Virus record (IMG/VR): IMGVR_UViG_3300048927_000317
Location: 1-34,323 of that record
Length of the DNA stretch: 34,323 nt
From: a virus
Direction: 5' to 3' (one strand)
Under the pieces are notes generated by a model that worked only from the letters and a program-made list of their open reading frames with translations, searched no databases and was not told the origin of the DNA. Below are positions 1 through 34,323 of this stretch, piece after piece. Made by a program: the position numbers and the translations under genes. Every line of letters starts with the position of its first letter. The stretch's first letter is position 1.

Positions 1-127
1 CAATGCGGTAAAGGGGTTCTTGGGTTTCTCAGCGCCGCCCGGTTTCAGGCGGGCGCGCGCGGCCGGGTCGAGGCCCAGCGCGCTGCCGAAGGTCGCCATT
101 TGCCGCATGGTTTCGTTCGCCACGGTG
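1..127. repeat. Terminal direct repeat, left copy (assembly overlap)
   Basis: These 127 bases are identical to positions 34197-34323. The repeat lies inside the small terminase gene and carries no boundary signal. Its length equals a common maximum assembler k-mer. I read it as the overlap of a circular or circularly permuted molecule cut at an arbitrary place, not as a biological terminal repeat. Confidence 0.93.
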
Positions 128-453
128 CAGGCCGGGTTTTTGATTTCCTGCTTGGCGCCCATGACGATGATTCCGTTTTTCGTAATGTCGTCTTGGGCTT
201 CGCGCCAACGCTGGTACGCCATGCAAAACGCTTCCAGGTTGTGCAGATCCGTGCCGGTCAGGATCTTGGCTTCGATCAACCAGGGCGCGACCTGTTGCCA
301 GGCGGCGACGGCGATAGGCCCGAACCATTCCGGCGGTTCCGGCACCACGACCAGGGCGTCGGGGGACGGTTCGTTCTTGTTCAGCTTTCGCTTGCCCGCG
401 TTGCCTTGAATGACCTTCAAGGCCGTGGGCTTGGGGGGACGGCCTGGCGGCAT
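1..453 (-). CDS. Terminase small subunit, P27 family (5' part, split by window ends)
   Basis: This is the DNA-recognition subunit of the packaging motor; it binds the packaging start site and delivers DNA to TerL. ATG is at 453. The N-terminus reads PPGRPPKPTALKVIQGNAGK, the hallmark start of P27-family small terminases, and is followed by helical sequence with WFGPIA and CMAYQRW segments. The reading frame is still open at base 1. Joining the ends adds six codons (R-G-G-K-S-G) and a TAA at 34176-34178, giving 157 residues, normal for the family. TerL begins nine bases beyond that stop. The break is therefore artificial and the gene is intact in the real molecule. Confidence 0.9.
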   Translation of the reverse strand, partial: MPPGRPPKPTALKVIQGNAGKRKLNKNEPSPDALVVVPEPPEWFGPIAVAAWQQVAPWLIEAKILTGTDLHNLEAFCMAYQRWREAQDDITKNGIIVMGAKQEIKNPACTVANETMRQMATFGSALGLDPAARARLKPGGAEKPKNPFTAL

Positions 454-600
454 GGCTAAAAACCCTCTCCGAATTTCCAAAAGTACGAATTTTTTAATTT
501 CGCGGTCGCGCGTTAAAGGCTGGGCGAGCGGTGGAGAAGGCGAAAACCCCTAGAGATTTACCCCACCCCCCCTACCTGGTGTTTTTTCGACCATTTTTCG
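454..600. other. HNH-TerS intergenic region, candidate cos/packaging site
   Basis: No gene is seen in these 147 bases between the HNH and TerS genes. They include C-rich and T-rich runs (around 560-600) and an AT-rich patch at 480-500. In HK97-type cos phages with an adjacent HNH gene, the cohesive-end site normally lies near the start of the small terminase. Placing cos here is inference from gene order only; no cohesive end can be read directly. Confidence 0.3.
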
Positions 601-993
601 CTACCTGATGCCCGCACGTTCGCCGACGACGCCTAGACGGGCTTCGGCCGCTTCCCTTTGTGTTTTGGCCTTGTGGCAATCGCGATTTAGCGACTGCAAA
701 TTGCAAAAATCGTCAGTTCCTCCCCTGGATTTAGGAGTTATGTGATCGACTTCGGTAGCAGGAAGGCGACAACCTTTGCAGTCATCGCACTGACACAGGT
801 AGCGGTCGCGCTTGAGGACAGCGGCGCGCTTCTTGCGCCATGCCCAGTCATACCCGCGCTGCTCAGCAGTGCCGCGCTCAGGCTTCACCCAGCCGCTGGC
901 CAGGTGCAAATGCTTGTCGCAGAAACCGCTAGAGTCTTGAGTCTTGGCCGGGCACATCGGCGACCGGCACGGACGCTTGGCCTTTGGCGGCAT
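601..993 (-). CDS. HNH endonuclease of the packaging module
   Basis: The 130-residue protein carries a classic HNH fold. Two C-x2-C pairs lie at about residues 67-75, then D83-H84 in EVDHITPKSRGG, N99 in FCNLQSLN and H107 in DCHKAKT. HNH proteins encoded next to the terminase genes assist cohesive-end cleavage in HK97-like phages, and here the gene lies directly upstream of TerS in the late unit. The first 65 bases overlap the end of the Rz1-like gene in another frame, so lysis and packaging genes are tightly packed. A homing endonuclease is the alternative, but the position favours a packaging role. Confidence 0.85.
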   Translation of the reverse strand: MPPKAKRPCRSPMCPAKTQDSSGFCDKHLHLASGWVKPERGTAEQRGYDWAWRKKRAAVLKRDRYLCQCDDCKGCRLPATEVDHITPKSRGGTDDFCNLQSLNRDCHKAKTQREAAEARLGVVGERAGIR

Positions 994-1249
994 TGGTCGC
1001 GGCTCCTTGTTTCTGGATGCAGTCCAGCACCTGAGTAGCGCAGCGGACTAAGGCGTCTTCGGTTTCGTCCAAGGCCTGGGTCCACGCCTCGTTATTGAGA
1101 AGCGGCGGCCGACCCGGCAGGCGACACGGCACGAGGCTGCACGACAGCGCCGGCCCGGTAAGCGACGGGGTCGGTGGTTTCGGGTCGCTGGTAGCGCAGG
1201 CCGAGAGCAACAGGGACAAGCTCAGCCAGATAAGAGTTGGTCTTTTCAT
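929..1249 (-). CDS. Rz1-like outer-membrane spanin lipoprotein
   Basis: This 106-residue lipoprotein begins with a positive N-terminus, a short hydrophobic stretch and a lipobox ending LLSAC (Cys17). A proline-rich segment follows (DPKPPTPSLTGP). Those are marks of an o-spanin, which is anchored in the outer membrane and pairs with the inner-membrane spanin to fuse the membranes in the final step of lysis. The gene starts inside the Rz-like gene in another frame and runs past its end, the overlapping Rz/Rz1 arrangement known from lambda and P2 relatives. It is longer than lambda Rz1, and its tail overlaps the HNH start. Confidence 0.85.
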   Translation of the reverse strand: MKRPTLIWLSLSLLLSACATSDPKPPTPSLTGPALSCSLVPCRLPGRPPLLNNEAWTQALDETEDALVRCATQVLDCIQKQGAATNAAKGQASVPVADVPGQDSRL

Positions 1250-1526
1250 CGGTGCGTTTCAGCTCGGCCAGGTTGCGATTGAGCTGGGCGGCCTGGCCAT
1301 CCAGCGCGGTACTGATAAAGCGGGTTTGCCGATCGATCTTGTCGACCGCATCACGCAACACCGCCTGGCTATCCAGGGCGGTCGCCATGGCGACCAATTC
1401 GCGGGCCATGCCCTCGTTCTGGACGGTCAGTCGCTCGCTGTTCTGCCACGCGTGATCAGCAAACCAAAGCGACAACGAGACGACCAGGGCAGCACCCAAG
1501 CCGCCGGCCAATCCGGAACCGTTCAT
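1092..1526 (-). CDS. Rz-like inner-membrane spanin
   Basis: The 144-residue protein has one N-terminal membrane segment (about residues 5-24, GLAGGLGAALVVSLSLWF). A long heptad-rich periplasmic helix follows (about 30-105) with many A/L/E/R/D residues, then a proline-containing tail. This is the layout of i-spanins. The start overlaps the endolysin stop by four bases, so translation is probably coupled. The Rz1-like lipoprotein is encoded within it in another frame. Confidence 0.85.
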   Translation of the reverse strand: MNGSGLAGGLGAALVVSLSLWFADHAWQNSERLTVQNEGMARELVAMATALDSQAVLRDAVDKIDRQTRFISTALDGQAAQLNRNLAELKRTDEKTNSYLAELVPVALGLRYQRPETTDPVAYRAGAVVQPRAVSPAGSAAASQ

Positions 1527-2026
1527 AGCTCAAGCTCACATAAGGCGCGCTCAATAGCGCGACGGTGGACGATGCCGGCACAGTTGCTGGACTTGAGCCG
1601 GCAGTCTTTGCCGGCGACGTACACCCAGCGATCAATCTGCGCACACGCCTCGGCTGGGCGACCGGCATTTGCCAGTTTGGCGGCCGTGGACTTGCAGAAC
1701 GCCGAACCGCCAACGTTGTAGGCCATCAACCCGAAGGCAGCGCGCCGCGATTCCGGCATGGGGTAGGTGACGCAACGATCAACCGCAGCCAGGCCGATAT
1801 TGATCGCGGCCGCATTACGCCGTTTGCAGCCCTCGACCGTCTCAACATCGCCCGGCTTGACGTCATAAGTGACGCCGCCGCAGATCGTCCAGACGCCGCC
1901 GATATCCTGGTAAGCAACCAGCGGATTCGCCTCAAGAATGGGCACGCTCTCTTGCATGATGCCGAAGGCCGTAGCCCCCGCAGCAACCACAGCAAAGATC
2001 GCCCTTGGAATGGTTACTTTCGCCAT
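1523..2026 (-). CDS. SAR endolysin (GH24 lysozyme family)
   Basis: This is the muralytic enzyme that cuts the glycan strands of peptidoglycan. Starting at ATG 2026 gives 167 residues. The N-terminus (about residues 4-24) is a weakly hydrophobic Ala/Gly-rich segment, as in signal-anchor-release endolysins. The catalytic triad spacing E-8-D-5-T of R21/P1-type lysozymes is visible as E32, D41 and T47 in YQDIGGVWTICGG. Later GH24 landmarks are FGLMAYNVG and RWVYVAGK. The in-frame extension to 2122 is rejected because it would overlap the holin almost completely and hide the signal-anchor. The start lies inside the holin 3' end. Several cysteines could control activation, as in P1 Lyz. Confidence 0.88.
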   Translation of the reverse strand: MAKVTIPRAIFAVVAAGATAFGIMQESVPILEANPLVAYQDIGGVWTICGGVTYDVKPGDVETVEGCKRRNAAAINIGLAAVDRCVTYPMPESRRAAFGLMAYNVGGSAFCKSTAAKLANAGRPAEACAQIDRWVYVAGKDCRLKSSNCAGIVHRRAIERALCELEL

Positions 2027-2217
2027 TTCTGCCACCAGGACGCGACCAGGGTTCGCCACCCCGGAAAAATGAGGGTTCCGATTGCCAGAACCAGATAGAT
2101 CACGGTCAGTACGCTGATCCACGTTTCAATCGGGATTTCGAGAACCTGCGCCCCGACGTATGCCGCCGGAGGGGTCGCCTTAGCGAAAACAGCGGACGGG
2201 TCGGGGGATTCGTTCAC
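2014..2217 (-). CDS. Holin or pinholin, small membrane protein
   Basis: A 67-residue protein with GTG start at 2217. A hydrophilic N-terminus is followed by a hydrophobic helix at about residues 33-55 (TWISVLTVIYLVLAIGTLIF) and a basic aromatic tail (WWQKWRK). It is the first gene of the lysis cassette and overlaps the endolysin start by 13 bases. With a SAR endolysin downstream, a pinholin that only depolarises the membrane would suffice. The sequence alone does not separate holin from pinholin. The GTG overlaps the stop of a five-codon leader starting at 2231. Confidence 0.75.
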   Translation of the reverse strand: MNESPDPSAVFAKATPPAAYVGAQVLEIPIETWISVLTVIYLVLAIGTLIFPGWRTLVASWWQKWRK

Positions 2218-2231
2218 TTTATTTTTTCCAT

Positions 2232-2262
2232 AAAAAAACCCCCGACCAGTGATGGCCGGGGG
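2232..2262 (-). terminator. Leader terminator between late promoter and holin
   Basis: Reading leftward, a hairpin has outer arms CCCCCG (2239-2244) and CGGGGG (2257-2262), an inner CC/GG pair and a six-base loop. Seven T residues follow (2238-2232). It lies about 50 bases after the predicted late start site and 15 bases before the holin start. It would block all late expression unless an antiterminator acts, as at lambda tR'. Confidence 0.85.
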
Positions 2263-2318
2263 CTAAGGGAATGACTGTGCAGTGCCACCGTGGCCGCAAC
2301 ATCACCACGATGAATCAA

Positions 2319-2347
2319 AAGATACGGAAAAGTGCCAAAGCCGTCAA
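2319..2347 (-). promoter_or_regulatory. Candidate late promoter (leftward)
   Basis: On the minus strand, TTGACG (2347-2342), a 17-base spacer and TATCTT (2324-2319) make a good sigma70 promoter. Transcription would start near 2312 and meet the terminator at 2262-2232, then enter holin, endolysin and, across the circular junction, all head and tail genes. A direct repeat GCACTTTTC (minus strand) lies upstream of the -35 (2359-2351) and inside the spacer (2335-2327), exactly 24 bases apart. Confidence 0.7.
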
Positions 2348-2416
2348 CACGAAAAGTGCAAATTTACTCAGATCGTGTAAAACCCCCGCACTATTAACCC
2401 GCTTTTGACCTAGCTA

Positions 2417-2788
2417 TTACAGCGCTAAGGCTTGATCCGCCTGGGCGCGCATGCAGGTCGACGTCTCCGATGCCCATACCCCGTTACACCCGCGCGGCAG
2501 CTCTTTGCGACACCCTTCACAGATCCGCCCAGCCAATTGCCCCTCCTGCTGTTTCAACAGATCAATGTCACGACGGATCAGAGTTTCCAGATACTCACGG
2601 CGAGTGTAGGCACCGGAAACCCCGCCGCGCGCCTTTCGGGCGTAATCCAGATCAGCGACCCGCTCGTCACTCTGAATAATCGTCAGCTCTTTAAGCCCCT
2701 TCGATTCCAGCTCGGCCCGATATCGTTCCTGGCGGATCGCCTCGGGACTTTTCTGAATCTCGTTACCCGTAACGCTCGCTTTGGCCAT
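2417..2788 (-). CDS. Hypothetical protein with C-terminal cysteine cluster
   Basis: I do not recognise this 123-residue protein. ATG 2788 is chosen over an upstream TTG because GAGG lies six bases before it. The N-terminal two thirds are charged and probably helical (RQERYRAELESKGLKELTI; REYLETLIRRDIDLLKQQEGQ). The C-terminus has four cysteines (CEGC, then C and C) that could bind zinc. It is the last gene before the late promoter, the place of Q in lambda, but a better Q candidate lies at 5446-5865. A copy of the GTTAC palindrome sits about 14 bases inside the gene. Confidence 0.7.
   Translation of the reverse strand: MAKASVTGNEIQKSPEAIRQERYRAELESKGLKELTIIQSDERVADLDYARKARGGVSGAYTRREYLETLIRRDIDLLKQQEGQLAGRICEGCRKELPRGCNGVWASETSTCMRAQADQALAL
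2761..2774. repeat. GTTAC palindrome site 1
   Basis: CGTTACCCGTAACG is a perfect two-arm palindrome with a 2 bp centre, inside the 5' end of the 2417-2788 gene. Confidence 0.75.
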
Positions 2789-2790
2789 GA

Positions 2791-3243
2791 TCAACCTCGA
2801 CCGGTTAGCGCGCGCTGGCTGTAGCGCGTTAATTTATGAATGTGACGGGTAACGCTCGGCCGAGCATTGTTCGGCTCACGCCCAAACCGCCGGCACTGAT
2901 TCCAGGCCTCGACATTGACGCGACTGGCGTAGTCCTGGGCGTACTTGTCGCCCTGGGGCTGAATCAGCAGATCAATCGGTGCAAAAAACACACTGTCGCG
3001 CGGCCGTTTCGATATTCCACGCGACGGCGGAACACCAAAGAACTTGGCGATTTCATCCGCCTTGAATCGACCAATAACAGCGACGTCACCGCCAGGCGCG
3101 CCCAGGTCGAACCCGACCACCGGATCACGACGGCCCGCGCGACGGCCAATACCGGCGACGAATCGGCGATAAGCGACCCCTATCGCTAACCCCAAGTTTT
3201 GACAGGCTTTCCGCAGGTCAAATAGTGCTTTTTCGAGGCTCAT
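2791..3243 (-). CDS. Hypothetical protein, 150 residues
   Basis: Not recognised. ATG 3243 overlaps the TGA of the upstream gene (ATGA), which decides the start over the longer frame. The protein is basic and has a glycine-rich segment (GIGRRAGRRDPVVGFDLGAPGGD) near residues 25-50. It then reads FKADEIAKFFGVPPSRGISKRPRD, which resembles a helix-turn-helix (ADEIAKFFGV) of MerR/excisionase type. A small DNA-binding role near the integrase, for example excision control, is possible but unproven. The last part includes the second GTTAC palindrome. Confidence 0.7.
   Translation of the reverse strand: MSLEKALFDLRKACQNLGLAIGVAYRRFVAGIGRRAGRRDPVVGFDLGAPGGDVAVIGRFKADEIAKFFGVPPSRGISKRPRDSVFFAPIDLLIQPQGDKYAQDYASRVNVEAWNQCRRFGREPNNARPSVTRHIHKLTRYSQRALTGRG
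2841..2854. repeat. GTTAC palindrome site 2
   Basis: TGTGACGGGTAACG, a GTGAC/GTAAC variant, lies in the 3' part of the 2791-3243 gene and 53 bases before the next start codon (2788). Confidence 0.65.
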
Positions 3244-3509
3244 GCTTGAACCCTCCCGGTGATGCGCTCCCACCAGGTCAAGCGACGTGGCTGGACCAGC
3301 TTTGACTTACTCAAAACCAGAAGCATGTAGCGCAATTCGGTGTAGAGAATCCGCGACGACTCATCCACATTAAATGCCTTGCGATATGCCGACGCCTCAA
3401 GCATCGGACGCAGTGACTGGGCGCTATTGATCAAGAAATCATCGGGCCGCATCACCGTAAAGTTGTCCTGCCACAGCTTAATAGCCGGTTTCGATTCAGG
3501 CGTTTTCAT
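3240..3509 (-). CDS. Hypothetical protein, 89 residues
   Basis: Not recognised. It starts at ATG 3509 with AGGAGG a short distance upstream. The sequence is soluble and mixed in charge, with a helical centre (SAYRKAFNVDESSRILYTELRYMLLVLSKSKL split around residues 40-70). The end overlaps the next gene by four bases (ATGA). It follows the integrase gene by 30 bases and probably shares its transcript. Confidence 0.7.
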   Translation of the reverse strand: MKTPESKPAIKLWQDNFTVMRPDDFLINSAQSLRPMLEASAYRKAFNVDESSRILYTELRYMLLVLSKSKLVQPRRLTWWERITGRVQA

Positions 3510-3539
3510 GGAAATAACTTCCTCCTTTAGAATGAATGT

Positions 3540-4853
3540 TTAAGCGGCGCTGAAAGCCGCGTGGTTATTGGCTTGCATAGAATCAGGCTGTGCGGCCTGT
3601 CTCGCCTCTGTCTCGGCGTGGCGGCCGTGCAACTGGTCGAATCCACGGGCATCTAGCCAGGCGTGCCAGCGCTCCAGGGCGGCCCGCTTCTGTGCCTTTA
3701 AGGTGGTGTGGATATAAACGGCGCTGACGCCTTGCAGCTTGTGATTGAGCAAGAATTCCCCGACCAGGTGATCCACGCCCAGGTCTGCCCAGCACGTCCG
3801 AGCCACCTTGCGCAGGTCGTGACTGGTCCACTCACCACCGGTCAAGGGTTTGAATAGATCGTCGGCTTGTTTGGGATTGAGGGGTTTGCCGTTGCTGCCC
3901 GGGAACAAGTACGCCCCGTCATATCCGGCGGCTTTTTGTTGCTCAAGGTAAAGGCGAAGAAAGGCGCAAATTTGATCGGTCAGCGGGACCACCATTTCCG
4001 CGCGGGTCTTGGCATCCGTCGACGGAATAAACCACTCCCGATCCTCAAAATTCAGGTTCTTGATTTTGGTCAGTCGGGTTTCGCCGATACGCGTGCCGTG
4101 GGCCAGCATCATCACCGCCAGGACAACGGCTTTCGGGATCTTGCCTTGCCAGGTCGTCACATAGGCCAGCAGACCGGCCAGCACACCGCGCACCTGGTCA
4201 GGACGAATAGCCCCGGGCTTGGCCTCGATTCGGGTTTCAATGAAGTCGGGAAAGGTGAACTCTGCCAGCGGGTTGACGGTGATCAGTTTCAGCTTGTGCG
4301 CTTGCTTGAAGGCACCGGTCAGCACACCAAACACCTGGCGCACGTAGGACAGCGCATACCGCTCTTGCAAGGGCCAGATCAGTTTTTCATCAAGGCACGA
4401 TTGATTCAGCTCAGTCAGGCGCACAGACGCCAGGTTCGGCCACAGGTGACACTTGATCACCGACCGGATGGCGTCTTTGCGTTTGGTTGATTTGTTGCGT
4501 TCGCGCTTGCTGCGTTCGCGGTACCAGGTCAGCAACTCCCCGACCGTTTGCCAGCCATCCACCGCGACCGAAGCAGACGGATCAATCGCCAGCTTCTGGA
4601 GGATCTTGGGAAGCGCGTCCATGAAGTCGGCAGCGCCCAAGGCGGGCCAGTTGGCAATCTTGCTGTAGGGGTTTACCTGGCCTTTGCTGTAGGTGACGAC
4701 GTACCAACTGCCCGAAGCTCGGGAAGCGTGGTAGCGGAATACGACGGGACGGCGCGAATCGCGCAATTGTTTGACGGTGGGGTCTGCGGCATGCCGCTTA
4801 ATCGCCGCGTCTGACAGCGCAACACTGACGGTTCCGCTTTCGGGTTTTGACAT
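3540..4853 (-). CDS. int: Tyrosine recombinase (phage integrase)
   Basis: A site-specific recombinase of 437 residues. The catalytic set is readable: Arg255 (HGTRIGE), Lys282 (DAKTR), His345 and Arg348 (TSHDLRK), His371 (LLNHKL) and Tyr380 (AVYIHTT). The N-terminal part (about 1-90) resembles the Arm-DNA-binding domain of P4-type integrases, and the core-binding domain follows (about 100-190). Length fits the P4-type group. Such enzymes integrate or excise prophages, but this genome also carries RepA and a partition pair. The enzyme may therefore allow an integrated state or resolve plasmid multimers. No att site or tRNA fragment is recognisable nearby. An 8 bp-period array lies 129 bases upstream of the start. 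Confidence 0.92.
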   Translation of the reverse strand: MSKPESGTVSVALSDAAIKRHAADPTVKQLRDSRRPVVFRYHASRASGSWYVVTYSKGQVNPYSKIANWPALGAADFMDALPKILQKLAIDPSASVAVDGWQTVGELLTWYRERSKRERNKSTKRKDAIRSVIKCHLWPNLASVRLTELNQSCLDEKLIWPLQERYALSYVRQVFGVLTGAFKQAHKLKLITVNPLAEFTFPDFIETRIEAKPGAIRPDQVRGVLAGLLAYVTTWQGKIPKAVVLAVMMLAHGTRIGETRLTKIKNLNFEDREWFIPSTDAKTRAEMVVPLTDQICAFLRLYLEQQKAAGYDGAYLFPGSNGKPLNPKQADDLFKPLTGGEWTSHDLRKVARTCWADLGVDHLVGEFLLNHKLQGVSAVYIHTTLKAQKRAALERWHAWLDARGFDQLHGRHAETEARQAAQPDSMQANNHAAFSAA

Positions 4854-4981
4854 GGGCCTGGTTCCTTGAGTAAGGCGACCAGGCCAATCAATCAGGCGGC
4901 CCGGTCGCGGGCTGGGCGCAGCACTCCCCTACCCATACAAGCGACGGGCATACAGCGGGGATAAACTGCGCTCTGATTCAT

Positions 4982-5009
4982 TCGTTAATTCGTTATTTCG
5001 TTAAATCGT
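4982..5009. repeat. TCGT array A (4 boxes, 8 bp period)
   Basis: TCGT boxes start at 4982, 4990, 4998 and 5006, separated by 4 bp AT-rich spacers. The array overlaps the 3' end of the 4993-5202 gene and lies upstream of the integrase start at 4853. It matches the arrays around parA and so may place the integrase under the same DNA-binding protein. Confidence 0.85.
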
Positions 5010-5202
5010 TATTAGTATCGAGCGGATCGCAAGCAGCATCAAAGGCGCGGCCCGCTTGCTCCAGGCGCCGAGCGGTACGACCGAACGGCGCCGCGTTACC
5101 CTCGGCACTGGCGGGCAACGTCGCCACGTCGACCACAGCGTCGATAGGCACGACGGCGAGCGCCAAGACGGATTTTGAAAGATTGACCAGCGTTCCCAGC
5201 AT
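4993..5202 (-). CDS. Small hypothetical protein with hydrophobic N-terminus
   Basis: ATG 5202 is preferred because GAGGTG lies six bases upstream. It gives 69 residues. The N-terminal half is moderately hydrophobic (LGTLVNLSKSVLALAVVPID, residues 2-21, continuing AVVDVATLPAS), and the C-terminal half is charged and Ala-rich. It could be membrane-associated. Similar small proteins occur in proteobacterial prophages and plasmids, but I know no function. Its last codons are written by repeat array A. Confidence 0.65.
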   Translation of the reverse strand: MLGTLVNLSKSVLALAVVPIDAVVDVATLPASAEGNAAPFGRTARRLEQAGRAFDAACDPLDTNNDLTK

Positions 5203-5215
5203 GGCGACACCTCGA

Positions 5216-5449
5216 CTATTTGACGGGTTGGATCTTGTTGCGCAGCTCATTGGCGCGGCGCACTACCTGGTAATGCTCGGCCGTCTTCTCGGCGGTCGGA
5301 CCTGGCATGGCCAGGTAGTCGGTCAACACCAGGACAAAGGCGCGCAGCTCCTTGGTGTGTTCGATCAGCTCCATCGCTGGCTTGAACTCGGCCTGATGTT
5401 TGTATGGACCGAAATAGTTCTCGACCTTGGCCAGTTGTTCGTGGGTCAT
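5216..5449 (-). CDS. Hypothetical protein, 77 residues
   Basis: Not recognised. It is a mostly helical, soluble, charged small protein with no cysteines and no membrane segment. Its ATG overlaps the stop of the Q-like gene by four bases (ATGA), so the two are translated together. Co-expression with the antiterminator suggests an early role. Confidence 0.7.
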   Translation of the reverse strand: MTHEQLAKVENYFGPYKHQAEFKPAMELIEHTKELRAFVLVLTDYLAMPGPTAEKTAEHYQVVRRANELRNKIQPVK

Positions 5450-5865
5450 TCGCTTAACCTCAGTTTGTCTGCAATCAGTTCGCGCGCCTCGGACAAGCGA
5501 CGCATGTAGGTGCGGCGACTGATCCCCAAGGCGTGGGCCTTTTGGTACTGGTCAAGGCCGCATGGGTCGTAGTCAGTGATTCCGCGCCGCTCGGCGACCT
5601 GGAAGTCAGCGGCGCCGTATTCAAAGCGCAACACATCAGCGCGCATCGGGTCGGCGGCGTACATCGACAGCACGGCGGATTCAATGGCCCATTCGATGCC
5701 ATCGGCCGGCCCGCTACCGGTTCCAGATCCGCCGAAAAACAGCTCGCCCTTGTTGTCGATCAGTTTGGCCAGCATCGAGCGACCACCCGGCGCGGTGCCT
5801 CCTGGAAGGCTCCAACGCGCCCAAAGCTCAAGCCCGATATCCAGGTCGGTTTTGCGTCTGGCCAT
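5446..5865 (-). CDS. Q-like late antitermination protein
   Basis: The 139-residue protein (ATG 5865, AAGG upstream) starts KTDLDIGLELWARWSL, close to the ERWGAWAA opening of Q proteins of the 933W group. It continues with IEWAIESAVLSM and the C-terminal helix-turn-helix-like YQKAHALGISRRTYMRRLSEARELI. That order (aromatic start, central helix, C-terminal HTH) fits the Phage_antitermQ family. The genome gives a target: a late promoter closely followed by a strong terminator (2347-2232). The protein is therefore inferred to switch on late transcription. It could instead be an ArpU-like activator; both roles control late genes. The in-frame extension to 5913 is rejected because it overlaps the upstream gene. 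Confidence 0.65.
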   Translation of the reverse strand: MARRKTDLDIGLELWARWSLPGGTAPGGRSMLAKLIDNKGELFFGGSGTGSGPADGIEWAIESAVLSMYAADPMRADVLRFEYGAADFQVAERRGITDYDPCGLDQYQKAHALGISRRTYMRRLSEARELIADKLRLSE

Positions 5866-5876
5866 GGCTGGGCGCC

Positions 5877-6332
5877 TTACTGAGTGGCCAGCGCGTCGAC
5901 GGCTGCCGCGCACAGTGGCGCGATGCTGCGCAGTCGGGGCAGGACCAGTTCCGACAACGCATCGAGCGGGGCCAGGACGTGGCGAAAACTGTCAGGCTTG
6001 GCGGTGACATTAAAATCGCCCTGGCGCATCACCACCTGGTCAGACGGCGCGCCGTAGACGTGCCAGATAACGCCGCCATGGCCACGGACTACGCGGGCCT
6101 CTTCTTCTGTCAGGCAGTGAACAATCACCAGGCCGCCGGCCGGGTTTTTGGTGTTTTTGTCCAGGGCAGTGTCAAGCGCGTCACGCAAGATCATCGAGCG
6201 ACGTAGCGGGCGATTGATGCCTGGGGCCGTCACTGCAAAGGCGACCAGTGATTCTTTGCCCGACTCGACCAGGCGGTCAGCAATGGCGGTGCGCTCGGCT
6301 TCAGTGCCGCCGGAAAGTGCGATCAATAACAA
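5877..6332 (-). CDS. Nucleotide-kinase-like protein with degenerate P-loop
   Basis: A 151-residue protein with a probable TTG start at 6332 and GAGGGG six bases upstream. The opening LLIALSGGTEAERTAIADRL is laid out like the beta-strand/P-loop/helix of phage deoxynucleotide monophosphate kinases, but the GxxxxGK[ST] residues are lost. The later part EEEARVVRGHGGVIWHVYG resembles their conserved EA...GG...V element. I infer a kinase-fold protein that may no longer bind ATP. Its place between a replication-type protein and Q suggests an early role. A catalytic function should not be assumed. Confidence 0.55.
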   Translation of the reverse strand: MLLIALSGGTEAERTAIADRLVESGKESLVAFAVTAPGINRPLRRSMILRDALDTALDKNTKNPAGGLVIVHCLTEEEARVVRGHGGVIWHVYGAPSDQVVMRQGDFNVTAKPDSFRHVLAPLDALSELVLPRLRSIAPLCAAAVDALATQ

Positions 6333-6353
6333 GGTGTTCCCCTCGGCCAGCCT

Positions 6354-6920
6354 TCAGCGGCGGGCGCGTACAATTTTGGTATTGCGCACAGTCTTCAAAA
6401 ATTCATGCAAGGCGGCCGGGCTGGGCGCGGTGTTCGCCTGGCGGGCAAGCTCTACGGCCTGCTCCATTTCTTCTATGGTCACGTTGGTGGCACACCACCG
6501 ACGGAACAAATCCTGGTTGTACGGGTCTTTCCCATGCAGCGGCGGCAAGCTCAGTTCGAACTCGAACCAACGCCGCCACTGATCGGCGATTCTCGGAAGC
6601 TCCAAAGCGGGCTGGAACTCGGCGAAGTTTGTAAGTGTTACGCGTAACGGCGCGCCGGGTTCGGCATCCTGCTCTTGCGATAGCCAGCCATCTTGGGCCA
6701 GGTAGTCAAGGAACAGGTTCAGCTCCAGCGGGCCAGCCTGCAAAGCGTCGCGCCAATCGCTGGCCGGCAGCTCGATCACGCCGGAATCCCGCGAAGGACT
6801 GGCGGCGAACTGCTCCAACAACTTGACCAGCCGCGCGAAGCCAGCCGGGCCAAAACGTTGCTCGACCTTGAGAACGATCGGCAGCGCGGAAAAGTGGGGA
6901 GGGAGGTTAAGCGCCGGCAT
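6354..6920 (-). CDS. Putative replication-associated protein
   Basis: The 188-residue protein opens with a short segment (LKVEQRFGPAGFARLVKLLEQFA, read around residues 16-40) like the winged-helix start of phage replisome-organiser proteins. The C-terminal half (about 125-180) is helical and resembles DnaT/helicase-loader tails. It begins inside the 3' end of the Cro-like gene (14 base overlap) in the early operon, where lambdoid phages keep O/P functions. If correct, the phage may have a lytic replication route distinct from RepA. The assignment is tentative. A GTTAC palindrome lies inside at 6636-6649. Confidence 0.5.
   Translation of the reverse strand: MPALNLPPHFSALPIVLKVEQRFGPAGFARLVKLLEQFAASPSRDSGVIELPASDWRDALQAGPLELNLFLDYLAQDGWLSQEQDAEPGAPLRVTLTNFAEFQPALELPRIADQWRRWFEFELSLPPLHGKDPYNQDLFRRWCATNVTIEEMEQAVELARQANTAPSPAALHEFLKTVRNTKIVRARR
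6636..6649. repeat. GTTAC palindrome site 3
   Basis: TGTTACGCGTAACG, with perfect GTTAC/GTAAC arms, lies inside the replication-associated gene. Confidence 0.75.
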
Positions 6921-7170
6921 TTTTCACCCGGTTTTTCATCAGTTCCAAGGCGAAGGGGGCATAGATGCCGTTCCAATCCACGGCACCGCCGGACTTGGAC
7001 AGGATGTTCATCCCCGCCGCAAAAGACGGTCGCCGCTCCTTGCGGTACCAGGAGGAAACCGTGCGCGGTTCTTCTTCCAACAGACTGGCAACAGCGGCCA
7101 ATGCGGCTAGGCTCAGCTTGCCCGCCGACGTGACCCCGCCGATGCTGTCAATCCACTGATTCAGTTCCAC
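6907..7170 (-). CDS. Cro-like helix-turn-helix regulator
   Basis: An 87-residue protein transcribed away from the repressor gene. The N-terminal part has the YdaS/Cro-type pattern AGKLSLAALAAVASLLEEEPRTVSSWYRKERRP split over residues 16-48, with PRTVSSWYRK as recognition helix. First early gene, opposite the CI-like repressor: the usual position of Cro. It is expected to bind one or more of the 17 bp operators at 7185-7264 and favour lytic growth. Confidence 0.75.
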   Translation of the reverse strand: MELNQWIDSIGGVTSAGKLSLAALAAVASLLEEEPRTVSSWYRKERRPSFAAGMNILSKSGGAVDWNGIYAPFALELMKNRVKNAGA

Positions 7171-7184
7171 GAATAGAGACCCCT

Positions 7185-7201
7185 TTACACGAATAGTGTA
7201 A
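7185..7201. promoter_or_regulatory. Repressor operator O1
   Basis: TTACAC-GAATA-GTGTAA is a perfect 17 bp inverted repeat just upstream of the Cro-like gene. It overlaps the -10 and start site of the proposed leftward early promoter, so bound repressor would block it. Confidence 0.8.
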
Positions 7202-7230
7202 GTCTATTTCGACTGGATCCCATTACTCAA
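7201..7230 (-). promoter_or_regulatory. Candidate early leftward promoter
   Basis: On the minus strand, TTGAGT (7230-7225), an 18-base spacer and TAGACT (7206-7201) give a moderate sigma70 promoter for the Cro-like early operon. Operator O1 directly adjoins the -10 box. Confidence 0.5.
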
Positions 7231-7247
7231 GGTTTTTTTTCCCGTAT

Positions 7248-7264
7248 CTACACTTAAAGTGTAT
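7248..7264. promoter_or_regulatory. Repressor operator O2
   Basis: CTACAC-TTAAA-GTGTAT repeats the O1 pattern with the same 5 bp centre. It lies 47 bp further toward the repressor gene in the divergent region, suitable for autoregulation. Confidence 0.75.
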
Positions 7265-7339
7265 ATTTCCTCGGGTTACGGATAATATCCATATATTGCC
7301 AAGGCGTGAAAACTCACGGCGCCGAATGAGAGATTGCGC

Positions 7340-8005
7340 ATGTCTGAATTAATGGAACTTGTGGCCAAACGGATTAGGCAGTGTCGCCAGGAAAAAGGCT
7401 GGACGCTGGAAGAAACGGCCGAGCGATTGGCTCAAGCCTCCGGCCAGCCCTTCGGTTACTCGCGTTTTTCCAACTGGGAACAAGCCTCACGCATGCCACC
7501 GACCGACATGGTGTTGCTGCTGGCCAAGGTCTTTGGAAAAACCCCGGCCTGGATCAATGGCTACACCGACACCGACAGCTTGAGCGCGGTCACGTCCGAC
7601 TATGTGACGGCCAACCCTACCAGCATCCAGACCAAAGCCGGGGCGATTCCACTCACCCAGGCCACGGACAGTACGGCGTTTAGCCTGAGTTACATCGAGG
7701 CGCGCGGCATGAACCGCAATAAGCTGCTGTGCATCAAACAGATTGATGCCAGCATGGCCCCGATGATCGTAGAGGGTGACGAATTGCTGCTCGATGGCGA
7801 GCAAACCACCGTGCGCGGTGCCGACCTGTTCGGCATCATCGTTGCCGGCAACATCTGGATTCGATGGATATGCCCCGAGCTCGACGGCACTTTCACTGTG
7901 AAAGCCGGCGATAGCACGCAATACCCTGATAGCAAAATGACACCTGAAGACCTGAATAAGCTGGACATTGTGGGCCGCGTCGTCCGCATATCCCACGACA
8001 GGTAA
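7340..8005 (+). CDS. CI-like repressor with altered S24 protease dyad
   Basis: The 221-residue protein (ATG 7340, GAGAG upstream) has an N-terminal HTH (about 5-60, QEKGWTLEETAERLAQASG then FSNWEQASRMP). A C-terminal S24 peptidase-like domain follows (about 120-215) with Ser138 in DASMAPMIVEGDELL. In LexA and UmuD the catalytic lysine lies 37 residues after the serine. Here that position is Arg175 (NIWIRW). An Ala100-Gly101 pair sits in the linker. It should repress the early promoter through the TTACAC operators. Loss of the lysine suggests RecA-stimulated self-cleavage may fail, so induction may use an antirepressor. The domain would still mediate dimer contacts. Confidence 0.88.
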   Translation: MSELMELVAKRIRQCRQEKGWTLEETAERLAQASGQPFGYSRFSNWEQASRMPPTDMVLLLAKVFGKTPAWINGYTDTDSLSAVTSDYVTANPTSIQTKAGAIPLTQATDSTAFSLSYIEARGMNRNKLLCIKQIDASMAPMIVEGDELLLDGEQTTVRGADLFGIIVAGNIWIRWICPELDGTFTVKAGDSTQYPDSKMTPEDLNKLDIVGRVVRISHDR

Positions 8006-8012
8006 TAAAACC

Positions 8013-8036
8013 GCCCTTAGTCTAAGGGCTTTTTTA
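8013..8036 (+). terminator. Terminator after the repressor gene
   Basis: Arms GCCCTTA (8013-8019) and TAAGGGC (8023-8029), a three-base loop and six T residues form a strong rho-independent terminator eight bases after the repressor stop. Confidence 0.9.
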
Positions 8037-8066
8037 TTGCTCGGATTTACACTTTGCGTGTAACAT
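8037..8066 (+). promoter_or_regulatory. Candidate promoter for the 8098-8801 operon, containing operator O3
   Basis: TTGCTC (8037-8042), 18 bases, then TAACAT (8061-8066). Operator O3 fills most of the spacer, so repressor would silence it. Both boxes are imperfect. Confidence 0.45.
8047..8063. promoter_or_regulatory. Repressor operator O3
   Basis: TTACAC-TTTGC-GTGTAA repeats O1 with identical arms and spacing, 35 bases before the next gene. It links the downstream regulator genes to the same repressor. Confidence 0.78.
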
Positions 8067-8097
8067 GCCACGCAACTTAGGAAAGGCAGGTTCCCTC

Positions 8098-8352
8098 ATG
8101 CAGCAAGGCAGCGAAGTTTCGAAACACACCCCTCATTCCGTCACCCCGATCAGCGGCGCCGTAGCCATTCAGCGCGCGCGCATTGTCGCGGTGAAAGAAG
8201 TGTCGTCATTGTTGAGCACCATGCAGCACATGGCGCTGTATTGCATCGATCAGAACCACGTCACCCTGGACCATATGGAAACCATGTCTGACACGTTGAA
8301 CGTTCTACAACGCCAGGTTGCCGCGCTGCACCTGGAACTTGCCAGCAACTAA
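8098..8352 (+). CDS. Small hypothetical protein after operator O3
   Basis: ATG 8098 is chosen because GCAGG lies seven bases upstream; an earlier ATG at 8065 overlaps the operator and lacks such a site. The 84 residues form a soluble, probably all-helical protein (AIQRARIVAVKEVSSLLSTM; LDHMETMSDTLNVLQRQVAA). No family is recognised. It is co-transcribed with a LuxR-type HTH gene and probably under repressor control, so a lysogeny/maintenance role is possible. Confidence 0.65.
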   Translation: MQQGSEVSKHTPHSVTPISGAVAIQRARIVAVKEVSSLLSTMQHMALYCIDQNHVTLDHMETMSDTLNVLQRQVAALHLELASN

Positions 8353-8384
8353 TCCCCTCCCCTTTTCGCAAGGAAGCGTCCCCC

Positions 8385-8801
8385 ATGAATGCCCGCGTTC
8401 AGATCCACGGCGAGGAAGTCATCGGCTACCCAGGTCAAAACCTGTCTGACAGCGAACTGTTCGTCCTGGTCAAGACGGCCGAAGGCTTCCCGACGCCGGT
8501 TATTGCTGACGAATTACAGCTCGATGATGCAGGCATGCGTCTGGTCGAGCGCAGCATTCTTAGCAAGCTCGGCGCCAAGAACAAGGCGCACATGATCACG
8601 CGCGGTTTCACCCTGGGCGTGCTGGCCCCGCAAGCGCTGTGCCTAATGCTCTCCCTGATCGCCGTCATGGAAGTGGACACCGATTTCAACCGGCCGCGCT
8701 CCCAGCGCCGTAGCCGTACGCTCACCGAATTTTCCCGCACCGTGCGCACCTCCCCGGCGTCGGCCGGCGGCCCGCCTTCCCGGCACATTCTCGCCGGCTG
8801 A
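8385..8801 (+). CDS. LuxR-type (GerE-like) HTH regulator
   Basis: The first 75 residues match a LuxR C-terminal DNA-binding domain: LSDSELFVLVKTAEGFPTPV, IADELQLDDAGMRLVERSIL and SKLGAKNKAHMITRGFTLGV are the usual helices. There is no sensor domain. The 138-residue protein ends in a basic, proline/serine-rich tail. It lies 32 bases after the 8098 gene. Array B begins six bases after its stop. Its target is unknown; it is one candidate for binding the dispersed GTTAC palindromes. Confidence 0.78.
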   Translation: MNARVQIHGEEVIGYPGQNLSDSELFVLVKTAEGFPTPVIADELQLDDAGMRLVERSILSKLGAKNKAHMITRGFTLGVLAPQALCLMLSLIAVMEVDTDFNRPRSQRRSRTLTEFSRTVRTSPASAGGPPSRHILAG

Positions 8802-8806
8802 TCCTT

Positions 8807-8834
8807 TCGTTATTTCGTTAAATCGTTAATTCGT
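8807..8834. repeat. TCGT array B (4 boxes, 8 bp period)
   Basis: TCGT boxes start at 8807, 8815, 8823 and 8831, with AT-rich 4 bp spacers. The array lies just upstream of the -35 box of the parA promoter. It faces array C in inverted orientation. Confidence 0.88.
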
Positions 8835-8841
8835 TATTTTC

Positions 8842-8870
8842 TTGATCCTCGGCACGGGGCGGCCTATACT
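8842..8870 (+). promoter_or_regulatory. Promoter of the partition operon
   Basis: TTGATC (8842-8847), 17 bases and TATACT (8865-8870) form a good sigma70 promoter. It is flanked on both sides by box arrays B and C. The usual scheme of autorepression by the centromere-binding protein fits this layout. Confidence 0.75.
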
Positions 8871-8882
8871 CGCCTGGCGTTA

Positions 8883-8910
8883 ACGAATTGACGAAATGAC
8901 GAATTAACGA
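8883..8910. repeat. TCGT array C (4 boxes, inverted, 8 bp period)
   Basis: ACGA boxes (TCGT on the other strand) start at 8883, 8891, 8899 and 8907. They cover the expected transcription start and leader of parA. Such tetramer arrays are typical operators of ParG-type proteins. Confidence 0.88.
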
Positions 8911-8924
8911 AAAGGATTCTTACC

Positions 8925-9572
8925 GTGGCATTGATCGTAGGCTTCGCAACTCAAAAGGGTGGCCCTGGCAAATCCACCGACGCACGCGGCACCGGGGTTG
9001 GCTTCGCGCAAAATGATTGGTCGGTAAAGATTGCCGACTTCGACCTAAACCAATCCACCAGCACCATCTGGCAGCAGCGCCGTTTGCAGCGCGGCCATCA
9101 ACCGCAAATCGACGTCGAGCAGTTCGGATCGGTCGCGCACGCGCTGGCCCAGGCTGACAATTACGACGTGATGATCTTCGACGGCGCACCGCGCGCCAGT
9201 AAGGACACCGCCGAAATGGCCGAAGCCTGCGACCTCCTGGTCATCCCGACCGGCCTGTCGCTAGACGACCTGGACCCGGCGGTCAAACTGGCTGACGCGT
9301 TACACCACAAGCACGGCATTCCCGTTGAGCGCATTGCGTTCGCGTTGAACCATGTGGGTGACAGCTTGGCCGAACTGGAAGAAGCCCAAGAGTATTTGAG
9401 CCAAAAGCCTTACCACGTCCTGGACGGTCACTTGCCGCAGAAAGTCAGCTACAGCCGCGCCATGGATATTGGTCTGTCGGTGATCGAAGTGTCACACAAG
9501 GGGTTGCGCGCTCAGGCCGAACGCCTGATTTCCTCGATCATCCAGCGCGCTGTTGCGCTACACTCTAAATAA
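8925..9572 (+). CDS. parA: ParA-type partition ATPase (ParF-like, type Ib size)
   Basis: A deviant Walker-type ATPase that separates low-copy replicons. GTG 8925 follows AAAGG. The 215 residues lack an N-terminal HTH, as in ParF. The signature lysine and P-loop read KGGPGKST (K11, K16), the A' region IADFDLNQST (D38/D40) and Walker B DVMIFDGAP (D86). Proline replaces the near-universal valine in KGGVGKST, and the next residues (DARGTG) also differ from the usual LARALA helix. The ATPase may be tuned differently or weakened. A ribbon-helix-helix gene follows 35 bases later across array D. Confidence 0.9.
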   Translation: MALIVGFATQKGGPGKSTDARGTGVGFAQNDWSVKIADFDLNQSTSTIWQQRRLQRGHQPQIDVEQFGSVAHALAQADNYDVMIFDGAPRASKDTAEMAEACDLLVIPTGLSLDDLDPAVKLADALHHKHGIPVERIAFALNHVGDSLAELEEAQEYLSQKPYHVLDGHLPQKVSYSRAMDIGLSVIEVSHKGLRAQAERLISSIIQRAVALHSK

Positions 9573-9591
9573 CGAATTGACGAATTAACGA
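9572..9591. repeat. TCGT array D (3 boxes, inverted)
   Basis: ACGA boxes start at 9572, 9580 and 9588 in the short gap between parA and its partner gene. The first overlaps the parA stop region. Confidence 0.85.
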
Positions 9592-9606
9592 ATAGGGAAT
9601 GCTGCA

Positions 9607-9867
9607 ATGACTGTCGAAGCCCCAAAACCACCGCGCAAGAATTCCACCAAAGGCAATGCACCGGCCTCCCCTATCGCAGCCGCTGCGCTGGTCAAGGCCG
9701 GACACACACACCAGGCGGCGCCGGAAGACCTGGTAACGGCCAATTTCAAAGTGGACGCCCAGTTCAAGCATGATCTAAAGATGTTCGCGGCCATGCACAA
9801 AATGAGCATGGTCGACGTGTTGCGCCAAGGCTTTGCCCTACTCAAGGCGTCCAAGCAGGCGAAGTGA
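9607..9867 (+). CDS. Ribbon-helix-helix centromere-binding protein (ParG-like)
   Basis: An 86-residue protein. A flexible basic N-terminus (1-42, rich in P/K/A) precedes a compact RHH domain: beta strand LVTANFKVD (42-50), helix QFKHDLKMFAAMHK and helix MVDVLRQGFALLK. ParG of TP228 has the same plan, a mobile tail that stimulates ParF and an RHH fold that binds tetramer boxes with 8 bp period. The genome holds seven arrays with exactly that period, three of them around this operon. The role as partition adaptor and repressor is thus inferred from fold, position and sites together. It also makes this the best candidate reader of the distant arrays. Confidence 0.78.
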   Translation: MTVEAPKPPRKNSTKGNAPASPIAAAALVKAGHTHQAAPEDLVTANFKVDAQFKHDLKMFAAMHKMSMVDVLRQGFALLKASKQAK

Positions 9868-9884
9868 TTGCCCGCGACACGCAA

Positions 9885-9911
9885 AGCCCCGCACTCGGCG
9901 GGGCTTTTTTA
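9885..9911 (+). terminator. Terminator of the partition operon
   Basis: Arms GCCCCGC (9886-9892) and GCGGGGC (9898-9904) with a five-base loop are followed by six T residues. It ends rightward transcription and lies between converging gene sets. Confidence 0.9.
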
Positions 9912-9917
9912 TTCCTG

Positions 9918-9931
9918 CGTGACGGGTAACG
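9918..9931. repeat. GTTAC palindrome site 4
   Basis: CGTGACGGGTAACG lies directly after the stop of the 9935-10177 gene, between converging operons. Confidence 0.7.
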
Positions 9932-9934
9932 CTA

Positions 9935-10177
9935 TTATTGCTCGACAGCAAACAACCGAATGCCGACCGCATCTGCAAACTTGGCCAAGGTGTCCAGGCT
10001 CGCCCAGGTGCGCACAGGTTCGCGCTTCGAGCGCACGGCCATCCAATTGGAGCCAGGCCCGCCCAGGCGAAAGTAGAACGCCCAGCGCTCACCGTGGCGA
10101 CTGGCCTTGGCCTCGCGCACCGCGCCATTCCTGGCCAGGTCCAGCAACTGCCCCTCATCGTAGCCTTTGCGCTTCAT
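9935..10177 (-). CDS. Small plasmid-type protein, possibly ParC-like
   Basis: The 80-residue protein has the pattern KGYDEGQLLDLARNGAVREA, then WAFYFRLGG, then REPVRTWASLDTLAKFADAVGI. This resembles small partition-associated (ParC-type) proteins of proteobacterial plasmids, which carry the same R-x-P-x-R-T-x-x-S-L-D-T segment. I recall the family only by pattern, and its function is poorly known. It is the last gene of a leftward operon of ATGA-coupled genes and ends beside the partition operon. Confidence 0.6.
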   Translation of the reverse strand: MKRKGYDEGQLLDLARNGAVREAKASRHGERWAFYFRLGGPGSNWMAVRSKREPVRTWASLDTLAKFADAVGIRLFAVEQ

Positions 10178-10515
10178 TCCTTCCCCGGCAGATCAGACCG
10201 AAAGGTCAGCGACGACGGCGCCAGGTAACGCACCTGGCCGCTGCGCTCCTGGCCATCCGGCAATCTCACGCGAACCCAAACCGCCGCCTGTGCCGCCGGC
10301 AGCGCGTGCGGAAAGCTCAGCTCAAACAACCCGGGCATGGTTTCGCCCAGGGTGACGCTGACGTCGGCAGAAGGCTCGGCACCGTCCTCCTGGACAAACG
10401 ACAGTCGCGCCGGCCCCACATATGAATAAGCCACTCGATTCTCCCACCAGGTCACCGACCAATAACCGGGAAGCGTACCAGATGGCCGGCGCGTTACGGA
10501 TAACGCTTCGATCAT
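10174..10515 (-). CDS. Hypothetical protein, 113 residues
   Basis: Not recognised. Probably a beta-rich soluble protein (YWSVTWWENRVAYSYVG; ADVSVTLGETMPGLFELSFP; AVWVRVRLPDGQ). There is no signal peptide or membrane segment. It overlaps both neighbours by ATGA junctions, so the three genes 10787 to 9935 form one translational unit. A GTTAC palindrome lies 10 bases inside the gene. Confidence 0.68.
   Translation of the reverse strand: MIEALSVTRRPSGTLPGYWSVTWWENRVAYSYVGPARLSFVQEDGAEPSADVSVTLGETMPGLFELSFPHALPAAQAAVWVRVRLPDGQERSGQVRYLAPSSLTFRSDLPGKE
10492..10505. repeat. GTTAC palindrome site 5
   Basis: CGTTACGGATAACG (one centre-proximal mismatch) is 10 bases inside the 10174-10515 gene. Confidence 0.65.
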
Positions 10516-10787
10516 TGCTCGTAGCCGGCCAGATAACCCGGCTCGGCGCTGGCCAGCAGCAGGCGCAAAGTAGTGGGGCCGTCATCACTCGACAAGGGAT
10601 CATCCAGTGTTTCGGCCGAAACCGCCGCTACGTCGTCCAGGGTATAGGTGCCAGTGCCGGCGATGGCATTGGCCAGCGTCACAGCCTGGGCCTCATCCTT
10701 GGCCGCGTAAATATCATCGTCACCGACCCAGAAGGCCGACAGGAACGTGACCGGCGTGTCGGCCGCAGTATCGTGATTCGATTGCAT
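10512..10787 (-). CDS. Hypothetical protein, 91 residues, acidic
   Basis: Not recognised. ATG 10787 is chosen because AAGGAG lies nine bases upstream. The protein is acidic (DDDIYAAKDEAQ; AETLDDPLSSDDG) and soluble. Its upstream region shares a long leader with the gene starting at 11158: palindrome GTGACGCGTCAC, then CCTA, then AAGGAGATTCAC before ATG. Confidence 0.66.
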   Translation of the reverse strand: MQSNHDTAADTPVTFLSAFWVGDDDIYAAKDEAQAVTLANAIAGTGTYTLDDVAAVSAETLDDPLSSDDGPTTLRLLLASAEPGYLAGYEQ

Positions 10788-10801
10788 GGGGTGAATCTCC
10801 T

Positions 10802-11158
10802 TCACTCAGTAGGTTGTGACGCGTCACTGGCCGCCGCCGGCAGCGGCAACAAGTCGTAATTGCAGGTGTAATCCCAGTCACCCCAATACTTGCCGTCGCG
10901 GTCGCAGCACCCGGCGTCCAGCTCGCTCTCGTCGGGGCGATCCTCGCGCTGTGTCTGCCCGCAAATGTGGGTCAGCTCCCCGGCCACCACCTGATCGACC
11001 ATTTCATCCCAGCCGTCGTCAAGGTAGGTCTGTATGACCATTTCGGCGCCCTGGTCGCGATCTTCGGCCGTGCGGTAGTAGGTGAAATCGCTGTCGTTCG
11101 GATCGAAGACAAAATACCGAAACTCGGCGTCGGGGCTATGGCGGACTTCGTAAGTCAT
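10802..11158 (-). CDS. Hypothetical acidic protein, 118 residues
   Basis: Not recognised. ATG 11158 follows AAGGAGATTCAC; the longer in-frame extension to 11296 is rejected because it overlaps the next gene and has no such site. The protein is acidic and aromatic (EFRYFVFDPNDSDFTYYRTA), with four cysteines in the C-terminal half. Charge and aromatic content resemble small phage proteins that mimic DNA or bind host factors, but this is speculation. Its stop region holds palindrome site 6. Confidence 0.65.
   Translation of the reverse strand: MTYEVRHSPDAEFRYFVFDPNDSDFTYYRTAEDRDQGAEMVIQTYLDDGWDEMVDQVVAGELTHICGQTQREDRPDESELDAGCCDRDGKYWGDWDYTCNYDLLPLPAAASDASQPTE
10815..10828. repeat. GTTAC palindrome site 6
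   Basis: TGTGACGCGTCACT, with GTGAC/GTCAC arms, is 28 bases upstream of the start at 10787. Confidence 0.72.
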
Positions 11159-11186
11159 GCGTGTGAATCTCCTTATCTCGATAGGT

Positions 11187-11200
11187 TGTGACGCGTCACG
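11187..11200. repeat. GTTAC palindrome site 7
   Basis: TGTGACGCGTCACG is 29 bases upstream of the start at 11158. The same spacing and surrounding leader occur at site 6. Confidence 0.72.
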
Positions 11201-11438
11201 CCGCGTCGGTTTGCGCCGGCATCGGCCGCACACGGCCCGCTTCGACGTAGCGCACGCGCTGGATATGTTCGCGGCCGCGCCAATGGCGATCGCCAAACAC
11301 CAGCACTTTCACGCGGTCACCGGGCATGGCCTTGAGGACGTGGCACGGCATGGCGTAGGTCTTCGTCCAGCGGCAGACGTGCTGACAGATCAGTTGATGC
11401 GTGGCATTGGCGGCGGTCAGTTCGGGCGGCGCGGTCAT
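11196..11438 (-). CDS. Hypothetical protein, 80 residues
   Basis: Not recognised. ATG 11438 has AAGGAAGG upstream, which decides it over the longer frame to 11507. The protein is basic with three cysteines or more (LICQHVCRW; AMPCHVL) and a beta-rich centre (GDRVKVLVFGDRHWRG). It could be a small nucleic-acid-binding protein, but no family is evident. Confidence 0.63.
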   Translation of the reverse strand: MTAPPELTAANATHQLICQHVCRWTKTYAMPCHVLKAMPGDRVKVLVFGDRHWRGREHIQRVRYVEAGRVRPMPAQTDAA

Positions 11439-11534
11439 GGCGTCCTTCCTTTGCGAGTCAGTGGCGGGTATTGCGTAAAACCAGATGATAGCAAAGTGGG
11501 CACCCACTTATGCGTAAAGTGGGAACCACGGACG

Positions 11535-11579
11535 TAAAAAAAGACCCCCGCCGGTCGCCTGACTGGTGGGGGTCGTTTT
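11535..11579 (-). terminator. Terminator in the cargo region (both directions possible)
   Basis: Arms GACCCCC (11543-11549) and GGGGGTC (11568-11574) enclose a partly paired 18-base loop. Leftward, eight T residues follow (11542-11535); rightward there are four T. It separates the 11612-13146 genes from the 9935-11438 genes. Confidence 0.8.
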
Positions 11580-11589
11580 ACATAAGCGG

Positions 11590-11603
11590 CGTTATTCGTA
11601 ACG
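11590..11603. repeat. GTTAC palindrome site 8
   Basis: CGTTATTCGTAACG, one arm position changed, lies just after the stop at 11612 and before the terminator. Confidence 0.6.
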
Positions 11604-11611
11604 CGGCGGAC

Positions 11612-11848
11612 TCACTCGGCGCCGTGGATTCGCTCATACGCCGCATGCGGATCATTGGCCGACAGCTCGGCCAGCTCGGGGGCCAGCGCACGCAACACGT
11701 TCCACGCCTGAGCCACAGCCTTGTGATGCTCGCGGAAATACTGGATCGACACCAGTTCTTCCAGGGCGGACTGTAGCCGGGCGTCGGTCAGCTCCGGCAC
11801 TTCGGCGCGCGGCACGTACTCGATGCCGTCAATCAGGACAGAAGGCAT
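11612..11848 (-). CDS. Hypothetical protein, 78 residues
   Basis: Not recognised. ATG 11848 has AAGGA nine bases upstream; the upstream extension overlaps the next gene in another frame and is rejected. The start PSVLIDGIEYVPRAEVPELT looks like a small beta hairpin, and a helical tail follows (QSALEELVSIQYFREHHKAV). The opening resembles short prophage proteins found near terminators, without known role. Confidence 0.65.
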   Translation of the reverse strand: MPSVLIDGIEYVPRAEVPELTDARLQSALEELVSIQYFREHHKAVAQAWNVLRALAPELAELSANDPHAAYERIHGAE

Positions 11849-11862
11849 GGTGGGGGTTCCTT

Positions 11863-12342
11863 TCAGTCGTAAATAGTGGGATTGCTGGGCCATGTATTTT
11901 CGCGCAGGGCGCACACGCCACAGCCAGAACCTGGTCGATCCATCCAGCCGCCGTAAGGCTGTATGCCGTCGTGATTGCACACCGGGCACGGTGCGCACGA
12001 CGTTACGCAATGATGCAGGCGATAGGCACGGTCGCGGCCGGCTTCCCAGGTTTCGCCTGGCGCGGCCAGCGCCGCCACTTGGCCAATGGTCAGGCCGGAC
12101 CAATCGTCAAACAAGACGTCACCGGCGGCCATCGCCGGATGCGTCAATGCCTCCAGATCGTCGGCCAGGTCGTCGCTATACACGTCGGACGCCTCGGCCT
12201 GTAGCCGGAGTTCGCCTTGTAAACGGCGGCGCGCCTGCTCCCAGCTCTCACCCGGCCGCGCGCCGGCCCGCACCTGGGCATCGGTCAGAGGCTCGCTGCC
12301 CTCGCCCGCGCCGCTCGGGTCGCGCTCGTTATTGTTCGTCAT
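11863..12342 (-). CDS. Hypothetical protein with C-terminal CxxC pairs
   Basis: Not recognised. The 159-residue protein has a charged N-terminus with a repeated pattern (LTDAQVRAGARPGESWEQAR at 19-38 and LTIGQVAALAAPGETWEAGR near 84-103), suggesting an internal duplication. The C-terminal part has CAPCPVC and CGVC, which could bind zinc. Palindrome site 9 lies 20 bases upstream of its start. Confidence 0.65.
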   Translation of the reverse strand: MTNNNERDPSGAGEGSEPLTDAQVRAGARPGESWEQARRRLQGELRLQAEASDVYSDDLADDLEALTHPAMAAGDVLFDDWSGLTIGQVAALAAPGETWEAGRDRAYRLHHCVTSCAPCPVCNHDGIQPYGGWMDRPGSGCGVCALRENTWPSNPTIYD

Positions 12343-12346
12343 CAGC

Positions 12347-12898
12347 TCATACCTTGCCCGGCGTTACAGTAACGCCGCCCAACTCACCCGGCAACGGACG
12401 ATAATCGGTCGACTGACCCGCCGCGCGCAGACGGTTTTCCCATGTCTTGATAGCGGCATAAGCCTTGTTGCGCTCACTTTCGAGCAGGGCGTTTTCTTGC
12501 TCCAGCGCCTCTATCTGGCGGCGCAGTTCGCGCGGACTCAGCGGGTCTTTTTCCATCTTCATGGGCGGCCCGCCCAGGTCTTCGGCCAACTGTTGCAGCT
12601 CTGCCAGGCAACCAATCAGGCGCTGGTTTTCAGTCTGCAACCCTTCGCGCTGCTGCCGATAATGCTCAGCCAAGGCATGGGCCTCGGACAACTTGCCCTC
12701 CGGCGTACCTGGTGCAGGGTTCTGCCTGAGCTTGCGTAGCGTCTCCAGCAATTCGCGCTCGGCGGCGCCGACGTACATTGGCTTCAAGCCGGCCGCCTTG
12801 CGGTCGCGGCGCAACTTGCGTTGCCGTTCAGCACCGTCCAGCGGCTGGCTGCAAGCCTCTATCAGATCAAGGGTTCCGGGGTCGTTGGGATCGATCAT
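12347..12898 (-). CDS. Coiled-coil protein, KfrA-like in outline
   Basis: The 183-residue protein (ATG 12898, GGAGAG upstream) has a short basic N-terminus (AERQRKLRRDRKAAGLKPMY) and a long heptad-rich helix, about residues 65-165 (HYRQQREGLQTENQRLIGCL; LRRQIEALEQENALLESERN). Plasmid KfrA proteins have a DNA-binding head and long alpha-helical tail, but the head here is not a clear match. A structural or partition-helper role is only suggested by the shape and the plasmid context. Confidence 0.62.
   Translation of the reverse strand: MIDPNDPGTLDLIEACSQPLDGAERQRKLRRDRKAAGLKPMYVGAAERELLETLRKLRQNPAPGTPEGKLSEAHALAEHYRQQREGLQTENQRLIGCLAELQQLAEDLGGPPMKMEKDPLSPRELRRQIEALEQENALLESERNKAYAAIKTWENRLRAAGQSTDYRPLPGELGGVTVTPGKV
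12362..12374. repeat. GTTAC palindrome site 9
   Basis: CGTTACAGTAACG, with a 1 bp centre, lies in the last codons of the coiled-coil gene and 20 bases before the start at 12342. Confidence 0.7.
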
Positions 12899-12917
12899 TA
12901 CCGCGCTCTCCGTGATA

Positions 12918-12936
12918 CCCCGGCTCAAGGCCGGGG
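12918..12936 (-). other. GC-rich leader hairpin before the coiled-coil gene
   Basis: Perfect 7 bp arms CCCCGGC (12918-12924) and GCCGGGG (12930-12936) with a five-base loop lie 20 bases upstream of ATG 12898. There is no T run, so it is not a simple terminator. It could affect translation or mRNA stability. Confidence 0.5.
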
Positions 12937-12945
12937 CGGCAGTCC

Positions 12946-13146
12946 TTACAGGCCGATTTCATCCATCAGCATATCCAGCGCGTCGTCGCCTTCGCGGTTC
13001 TGGTAGGCCGTCAGCAACGCCGCGCGGGCCATGTTCTCAGGCGGCGGCAGCACGGCGCCGCCGATGAAACGGACAGCCTCAATCAAGCGGGAAGTTGGGA
13101 GTTGATTGGCCACGGCCTGCATGGCGGATTGTTGCGCGGTCGTCAT
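12946..13146 (-). CDS. Hypothetical protein, 66 residues
   Basis: Not recognised. ATG 13146 has GGAGCA eight bases upstream. Small helical protein (TSRLIEAVRFIGGAVLPPPE; DALDMLMDEIGL). A promoter-like TTGACG-17-TACAGT in the upstream region has its -35 inside array E, so the gene is probably controlled by the array-binding protein. Confidence 0.62.
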   Translation of the reverse strand: MTTAQQSAMQAVANQLPTSRLIEAVRFIGGAVLPPPENMARAALLTAYQNREGDDALDMLMDEIGL

Positions 13147-13196
13147 CGGGGTCTGCTCCGGTAGCGGCCTTGGCGGTGTGCCCGGCCTTGGAGCAG

Positions 13197-13225
13197 ACTG
13201 TAAAACCATTTCGTTAATTCGTCAA
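13197..13225 (-). promoter_or_regulatory. Promoter embedded in array E
   Basis: On the minus strand, TTGACG (13225-13220), 17 bases and TACAGT (13202-13197). The -35 is part of the repeat array, so any protein filling the array would block RNA polymerase. Confidence 0.55.
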
Positions 13226-13246
13226 TTCGTTAATTCGTTAATTCGT
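13211..13246. repeat. TCGT array E (5 boxes, 8 bp period)
   Basis: TCGT boxes start at 13211, 13219, 13227, 13235 and 13243. It is the longest array. It lies between two cargo genes and supplies the last codons and stop of the 13230-13643 gene. Confidence 0.9.
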
Positions 13247-13643
13247 CCGTGCGTATGTCTGGCTCAGCCAGACCGGCGTAGATGCTCAGCAGTCGCCACA
13301 CCGCATACGGCACCTCTCCTTCGCCGCCGGCCCACTTGCGGATCTTCTTTTGTGAGACGCCAACCAATAGCCCGGCCTCACTTCCCGTCAGGCCGGTGAC
13401 GCGCAACAGCTCACGGAATTCCTCCACGGTCGGCGGCACCCATCCCGGCGTAAACGCATCAAACAATCCGGCGCGATCCAGGGCCAGCTCCTGACGCACC
13501 TGGTCGGCCGTCATCGAGCGCGGAGGGTCGCCGGGCACTTCCAATTTTTCAGCGTCCAGGCGCAGCGCTGCGCGCATCGCCTCCCACATATCCGACGCTT
13601 CGAATTCTTCGCGTGACCCGTCACGCCGCAACAAAGCAAACAT
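13230..13643 (-). CDS. Xre/antitoxin-like HTH protein
   Basis: The 137-residue protein has a C-terminal helix-turn-helix: VEEFRELLRVTGLTGSEAGL, then LVGVSQKKIRKWAGGEGEVP, about residues 73-115. The N-terminal half is a separate small domain (FALLRRDGSREEFEASDMWE). The overall shape, a domain plus XRE-like HTH with KW and P, resembles phage and antitoxin-type regulators. No toxin gene is evident next to it. Array F and a perfect hairpin precede it, and palindrome site 10 lies 18 bases inside the start. Confidence 0.68.
   Translation of the reverse strand: MFALLRRDGSREEFEASDMWEAMRAALRLDAEKLEVPGDPPRSMTADQVRQELALDRAGLFDAFTPGWVPPTVEEFRELLRVTGLTGSEAGLLVGVSQKKIRKWAGGEGEVPYAVWRLLSIYAGLAEPDIRTDELTN
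13612..13625. repeat. GTTAC palindrome site 10
   Basis: CGTGACCCGTCACG, symmetric arms, lies 18 bases inside the HTH gene. Confidence 0.72.
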
Positions 13644-13662
13644 CCCTCAGCCTCCAATGCTA

Positions 13663-13685
13663 AACCGCCGGCAAGGCCGGCGGTT
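13663..13685 (-). other. Perfect leader hairpin before the HTH gene
   Basis: Ten-base arms AACCGCCGGC (13663-13672) and GCCGGCGGTT (13676-13685) with a three-base loop lie between array F and the start at 13643. No T run follows, so its role is more likely in mRNA control than termination. Confidence 0.55.
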
Positions 13686-13686
13686 G

Positions 13687-13714
13687 TCGTTATTTCGTTA
13701 AATCGTTATTTCGT
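13687..13714. repeat. TCGT array F (4 boxes, 8 bp period)
   Basis: TCGT boxes start at 13687, 13695, 13703 and 13711; a TCGA follows at 13718 out of phase. It includes the stop of the 13706-14020 gene and lies 44 bases before the start at 13643. Confidence 0.88.
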
Positions 13715-14020
13715 TATTCGATCAGGGCAGTGTCGCACCTTGACCGATGCGCCGCCATGCCAACACGTCCAGCCGGACGGCGAAGCCAGCAGCCCAACGC
13801 GGCCGTAATCCTCGCACAGATAGTAGCCTTGAGCCTCTAGCCAGATACCGATTTCAACCAACTGCACACGGTCGACCTCGGTTTGCTTGCGAAATTCCGG
13901 CACGGCCAGTACCAGGCAATCGCGTTGTGATCCGCCGGCAATGCGCACATTGAGTTGTATTGCGTAACGCTCAAAGAAAGCCGCTTTCAAAGCGACCACA
14001 TGGGGGGCTTGTTTGGTCAT
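13706..14020 (-). CDS. Hypothetical protein, 104 residues
   Basis: Not recognised. ATG 14020 is favoured over 14083, since the extension would be written through the array-side leader. The centre has a beta/alpha pattern (DCLVLAVPEFRK; LVEIGIWLEAQGYYLCEDYG). It has array G upstream and array F at its end, so it forms a separate cassette. The leader shares the doubled CGGCCTTG element with the 13146 gene. Confidence 0.62.
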   Translation of the reverse strand: MTKQAPHVVALKAAFFERYAIQLNVRIAGGSQRDCLVLAVPEFRKQTEVDRVQLVEIGIWLEAQGYYLCEDYGRVGLLASPSGWTCWHGGASVKVRHCPDRITK

Positions 14021-14070
14021 CGGTTTTATCCCGGAGTGCGGCCTTGACGTAATGCCCGGCCTTGGGATGA

Positions 14071-14099
14071 ACCTTATTCGCAATTCGTTAATTCGTCAA
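14071..14099 (-). promoter_or_regulatory. Promoter-like element in array G
   Basis: On the minus strand, TTGACG (14099-14094), 17 bases and TAAGGT (14076-14071). The -35 lies in the array as in array E, but the -10 is weak. Confidence 0.4.
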
Positions 14100-14112
14100 T
14101 TCGTTATTTCGT
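14085..14112. repeat. TCGT array G (4 boxes, 8 bp period)
   Basis: TCGT boxes start at 14085, 14093, 14101 and 14109. The array lies between the cargo genes and the gene-free region downstream of repA, and 65 bases before the start at 14020. Confidence 0.88.
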
Positions 14113-14758
14113 TACTAGCAGATTGAACGAATTTCCCGGCCGGACGCTCACAAGGCGCTGACGGATGCGCTAGACGCTCGGGGCGGCGTTGCCCTGGACT
14201 GCTTGGGAAAAACGCCCAGCCAGGCGCTGGCGAACCGCCAGGCTGGCAATGATCGCAAGGGAACCCCCTACATTGTCCGCTGGAGCGCTTGCGCGACCGA
14301 CCTGGCCAGCGGCCGGCGCGTGAAGGAGCGAAGGGACGTCGACCCGAGCTTGAGTCGGGCGCGGTGATGGAACGGCCCACAGCGACTGGAAGGCGCCTCA
14401 CTGGAGGAACGGCGGTGGTACTGACGGCGAGCTGTTCACTTGCCCCGCGCCTCCAGGCGCGAAGTGGGCAGGCATATTTATTTCGTCAGTGCGTCATGCA
14501 CACCTGGCACGGTTTATGAGCTTTAAAGGCTCTTTCTTTCTGCCCCTTGGTACCACTACACCGAAAAACTTGCAGATTTTAAAAAGCCAGGCGATCCGCC
14601 CGGCCGGCGCCGTGCTTTTTTTTGCGCCTGGCGCGCGAATCGCGAGGGTAGAGCGTGCGGAAAAAGGGAGATTTGCAGGCCCTGGGCGGACGCTGGGCGC
14701 GTTTCCAGGTTGCGGACGTGCGAAGGCACCGCCTTAAGCGGTGCCGGTTGTGGCGGGG
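14113..14758. other. Gene-free region downstream of repA, candidate replication origin
   Basis: About 645 bases with no convincing gene. It contains inverted repeats (CCAGCC with GGCTGG near 14216-14250; CCCGA with TCGGG at 14343-14359), an AT-richer stretch at 14470-14590 and a run of eight T near 14617. In IncFII-type replicons the origin lies just downstream of repA, and RepA acts in cis. That fixes this as the expected origin. I see no good DnaA box; TTATTCGCA at 14074-14082 is one mismatch away. Confidence 0.4.
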
Positions 14759-15634
14759 TTATGAGGGGGAATAGCGCTGATTGAATATCTTGATGCGCTG
14801 GGACACGGTGAGCGACTGCGTGTCGGGGTCGGCACAGAAGTCGACCCAGGCGGCCGCACGGGCGCGCGCTGCGTTCTCGTCATTCTGAGCCTGGCTGTGC
14901 GCTTCTTGGCGCTTGCGCTTGGCCTGGGCGGCGCGGTGGGCATGCTGACGCACCTCACGGTCGGCCGCATCCTTGATCAGGGTTTCAGTGCGTTGCTTGC
15001 CGACAGCGGCCAGCGCCTGGTTGCGCTTGGCCTTCTTTTGCGTGCGCGCAACAGCGAGCTGATAGCCAAGACCCAACTGAATAAAGAAGCGCGGGCGGAC
15101 GTTGATCGTTACCCGGGTGATCCAGTAACGGCCGTTGTGGCAGATCCGGCGCACCTTGCGATAGACCATCTTGGCCGCTTCCAGAGCGCCCATTACGCGG
15201 GAAACCGTCCACTCTTGCAGGCTGGTGTCTTCGGCGAGGCCGCGTTGACGGTTGAGGCGGAATTCTCCGGCCTTGTCCAGGTAGCCCATCACCAGGGTGG
15301 CAATGTCCAGGCGCGCAAGTACAGGTTCAATCAGTTCGGCGAGCGAGTCCCAACGCTGTTGGCTGGTCCGGTAGCCGCTGGCCTGGAAGGTGTCGAAGTC
15401 GCGCAACCACTTGCACTGACGGTCTTTGGCTTCTTCGCGCACGCGCTCGGCGGCGGTCCCGAGAAAGGTGCGGCGCTGCGCATCGGTCAGGGCGCGCGGT
15501 CGACGCGGCTGGGCCGAACGATCGACACGCTTTAAACGTTTGACGGGGGCTTTGGCCGGGACCACCGACAGGCCATTGTAGGCCGCCGACGCCGGGGAAC
15601 TAACCTCGTGGAGGATGGTGGCTGCGCGCTTCAT
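14759..15634 (-). CDS. repA: RepA-like plasmid replication initiator (IncFII-like)
   Basis: A 291-residue initiator. ATG 15634 overlaps the stop of a leader ORF (ATGA), which decides the start. The middle (about 80-180) matches the winged-helix region of RepA_C/IncFII proteins: LNRQRGLAEDTSLQEWTVSR with VMGALEAAKMVY, then YWITRVTINVRPRFF. The tail is a long basic helix (TQKKAKRNQALAAV; RQHAHRAAQAKRKRQEAHSQ) and ends RIKIFNQRYSPS, like the R-N-R-N-Y-S-R-L end of R1 RepA. It should open the origin lying downstream and act preferentially in cis. Confidence in a plasmid-type initiator is good; exact incompatibility group is not assignable. Confidence 0.75.
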   Translation of the reverse strand: MKRAATILHEVSSPASAAYNGLSVVPAKAPVKRLKRVDRSAQPRRPRALTDAQRRTFLGTAAERVREEAKDRQCKWLRDFDTFQASGYRTSQQRWDSLAELIEPVLARLDIATLVMGYLDKAGEFRLNRQRGLAEDTSLQEWTVSRVMGALEAAKMVYRKVRRICHNGRYWITRVTINVRPRFFIQLGLGYQLAVARTQKKAKRNQALAAVGKQRTETLIKDAADREVRQHAHRAAQAKRKRQEAHSQAQNDENAARARAAAWVDFCADPDTQSLTVSQRIKIFNQRYSPS

Positions 15635-15744
15635 TGCACACCACCGACAGCCAGGGCCAGGCGCTGAGCGCGGGCCAGGGGCTGCAAATCTATACGCCCC
15701 CGCATAAGACCGGGGCGGCCTTCTACCGAGGCTTCGCCAATCAT
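15631..15744 (-). CDS. RepA leader peptide (Tap-like), 37 codons
   Basis: Starts at ATG 15744 with AGGGAAG six bases upstream, a better site than that of repA. It begins M-I-G-E-A-S-V-E and ends A-V-G-G-V-Q. Its TGA overlaps the repA start as ATGA. In R1 and relatives, translation of a leader peptide of this kind is needed for repA translation and is blocked by antisense RNA. The peptide sequence itself probably matters little. Confidence 0.7.
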   Translation of the reverse strand: MIGEASVEGRPGLMRGRIDLQPLARAQRLALAVGGVQ

Positions 15745-15779
15745 CCAAAACTTCCCTAAATGCTAGGGCTTGCTTATGC

Positions 15780-15839
15780 GGTGATCAGCTAATAGACTTC
15801 TACCTGCCCGGTCGAGAAGCCATTTTTGTGCTGATCACC
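15780..15839. promoter_or_regulatory. Structured repA leader: perfect inverted repeat
   Basis: GGTGATCAGC (15780-15789) and GCTGATCACC (15830-15839) pair perfectly. Inside, CTTCT (15797-15801) pairs with AGAAG (15815-15819) around a 13-base loop. The element lies 36-95 bases upstream of the leader peptide start, as expected of the antisense target in copy-controlled leaders. Confidence 0.65.
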
Positions 15840-15879
15840 AGAAGCCCCCGTCCCGCCAAGGTCGGGGGTTTTCTTTTTT
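15796..15879 (+). ncRNA. Candidate antisense copy-control RNA (CopA-like)
   Basis: A strong rightward terminator at 15845-15879 has no rightward gene before it. An RNA ending there and complementary to the repA leader would carry the second half of the inverted repeat and the inner hairpin. The 5' end is uncertain; only a weak GCTTGC/TAATAG promoter pair is visible near 15768-15795. Confidence 0.42.
15845..15879 (+). terminator. Rightward terminator upstream of repA
   Basis: Outer arms CCCCCG (15845-15850) and CGGGGG (15863-15868), an inner CC/GG pair, then TTTTCTTTTTT. It points against repA, so it should end an antisense transcript. Confidence 0.85.
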
Positions 15880-15981
15880 AAGCCTGCCGAATTCTCTAAT
15901 TCTTCTTACTGCTTAGCCCCAAAGGGCTGACGGCGCTCAGAATAACGCGCCGGTCTTTGCTCGTCCACAATTAGTGTAAAT

Positions 15982-16164
15982 TTACACATCTTTAAGCGAA
16001 ACAGCCGCTTGCCGCACCGTTTCCAGGTGCAGCCATTCCCCCGGGTGCGCTTCCGGGTCGTTGCCCTTTTGGATACACATCCACGTAAGAGCCTGAATTA
16101 TCGCGTCGATAGTAGACGCTTGGTCGCTTTTGATCAAAGGGTTTACAGAGGGTGTATCCGACAT
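15982..16164 (-). CDS. Small protein downstream of a LexA-like box, candidate antirepressor
   Basis: The 60-residue protein (ATG 16164; AAAGGAA eight bases upstream) starts SDTPSVNPLIKSDQ. A helical core follows (IDAIIQALTWMCIQKG) and LHLETVRQAAVSL at the end. No family is recognised. It stands alone between the late terminator and the replicon. A 20 bp LexA-like box lies 60-79 bases upstream and a perfect 10 bp inverted repeat 35-56 bases upstream. SOS-controlled small proteins of this size act as antirepressors in 186 and Gifsy-type phages, and the repressor here lacks the protease lysine. The role is inferred from this context only. Confidence 0.6.
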   Translation of the reverse strand: MSDTPSVNPLIKSDQASTIDAIIQALTWMCIQKGNDPEAHPGEWLHLETVRQAAVSLKDV

Positions 16165-16198
16165 AGGGAATTCCTTTCTACAGCAGTCGTTCAAGTCC

Positions 16199-16220
16199 GG
16201 CGATTCTATCTAGAATCGCC
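16199..16220. promoter_or_regulatory. Perfect inverted repeat upstream of the 16164 start
   Basis: GGCGATTCTA (16199-16208), two bases, and TAGAATCGCC (16211-16220). On the minus strand it contains TAGAAT, a possible -10. It may be an operator; no second copy is seen in the window. Confidence 0.6.
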
Positions 16221-16223
16221 TAA

Positions 16224-16243
16224 TACTGGATAGATAAACAGTG
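16224..16243. promoter_or_regulatory. LexA (SOS) box
   Basis: TACTGGATAGATAAACAGTG matches 16 of 20 positions of the E. coli consensus, including CTG and the ACAG half with 8 bp between. It lies next to the proposed promoter of the 15982-16164 gene. Confidence 0.65.
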
Positions 16244-16380
16244 GTGGCCGTCCGCCATCGACGTGCGGCAGCACTCTAACCGAGCCAGCGCCGAAGGCCG
16301 CTACCCGTCTGGCGGATAGTCAGCCCTTGATCCATCAACCTAACGCCAGGCCTCCAAGTTTCAAGGCGCCCAGGCAGAAA

Positions 16381-16404
16381 AAAGCCCCGGCAATGCGGGG
16401 CTTA
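16381..16404 (-). terminator. Terminator of the late operon
   Basis: Arms GCCCCG (16384-16389) and CGGGGC (16396-16401), extended by AA/TT, are followed leftward by a T run (16383-16377). It overlaps the stop codon of the fibre-assembly gene. Confidence 0.88.
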
Positions 16405-16830
16405 TTGTTCGACTTCGCTGGCCAGCCACGGAGGCGCGGCCGGACGATGGTCCACCAGGGGGAATTCACCCGCTTCCGGCCATTTGCGCAACGCTTGGCG
16501 ATACGCCTGCAACTCGGTGTACTGCTCAGCGGTCAGCGTGGTGGCGCCGCCGGCCTCTACTTCGTCACGATGGCGCGATACGACGCCATCCGTCTCCGCC
16601 AGGCGCTGGTCGCGCCAAGTGCGCTCAATGGCCGCCAACGCCTCACCGCTCAGCGGTGGTCTAGGGACCAGGATGGGGCCGCCGGATTCGTCAGCAGCGA
16701 TGGCCATTCCCGCAGACTGGCCGGCCAGAATTTCGCGAAGGTCTTCAAGAGAGACTTCCACGCCATCTTCTGGAACCTGAACAATGGTGCTGTCATAAAA
16801 GCCAAGCTTTTTTGCGCTAAAGAAAATCAT
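16402..16830 (-). CDS. Tail fibre assembly chaperone
   Basis: ATG 16830 gives 142 residues and begins three bases after the fibre stop. The C-terminal half has the pattern of phage tail-assembly chaperones: AIERTWRDQRLAETDGVVSR, then LTAEQYTELQAYRQALRKWP and a final P-x-x-P-x-W region. Such proteins help the fibre C-terminus fold and may remain at the tip. It is the last gene of the late unit, immediately before the terminator, which fits. Confidence 0.75.
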   Translation of the reverse strand: MIFFSAKKLGFYDSTIVQVPEDGVEVSLEDLREILAGQSAGMAIAADESGGPILVPRPPLSGEALAAIERTWRDQRLAETDGVVSRHRDEVEAGGATTLTAEQYTELQAYRQALRKWPEAGEFPLVDHRPAAPPWLASEVEQ

Positions 16831-16832
16831 GA

Positions 16833-17744
16833 TTAGTTCCCCCATACACGCCAAAAAATCACTGGGTTAACGGAGCTAGTCGGCCCCGAGTTCGCATTGA
16901 CCAAAATGCTGTTGAGGCTGCTGCCGTTTTTCCTCACCCCTGCGATAGAAAATTCCGCTGCGCCGGCCTGCGCCGATAAGGGTACCGAAACCACCGCCCC
17001 GAAAATCGCGTTAGGGAACGCGGTTGGAAGAACAACATTAGCCTCAGCATTATCTGAAACAGCAACAGATCCCCATTGTTCGATCAGGCCAGATGGATAC
17101 TTTTGATATCCGTTTGATCCAGCAGAAAAGGAGAACTCAGGCGAGTATTTCAGCGCGGCCGCGCCCGAAATAAAGTAATTCGTACCTTGTAAAACCAGCT
17201 CTACCGACGACCCTGGCTGAACTACCAAGCTGGCCATAGGCTGCGTTGCGATGGCACCCAAGCTATCACCCGCAGCAGCAACCAGCGTTGCAGCAGCCGA
17301 GCCGACGTTTTGCACATAAATCGTACTTCCAACCAAGCCGATGGAAGACGGCGGCAGCGTCACATTGAAGGATGTGCCGGAGTTCAACAGCAGCAGCTTT
17401 CCGAAGATGCTGGCCGTCAATGCGGCGGCGCTATTGGCGATTGCTGCCCCTGCGCGATTCCCTAATGCACGCTGCACAAACTCAGTGGTAGCGACGTCCT
17501 TGCTCACTGTGAATTGTGGCTGCGTTGAAAATAAGGACGACCCTCGAATCGCTTTCAAAAGCTGGTCATTTGCACCCTCGGCCGGAACAATACCCGCCGC
17601 CTTGATTACCGCCAGAATCTCGTCGGTAACGGCGTTACCCCACGCCGAAGGAATCAAGGATCCCACTGCGCCCGTTACCGTGTTTTCATCAATAAATTTG
17701 CCGTCGACCAAACCGACGTTGGGAACACTCTTTGGATAATCCAT
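16833..17744 (-). CDS. Tail fibre protein
   Basis: The 303-residue protein binds the host surface. Residues 1-60 (NVGLVDGKFIDENTVTGAVG, then IPSAWGNAVTDEILAVIKAA) match the base-attachment part of Pseudomonas phage and R-type pyocin fibres. Middle sequence is Ala/Ser/Thr-rich and repetitive. The C-terminus (YQKYPSGLIEQWGSV, then FPNAIFGAVVSVP and FWRVWGN) matches the receptor-binding tip of that group. It is short for a fibre, so it may be a single-segment version. It follows the gp48-like gene directly. Confidence 0.85.
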   Translation of the reverse strand: MDYPKSVPNVGLVDGKFIDENTVTGAVGSLIPSAWGNAVTDEILAVIKAAGIVPAEGANDQLLKAIRGSSLFSTQPQFTVSKDVATTEFVQRALGNRAGAAIANSAAALTASIFGKLLLLNSGTSFNVTLPPSSIGLVGSTIYVQNVGSAAATLVAAAGDSLGAIATQPMASLVVQPGSSVELVLQGTNYFISGAAALKYSPEFSFSAGSNGYQKYPSGLIEQWGSVAVSDNAEANVVLPTAFPNAIFGAVVSVPLSAQAGAAEFSIAGVRKNGSSLNSILVNANSGPTSSVNPVIFWRVWGN

Positions 17745-18350
17745 TTACTCAGCCACCCCATAATTAATAAATTCAAGCGCGTGCGCCGGAGCGCCCCGGC
17801 GGATCACGCATTCCAATGCCCCACTGGGATTGGCCCCGAAACGCTCCCCCCAAAAACTGACGCCGAAGCGCCGACCCAGCTTGCGGCGCGGGCCGGTGTT
17901 GAGCGTCCACATGAACTGTGCTGACCAGGTGCCGAAGTGATCGCGGCCAAACCGGGCACGGCCAAAGCGTGGCGCCCGATGCTCGGTGATGGTGGCTCCC
18001 GGGTAGCCCTGGGTGATCGCCAGGTCGATGAAAAAAGCCCGGCTCTGCCCGCCGACCTCGACCAGGCGGCGGCGGACGGCCAACTGGCGATCCTCAAACG
18101 CGGGGTTCTCACCCAGGCAAGGATCCGGCAGATCCATCACCCGTTCCCAGTCGGGCACCAGCTCACGCACGGTGTCGGGAAACATCTCGTTGAACAGGTC
18201 GCTTAGGCGCAGATCCTCCCGGGCCAATTCTTCGGCGGCTTCTGCCAACAGATCACGAATCGCCGGCACCCGTTCGACGTCCCAGGCTGGCCCTGGCGGC
18301 AGCAGTGCAACAAGCTGGCCGTAGTAGTCGCTTGCGTCTCTCACTGCCAT
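17745..18350 (-). CDS. Baseplate protein, Mu gp48-like (YmfQ/DUF2313)
   Basis: A 201-residue protein in the place of Mu gp48. The start YYGQLVALLPPGPAWDVERV (9-28), the acidic LREDLRLSDLFNEMFPDT-type segment and LPDW-like motif (ELVPDWERVMDLPDPC) are typical. The family closes the baseplate wedge and joins it to the fibre. The start overlaps the gp47-like gene by ten bases and its end is directly followed by the fibre ATG. Confidence 0.85.
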   Translation of the reverse strand: MAVRDASDYYGQLVALLPPGPAWDVERVPAIRDLLAEAAEELAREDLRLSDLFNEMFPDTVRELVPDWERVMDLPDPCLGENPAFEDRQLAVRRRLVEVGGQSRAFFIDLAITQGYPGATITEHRAPRFGRARFGRDHFGTWSAQFMWTLNTGPRRKLGRRFGVSFWGERFGANPSGALECVIRRGAPAHALEFINYGVAE

Positions 18351-19381
18351 ACGATGCCCCCGAAGGTCAGCAGCTCATTGCCCGCCGCCGGCACGTCATC
18401 GAGCGGCGCCAAGAGCTTATGGTCCTTTTCGCCCGCCGCGCCGCTGATGGCTTCACGAATGTGCGTCGACAGCAGCGCGACGCCCAGGTCGGCTTCCCGG
18501 TTGTGCAAATCCACCAGCGCGGCTTCCACGGCCGCGCGAACCGCGCCCGTGTCCGGGGTCAGCTTGATTCTGTAAGGCACCGGCTTTTCCACCGGAGCCA
18601 AGACGGCCAGCTCGGCCGTGACTGGGCGTTCGTTATCGATGTAGGCGAATGCCTGGGCCAGCGCTTCGGGCGTTGGGATAGGGTCGATATCACCGTCACG
18701 CACAATAAACACCGCGACCGTACCCGGCCCCATCCAGTGCCGCACTACCCAGGCACGGGTCACACCTGGCACCTCTAGCGCCCAGGTTTCATAGTCGGAC
18801 TTGCTGCCGCCATGGGCGACAACCTTGTACGAGCGAATCACCCGGGCGCGCAGCGTCTCGATGCTTTCCGCCTCGGTGCCGGCGGTCAGGCCAGGCGCTA
18901 AAACGGTGAAGGTTTCCGACACGCCCAGCACGGGCGACACCGTGCGCAACGTGGTGCCGGCCGGCGTGTTGCCAAGCTGGCCCGCGTCGACCGCCTCCAA
19001 CGTGGCCGTACCGGTTGGACCGGTCAGCGTTACGGGTGACGACACACGGAAGCGCTGACCATCGCCGCGCTGCAACAGCGTGCCGGCATCGAGCACAGCA
19101 CCGGGCGCGCCGGCAAAACTGGCCGCACCCTTGGCGGCCACGGCGGGCAACTGGTCGCGCTTGAGCCTGGCCCGAGCCATGCGGCGCAGCGTGTCTTCGT
19201 CTGCCGTATCAGGAAGGATTTGATCAGCGATATACGCCTGGTGCCCGTACCGGCCGTAGGAGGCCGCAGCCAGCACGCGGGCCAACACCTCAGCGTCAGA
19301 GCGCAGCAGGGCGCTAGACCCCGCCAAATCGCCTTGGGCGCGCAGGATCAACGCCGGCAGCGTTGGGGTATTAAACGGCAT
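18341..19381 (-). CDS. Baseplate J-like wedge protein (Mu gp47 family)
   Basis: 346 residues, normal for this family. The N-terminus (FNTPTLPALILRAQGDLAGS), then the Ala-rich GAASFAGAPGAVLDAGTLLQ and the SETFTVLAPGLTAGTEAESI segment with ETLRARVIRSYK are the Baseplate_J hallmarks. The protein forms the wedge arms that contract with the sheath. It overlaps the gp46-like gene by eleven bases. Palindrome site 11 lies within it. Confidence 0.9.
   Translation of the reverse strand: MPFNTPTLPALILRAQGDLAGSSALLRSDAEVLARVLAAASYGRYGHQAYIADQILPDTADEDTLRRMARARLKRDQLPAVAAKGAASFAGAPGAVLDAGTLLQRGDGQRFRVSSPVTLTGPTGTATLEAVDAGQLGNTPAGTTLRTVSPVLGVSETFTVLAPGLTAGTEAESIETLRARVIRSYKVVAHGGSKSDYETWALEVPGVTRAWVVRHWMGPGTVAVFIVRDGDIDPIPTPEALAQAFAYIDNERPVTAELAVLAPVEKPVPYRIKLTPDTGAVRAAVEAALVDLHNREADLGVALLSTHIREAISGAAGEKDHKLLAPLDDVPAAGNELLTFGGIVWQ
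19028..19041. repeat. GTTAC palindrome site 11
   Basis: CGTTACGGGTGACG, with one variant arm, lies inside the baseplate J gene. Confidence 0.6.
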
Positions 19382-19772
19382 GGATCACCTGCCATAGGTC
19401 GTCTAGGAAAAGTTCAAGGGTTGCGCCATCGCGGAAGGTCAGCACGACATGCAGCGTCAAACGATCGTTGCCGCGTTCGGCCGTGATGGCGACGTCGATC
19501 ACGCGGCCGTCGTCGAGCATCCATTGCAGCGACTCACGGGCATACGCCACCGCATCGCGCTCGGTTTGCGCGGTCAGCGAGCGACGGCGCAGCAGCCACA
19601 GCCGCGACCCGATCCGGTCATTGACCAGGCTGGGGAAACTGTCGCCCCACCACCCCTGTAACTCCGCATCGTCCACCGCATCGTCTGCGCCGGCCCGGCG
19701 CCAAGTCAGCAGGCTGATCACCGCCGCGCGGCGCCAGGCGCTTTCGGTCAGGTCTTCATTGATCAGATTCAC
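19371..19772 (-). CDS. Baseplate protein, Mu gp46-like
   Basis: The 133-residue protein has the gp46 pattern: AVISLLTWRRAGADD, GWWGDSFPS, RLWLLRRRSLTAQT and a beta-rich end (DRLTLHVVLTFRDGATLELF). This family corresponds to T4 gp25, a baseplate wedge component that starts sheath assembly. Order gp45-46-47-48 is the same as in Mu. Confidence 0.88.
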   Translation of the reverse strand: MNLINEDLTESAWRRAAVISLLTWRRAGADDAVDDAELQGWWGDSFPSLVNDRIGSRLWLLRRRSLTAQTERDAVAYARESLQWMLDDGRVIDVAITAERGNDRLTLHVVLTFRDGATLELFLDDLWQVIHAV

Positions 19773-19775
19773 CGG

Positions 19776-20279
19776 TCACGCTCCTACGGGCTTATTGGTC
19801 GAGCCATTGCCCGCCTGCACACCGTTATGAACGTGTTGCATCTGGCTGATGCCACCGGCCACCTGGTCGCCCTGGGAAACGATCTTGCCGGTGGTAGTGA
19901 TCAGCGGTGTGTCGAAGTCCACCGCCGTTTGCGCCTTGACCTTGAGCGTCAACGTCTCGATTTCGATCACCCGGCCGCGCTTGAAATGCAGCTTGTCGCC
20001 TTCGTCGGTGTACAACGCCACTTCACCCGGCGCAGTGTTCTGCAAACGAAAGCGCCGATCCCCGGCGCAAATGATCACCCCGTGGGAACGGTCGCCGCCG
20101 AAGAACGCGGCCAGCACCTCGGCGCCGGCCTGGGGGTTGGACGTGAACCCGTAAGGTTCGAAGTGCTCCATGCCGTCCTTGACTTCGCCGGCCAGCAATT
20201 TGACCTGCATGCCCTGCATTTTTCCGGCGGCGTTGACCAGGCTGACGACGCCGCGCGCCAGTAGATTTTTTAGGCTCAT
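19776..20279 (-). CDS. Baseplate spike protein (Mu gp45/P2 gpV-like)
   Basis: The 167-residue protein forms the membrane-piercing central spike. An OB-like N-terminal domain (AGEVKDGMEHFEPYGFTSNP; FFGGDRSHGVIICAGDRRFR) leads into a beta-helix part (RVIEIETLTLKVKAQTAVDF). The end MQHVHNGVQAGNGSTNKP carries the H-x-H apex motif that binds iron in P2 and Mu spikes. It overlaps the hub gene by one base. Confidence 0.88.
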   Translation of the reverse strand: MSLKNLLARGVVSLVNAAGKMQGMQVKLLAGEVKDGMEHFEPYGFTSNPQAGAEVLAAFFGGDRSHGVIICAGDRRFRLQNTAPGEVALYTDEGDKLHFKRGRVIEIETLTLKVKAQTAVDFDTPLITTTGKIVSQGDQVAGGISQMQHVHNGVQAGNGSTNKPVGA

Positions 20280-21388
20280 TAGTCAGGCTTCCAGTCAGCG
20301 GGGATCAAGTATTCGAAGTTGTCAGCCTTGCCGCCCTTCTTGAGCTTGCGAGCCTTGTGCGGGTCTTTCGGCTCAGGCAGAAAGGCTTCCATCGGCCCCA
20401 CGGTGATGTTGCAAATCGTGCCGCCCTCGTCGAGGACGTATTCGACTTGGCTGATCAACATGTCCCGATCAAAGCCCAGCAAGGGGTCGCGGACGTGGAC
20501 GATGCTGTTAACCGTCCACAGTGCGCCGTTCGACTGCCGCCACCCTTGCACCTTGTATTGCGTCATCAGCGCCTTACCGATGCGGTTGCCGCGCTCCCAG
20601 TTGGCCCGGGCATTGGCCAGTTCGTCGGTCATCTGGCCGCTTTCATGGATCAGCAACACACGACGACGCGGCGACCGTGGATCGGTGACGCTGGCCTGTA
20701 CCTCGGAAGCCTTGTCGGCATCCTCGCTGTCTGCGCGTTTGCGTTGCCCGACCACGCGGTATTCGGAGAACACCCCGGAGAAGTCAAAGCCGGCGCTACC
20801 GGTCAGGATGTTTTCGCCCAGCTCCAGGCGGTCGACCGCGCGGCCACCACTGCCAGGCTCGACGATTACCAGGCGACCTCGGCCGTCATCGGTCGACAGC
20901 AGCCGCGAAAGCGTCAGCAGCCTGTCGATGGACTCGAATACGGTTTCCCCCGGCTCAATGGTGTGATCGGAGATTTTCGACGTCTCGGGCACCTGGCTTA
21001 AGACCTTGATGCCGTACGGCGCGGCCAGCGCCTGAACGATGGCCTGCATGCTCTGCCCGCTCCACTGGCCGGGCTGGTTGACCGCTGAACAGTCGACCAG
21101 ATCCGACGTCAGCGAACGGCCGCTGATGCCCCGGGTTATCTGTCCGGCGTCGTAGCTGACCGGCCGGGCGTAGACATAACCGGTCAACACCAGGTCGGCG
21201 CCGATTCGAACCTCGACCCGGGTACCTTCCTTGATCGGTATTTCCGTGTTCTGCCCGGGCCATTTCCAGGTGATGCCAAGGTTAAAATCCCGCGCCTGGT
21301 TCTCAATGCTTGCGGTAATGCTCACCGTTTTCCAGCCGCCATAATCCAGGCCGTTCGCGGTCAGCGTGACGGCATTGCTATCAGTCAT
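20279..21388 (-). CDS. Baseplate hub protein (Mu gpP/gp44-like)
   Basis: A 369-residue hub homologous to T4 gp27. The N-terminus (WKTVSITASIENQARDFNLG) and VEVRIGADLVLTGYVYARP, then GISGRSLTSDLVDCSA are typical of Mu gp44/P2 gpD. The protein surrounds the spike base and connects tube to wedge. It lies between gpN-like and spike genes as in Mu. Confidence 0.88.
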   Translation of the reverse strand: MTDSNAVTLTANGLDYGGWKTVSITASIENQARDFNLGITWKWPGQNTEIPIKEGTRVEVRIGADLVLTGYVYARPVSYDAGQITRGISGRSLTSDLVDCSAVNQPGQWSGQSMQAIVQALAAPYGIKVLSQVPETSKISDHTIEPGETVFESIDRLLTLSRLLSTDDGRGRLVIVEPGSGGRAVDRLELGENILTGSAGFDFSGVFSEYRVVGQRKRADSEDADKASEVQASVTDPRSPRRRVLLIHESGQMTDELANARANWERGNRIGKALMTQYKVQGWRQSNGALWTVNSIVHVRDPLLGFDRDMLISQVEYVLDEGGTICNITVGPMEAFLPEPKDPHKARKLKKGGKADNFEYLIPADWKPD

Positions 21389-21393
21389 CGGGT

Positions 21394-22635
21394 TTACTCC
21401 TGGGCGACTTGCAACGGCAGCGGAGGCAAAAAGCCCGGATGGGCTACCGCGTTACGGGTAACGATTTCGTCAGCCCGGGTTGCATCCCCGAACTGCCGAT
21501 AGGCCAGCACGACCGCAGGCAAGCTCTGCTTAGGCGTGACCGTGACCATACGAACGCTGGCCCGGGCCACTTCGGTCAAATGCGCCTTGACCAGCTTGCG
21601 CACGCTTTCCAGGCGTTCGAAGTGCTGGAAAGGCGCCACCAGGGCGGCTTCCCATAACGCCGCCACTAGCGCATCACGCACCACCACGACGTCAGCGGCC
21701 GCCGGCACCTCGGGCCGCTGGATCGGTGCCGCGCCTTGCTGGGCAACAGTCGGCACACCAGGCAGCGGCGCCGCCGGCAACACCACCGGCATAACTGCCA
21801 CCGTTCGCACGGCCAAGACGATCAGCACTTCGCGCACCAGATCCCGGGTAGCCTGAACGGCCGCTACCGTTTCCACGCCGCCTGTAGGTGGCGGCAAGGC
21901 GGCAATGGCTTGGGCGCTTTCAACCTGGCTACTTGCCTGGCGTTTGGATGAACTGAAACGGTCAAACTCTGCGTCGACGCCAGAGAACTGCGCGTCCAGC
22001 ATGTCCGCCAGGCTGTCGGGGAAATTCATCACCATGTCAGCCAAACCGGCCACCGAACCGATTAGGTCCGCGACCTGGCCAACTTCGCGCTGGATTGCCA
22101 TTTGCACACCGGCTAAACCGTTTTGCAGGGCAACAATGCTCAGCTTCGCCTTGTTCACCAGAGCCATGGTTTGCTTGTAGCGCCGGACCACCGAGTCGAG
22201 CAGGCTTTCGTTCTCGTCTTCCAATTGACGCGACGTGTTCGGCACGCCGGCCGGGTAGCCCTTTTCCCCGTCCTCAACGAAAGTCAGGTCGAAGACGACC
22301 ATGCCGCCGTCACGACGGGCATGCACCACTTCGCAATCCGTCGCGGTGACGGTCATTCGCCCAAACCAGGGATGGATCAACACCCCAGGCCCGGGCGTGT
22401 TCAGCGCGTGCAGCAAGTTGTCGCGCTGAAAAAAACAGTCGTCGCCAATGACAAAACCGCTTTGCTTGATGATCCGGGTTTTCTCGCCCAGGTCTTCGAC
22501 CATCGGTTTGTTGCGCTGGGGATACTCGTGCGTTTGCGTTCGGCGCCCGACCGGCGTGCTGTCCGAGTCGACCCAAAAGGGCACGCCTCGGAAGGACGCC
22601 GGCTGTAACTCGTCGCGCCAGGTCTTGTCCGTCAT
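21394..22635 (-). CDS. Mu gpN-like tail/baseplate protein (DNA circularisation family)
   Basis: 413 residues. The N-terminal domain (WRDELQPASFRGVPFWVDSD, then RTQTHEYPQRNKPMVEDLG and VIHPWFGRMTVTATDCEVVH-like sequence) matches the 'DNA circularisation protein N-terminal' family, which in Mu-like phages is the gpN baseplate protein between tape measure and hub. The C-terminal half is Ala-rich and helical. The historic family name should not be taken as a DNA function. Palindrome site 12 lies near the C-terminus. Confidence 0.85.
   Translation of the reverse strand: MTDKTWRDELQPASFRGVPFWVDSDSTPVGRRTQTHEYPQRNKPMVEDLGEKTRIIKQSGFVIGDDCFFQRDNLLHALNTPGPGVLIHPWFGRMTVTATDCEVVHARRDGGMVVFDLTFVEDGEKGYPAGVPNTSRQLEDENESLLDSVVRRYKQTMALVNKAKLSIVALQNGLAGVQMAIQREVGQVADLIGSVAGLADMVMNFPDSLADMLDAQFSGVDAEFDRFSSSKRQASSQVESAQAIAALPPPTGGVETVAAVQATRDLVREVLIVLAVRTVAVMPVVLPAAPLPGVPTVAQQGAAPIQRPEVPAAADVVVVRDALVAALWEAALVAPFQHFERLESVRKLVKAHLTEVARASVRMVTVTPKQSLPAVVLAYRQFGDATRADEIVTRNAVAHPGFLPPLPLQVAQE
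21450..21463. repeat. GTTAC palindrome site 12
   Basis: CGTTACGGGTAACG, perfect arms, lies in the 3' end of the gpN-like gene, 62 bases before the hub start. Confidence 0.75.
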
Positions 22636-22640
22636 CGGGG

Positions 22641-24680
22641 TTATTCCTGCTTGGAAAGGCTGCGCGTGCCAACCTGAGACTTGACCTGCAAGCCGGGTTG
22701 ATTGGTTTTGGTGGACTCCACGCGCAGACCGCCCGGCGCGTTCTCAAAGCGCAGCAACAAGGCACCGTCCAGGTTGGTGCGCTGATTGGCAGCGGTTTGC
22801 TGATTGAGCGAGCCAGGCGCCTGTAGCAGCGCCTTGGGATCCAGTCCCCCACCTTGGGTTAGGTTGCGCTGGGCCTGGAGACTGCGGGCGTTCTCCGGCG
22901 CTCCAGGTTGCAAGAAACTACCGTCGCCGCCACCGGGGCCGGCATTGCGCTCGCGCTGCTCCGCCGCCCAGGTGTCGACATTGGTTTTCGCCGTGGCAAT
23001 GATCCCCGGGCCATCCTTGCCGCCACCGAAGAAACTCAGGATCGGTTCCAGGATTGGCGCGATGCCATCCCACAAGTCTTGGAAAAATTGCTTGATCGGC
23101 GACCAGTATTTAACGAGCTGGCCCAGCGGCGACCATTCGAAAATAGCGCCCATGAAATCCATGAACGGCGTGGTGTAAGCCTTGATCAATTCCCACAGCG
23201 AACCGAAGAACTCCGACAGCGCGCCCCAGTTATTCACCACCAGGGCAATGGGCGTATAGGCCGCAAAGGTTTTCAGCACGTCCCACAACACCAGGGCCGG
23301 CGCGCGGATGCGCTCCCAAACGGCCTGGAAGAATGGCGCGACAGTTTGCCAATTCCCCATCAGCAAGCCCGCTGCAATGGCAATTCCCCGCACCACCAGA
23401 CCAATCGGACTCATGGTGGCCACTGCGTTCATTACGCCCAGGGCGACGGTTGACGCGACGGTTGCAATCCGAAGGATTCCGAAGCCCACCGCAGCACCAA
23501 TCAAGCCCTTGATCAGCCAGGGATTGGCCTCTGCCAGCTCTGACACACCGCTGATCAGCGGGCCGACCTGGGCCAGGAAGTCGTTAAACGGTGGCAACAG
23601 CGCCGAGCCGACCGCGATACCCAACCCCGTGACGCGGTTCTGGAGAAGTTGCACCGCGTTCGCCGTAGTGGCCGAACGTGAGGCGTATTCCCTTTCCATC
23701 GAACCGGCGTATTCCTGTTCGTTGCGCACAAGCGCCATGTTCTTTTGCAGCGTGTCCAGGTTGGTCAGCAGCGGCGCGATGGCCCCTACCGATTCCTTGC
23801 CAAACAACTGGGTCAGAACAGCGGCCTGCTTGCTTTTCTCGACCTTGGCAATCGACTTAAGCACCTTGTTAATGGTGCCCTCTGAATCCGTCGACATGCC
23901 TTTTGCAATGTCCGCCGAGTCCAGGCGCAACGCCTTAAAAGCTTCCTTCTGCGCCTTGGTGGCCGCCGTGCCCGACGTCAAGGTCAGGGCAAAGTTTTTC
24001 ATGCCCGTCGCGGCGACGTCCTCGGCGATCCCCACACCGGCCAACGCGGCGCCCATCGCGGCAATCTGGCCGGCGTTAAGGCCGGCAATTTCACCCAGTG
24101 GACCAATGGCGGTCACGATCTTGGAGATTTGCCCGGTGCTGGCCGCCCCGGTGTTGCCGAGTTGGTTAATCTTGTCCGCCAGGCTAACGACCTGCTCCTG
24201 GTTCAACTTAAACGCGGTTCGCCACTTCGCCATCATCGAGCCGGATTCCTCGGCTGTCTGATCGAAAGCTACGCCCATCTTTACCGCGTCTTCGGCAAAC
24301 TTATTCAGCTCGGCCCGGGCAATGCCCGACTGGCCGCCGGCCGCGACAATTGCCGCAATGCCCTCGGCCGACATGGGCAAGCGTTCCGACAGGTCAAGCA
24401 CGTCCTTGCTCATTTGCTTGAACTGTTGCGGCGTGTCGAAGTTAACCACCTTCTTCACGTCGGCCATGGCACTCTCAAAGCCAATAGCAGCTTTGACACC
24501 CATGACAAACGGCGCAGCCATCGCGCCGCCCTGGAGCGCTTCCATAAAACTGATTTTGCCAAGACCGGAACTATTGAGTTGCTTGCGCAACCCCATGGCG
24601 TTTTTACGAACACCACTGAGCATCGGCGACAGTTTATCGACGCCGGTAATAAGCGCCTTTAACTGGAACTTATCGGACAT
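22641..24680 (-). CDS. Tape measure protein
   Basis: 679 residues, with a tail length expected to be moderate. The N-terminal third has the PhageMin_Tail pattern (GFESAMADVKKVVNFDTPQQ; LPMSAEGIAAIVAAGGQSGI; AFDQTAEESGSMMAKW). Hydrophobic stretches at about residues 390-450 (LIKGLIGAAVGFGILRIATV, then GIAIAAGLLMG) may form a membrane pore during DNA entry. The C-terminus is Gln/Gly/Pro-rich. Its ATG overlaps the stop of the frameshifted chaperone (TAATG). Confidence 0.92.
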   Translation of the reverse strand: MSDKFQLKALITGVDKLSPMLSGVRKNAMGLRKQLNSSGLGKISFMEALQGGAMAAPFVMGVKAAIGFESAMADVKKVVNFDTPQQFKQMSKDVLDLSERLPMSAEGIAAIVAAGGQSGIARAELNKFAEDAVKMGVAFDQTAEESGSMMAKWRTAFKLNQEQVVSLADKINQLGNTGAASTGQISKIVTAIGPLGEIAGLNAGQIAAMGAALAGVGIAEDVAATGMKNFALTLTSGTAATKAQKEAFKALRLDSADIAKGMSTDSEGTINKVLKSIAKVEKSKQAAVLTQLFGKESVGAIAPLLTNLDTLQKNMALVRNEQEYAGSMEREYASRSATTANAVQLLQNRVTGLGIAVGSALLPPFNDFLAQVGPLISGVSELAEANPWLIKGLIGAAVGFGILRIATVASTVALGVMNAVATMSPIGLVVRGIAIAAGLLMGNWQTVAPFFQAVWERIRAPALVLWDVLKTFAAYTPIALVVNNWGALSEFFGSLWELIKAYTTPFMDFMGAIFEWSPLGQLVKYWSPIKQFFQDLWDGIAPILEPILSFFGGGKDGPGIIATAKTNVDTWAAEQRERNAGPGGGDGSFLQPGAPENARSLQAQRNLTQGGGLDPKALLQAPGSLNQQTAANQRTNLDGALLLRFENAPGGLRVESTKTNQPGLQVKSQVGTRSLSKQE

Positions 24681-24849
24681 TATTCCACCCGTTGTTCTTG
24701 CAAGATCCGGTGCGCGTGTTCGTAACTTTCAAACAACACGTCGAGGGGCCGACCCATCATTGATTCAGGGTCGGTTTTCCAGAAGTAAGCCAGGTCATAG
24801 ACCAGGGCCGTCAGGTCGTCGGTTCTTCCGATCCATTCGACAGGAAAAA
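24680..24849 (-). CDS. Frameshift extension of the tail chaperone (GpE-like)
   Basis: This frame lacks its own good start but continues the chaperone after a -1 shift. From CCT at 24844 it reads PVEWIGRTDDLTALVYDLAY, then FWKTDPESMMGRPLDVLFES and ends at TAA 24680-24682, overlapping the tape-measure ATG. The W-rich start is like GpE extensions. The fusion product would have about 144 residues. Mu gp41/gp42 use the same arrangement. The fusion recruits monomers of tube protein to the tape measure. Confidence 0.8.
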
Positions 24850-25113
24850 ACCAGTCACCAGCCAGGCCAGGTTATTCAGGTCGACCAAAGACAATTGTTC
24901 GACCGAGCCTTGCGGAATGGCCGCGCAGACCGTCAGATATTTGCAGGTCGCTTCCATGTCCGGCACCGGCATGTTGTTGTCGCCCAGGACATACGGCAGC
25001 ACCTTGATCGCGCGAATCTCCTGGACGGTTGGGCGGCGCAACTCCAGCGCGGTCAGTTCTTCGCCGTGTGCTTTGATCGGCGTCTTGAGTTTTACGATTT
25101 GTTTATCTGCCAT
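24811..25113 (-). CDS. Tail assembly chaperone (Mu gp41-like)
   Basis: The 100-residue unshifted form. ATG 25113 overlaps the tube stop (TAATG) and has GGAGA nine bases upstream; the slightly longer alternative is less likely. The pattern LKTPIKAHGEELTALELRRP with VQEIRAIKVLPYV and the C-terminal LNNLAWLVTGFFLS matches Mu gp41/phage tail assembly E families. Near its end lies the slippery T-TTT-TTC in zero frame. Confidence 0.88.
   Translation of the reverse strand: MADKQIVKLKTPIKAHGEELTALELRRPTVQEIRAIKVLPYVLGDNNMPVPDMEATCKYLTVCAAIPQGSVEQLSLVDLNNLAWLVTGFFLSNGSEEPTT
24844..24850 (-). promoter_or_regulatory. Slippery heptamer for -1 frameshift
   Basis: T-TTT-TTC read in the chaperone frame (T24850, TTT 24849-24847, TTC 24846-24844). 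It fits the X-XXY-YYZ rule and lies 30-odd bases before the zero-frame stop at 24811. Confidence 0.82.
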
Positions 25114-25460
25114 TACTGCCAATCTCCGTTAATGCCTTCGAACTTGAGGCTGAGTTTTCCGTCGTCGCCATTAACCGTGGCGTCGTCGACCATGTAAGCG
25201 CCGCTCAATACATAGCTACTGCCGTCTTTAAATTCGGCAGTAACGGTCATATTGGTGGCCGTGGTGATTTTGCTGATATCCAGACCAGGCGTTTTCACCG
25301 CGTCAACTTTGATGGACGGGATTACGTCTTCTTCCTTGAAGTAACCCTTAACAATGGTTTCGCGTTTAACTTTGGAAATAGGGCATTCCACACCGCCCGT
25401 AATTACCAATTGGTCGCCATCGACTTTGATGTAGCAAGTACCAGCAACTTTCTGGCCCAT
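25113..25460 (-). CDS. Tail tube protein (Mu gpM-like)
   Basis: The 115-residue protein has the opening MGQKVAGTCYIKVDGDQLVI and GGVECPISKVKRETIVKGYF with a beta-rich rest ending in GDDGKLSLKFEGINGDW, as in Mu tail tube proteins. It polymerises into the inner tube. A terminator upstream between sheath and tube would give separate control. Confidence 0.92.
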   Translation of the reverse strand: MGQKVAGTCYIKVDGDQLVITGGVECPISKVKRETIVKGYFKEEDVIPSIKVDAVKTPGLDISKITTATNMTVTAEFKDGSSYVLSGAYMVDDATVNGDDGKLSLKFEGINGDWQ

Positions 25461-25474
25461 AAATAATTCCCACT

Positions 25475-25497
25475 AAAAAGCCCGCACAGGGCGGGCT
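25475..25497 (-). terminator. Terminator between sheath and tube genes
   Basis: Arms AGCCCGC (25479-25485) and GCGGGCT (25491-25497), five-base loop; leftward T run at 25479-25475. It lies within the late operon, so it must be partial or antiterminated. Confidence 0.82.
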
Positions 25498-25514
25498 AGT
25501 TGTTCTGAATCGGC

Positions 25515-27011
25515 TTACGCCGCGTCGGGGTACTGCAAACGGAACTGGTACAGCAACGCGAACACGCGCAACTGATTGACCAGATCCGGCGGGAACAACA
25601 CGTTGAGCCGATTCGGATTGTCGGCCGCGCGCTCAACAATCAAATTCGCCTTGAACAGGTCCATGTTCTCAACGATGCCGGCGCGCTCCAGTTCACCGTA
25701 GGCCGCGATCAGCTCGCCACGGATCACCAGCGGCGTGACGATGGCCTGGCCTGGGCCGAAGTTGGTGCCGTCGTTGGCCAGCTTGTGGCGGCCGTACTTG
25801 CTGGTGATGCGCGATTGCAAAGCGCGCAGCACGTAGGCCGATTGGTGCAGCGGCTCACTGTCCAGGTAAGAGTCATCCGCCTGGCCGTATGCGTTGCGCT
25901 GGTAGGTCGTGACGGCGCGCTGGATCCGCACCAGGCTCCCGCTGTAGGTAAACGCGGCAATACCACTGCTCAGCAGCGACTGCGCTTCATCGAGCATGAA
26001 CCGATCACTGGCCGGCGCCGGATCGATCCCCGGCAGCGCGCCGGTCTGCGTTGGCCGGGCCGGGTCGGCACTGATAAACACCGCCGTACGCGCAGCGAAC
26101 TGCGCGGCAAACTCCCAAACCGGCTGGGGCACGGTCGGTTCCATGCCGGCAATGCTCATGTGCGGGTCATTGCGCAGGCGGCCCGCTGCCACCAACTGGC
26201 CCAGGGTGCCGCGCTTGGCGCTGTAGACATGCCCCCAAATCTGCTTGGCCCAGGACCAGCGACCGGCCGTATCGTTCATCACGTCGCGCCAGGCGTCCAG
26301 CGAGGCCGTATCCGTCCAGGGCTGGGCAATGAACTCGAAAGGTTCGTCACCCAGGGCGGCCAGCGCTGCCGTCATGTTCGGTGTGCCGACGCCGCCGGCC
26401 ATGTCGGACAGGGCGACCGTCAGACCGGCCGGCGTAGTTTCGCCATTGACCCGGCCCAGGCGATTCAACGCCAGGGAAATATCGTTGCCCAGCTCGCCTT
26501 TGAATTTGCAGGTCAGCGTGACCACGCCGTCGACGGCTGCCGCCTTCACTGGCAGATCAATCGCTTCATTGATGGCATTGACTAGCGCGGTCGCCACCAC
26601 TGACGCGGCGGCCTGCTCAGGAACGATCGAACTCACCCGCTTGCCGGCCACGTACAGATTGAGCAAGCCGGCTTGGGTCGCCGTGCCCGTTACGGTAACG
26701 GTGGCTTTCGCCGCCGTGCCGGTTTCGACTTTCAACGGCAGGCACCAGACCTCACCGACGACATCAAGGTCGCGGTGCAGCTTGTGCATGGCGGCCAGCA
26801 TCGAGCCATGGCCGCCAATGTCCTTGGCTTGCGACGTGCGCGACACCAGCACCAGACTACCGATATCGTCACTGGTGGCGTCATCGTTGACCTGAGCGAC
26901 GATCAGGCGGCGTAGCGACGACGTGGCGCTGTTGGCCATGGAGTTATCAATTTCCGCATAGAACAGCGGGACGCGGATATCGCTCGGAATGTTGCTGAAT
27001 CCGACGCTCAT
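25515..27011 (-). CDS. Contractile tail sheath protein (Mu gpL-like)
   Basis: 498 residues. The start VGFSNIPSDIRVPLFYAEID and LRRLIVAQVNDDATSDD match Mu gpL-type sheath subunits, as does DRFMLDEAQSLLSSGIAAFT and the C-terminal LNVLFPPDLVNQLRVFALLY. It forms the contractile outer sheath that drives the tube through the envelope. This classifies the virion as a myophage although the head genes are HK97-like. The ATG overlaps the upstream stop (ATGA). Palindrome site 13 lies within. Confidence 0.93.
   Translation of the reverse strand: MSVGFSNIPSDIRVPLFYAEIDNSMANSATSSLRRLIVAQVNDDATSDDIGSLVLVSRTSQAKDIGGHGSMLAAMHKLHRDLDVVGEVWCLPLKVETGTAAKATVTVTGTATQAGLLNLYVAGKRVSSIVPEQAAASVVATALVNAINEAIDLPVKAAAVDGVVTLTCKFKGELGNDISLALNRLGRVNGETTPAGLTVALSDMAGGVGTPNMTAALAALGDEPFEFIAQPWTDTASLDAWRDVMNDTAGRWSWAKQIWGHVYSAKRGTLGQLVAAGRLRNDPHMSIAGMEPTVPQPVWEFAAQFAARTAVFISADPARPTQTGALPGIDPAPASDRFMLDEAQSLLSSGIAAFTYSGSLVRIQRAVTTYQRNAYGQADDSYLDSEPLHQSAYVLRALQSRITSKYGRHKLANDGTNFGPGQAIVTPLVIRGELIAAYGELERAGIVENMDLFKANLIVERAADNPNRLNVLFPPDLVNQLRVFALLYQFRLQYPDAA
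26688..26700. repeat. GTTAC palindrome site 13
   Basis: CGTTACGGTAACG, perfect arms around a 1 bp centre, inside the sheath gene. Confidence 0.7.
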
Positions 27012-27211
27012 GGTGCAATGCCCTCAGCGGTGGCGGCCTTGGCCTTTTTGGGTTTGGGGTCTTCGGCCTGCTCGGCGTCGCCCGCTTTGATCCGGCGTTG
27101 CCAATAGACACTGTTCGTCACCCAGGCGCCGACCTCGGGCAACAGCGCGTTGCCGTTGCCTGGATCGGGGCACGCCCGACCGGCGACCGGCTTTAGGAAA
27201 AGTCGATTCAC
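27008..27211 (-). CDS. DUF2635 protein (Mu gp38-like)
   Basis: 67 residues with the family pattern LKPVAGRACPDPGNG, LLPEVGAWVTNSVYWQRRIK and AGDAEQAED. This small protein lies just upstream of the sheath in Mu-like phages. Function is unknown. ATGA overlaps join it to both neighbours. Confidence 0.85.
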   Translation of the reverse strand: MNRLFLKPVAGRACPDPGNGNALLPEVGAWVTNSVYWQRRIKAGDAEQAEDPKPKKAKAATAEGIAP

Positions 27212-27816
27212 GGTTGCAGATCCTCGCTTGCTTTGATTTCGATCCGGCCGTCAGGGCCAGTCGGGGATAGGTTTTTGTCGAACATGGGGTCGACAAAATC
27301 GACGTCATAATCGACGCCTTCAAACGGCTTTAGGCCGTCCAGTTCTTGTTCATGCCAGGTTTCAGCCGGTGGCATCGGCGCCCCTGGTGCCGGCGGGTTG
27401 CGGCCTAACTGAAACTCGGTAAAGAAGCGAAACCGGTACACCGCTTTACTGCGATTGATCAGCATCAAGGCGCTGCTGTCGTACTGGATCGGATCGCCAT
27501 CGGCGCCAGGGCTAAACCCCACGATGGCCCGCCACAGCTCAGCCCGCAGGTCGTGCAAGGCATCGGCGGCGGACTGCCCGCGTTCGTCCTGGTTGAACAC
27601 TTCGACGCACACGTCGAACTGATCGCGCACCACTTGGCGAATAGTGTTTTGGGTGTCAGAAGGGTCGGCATCATCACCCAGCACCACCACATAGGCCGCC
27701 GGCATGTCAGCCTTTGATACCTCCTTGGTCGGATCCCAATCGAGCGCACCGAATACCCGGCGCGCCAGGGTTGGGCACTGCTGACGCATGTGCCGGATTA
27801 GCGGGGTTAAACGCAT
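27208..27816 (-). CDS. Tail terminator protein (Mu gp37-like)
   Basis: 202 residues from ATG 27816; ATG 27834 is also possible. The sequence (RLTPLIRHMRQQCPTLARRV; PAAYVVVLGDDADPSDTQNT; VRDQFDVCVEVFNQDERG) fits the Mu gp37/tail-terminator family. It caps the tail tube and joins it to the head. The C-terminal 60 residues are an acidic extension. The earlier frame to 27975 is rejected because it crosses a terminator and the upstream gene. Confidence 0.78.
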   Translation of the reverse strand: MRLTPLIRHMRQQCPTLARRVFGALDWDPTKEVSKADMPAAYVVVLGDDADPSDTQNTIRQVVRDQFDVCVEVFNQDERGQSAADALHDLRAELWRAIVGFSPGADGDPIQYDSSALMLINRSKAVYRFRFFTEFQLGRNPPAPGAPMPPAETWHEQELDGLKPFEGVDYDVDFVDPMFDKNLSPTGPDGRIEIKASEDLQP

Positions 27817-27834
27817 GGTTGAAATTCCAGGCAT

Positions 27835-27857
27835 AAAAAAACCCCGGGATTCGGGGC
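27835..27857 (-). terminator. Terminator between head-completion and tail genes
   Basis: Arms CCCCG (27842-27846) and CGGGG (27852-27856), five-base loop, then seven T leftward (27841-27835). It separates the head and tail modules. Confidence 0.8.
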
Positions 27858-27872
27858 TTGGGTTGAAGGGCA

Positions 27873-28391
27873 TTACAACGCGCTGGCAAATGCGTCGTTG
27901 AGGATCTTTTGAACGTCTGACTTCGCATCCTGCAGGGCGTCTGTCATGTAGTTGTCGCGCGGCGCAATCCGCCATCCGCCGGCCTTACGCGCCGTGATCA
28001 GGTCGGCCCGCTCACCACGGGCGCGCCGGTTGCTTTTGCCGTGCCCTTTGCCCGGGGCCAAAGGCTTTACCTTGCTGCCCTGCTTTACGCCGTAGTGCAG
28101 GAAGGCCGGATAATAGGCCGTCATGCCGCTGGTCATTTGCGGGGCAACCTTGACCAGGAAGCCGGCCCGGGACACCTTGAAACCGATGGAATGCACCAGC
28201 TCCGAAGTGCGGTTGACCGGGTAGCCAGATTCGCCCCGAGACAGCACCAGGTTCATTTGCGCGCGCTGCGTGACCAGCAAGCCCGCCTTGCGCATACCGG
28301 CGCGGATCTTGCGTTTATCGAAGGCTTCGCGCTCGAACTTGTCGAAGCCCTCAACGTGCAGATAACCGTCAATCGAAACCGAGTTAGCCAT
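27873..28391 (-). CDS. HK97 gp10-like head-tail joining protein
   Basis: 172 residues. ATG 28391 overlaps the upstream stop by eight bases. The pattern VEGFDKFEREAFDKRKIRAG, then KAGLLVTQRAQMNLV and the YYPAFLHYGVKQGSK with basic GKGHGKSNRRARG segments matches the HK97 gp10 neck family. It sits between connector and tail terminator. Palindrome site 14 lies 16 bases upstream of its start. Confidence 0.82.
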   Translation of the reverse strand: MANSVSIDGYLHVEGFDKFEREAFDKRKIRAGMRKAGLLVTQRAQMNLVLSRGESGYPVNRTSELVHSIGFKVSRAGFLVKVAPQMTSGMTAYYPAFLHYGVKQGSKVKPLAPGKGHGKSNRRARGERADLITARKAGGWRIAPRDNYMTDALQDAKSDVQKILNDAFASAL

Positions 28392-28767
28392 ACGGATCGC
28401 CGTAAACGTCACCCGTAACGGATCCAGCGCTTTGCGGGTTCCCGGTGATTTCCTCAACGTCCAGCATCGTGTCGATTCCCGCCTCGTTCAGGTCGCCGAC
28501 AGCCGACACCCGGAACAGACGATTACCGCAGACCACCTCACAACGCTGATCCAAACCGCGCAGCATGGCGAACGTGATGCGGTGGGTAATCTTGTTACCG
28601 ACCGTGATACCGCTGTTCACCAGGAGCGTTCCTAGCGGATCGATTTTTGCCCAGCGCCGGCCCAGCTCGATGTAATCCGAAACCAGCTCGTCGTCATCCT
28701 TGGGCTTGTCATTGCGACGGCGCAACGTGATGCGCTTATCCCGGGCGCCCGTGTCGGGACTGATCAT
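28384..28767 (-). CDS. Head-tail adaptor (head closure, SPP1 gp16/HK97 type)
   Basis: 127 residues. ATG 28767 overlaps the connector stop (ATGA). The family pattern is visible: ARDKRITLRRRNDKPKDDDE, RRWAKIDPLGTLL and KITHRITFAMLRGLDQRCEV. It closes the capsid portal after packaging. Confidence 0.85.
   Translation of the reverse strand: MISPDTGARDKRITLRRRNDKPKDDDELVSDYIELGRRWAKIDPLGTLLVNSGITVGNKITHRITFAMLRGLDQRCEVVCGNRLFRVSAVGDLNEAGIDTMLDVEEITGNPQSAGSVTGDVYGDPYG
28407..28420. repeat. GTTAC palindrome site 14
   Basis: CGTCACCCGTAACG lies in the adaptor 3' end and 16 bases before the gp10-like start. Confidence 0.68.
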
Positions 28768-29147
28768 AACGTCACCCACAAGTAAGGTCCGGTGATCGCT
28801 GAAAACGCCAACGGGACTTCCTTCAAGCCCGAACTCAGCGAGTCCGTGACGGCTTCACGATTACGCCGCCAGTGCGCGACCATCAACAACATGGCCAACC
28901 GCAGATCCTCGTCGACCGCAACCGCATTGTCAGGCGCACCGGACGGCAGCAAGGTTTGCAAATAGTCGTAATCGTCGCGCTGCTCCGGCGTGGCATCCAC
29001 CGGCACAACGACTTCGAACAGCTTGCGGCCGGTGACGTTCTCGACCAGGCGCCAAGCGGCGCGACCGTAGGCCAACAGCAAACGGTCTTCTTCGGTCTGG
29101 TCCACCTCAACCCGGCAATGCTCTTTGATTTCTTCCAGCTTGAGCAT
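28764..29147 (-). CDS. Head-tail connector (gp6-like)
   Basis: 127 residues. The N-terminus (LKLEEIKEHCRVEVDQTEED, RLLLAYGRAAWRLVENVTGR) and AMLLMVAHWRRNREAV are hallmarks of the HK97 gp6-like connector. It forms a ring below the portal. Confidence 0.88.
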   Translation of the reverse strand: MLKLEEIKEHCRVEVDQTEEDRLLLAYGRAAWRLVENVTGRKLFEVVVPVDATPEQRDDYDYLQTLLPSGAPDNAVAVDEDLRLAMLLMVAHWRRNREAVTDSLSSGLKEVPLAFSAITGPYLWVTL

Positions 29148-29183
29148 CAGCGTACTGGGCCGATTGCTCGGCCCAGCTCCGTG

Positions 29184-30422
29184 TTAGGCCGCCGCAGGTT
29201 TGCCCTGCAACGCTTTGATAGCCGCCGTGTCTTGCAGGACGATTCCGAAGCGCAGGAAGGCCAGGAAACCGACTTGGCCGAATTCGGCATAACGCTCAAC
29301 CAGACGTTTCAGGGTCAGGCTGCGAACCGCGCGCAGGATCAGTTCGTTAAAGTCGCCGGCATACATGAATTTCTTGCCGGCGGCGATATCGGCAATCGCC
29401 TGGTCGATCACGTATTGCTGTTTCAGGATGGTCGCCGGGCGGTCGCTGTCGATGCCAGGCAGCCACAGCGGACGGTTGTTGCCGTCGACCATTTCTTCCA
29501 TGGCCTGACAGGTGTTGTCGTTGAAGGCCAAACGGAAATTCGGCGCCGCGCGATAGGCCGGGTCGACCGAGTGAATCAAGCCGTTGACTTCTTGCCAGGT
29601 GAACTTCGTTGCGGCGGCAGTGACTTTGCCCACCGTCACCGCCGCTTCCAGACCTTTCGGCTGGGCCGGTGTATCGGCCGTTTCCGCCGCGCCCGTGCCT
29701 TGCACGATCAGGCGGTTACGGGTGCGGCCGCAACGCTTGCTGATTCGACCGGTCAGGAACGCTTCCATGTCGATCCCGGAGTCTTGCAACAACTGCTCAG
29801 ACACACGAATGATCTTCGAACTGATGGTGTAGGAACCCAGCGTTCCCATCCCGAATTCGACGTCCTTTTCCGACGCCTGCTTGTTCTCGCCGATCAGCTC
29901 GCCTTCTTCTTCGCCGCCATTGCTGATTGCCCAGGCAATCGGCGCGCCGTTATCAGTGCTGAGCAACTGGCAAACACTGGCGATACCGCCGTAAGTGCTC
30001 AGCGCCTCGATCACGCGCGCCTGCAAGGTGGTTGGCACGGTGTAGCCGCCCGCCTCTTGCCCGGTGGTTCCTTGGGCACGCAGGGCGAGCACAGCAGAAC
30101 GTTGTTCTGCCGTCAGACCTTCGGTGCCACGGCGCAGGAAGGCGTCAAAGGCCGAGCGCTGTTCGGCCTCATCGCCAGTCAGATCGCTGAGCGGGGTTTG
30201 CGAGTTGAGATTGCGTGCGCGACCTTCGACAAACGCCTGGTCGTTGTCGCGCAGTTCTTCTTCACGCTCGATCTTTTCCTTGATGCCGGCCAGCTCGGTG
30301 CGGATGGCTTCCCACTTCGCGCGCGTCTCGCCCGTCCATGCGTCTTCACCAGTGCTTTCGTGCAGGCTGCGCATCTCCGCCGCTTTAGTGGCGTACAGCG
30401 CTTTCAGTTCTTTCAGAGTCAT
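29184..30422 (-). CDS. Major capsid protein, HK97 fold with N-terminal delta domain
   Basis: 412 residues. Residues 1-70 form a charged coiled-coil delta domain (LKELKALYATKAAEMRSL; EAIRTELAGIKEKIEREEEL), which acts as internal scaffold and is removed by the protease. The rest has HK97-type signatures: GQEAGGYTVPTTLQARVIEA, YTISSKIIRVSEQLLQDSGI, RNRLIVQGTGAAETADTPAQ. No separate scaffold gene is present. The long plus-strand open frame across it is a shadow. Confidence 0.94.
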   Translation of the reverse strand: MTLKELKALYATKAAEMRSLHESTGEDAWTGETRAKWEAIRTELAGIKEKIEREEELRDNDQAFVEGRARNLNSQTPLSDLTGDEAEQRSAFDAFLRRGTEGLTAEQRSAVLALRAQGTTGQEAGGYTVPTTLQARVIEALSTYGGIASVCQLLSTDNGAPIAWAISNGGEEEGELIGENKQASEKDVEFGMGTLGSYTISSKIIRVSEQLLQDSGIDMEAFLTGRISKRCGRTRNRLIVQGTGAAETADTPAQPKGLEAAVTVGKVTAAATKFTWQEVNGLIHSVDPAYRAAPNFRLAFNDNTCQAMEEMVDGNNRPLWLPGIDSDRPATILKQQYVIDQAIADIAAGKKFMYAGDFNELILRAVRSLTLKRLVERYAEFGQVGFLAFLRFGIVLQDTAAIKALQGKPAAA

Positions 30423-30439
30423 ACAGGGTTCCCCAGGGG

Positions 30440-31057
30440 TTATAGATCCAGCAGGTTCAACAGGCGCTCACGGGCATCGCGGTCGAACTGACCACGGGCT
30501 TCAAGGCCTTCGTTTTTCGCCTGTTTCCAAGCGTCTAGAGAGCGCTGGGCAGCGCTTGAATCGGGGTAGGCCGGAAAGGACACCGGCCCGACGTCGCGCA
30601 GTTCGGCGACCTTGTAAATGGTGCGAACGACCACGCCGTCTTCTTCGTGCCAGGTATCGCCGCCCGGGGCGACCACCATGGCGAAGCTGCTACCGGACAT
30701 GTCGCCGCGCGCAATCGGCGCGACAACCAGGTCGCGGATGGTCTGCGTATCCGGCGTATCGATTTCATAGGCCAATCCGCGTTCATCGACGCTCAGGCGC
30801 AGGGTGCCGCTGATCGTGCGACCCAACAGATAGTTGGGGTCGTGGTTGAATAGGCCGCGCGTATCCTGGGCCAGCACATCGTCAAAGGCGCTAGGGGCAA
30901 CCACTTCGACGAAGAAGCCGCCCAGCAAGTCGCTGCGCACGTTGAACACGGCGGCATAGCCGGCGATCTTCGGCGGGCCGGACTGGCCCTCTGAAAGCGG
31001 GACAGCACGCAGCTCGCACTGCTGCGCCGGCAGCATGCGTTTTTCAATTTCGCTCAT
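30440..31057 (-). CDS. Prohead maturation protease (HK97/U35 family)
   Basis: 205 residues. It cleaves the capsid delta domain and itself during maturation. Family landmarks include IAGYAAVFNV, catalytic His72 in LFNHDPNYLLGRT, and a serine in RGDMSGSSFAM (likely Ser124). The acidic partner is probably in the DVGPVSFPAYPDSSA region. Position between portal and capsid is canonical. Palindrome site 15 is 17 bases upstream of its start. Confidence 0.92.
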   Translation of the reverse strand: MSEIEKRMLPAQQCELRAVPLSEGQSGPPKIAGYAAVFNVRSDLLGGFFVEVVAPSAFDDVLAQDTRGLFNHDPNYLLGRTISGTLRLSVDERGLAYEIDTPDTQTIRDLVVAPIARGDMSGSSFAMVVAPGGDTWHEEDGVVVRTIYKVAELRDVGPVSFPAYPDSSAAQRSLDAWKQAKNEGLEARGQFDRDARERLLNLLDL

Positions 31058-31061
31058 GGAT

Positions 31062-32285
31062 TTATTCCTGTTGCGTTACGGGTAACGGCAAGCCGTCAGC
31101 CCCAAGAAGCCGCGCGTTGACGTTGATCAGCATCGAATCCAGGCCGGTGATCGGGTTCATGTCTTCGAATACCCGCACCTCGTTGCGCGTCATCCAGCCG
31201 TCAAGAATCGCCCGGCTGTAAAACTCGGCACGCTCGGTTGGAGTGCCGCGCAACAAACCGGCCAAGTTGAACTTGACGTAGTAGCCAGCCAAGCGCTCGG
31301 CGCGGGTGAAAACCTTGCGGTTTATTTCCTGCTCCCAGTTCACAATCCACGGCATGATTGAATGCCGCACGAACTGGATAGCCTGTTCGCTGATGTTGGA
31401 AAACGTCGCCTTTTCCAGGTCGTTGATCATGTGCGCCGGCACGTTGAACAGACCGGCGATTTCGCTTCGGGTCAGCTTGCGCGTTTCCAGAAACTGGGCA
31501 TCCTCCGGCGCAATGGTCAGCGCCTTGTAATCCAGATCCGCCGGCAACAAGAGCGTCTTGTTTTCCGATTGGCGCAACTTGCCGGCCGCCGTCGCCCAGA
31601 CCTTTTTCAGGCGTTCCCAACCGTCCTCTTTCAGCGTGCCGCTTTTCAGCGTGACCAGGCCCGTAGGTCGGCCGCCACCTTCAAAGAACTCTTTGCCGTA
31701 GCGCACGGCCGCCAAGCCCAAAGCGATCGTTTCGGCGTTCTGGCGAATCGGGCTGATGCCAACCTTGCCGTTTGAACCAATGGCCCGCACATGGATCATG
31801 TCTTCGGGCGCCACGGCCAGCGGTTGGTCGTCGTCATCCAGGGTGCCGTAGACCCAGCGGCGACCGTTGCGCAGCAGTTGCGTGCTTTGCGGCTGGCATA
31901 GCTCGATGCCCTGCAAATCGCCGCGCGGACCGCGCACCAGGCGGCTGTAGCCGTTACCCCACCCCAACGTATGAGCCTGTTTGGTTTCCCGCCACTTGTA
32001 GGACGTTTGCCACATGTTCGGTTCATCGTGGAGCAGGTAGTGCGCCGGGTGGTCCGTGCCTGGAACGATGCGGCCGTCGACCTTGCGCAGGACGTTGATC
32101 GGCAACTGGGCCAGCGTGCTGGAAAGCACGTAAATACAGGCATACACCGCCGTCAGTTTCTGCGCCGTTTCCGGGCTGACATGAATGCCAGTTCCCCCCA
32201 CCAGCAGTTCGCCCAGCTCCTGAGTGCTCAGCGAAACCGCCGGGTTTTCCATGCTGCGCCGCTCGTAACGGCTGGAGAAGATCAC
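31062..32285 (-). CDS. Portal protein (HK97 family)
   Basis: 407 residues from GTG 32285, whose GTGA overlaps the stop of the preceding membrane-protein gene. The start FSSRYERRSMENPAVSLSTQ is the usual HK97 portal opening, which supports GTG over ATG 32252. Later landmarks are TAVYACIYVLSSTLAQLPIN, NPI-like FNVPAHMINDLEKATFSNIS and NWEQEINRKVF. The dodecameric portal is the DNA gate and TerL docking site. Confidence 0.93.
   Translation of the reverse strand: MIFSSRYERRSMENPAVSLSTQELGELLVGGTGIHVSPETAQKLTAVYACIYVLSSTLAQLPINVLRKVDGRIVPGTDHPAHYLLHDEPNMWQTSYKWRETKQAHTLGWGNGYSRLVRGPRGDLQGIELCQPQSTQLLRNGRRWVYGTLDDDDQPLAVAPEDMIHVRAIGSNGKVGISPIRQNAETIALGLAAVRYGKEFFEGGGRPTGLVTLKSGTLKEDGWERLKKVWATAAGKLRQSENKTLLLPADLDYKALTIAPEDAQFLETRKLTRSEIAGLFNVPAHMINDLEKATFSNISEQAIQFVRHSIMPWIVNWEQEINRKVFTRAERLAGYYVKFNLAGLLRGTPTERAEFYSRAILDGWMTRNEVRVFEDMNPITGLDSMLINVNARLLGADGLPLPVTQQE
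31074..31087. repeat. GTTAC palindrome site 15
   Basis: CGTTACGGGTAACG, perfect arms, in the last codons of the portal gene and 17 bases before the protease start. Confidence 0.75.
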
Positions 32286-32428
32286 GACCGCCCCCAGTAC
32301 CAGGCGCCGACCATCATCAGCACGCCGCCGGTAATCAGCGCGACACCAGAACCAAACTGGGCGTAAAGCCCAGCCGTCAACAGGCAATAGCCCGCCGCCC
32401 CGAGCAGGTCGGGTAAGTATTTTTTCAT
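32282..32428 (-). CDS. Small membrane protein between TerL and portal
   Basis: A 48-residue protein from ATG 32428. It reads MKKYLPDLLGAAGYCLLTAG, then LYAQFGSGVALITGGVLMMV and ends GAWYWGRS. Two hydrophobic helices (about 8-25 and 28-44) separated by a Gly-rich turn suggest an inner-membrane hairpin. HK97-type phages often have a tiny membrane-protein gene here, with unknown function. It is five bases beyond TerL and overlaps the portal start by GTGA, so it is certainly translated as part of the unit if its start is used. Confidence 0.8.
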   Translation of the reverse strand: MKKYLPDLLGAAGYCLLTAGLYAQFGSGVALITGGVLMMVGAWYWGRS

Positions 32429-32432
32429 AGGG

Positions 32433-34166
32433 TTACATCGCCAGAATGTCGTCGTCTGTGAGGTTGTCGAGCAAGCTGCGCTCGGCGTGGTCGGCCAGCA
32501 TTGCGCGACTCATGGCCATCAGGATGGCGACCATGCCGTCGATCTTGCGCAAGTTGCCTTTGCCTTCGTCTTCCTTCATCGGGGTCAGACAGCCGCGATA
32601 TTCGCGGGTCGTCACGTTGCCCGCCATCCACGACAACACACCGTTTTCAGGATGATTGAAGCGGCGCGACACCAGGGCCGCTTCCACCTCACGCATAGGC
32701 ATGTTCATCGTCTGAATGCCGCCGCCGACCTCGACCACTTCGGCGCCGTCCTCCTGCAACTGGTGGGCTAGTTGCGTAGCCCGCCATTTGTCGTAGGCGA
32801 TTTCCTGAATGTCGAACATGTCGGCCAGGTCCTTAATGTCGTCACGAATGACGTCAAAGTCGGTTTCCTCGCCGTCCGTGGTCAGCAGCTCGCCCGTGTT
32901 CACCCAGCCCTCATAAGCATCCTTGAAGGTCGTTGCGCGCTCTATCGCACCTTCCGGCAGATAGGAGCGGCAGAACACCGTCCACACATCCCGGCCGCGC
33001 TCGTCCTTGTCTTTGAACACCAGGGCGACGGCCGTTATGTCCGATTTGCTGGCCAGGTCGACACCAACCCAGCACTGGCGGCCACGGAACTGTTCCAGGG
33101 TCAGTTCAGGATTGCCGCAGGCCGCCCAGTCCGCCATGTTCAGCCAGGCCGAACGAGAGCTAACCCACACATTCAAATGCTTGGTTTTGAATTTGTTGAG
33201 TTGTGACGGGTAACGCTTGGCATTGGTCTGCATGCGCAGCAGGTATTCGTCACCGACCGACACCCCATAGTTAGGGTTGGCCTTGCGCAACACCTTCGGG
33301 TCTTGCCAGTCGTCGCCCTCGTCGATGGTGTAGATAATCCCGAACAGTTCTTCGTTCTCGATCCCTCCTTCGCCCAGGGCGTGCAGCAGCATGTCTTTGA
33401 CCTGGCCGCGCATGACGTAGCACGGCCCGGCCAGGTTGTAACCGGCCGTGGTGATCACGAACATCAGCGGCTGTTCCCGCGCGCCCATGCCGGTGATCAT
33501 GGTGTCGTATAGCGACGACGACGCATGTTCGTGGTACTCGTCGACAATGGCGCAGCTTGGCGAACTGCCGTCGCCAGGATCGCCAATCAACGGTTCGAAC
33601 CGGCTACCGTCATCGGGCAGCGACAGGTTCATCACCATCAGTTCAGCACCGCACGCCTCGATCAGATCCGGCGTGTTTTTGAGCATCAACCGCGCCGGGC
33701 GGAACACCTCCATGGCCTGGTCTTCGGTGGTCGCACCGCAATACACCTCAGCACCAAATTCGCCGTCCATGGTGAACATGAACAAACCCAGGCCGGCGGC
33801 AATGACGCTTTTGCCGTTCTTGCGCGGAATCTCGCAATAGACCTCACGAAAGCGCCGCAGGCCGGTGCGCTTCGACCGCCAGCCGAAGATGCAGCAGAAA
33901 ATAAACTTCTGCCACGGCTCCAGGGTGATCAGTTGTTTCTTGCCGGCCCACTTGCCCTTGGTGTGCGGCAGTAGCTGGATGAACTTACAAACCCGCTCGG
34001 CTTCGGCCTTGTCGAACTTCCAGGCGTAGCCCTTTTTCGTCGACTTCTCCAGGTCGCCCAGGTGACGCCGGCATGCGGCGCGCACCCACTTGCACGCCTC
34101 GATCTTGCCGGCCACCACGTCGCGGGCGTACTTGTTCGCCGCGTTGACGTTGGGTGAACTGGCCAT
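32433..34166 (-). CDS. Terminase large subunit (HK97/P27-associated Terminase_1)
   Basis: The 577-residue packaging motor. Walker A is PRKNGKSV (about 114-121), Walker B CAIVDE (D209-E210) followed by YHEH, and a coupling motif FVITTAGYN lies near 235. The C-terminal RNase H-like nuclease begins at CWVGVDLASKSDITAVALVF (about 368-387), with acidic residues in FDVIRDDIKDLADMF. Length and order TerS-TerL-portal are standard for HK97-type cos phages. Palindrome site 16 lies within. Confidence 0.95.
   Translation of the reverse strand: MASSPNVNAANKYARDVVAGKIEACKWVRAACRRHLGDLEKSTKKGYAWKFDKAEAERVCKFIQLLPHTKGKWAGKKQLITLEPWQKFIFCCIFGWRSKRTGLRRFREVYCEIPRKNGKSVIAAGLGLFMFTMDGEFGAEVYCGATTEDQAMEVFRPARLMLKNTPDLIEACGAELMVMNLSLPDDGSRFEPLIGDPGDGSSPSCAIVDEYHEHASSSLYDTMITGMGAREQPLMFVITTAGYNLAGPCYVMRGQVKDMLLHALGEGGIENEELFGIIYTIDEGDDWQDPKVLRKANPNYGVSVGDEYLLRMQTNAKRYPSQLNKFKTKHLNVWVSSRSAWLNMADWAACGNPELTLEQFRGRQCWVGVDLASKSDITAVALVFKDKDERGRDVWTVFCRSYLPEGAIERATTFKDAYEGWVNTGELLTTDGEETDFDVIRDDIKDLADMFDIQEIAYDKWRATQLAHQLQEDGAEVVEVGGGIQTMNMPMREVEAALVSRRFNHPENGVLSWMAGNVTTREYRGCLTPMKEDEGKGNLRKIDGMVAILMAMSRAMLADHAERSLLDNLTDDDILAM
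33202..33215. repeat. GTTAC palindrome site 16
   Basis: TGTGACGGGTAACG lies inside the TerL gene, identical in sequence to site 2. Confidence 0.65.
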
Positions 34167-34175
34167 AGTCGGTGG

Positions 34176-34323
34176 TTATCCGCTTTTGCCTCCCCGCAAT
34201 GCGGTAAAGGGGTTCTTGGGTTTCTCAGCGCCGCCCGGTTTCAGGCGGGCGCGCGCGGCCGGGTCGAGGCCCAGCGCGCTGCCGAAGGTCGCCATTTGCC
34301 GCATGGTTTCGTTCGCCACGGTG
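34176..34323 (-). CDS. Terminase small subunit (3' part, continues at window start)
   Basis: This is the C-terminal end of the same P27-type gene that occupies 1-453. The last codons read F-T-A-L-R-G-G-K-S-G and TAA (34178-34176), nine bases before the TerL ATG. Bases 34197-34323 duplicate bases 1-127. Only one gene exists in the circular molecule. Confidence 0.9.
   Translation of the reverse strand, partial: TVANETMRQMATFGSALGLDPAARARLKPGGAEKPKNPFTALRGGKSG
34197..34323. repeat. Terminal direct repeat, right copy (assembly overlap)
   Basis: Exact copy of bases 1-127. Removing one copy gives a 34,196 bp circle with an uninterrupted TerS gene. Confidence 0.93.

Follow-up and report, generated by a model that had tools for sequence, protein, structure and literature searches.

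The small protein encoded at 9607..9867 (plus strand) is predicted, from profile, structure and box-change evidence, to be a ribbon-helix-helix (RHH) centromere-binding protein that reads every TCGT array of this element. In our main reading, to which the sequence comparisons lead us to assign a probability of roughly 0.7, it would be a ParG-like centromere protein doubling as a global repressor. If one protein reads all the arrays, it follows that it probably switches the adjacent genes off.

The window, i.e. the whole stretch of 34,323 nt that was analysed, is virus record IMGVR_UViG_3300048927_000317. Because a 127-bp direct repeat is found at its termini, the whole record is probably a complete circle of ~34.2 kb. 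Virion genes, parA and a candidate replication gene are combined on the circular element, which places it among the phage-plasmids, and the terminase, portal, capsid, sheath and tape measure genes are kept across relatives. The candidate replication gene (14759..15748, minus strand) would encode a RepA-like initiator, a designation based on the phage-plasmid setting and on similarity to a gene carried by pPAC1.3b, a plasmid of P. aeruginosa (52% identity, 65% of the length); family searches gave no convincing match for it. Near-identical DNA was found in none of the named phages and in one plasmid at 3% coverage, and a scan of genome contigs returned 26 distant relatives and no close one. The comparison set consisted of about 30 relatives of the element.

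The seven arrays contain 28 TCGT boxes in total, with a period of 8 bp. On the plus strand are A (4982..5009, four boxes), which precedes the integrase start by 129 bp, B (8807..8834, four boxes), directly 5' of the par promoter, E (13211..13246, five boxes), F (13687..13714, four boxes) and G (14085..14112, four boxes). On the minus strand are C (8883..8910, four boxes), with the par promoter on one side and parA on the other, and D (9572..9591, three boxes), which runs from the parA stop codon at the junction of parA and the RHH gene. A sequence-only reading of the same DNA had described seven arrays of three to five boxes with this period, and all its coordinates were correct, as were its distances of 44-129 bp to start codons (129 for the integrase, 65 for 13146, 44 for 13643 and 65 for 14020) and its placing of three arrays around the parA operon. 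The three-box pattern gave 14 overlapping matches against 0.01 expected from dinucleotide shuffles (largest count in a shuffle 1), which rules out a chance or compositional artefact. TCGT pairs 8 apart numbered 17 on the plus and 5 on the minus strand, and other distances mostly gave 0-3, except for the multiples 16 and 24.

The search of related genomes that had been suggested was carried out, and slots D, E, F and G proved to be conserved. Wherever the gene was kept, they were found at the same gene junctions (15/15, 12/12, 16/16 and 16/16, respectively), the boxes being 100% identical (identity 1.0) with 0.72-0.96 for the spacers and 0.51-0.82 for the 20-bp flanks, and the distance from array to start codon shifted by only 1-9 bp across relatives. 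A randomly spreading repeat family is ruled out by these conserved slots.

The par promoter (TTGATC-17-TATACT, 8842..8870, plus strand) is flanked by B and C, and its -35/-10 pair is the same in nearly all close relatives. Outside the par operon, the predicted promoters overlapped by arrays are those at E and G, each with its -35 inside the array; the -35 TTGACG that had been proposed to be built from the repeat itself is indeed present on the minus strand of both (13225-13220 in E, 14099-14094 in G). At E it lies 17 bp from the -10 TACAGT (13197..13202, minus strand; TAAAGT in relatives), TTGACG-17-TA(A/C)AGT being found in 12/12 relatives, and a small gene (12946..13146, minus strand) is located downstream. 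At G the spacing to the -10 TAAGGT (14071..14076, minus strand) is also 17 bp, and TTGACG-17-TAAGGT is found in 16/16 close relatives. The gene downstream of G (13706..14020, minus strand) is 80-90% identical in relatives, and two distant relatives of it (51-52%) had no array in the surrounding DNA examined. A canonical promoter scan picked up the par and E promoters and missed the one at G, whose -10 matches fewer positions; the G promoter rests on conservation. TTGACG is conserved in array D too, with no partner -10 there, and the hexamer alone is therefore no proof of a promoter. From these sequence features it is well supported that the arrays at par, E and G would be operators overlapping promoters.

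Array F, for which a promoter search found neither a promoter nor a partner -10, is not a promoter operator of the kind predicted at E and G. It is located at the junction of the gene downstream of G and that of a KorC-like HTH regulator (13230..13643, minus strand; 32% identity with IncP KorC along 116 aa, E 7e-10), whose HTH matches were weak in family searches. F lies upstream of this regulator gene, the final codons of which fall within array E, and is adjoined by a conserved hairpin or palindrome (13663..13685, minus strand; CCGCCGGC-N4-GCCGGCGG).

Array A precedes the gene of a tyrosine integrase (3540..4853, minus strand; PF00589 3.8e-17, phrog_1 1.1e-44), and the claim that it would serve as an integrase operator held in part. 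The slot is kept in close relatives with one integrase type, at 129-130 bp from the integrase gene in four of them (G004, G013, G018, G037) and with an extra gene between array and integrase gene in G029, whereas ten relatives with the other type (43-46% identical integrase) had no array upstream of it. Arrays close to the integrase gene nevertheless turn up again in distant phage-plasmids: elements of Edwardsiella, Aeromonas, P. aeruginosa and Aliivibrio have them on its upstream side at 36-100 bp. The -10 before the element's own integrase is weak and not conserved.

The same observations bear on a reading in which the arrays are solely centromere units, i.e. multiple anchors for ParA segregation or plasmid pairing, with incidental promoter overlap. 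Six of the seven arrays have 4-5 boxes, to be compared with the RHH system of pSM19035, in which full ParA activation requires at least four contiguous repeats (PMC9499535). The lack of a promoter at F would also fit, as would the finding that some arrays sit amid tail genes in the VPHZ6, Edwardsiella, Aeromonas and P. aeruginosa elements, an operator role being less obvious for arrays between tail genes of distant phages. Incidental overlap does not, however, account well for the constant distance between TTGACG and a conserved -10 at E and G in all close relatives, for the arrays before integrases in distant elements, or for the position of B and C on either side of the par promoter, and we consider this reading rather unlikely.

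The RHH gene sits immediately 3' of a gene for a ParA-type partition ATPase (8925..9572, plus strand; PF01656 1.9e-8, phrog_164 1.3e-30), whose PDB sequence matches include ParF of TP228 (4dzz); this is the type Ib layout. Short boxes with AT-rich spacers lie 5' of parA (arrays B and C), and likewise in other phyla, the parA-RHH-array unit being found also in Shewanella, Bacteroidota and cyanobacteria. The product of 86 aa, with its recognition strand around residues 43-49 (VTANFKV), is an RHH protein as judged from profiles and models: six members of its family match PF23807 RHH_10 (best 4e-4), both AF2 models exhibit the helix pair of the fold, and structure matches from residue 41 onward are RHH proteins nearly throughout, so that the fold assigned to it earlier was borne out. 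In the AF2 monomer models, the recognition strand is present without its partner. ParG (1p94) ranked first when the family profile was compared with the PDB, albeit as a weak match (E=0.37), and a structural comparison with the same entry gave Z 3.2 (monomer models); neither the sequence nor the structure match to ParG is significant alone. Foldseek comparison of the RHH models with the PDB gave no significant E-value, and a PDB search with a shallower alignment gave chiefly chance matches plus two CopG-family chains. The protein lacks a ParB-type HTH DNA-binding domain as in the KorB family, the predicted array reader being RHH-like.

In divergent relatives the par-locus and dispersed arrays switch box together, giving a diagonal box-class matrix, although the class changes are few and their concert was judged without a formal phylogenetic test. 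TCGT is found at par and elsewhere in the element's own family, in G022 and in the Aeromonas, Edwardsiella and VPHZ6 elements, TCTT in an Aliivibrio phage, TCGC/TAGC in P. aeruginosa pPAC1.3b, and CCGT mixed with TCGT in G025; four control tetramers gave none. Boxes also pair with recognition strands: NFKV with TCGT, NFKP with TCTT, DFNFKV with T(C/A)GC, NFRV or NLRV with GCGT, and NFSV with CCGT. Because the box letters change together, and with the recognition strand, the claim that one ParG-like RHH protein would read all seven arrays is well supported on comparative grounds. In three relatives with a swapped protein of the NFKP type, 10/28 par boxes are TCTT, vs 1/154 among the relatives of the NFKV type (Fisher 1.5e-8, the boxes not being independent). 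The E/F/G boxes of these three genomes are all TCGT (0/39 TCTT), and the dispersed arrays there are thus not yet following the new protein. A scan for swapped RHH genes found no further genomes.

The retention of TCGT at E/F/G in the three swapped genomes, together with the location of the KorC-like gene amid E, F and G, would also be compatible with a division of labor in which another phage protein, such as the KorC-like regulator or the CI-like repressor, is the reader of E, F and G (and of A), leaving only B, C and D to the RHH protein. However, within each divergent genome the dispersed arrays and the par arrays are of one and the same box class. Moreover, tetramer arrays with an 8-bp period are the target form of ParG-type proteins, unlike the single palindrome that is the usual target of KorC-type HTH dimers, and such a division is in our view highly improbable. 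That the arrays are iterons or handcuffing sites of the RepA-like protein is hardly credible, even if the repA-like gene ends ~650 bp from G, with E and F clustered nearby, since their 8-bp period is below the usual iteron period of 17-22 bp, and arrays lie within the parA operon and accompany parA-RHH pairs in other phyla.

For the preferred reading, a ParG-like protein that also represses, we infer binding to the arrays, repression of the genes beside them, control of the integrase and the use of several centromeres, as follows. Dimers of the type Ib protein would sit next to one another on the TCGT boxes, following the 8-bp period. The B/C pair around the par promoter would, with D, be the protein's own operator and most likely also the main centromere for ParA action. 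Bound to E and G, the protein would repress two conserved accessory promoters, because the -35 element belongs to the array. At F, inside the cluster near the KorC-like gene, it would probably act as a roadblock or additional anchor, and A, before the integrase gene, would be bound by the same protein. In the plasmid state the array-adjacent genes would thus be held low, and they would be expressed when the protein is absent or diluted, as upon fresh infection or over-replication.

Parts of this scheme have precedents. ParG of TP228 binds both the centromere and the promoter operator, with tetramer boxes and AT-rich spacers (PMC7308502). ParF-ParG-parH resembles the present system in pairing a ParA-type ATPase with a small RHH protein whose N-terminal tail is long, but ParG has been reported at a single centromere plus its own operator, whereas four further conserved arrays are found here at non-par genes. 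In pSM19035, omega arrays overlap the promoters of par genes and of a copy-number gene, and there are six parS sites (PMC9499535). The delta-omega-parS system thus shares with ours an RHH partition protein and arrays overlapping promoters, and differs in having WATCACW heptads in 7-10 repeats on a plasmid without phage or integrase, rather than tetramers with 4-bp spacers on a phage-plasmid.

KorB, the partition protein of IncP-1, is of the HTH/ParB type and binds single palindromes. Together with KorA, TrbA and KorC it forms a plasmid-wide network in which four repressors act globally through dispersed operators (PMC4889941, PMC2680271). The KorC-like gene within the E/F/G cluster is reminiscent of this network, in which KorB acts on palindromes, in contrast to the RHH protein on tetramer arrays here. 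N15 SopB is likewise an HTH protein, with single palindromes as IR sites; sop of N15 reportedly facilitates late gene expression, going by the title of a 2008 paper, and we know of no link to an integrase. N15 Sop, with sites IR1-4, is like ours the partition system of a phage-plasmid (PMC7205306). By analogy, the present system would be the RHH counterpart of KorB, omega and N15 SopB in function. The regulon was not described in the literature searched, which is weak evidence of absence.

More tentatively, a widespread phage-plasmid superfamily in Pseudomonas, Aeromonas, Edwardsiella, Vibrio and Aliivibrio may use the RHH partition protein as a plasmid-state master switch, which would sense copy number via the arrays and couple centromere assembly to silencing of the integrase, of the KorC-like regulator and of genes for accessory or tail functions, its recognition obeying a simple strand-to-box code in which residue 48 would specify base 1, residue 49 base 3 and residues 44-45 base 4. 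If the partition protein also restrains the integrase and other regulators, segregation would form one circuit with life-style control, by which phage-plasmids choose between plasmid existence, integration and lysis. The natural series of protein strands and boxes is a ready data set for the rules of RHH DNA recognition, and the conserved arrays make such regulons findable in unannotated phage genomes.

The seven TCGT arrays of 8-bp period, 28 boxes in total, lie exactly where the sequence-only reading placed them: 4982-5009 (A), 8807-8834 (B), 8883-8910 (C), 9572-9591 (D), 13211-13246 (E), 13687-13714 (F) and 14085-14112 (G). The three-box pattern has 14 matches in the window, with 0.01 expected. 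Arrays B and C are mutually inverted and flank a predicted sigma-70-type promoter (TTGATC-17-TATACT, a good match), and the parA stop codon is the start of array D. Three successive minus-strand genes each have an array upstream (E, F and G), as has the integrase gene (A). ACGA is found on the coding strand of the following gene for all arrays but B. The ORFs that precede A, E and F run at their 3' ends into these arrays, which supply or adjoin the stop codons.

The window (G000, a complete IMG/VR virus record) carries a 127-bp terminal direct repeat and so very probably represents a circle of about 34.2 kb. Its genes for terminase, portal, capsid and contractile-tail proteins, alongside those for an integrase, a CI-like repressor, ParA and a candidate replication initiator, mark it as a phage-plasmid. 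Array G and the repA-like gene are separated by about 640 bp (14113-14758) that contain no clear gene; this interval has a similar length in relatives and is a candidate replication origin.

The gene at 9607, directly after parA, encodes an 86-residue protein that on its own gave no family match apart from one unnamed PHROG. Six members of its family matched Pfam RHH_10 (ribbon-helix-helix), and the top PDB match of the family profile was ParG of TP228 (weak, E 0.37); ParA matches include ParF from the same plasmid. Two AlphaFold2 models display two RHH helices, and for residues 41-86 RHH proteins make up nearly all of the ranked structural matches, with no score decisive by itself. The motif LNFKVPAEFKKDFK, present across distant family members, is the RHH strand-helix signature.

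IMG/VR scans with four queries (the RHH protein, ParA, the array itself and the protein of gene 13706, which follows array G) yielded about 20 relatives, with par proteins 75-91% identical in most. With the 13706 protein, a query independent of the arrays, array G was present in 15 of 15 close matches and absent from both distant ones (51-52%). Among relatives in which the gene is present, the window being counted as one, the positions of G (16/16), E (12/12), F (16/16) and D (15/15) were all filled, with boxes 100% identical, spacers 72-96% and the next 20 bp 51-82%. The distance to the start codon is 64-65 bp for G and 62-66 bp for E. The repeat-built -35 TTGACG proposed earlier for E and G is found in every close relative, 17 bp from TA(A/C)AGT or TAAGGT. 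Array F has no -10 partner at such spacing among relatives and is followed by a conserved hairpin. Because array D keeps TTGACG without a -10, the hexamer alone is no proof of a promoter, and the weight for the predicted E and G promoters rests on the conserved spacing. Just past the -10, the E (13146-13196) and G (14020-14071) leaders share a direct repeat, CAAGGCCG, at 18-bp distance, which is kept in relatives and may be the site of a second regulator. The E leader (13146-13201) also holds an invariant inverted repeat, GTCTGCTCC/GGAGCAGAC, with predicted RNA pairing to the ribosome-binding site.

The suggestion that the integrase belongs to the same regulon held for some elements only. In G004, G013, G018 and G037, as in the window, the distance from array A to int is 129-130 bp, and in four distant phage-plasmids an array lies 36-100 bp upstream; in G029 an extra gene is inserted between array and int, so that the array remains at the operon head. 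Ten elements whose integrase is 43-46% identical, namely nine close relatives and G022, a distant one, have no array within 420 bp of int; integrase control by arrays thus appears recurrent but not universal. The integrase leader (4854-4892) contains a largely conserved predicted hairpin, GGCCTGGT/ACCAGGCC, that abuts the start codon and has the ribosome-binding site in its loop. A block around GGGTAGGGGA (4870-4960) is conserved in G029 too, despite the displacement of array A there, and is a candidate attachment site.

TCGT-type arrays also accompany parA in parA-RHH pairs of Shewanella, Bacteroidota and cyanobacteria, and across distant relatives the box changes with the recognition strand of the RHH protein: GCGT and TCGT mixed with NFRV (Halomonas), GCGT with NLRV (Pseudomonas KBS0707), TCGC/TAGC with DFNFKV (P. 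aeruginosa pPAC1.3b and Azotobacter), CCGT and TCGT mixed with NFSV (G025) and TCTT with NFKP (an Aliivibrio phage). Wherever a genome has dispersed arrays, their boxes are of its own par class and no other, G025 being mixed at both; four control tetramers gave zero arrays in the same comparison. In G015, G018 and G020, where the par genes are replaced by the NFKP type, TCTT makes up 10 of 28 par boxes versus 1 of 154 in NFKV relatives (Fisher 1.5e-8, the boxes being mutually dependent). Despite this swap, their E, F and G boxes are still TCGT, the chief evidence against full coupling; either the new protein reads both, or the swap is recent, or the -35 constrains the boxes.

Unannotated dispersed arrays of like kind occur in Vibrio phage VPHZ6 (L187), Aliivibrio phage vB_Alvi_H905 (L193), Edwardsiella pEI-2083-2 (L194), an Aeromonas plasmid (L185/L186) and P. 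aeruginosa pPAC1.3b (L188/L195), in several of which one array sits between the tape-measure gene and the adjoining tail gene. Long TCGT arrays of 8-bp period (7-17 boxes) are present in the viral contigs G017 (39464-39651), G043 (13066-13165), G021, G023 and G040, in which no par/RHH homologues were found.

In N15, sop is said to facilitate late gene expression, according to the title of a paper cited in a review. ParG of TP228 binds both parH and its own operator (PMC7308502), omega of pSM19035 has six sites covering the promoters of copS, delta and omega (PMC9499535), and IncP-1 plasmids have the KorA/KorB/TrbA/KorC network (PMC4889941, PMC2680271). The window resembles the last in that gene 13230-13643, between F and E, is KorC-related (32% identity over 116 aa, E 7e-10); the gene is also weakly related to the VC1465 Xer recombination activation family. 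From these precedents we consider the principle of a partition protein with regulatory sites already known. The literature searched yielded no RHH regulon in phage-plasmids that combines a covarying box code with reach to an integrase and accessory genes.

The array positions, their conservation and the concerted box change are established, as is the predicted promoter overlap at par, E and G. In the mechanism that we propose, RHH dimers would coat the arrays, repress par autogenously and, at E and G, sit on the -35 and so block RNA polymerase; at F the protein may act as an impediment or anchor, and at A it would limit the integrase operon. Arrays B, C and D are the likeliest centromere. Since four contiguous repeats are the minimum for full ParA activation in pSM19035 (PMC9499535), and six of the seven arrays have four or five boxes, several of them could serve as centromeres.
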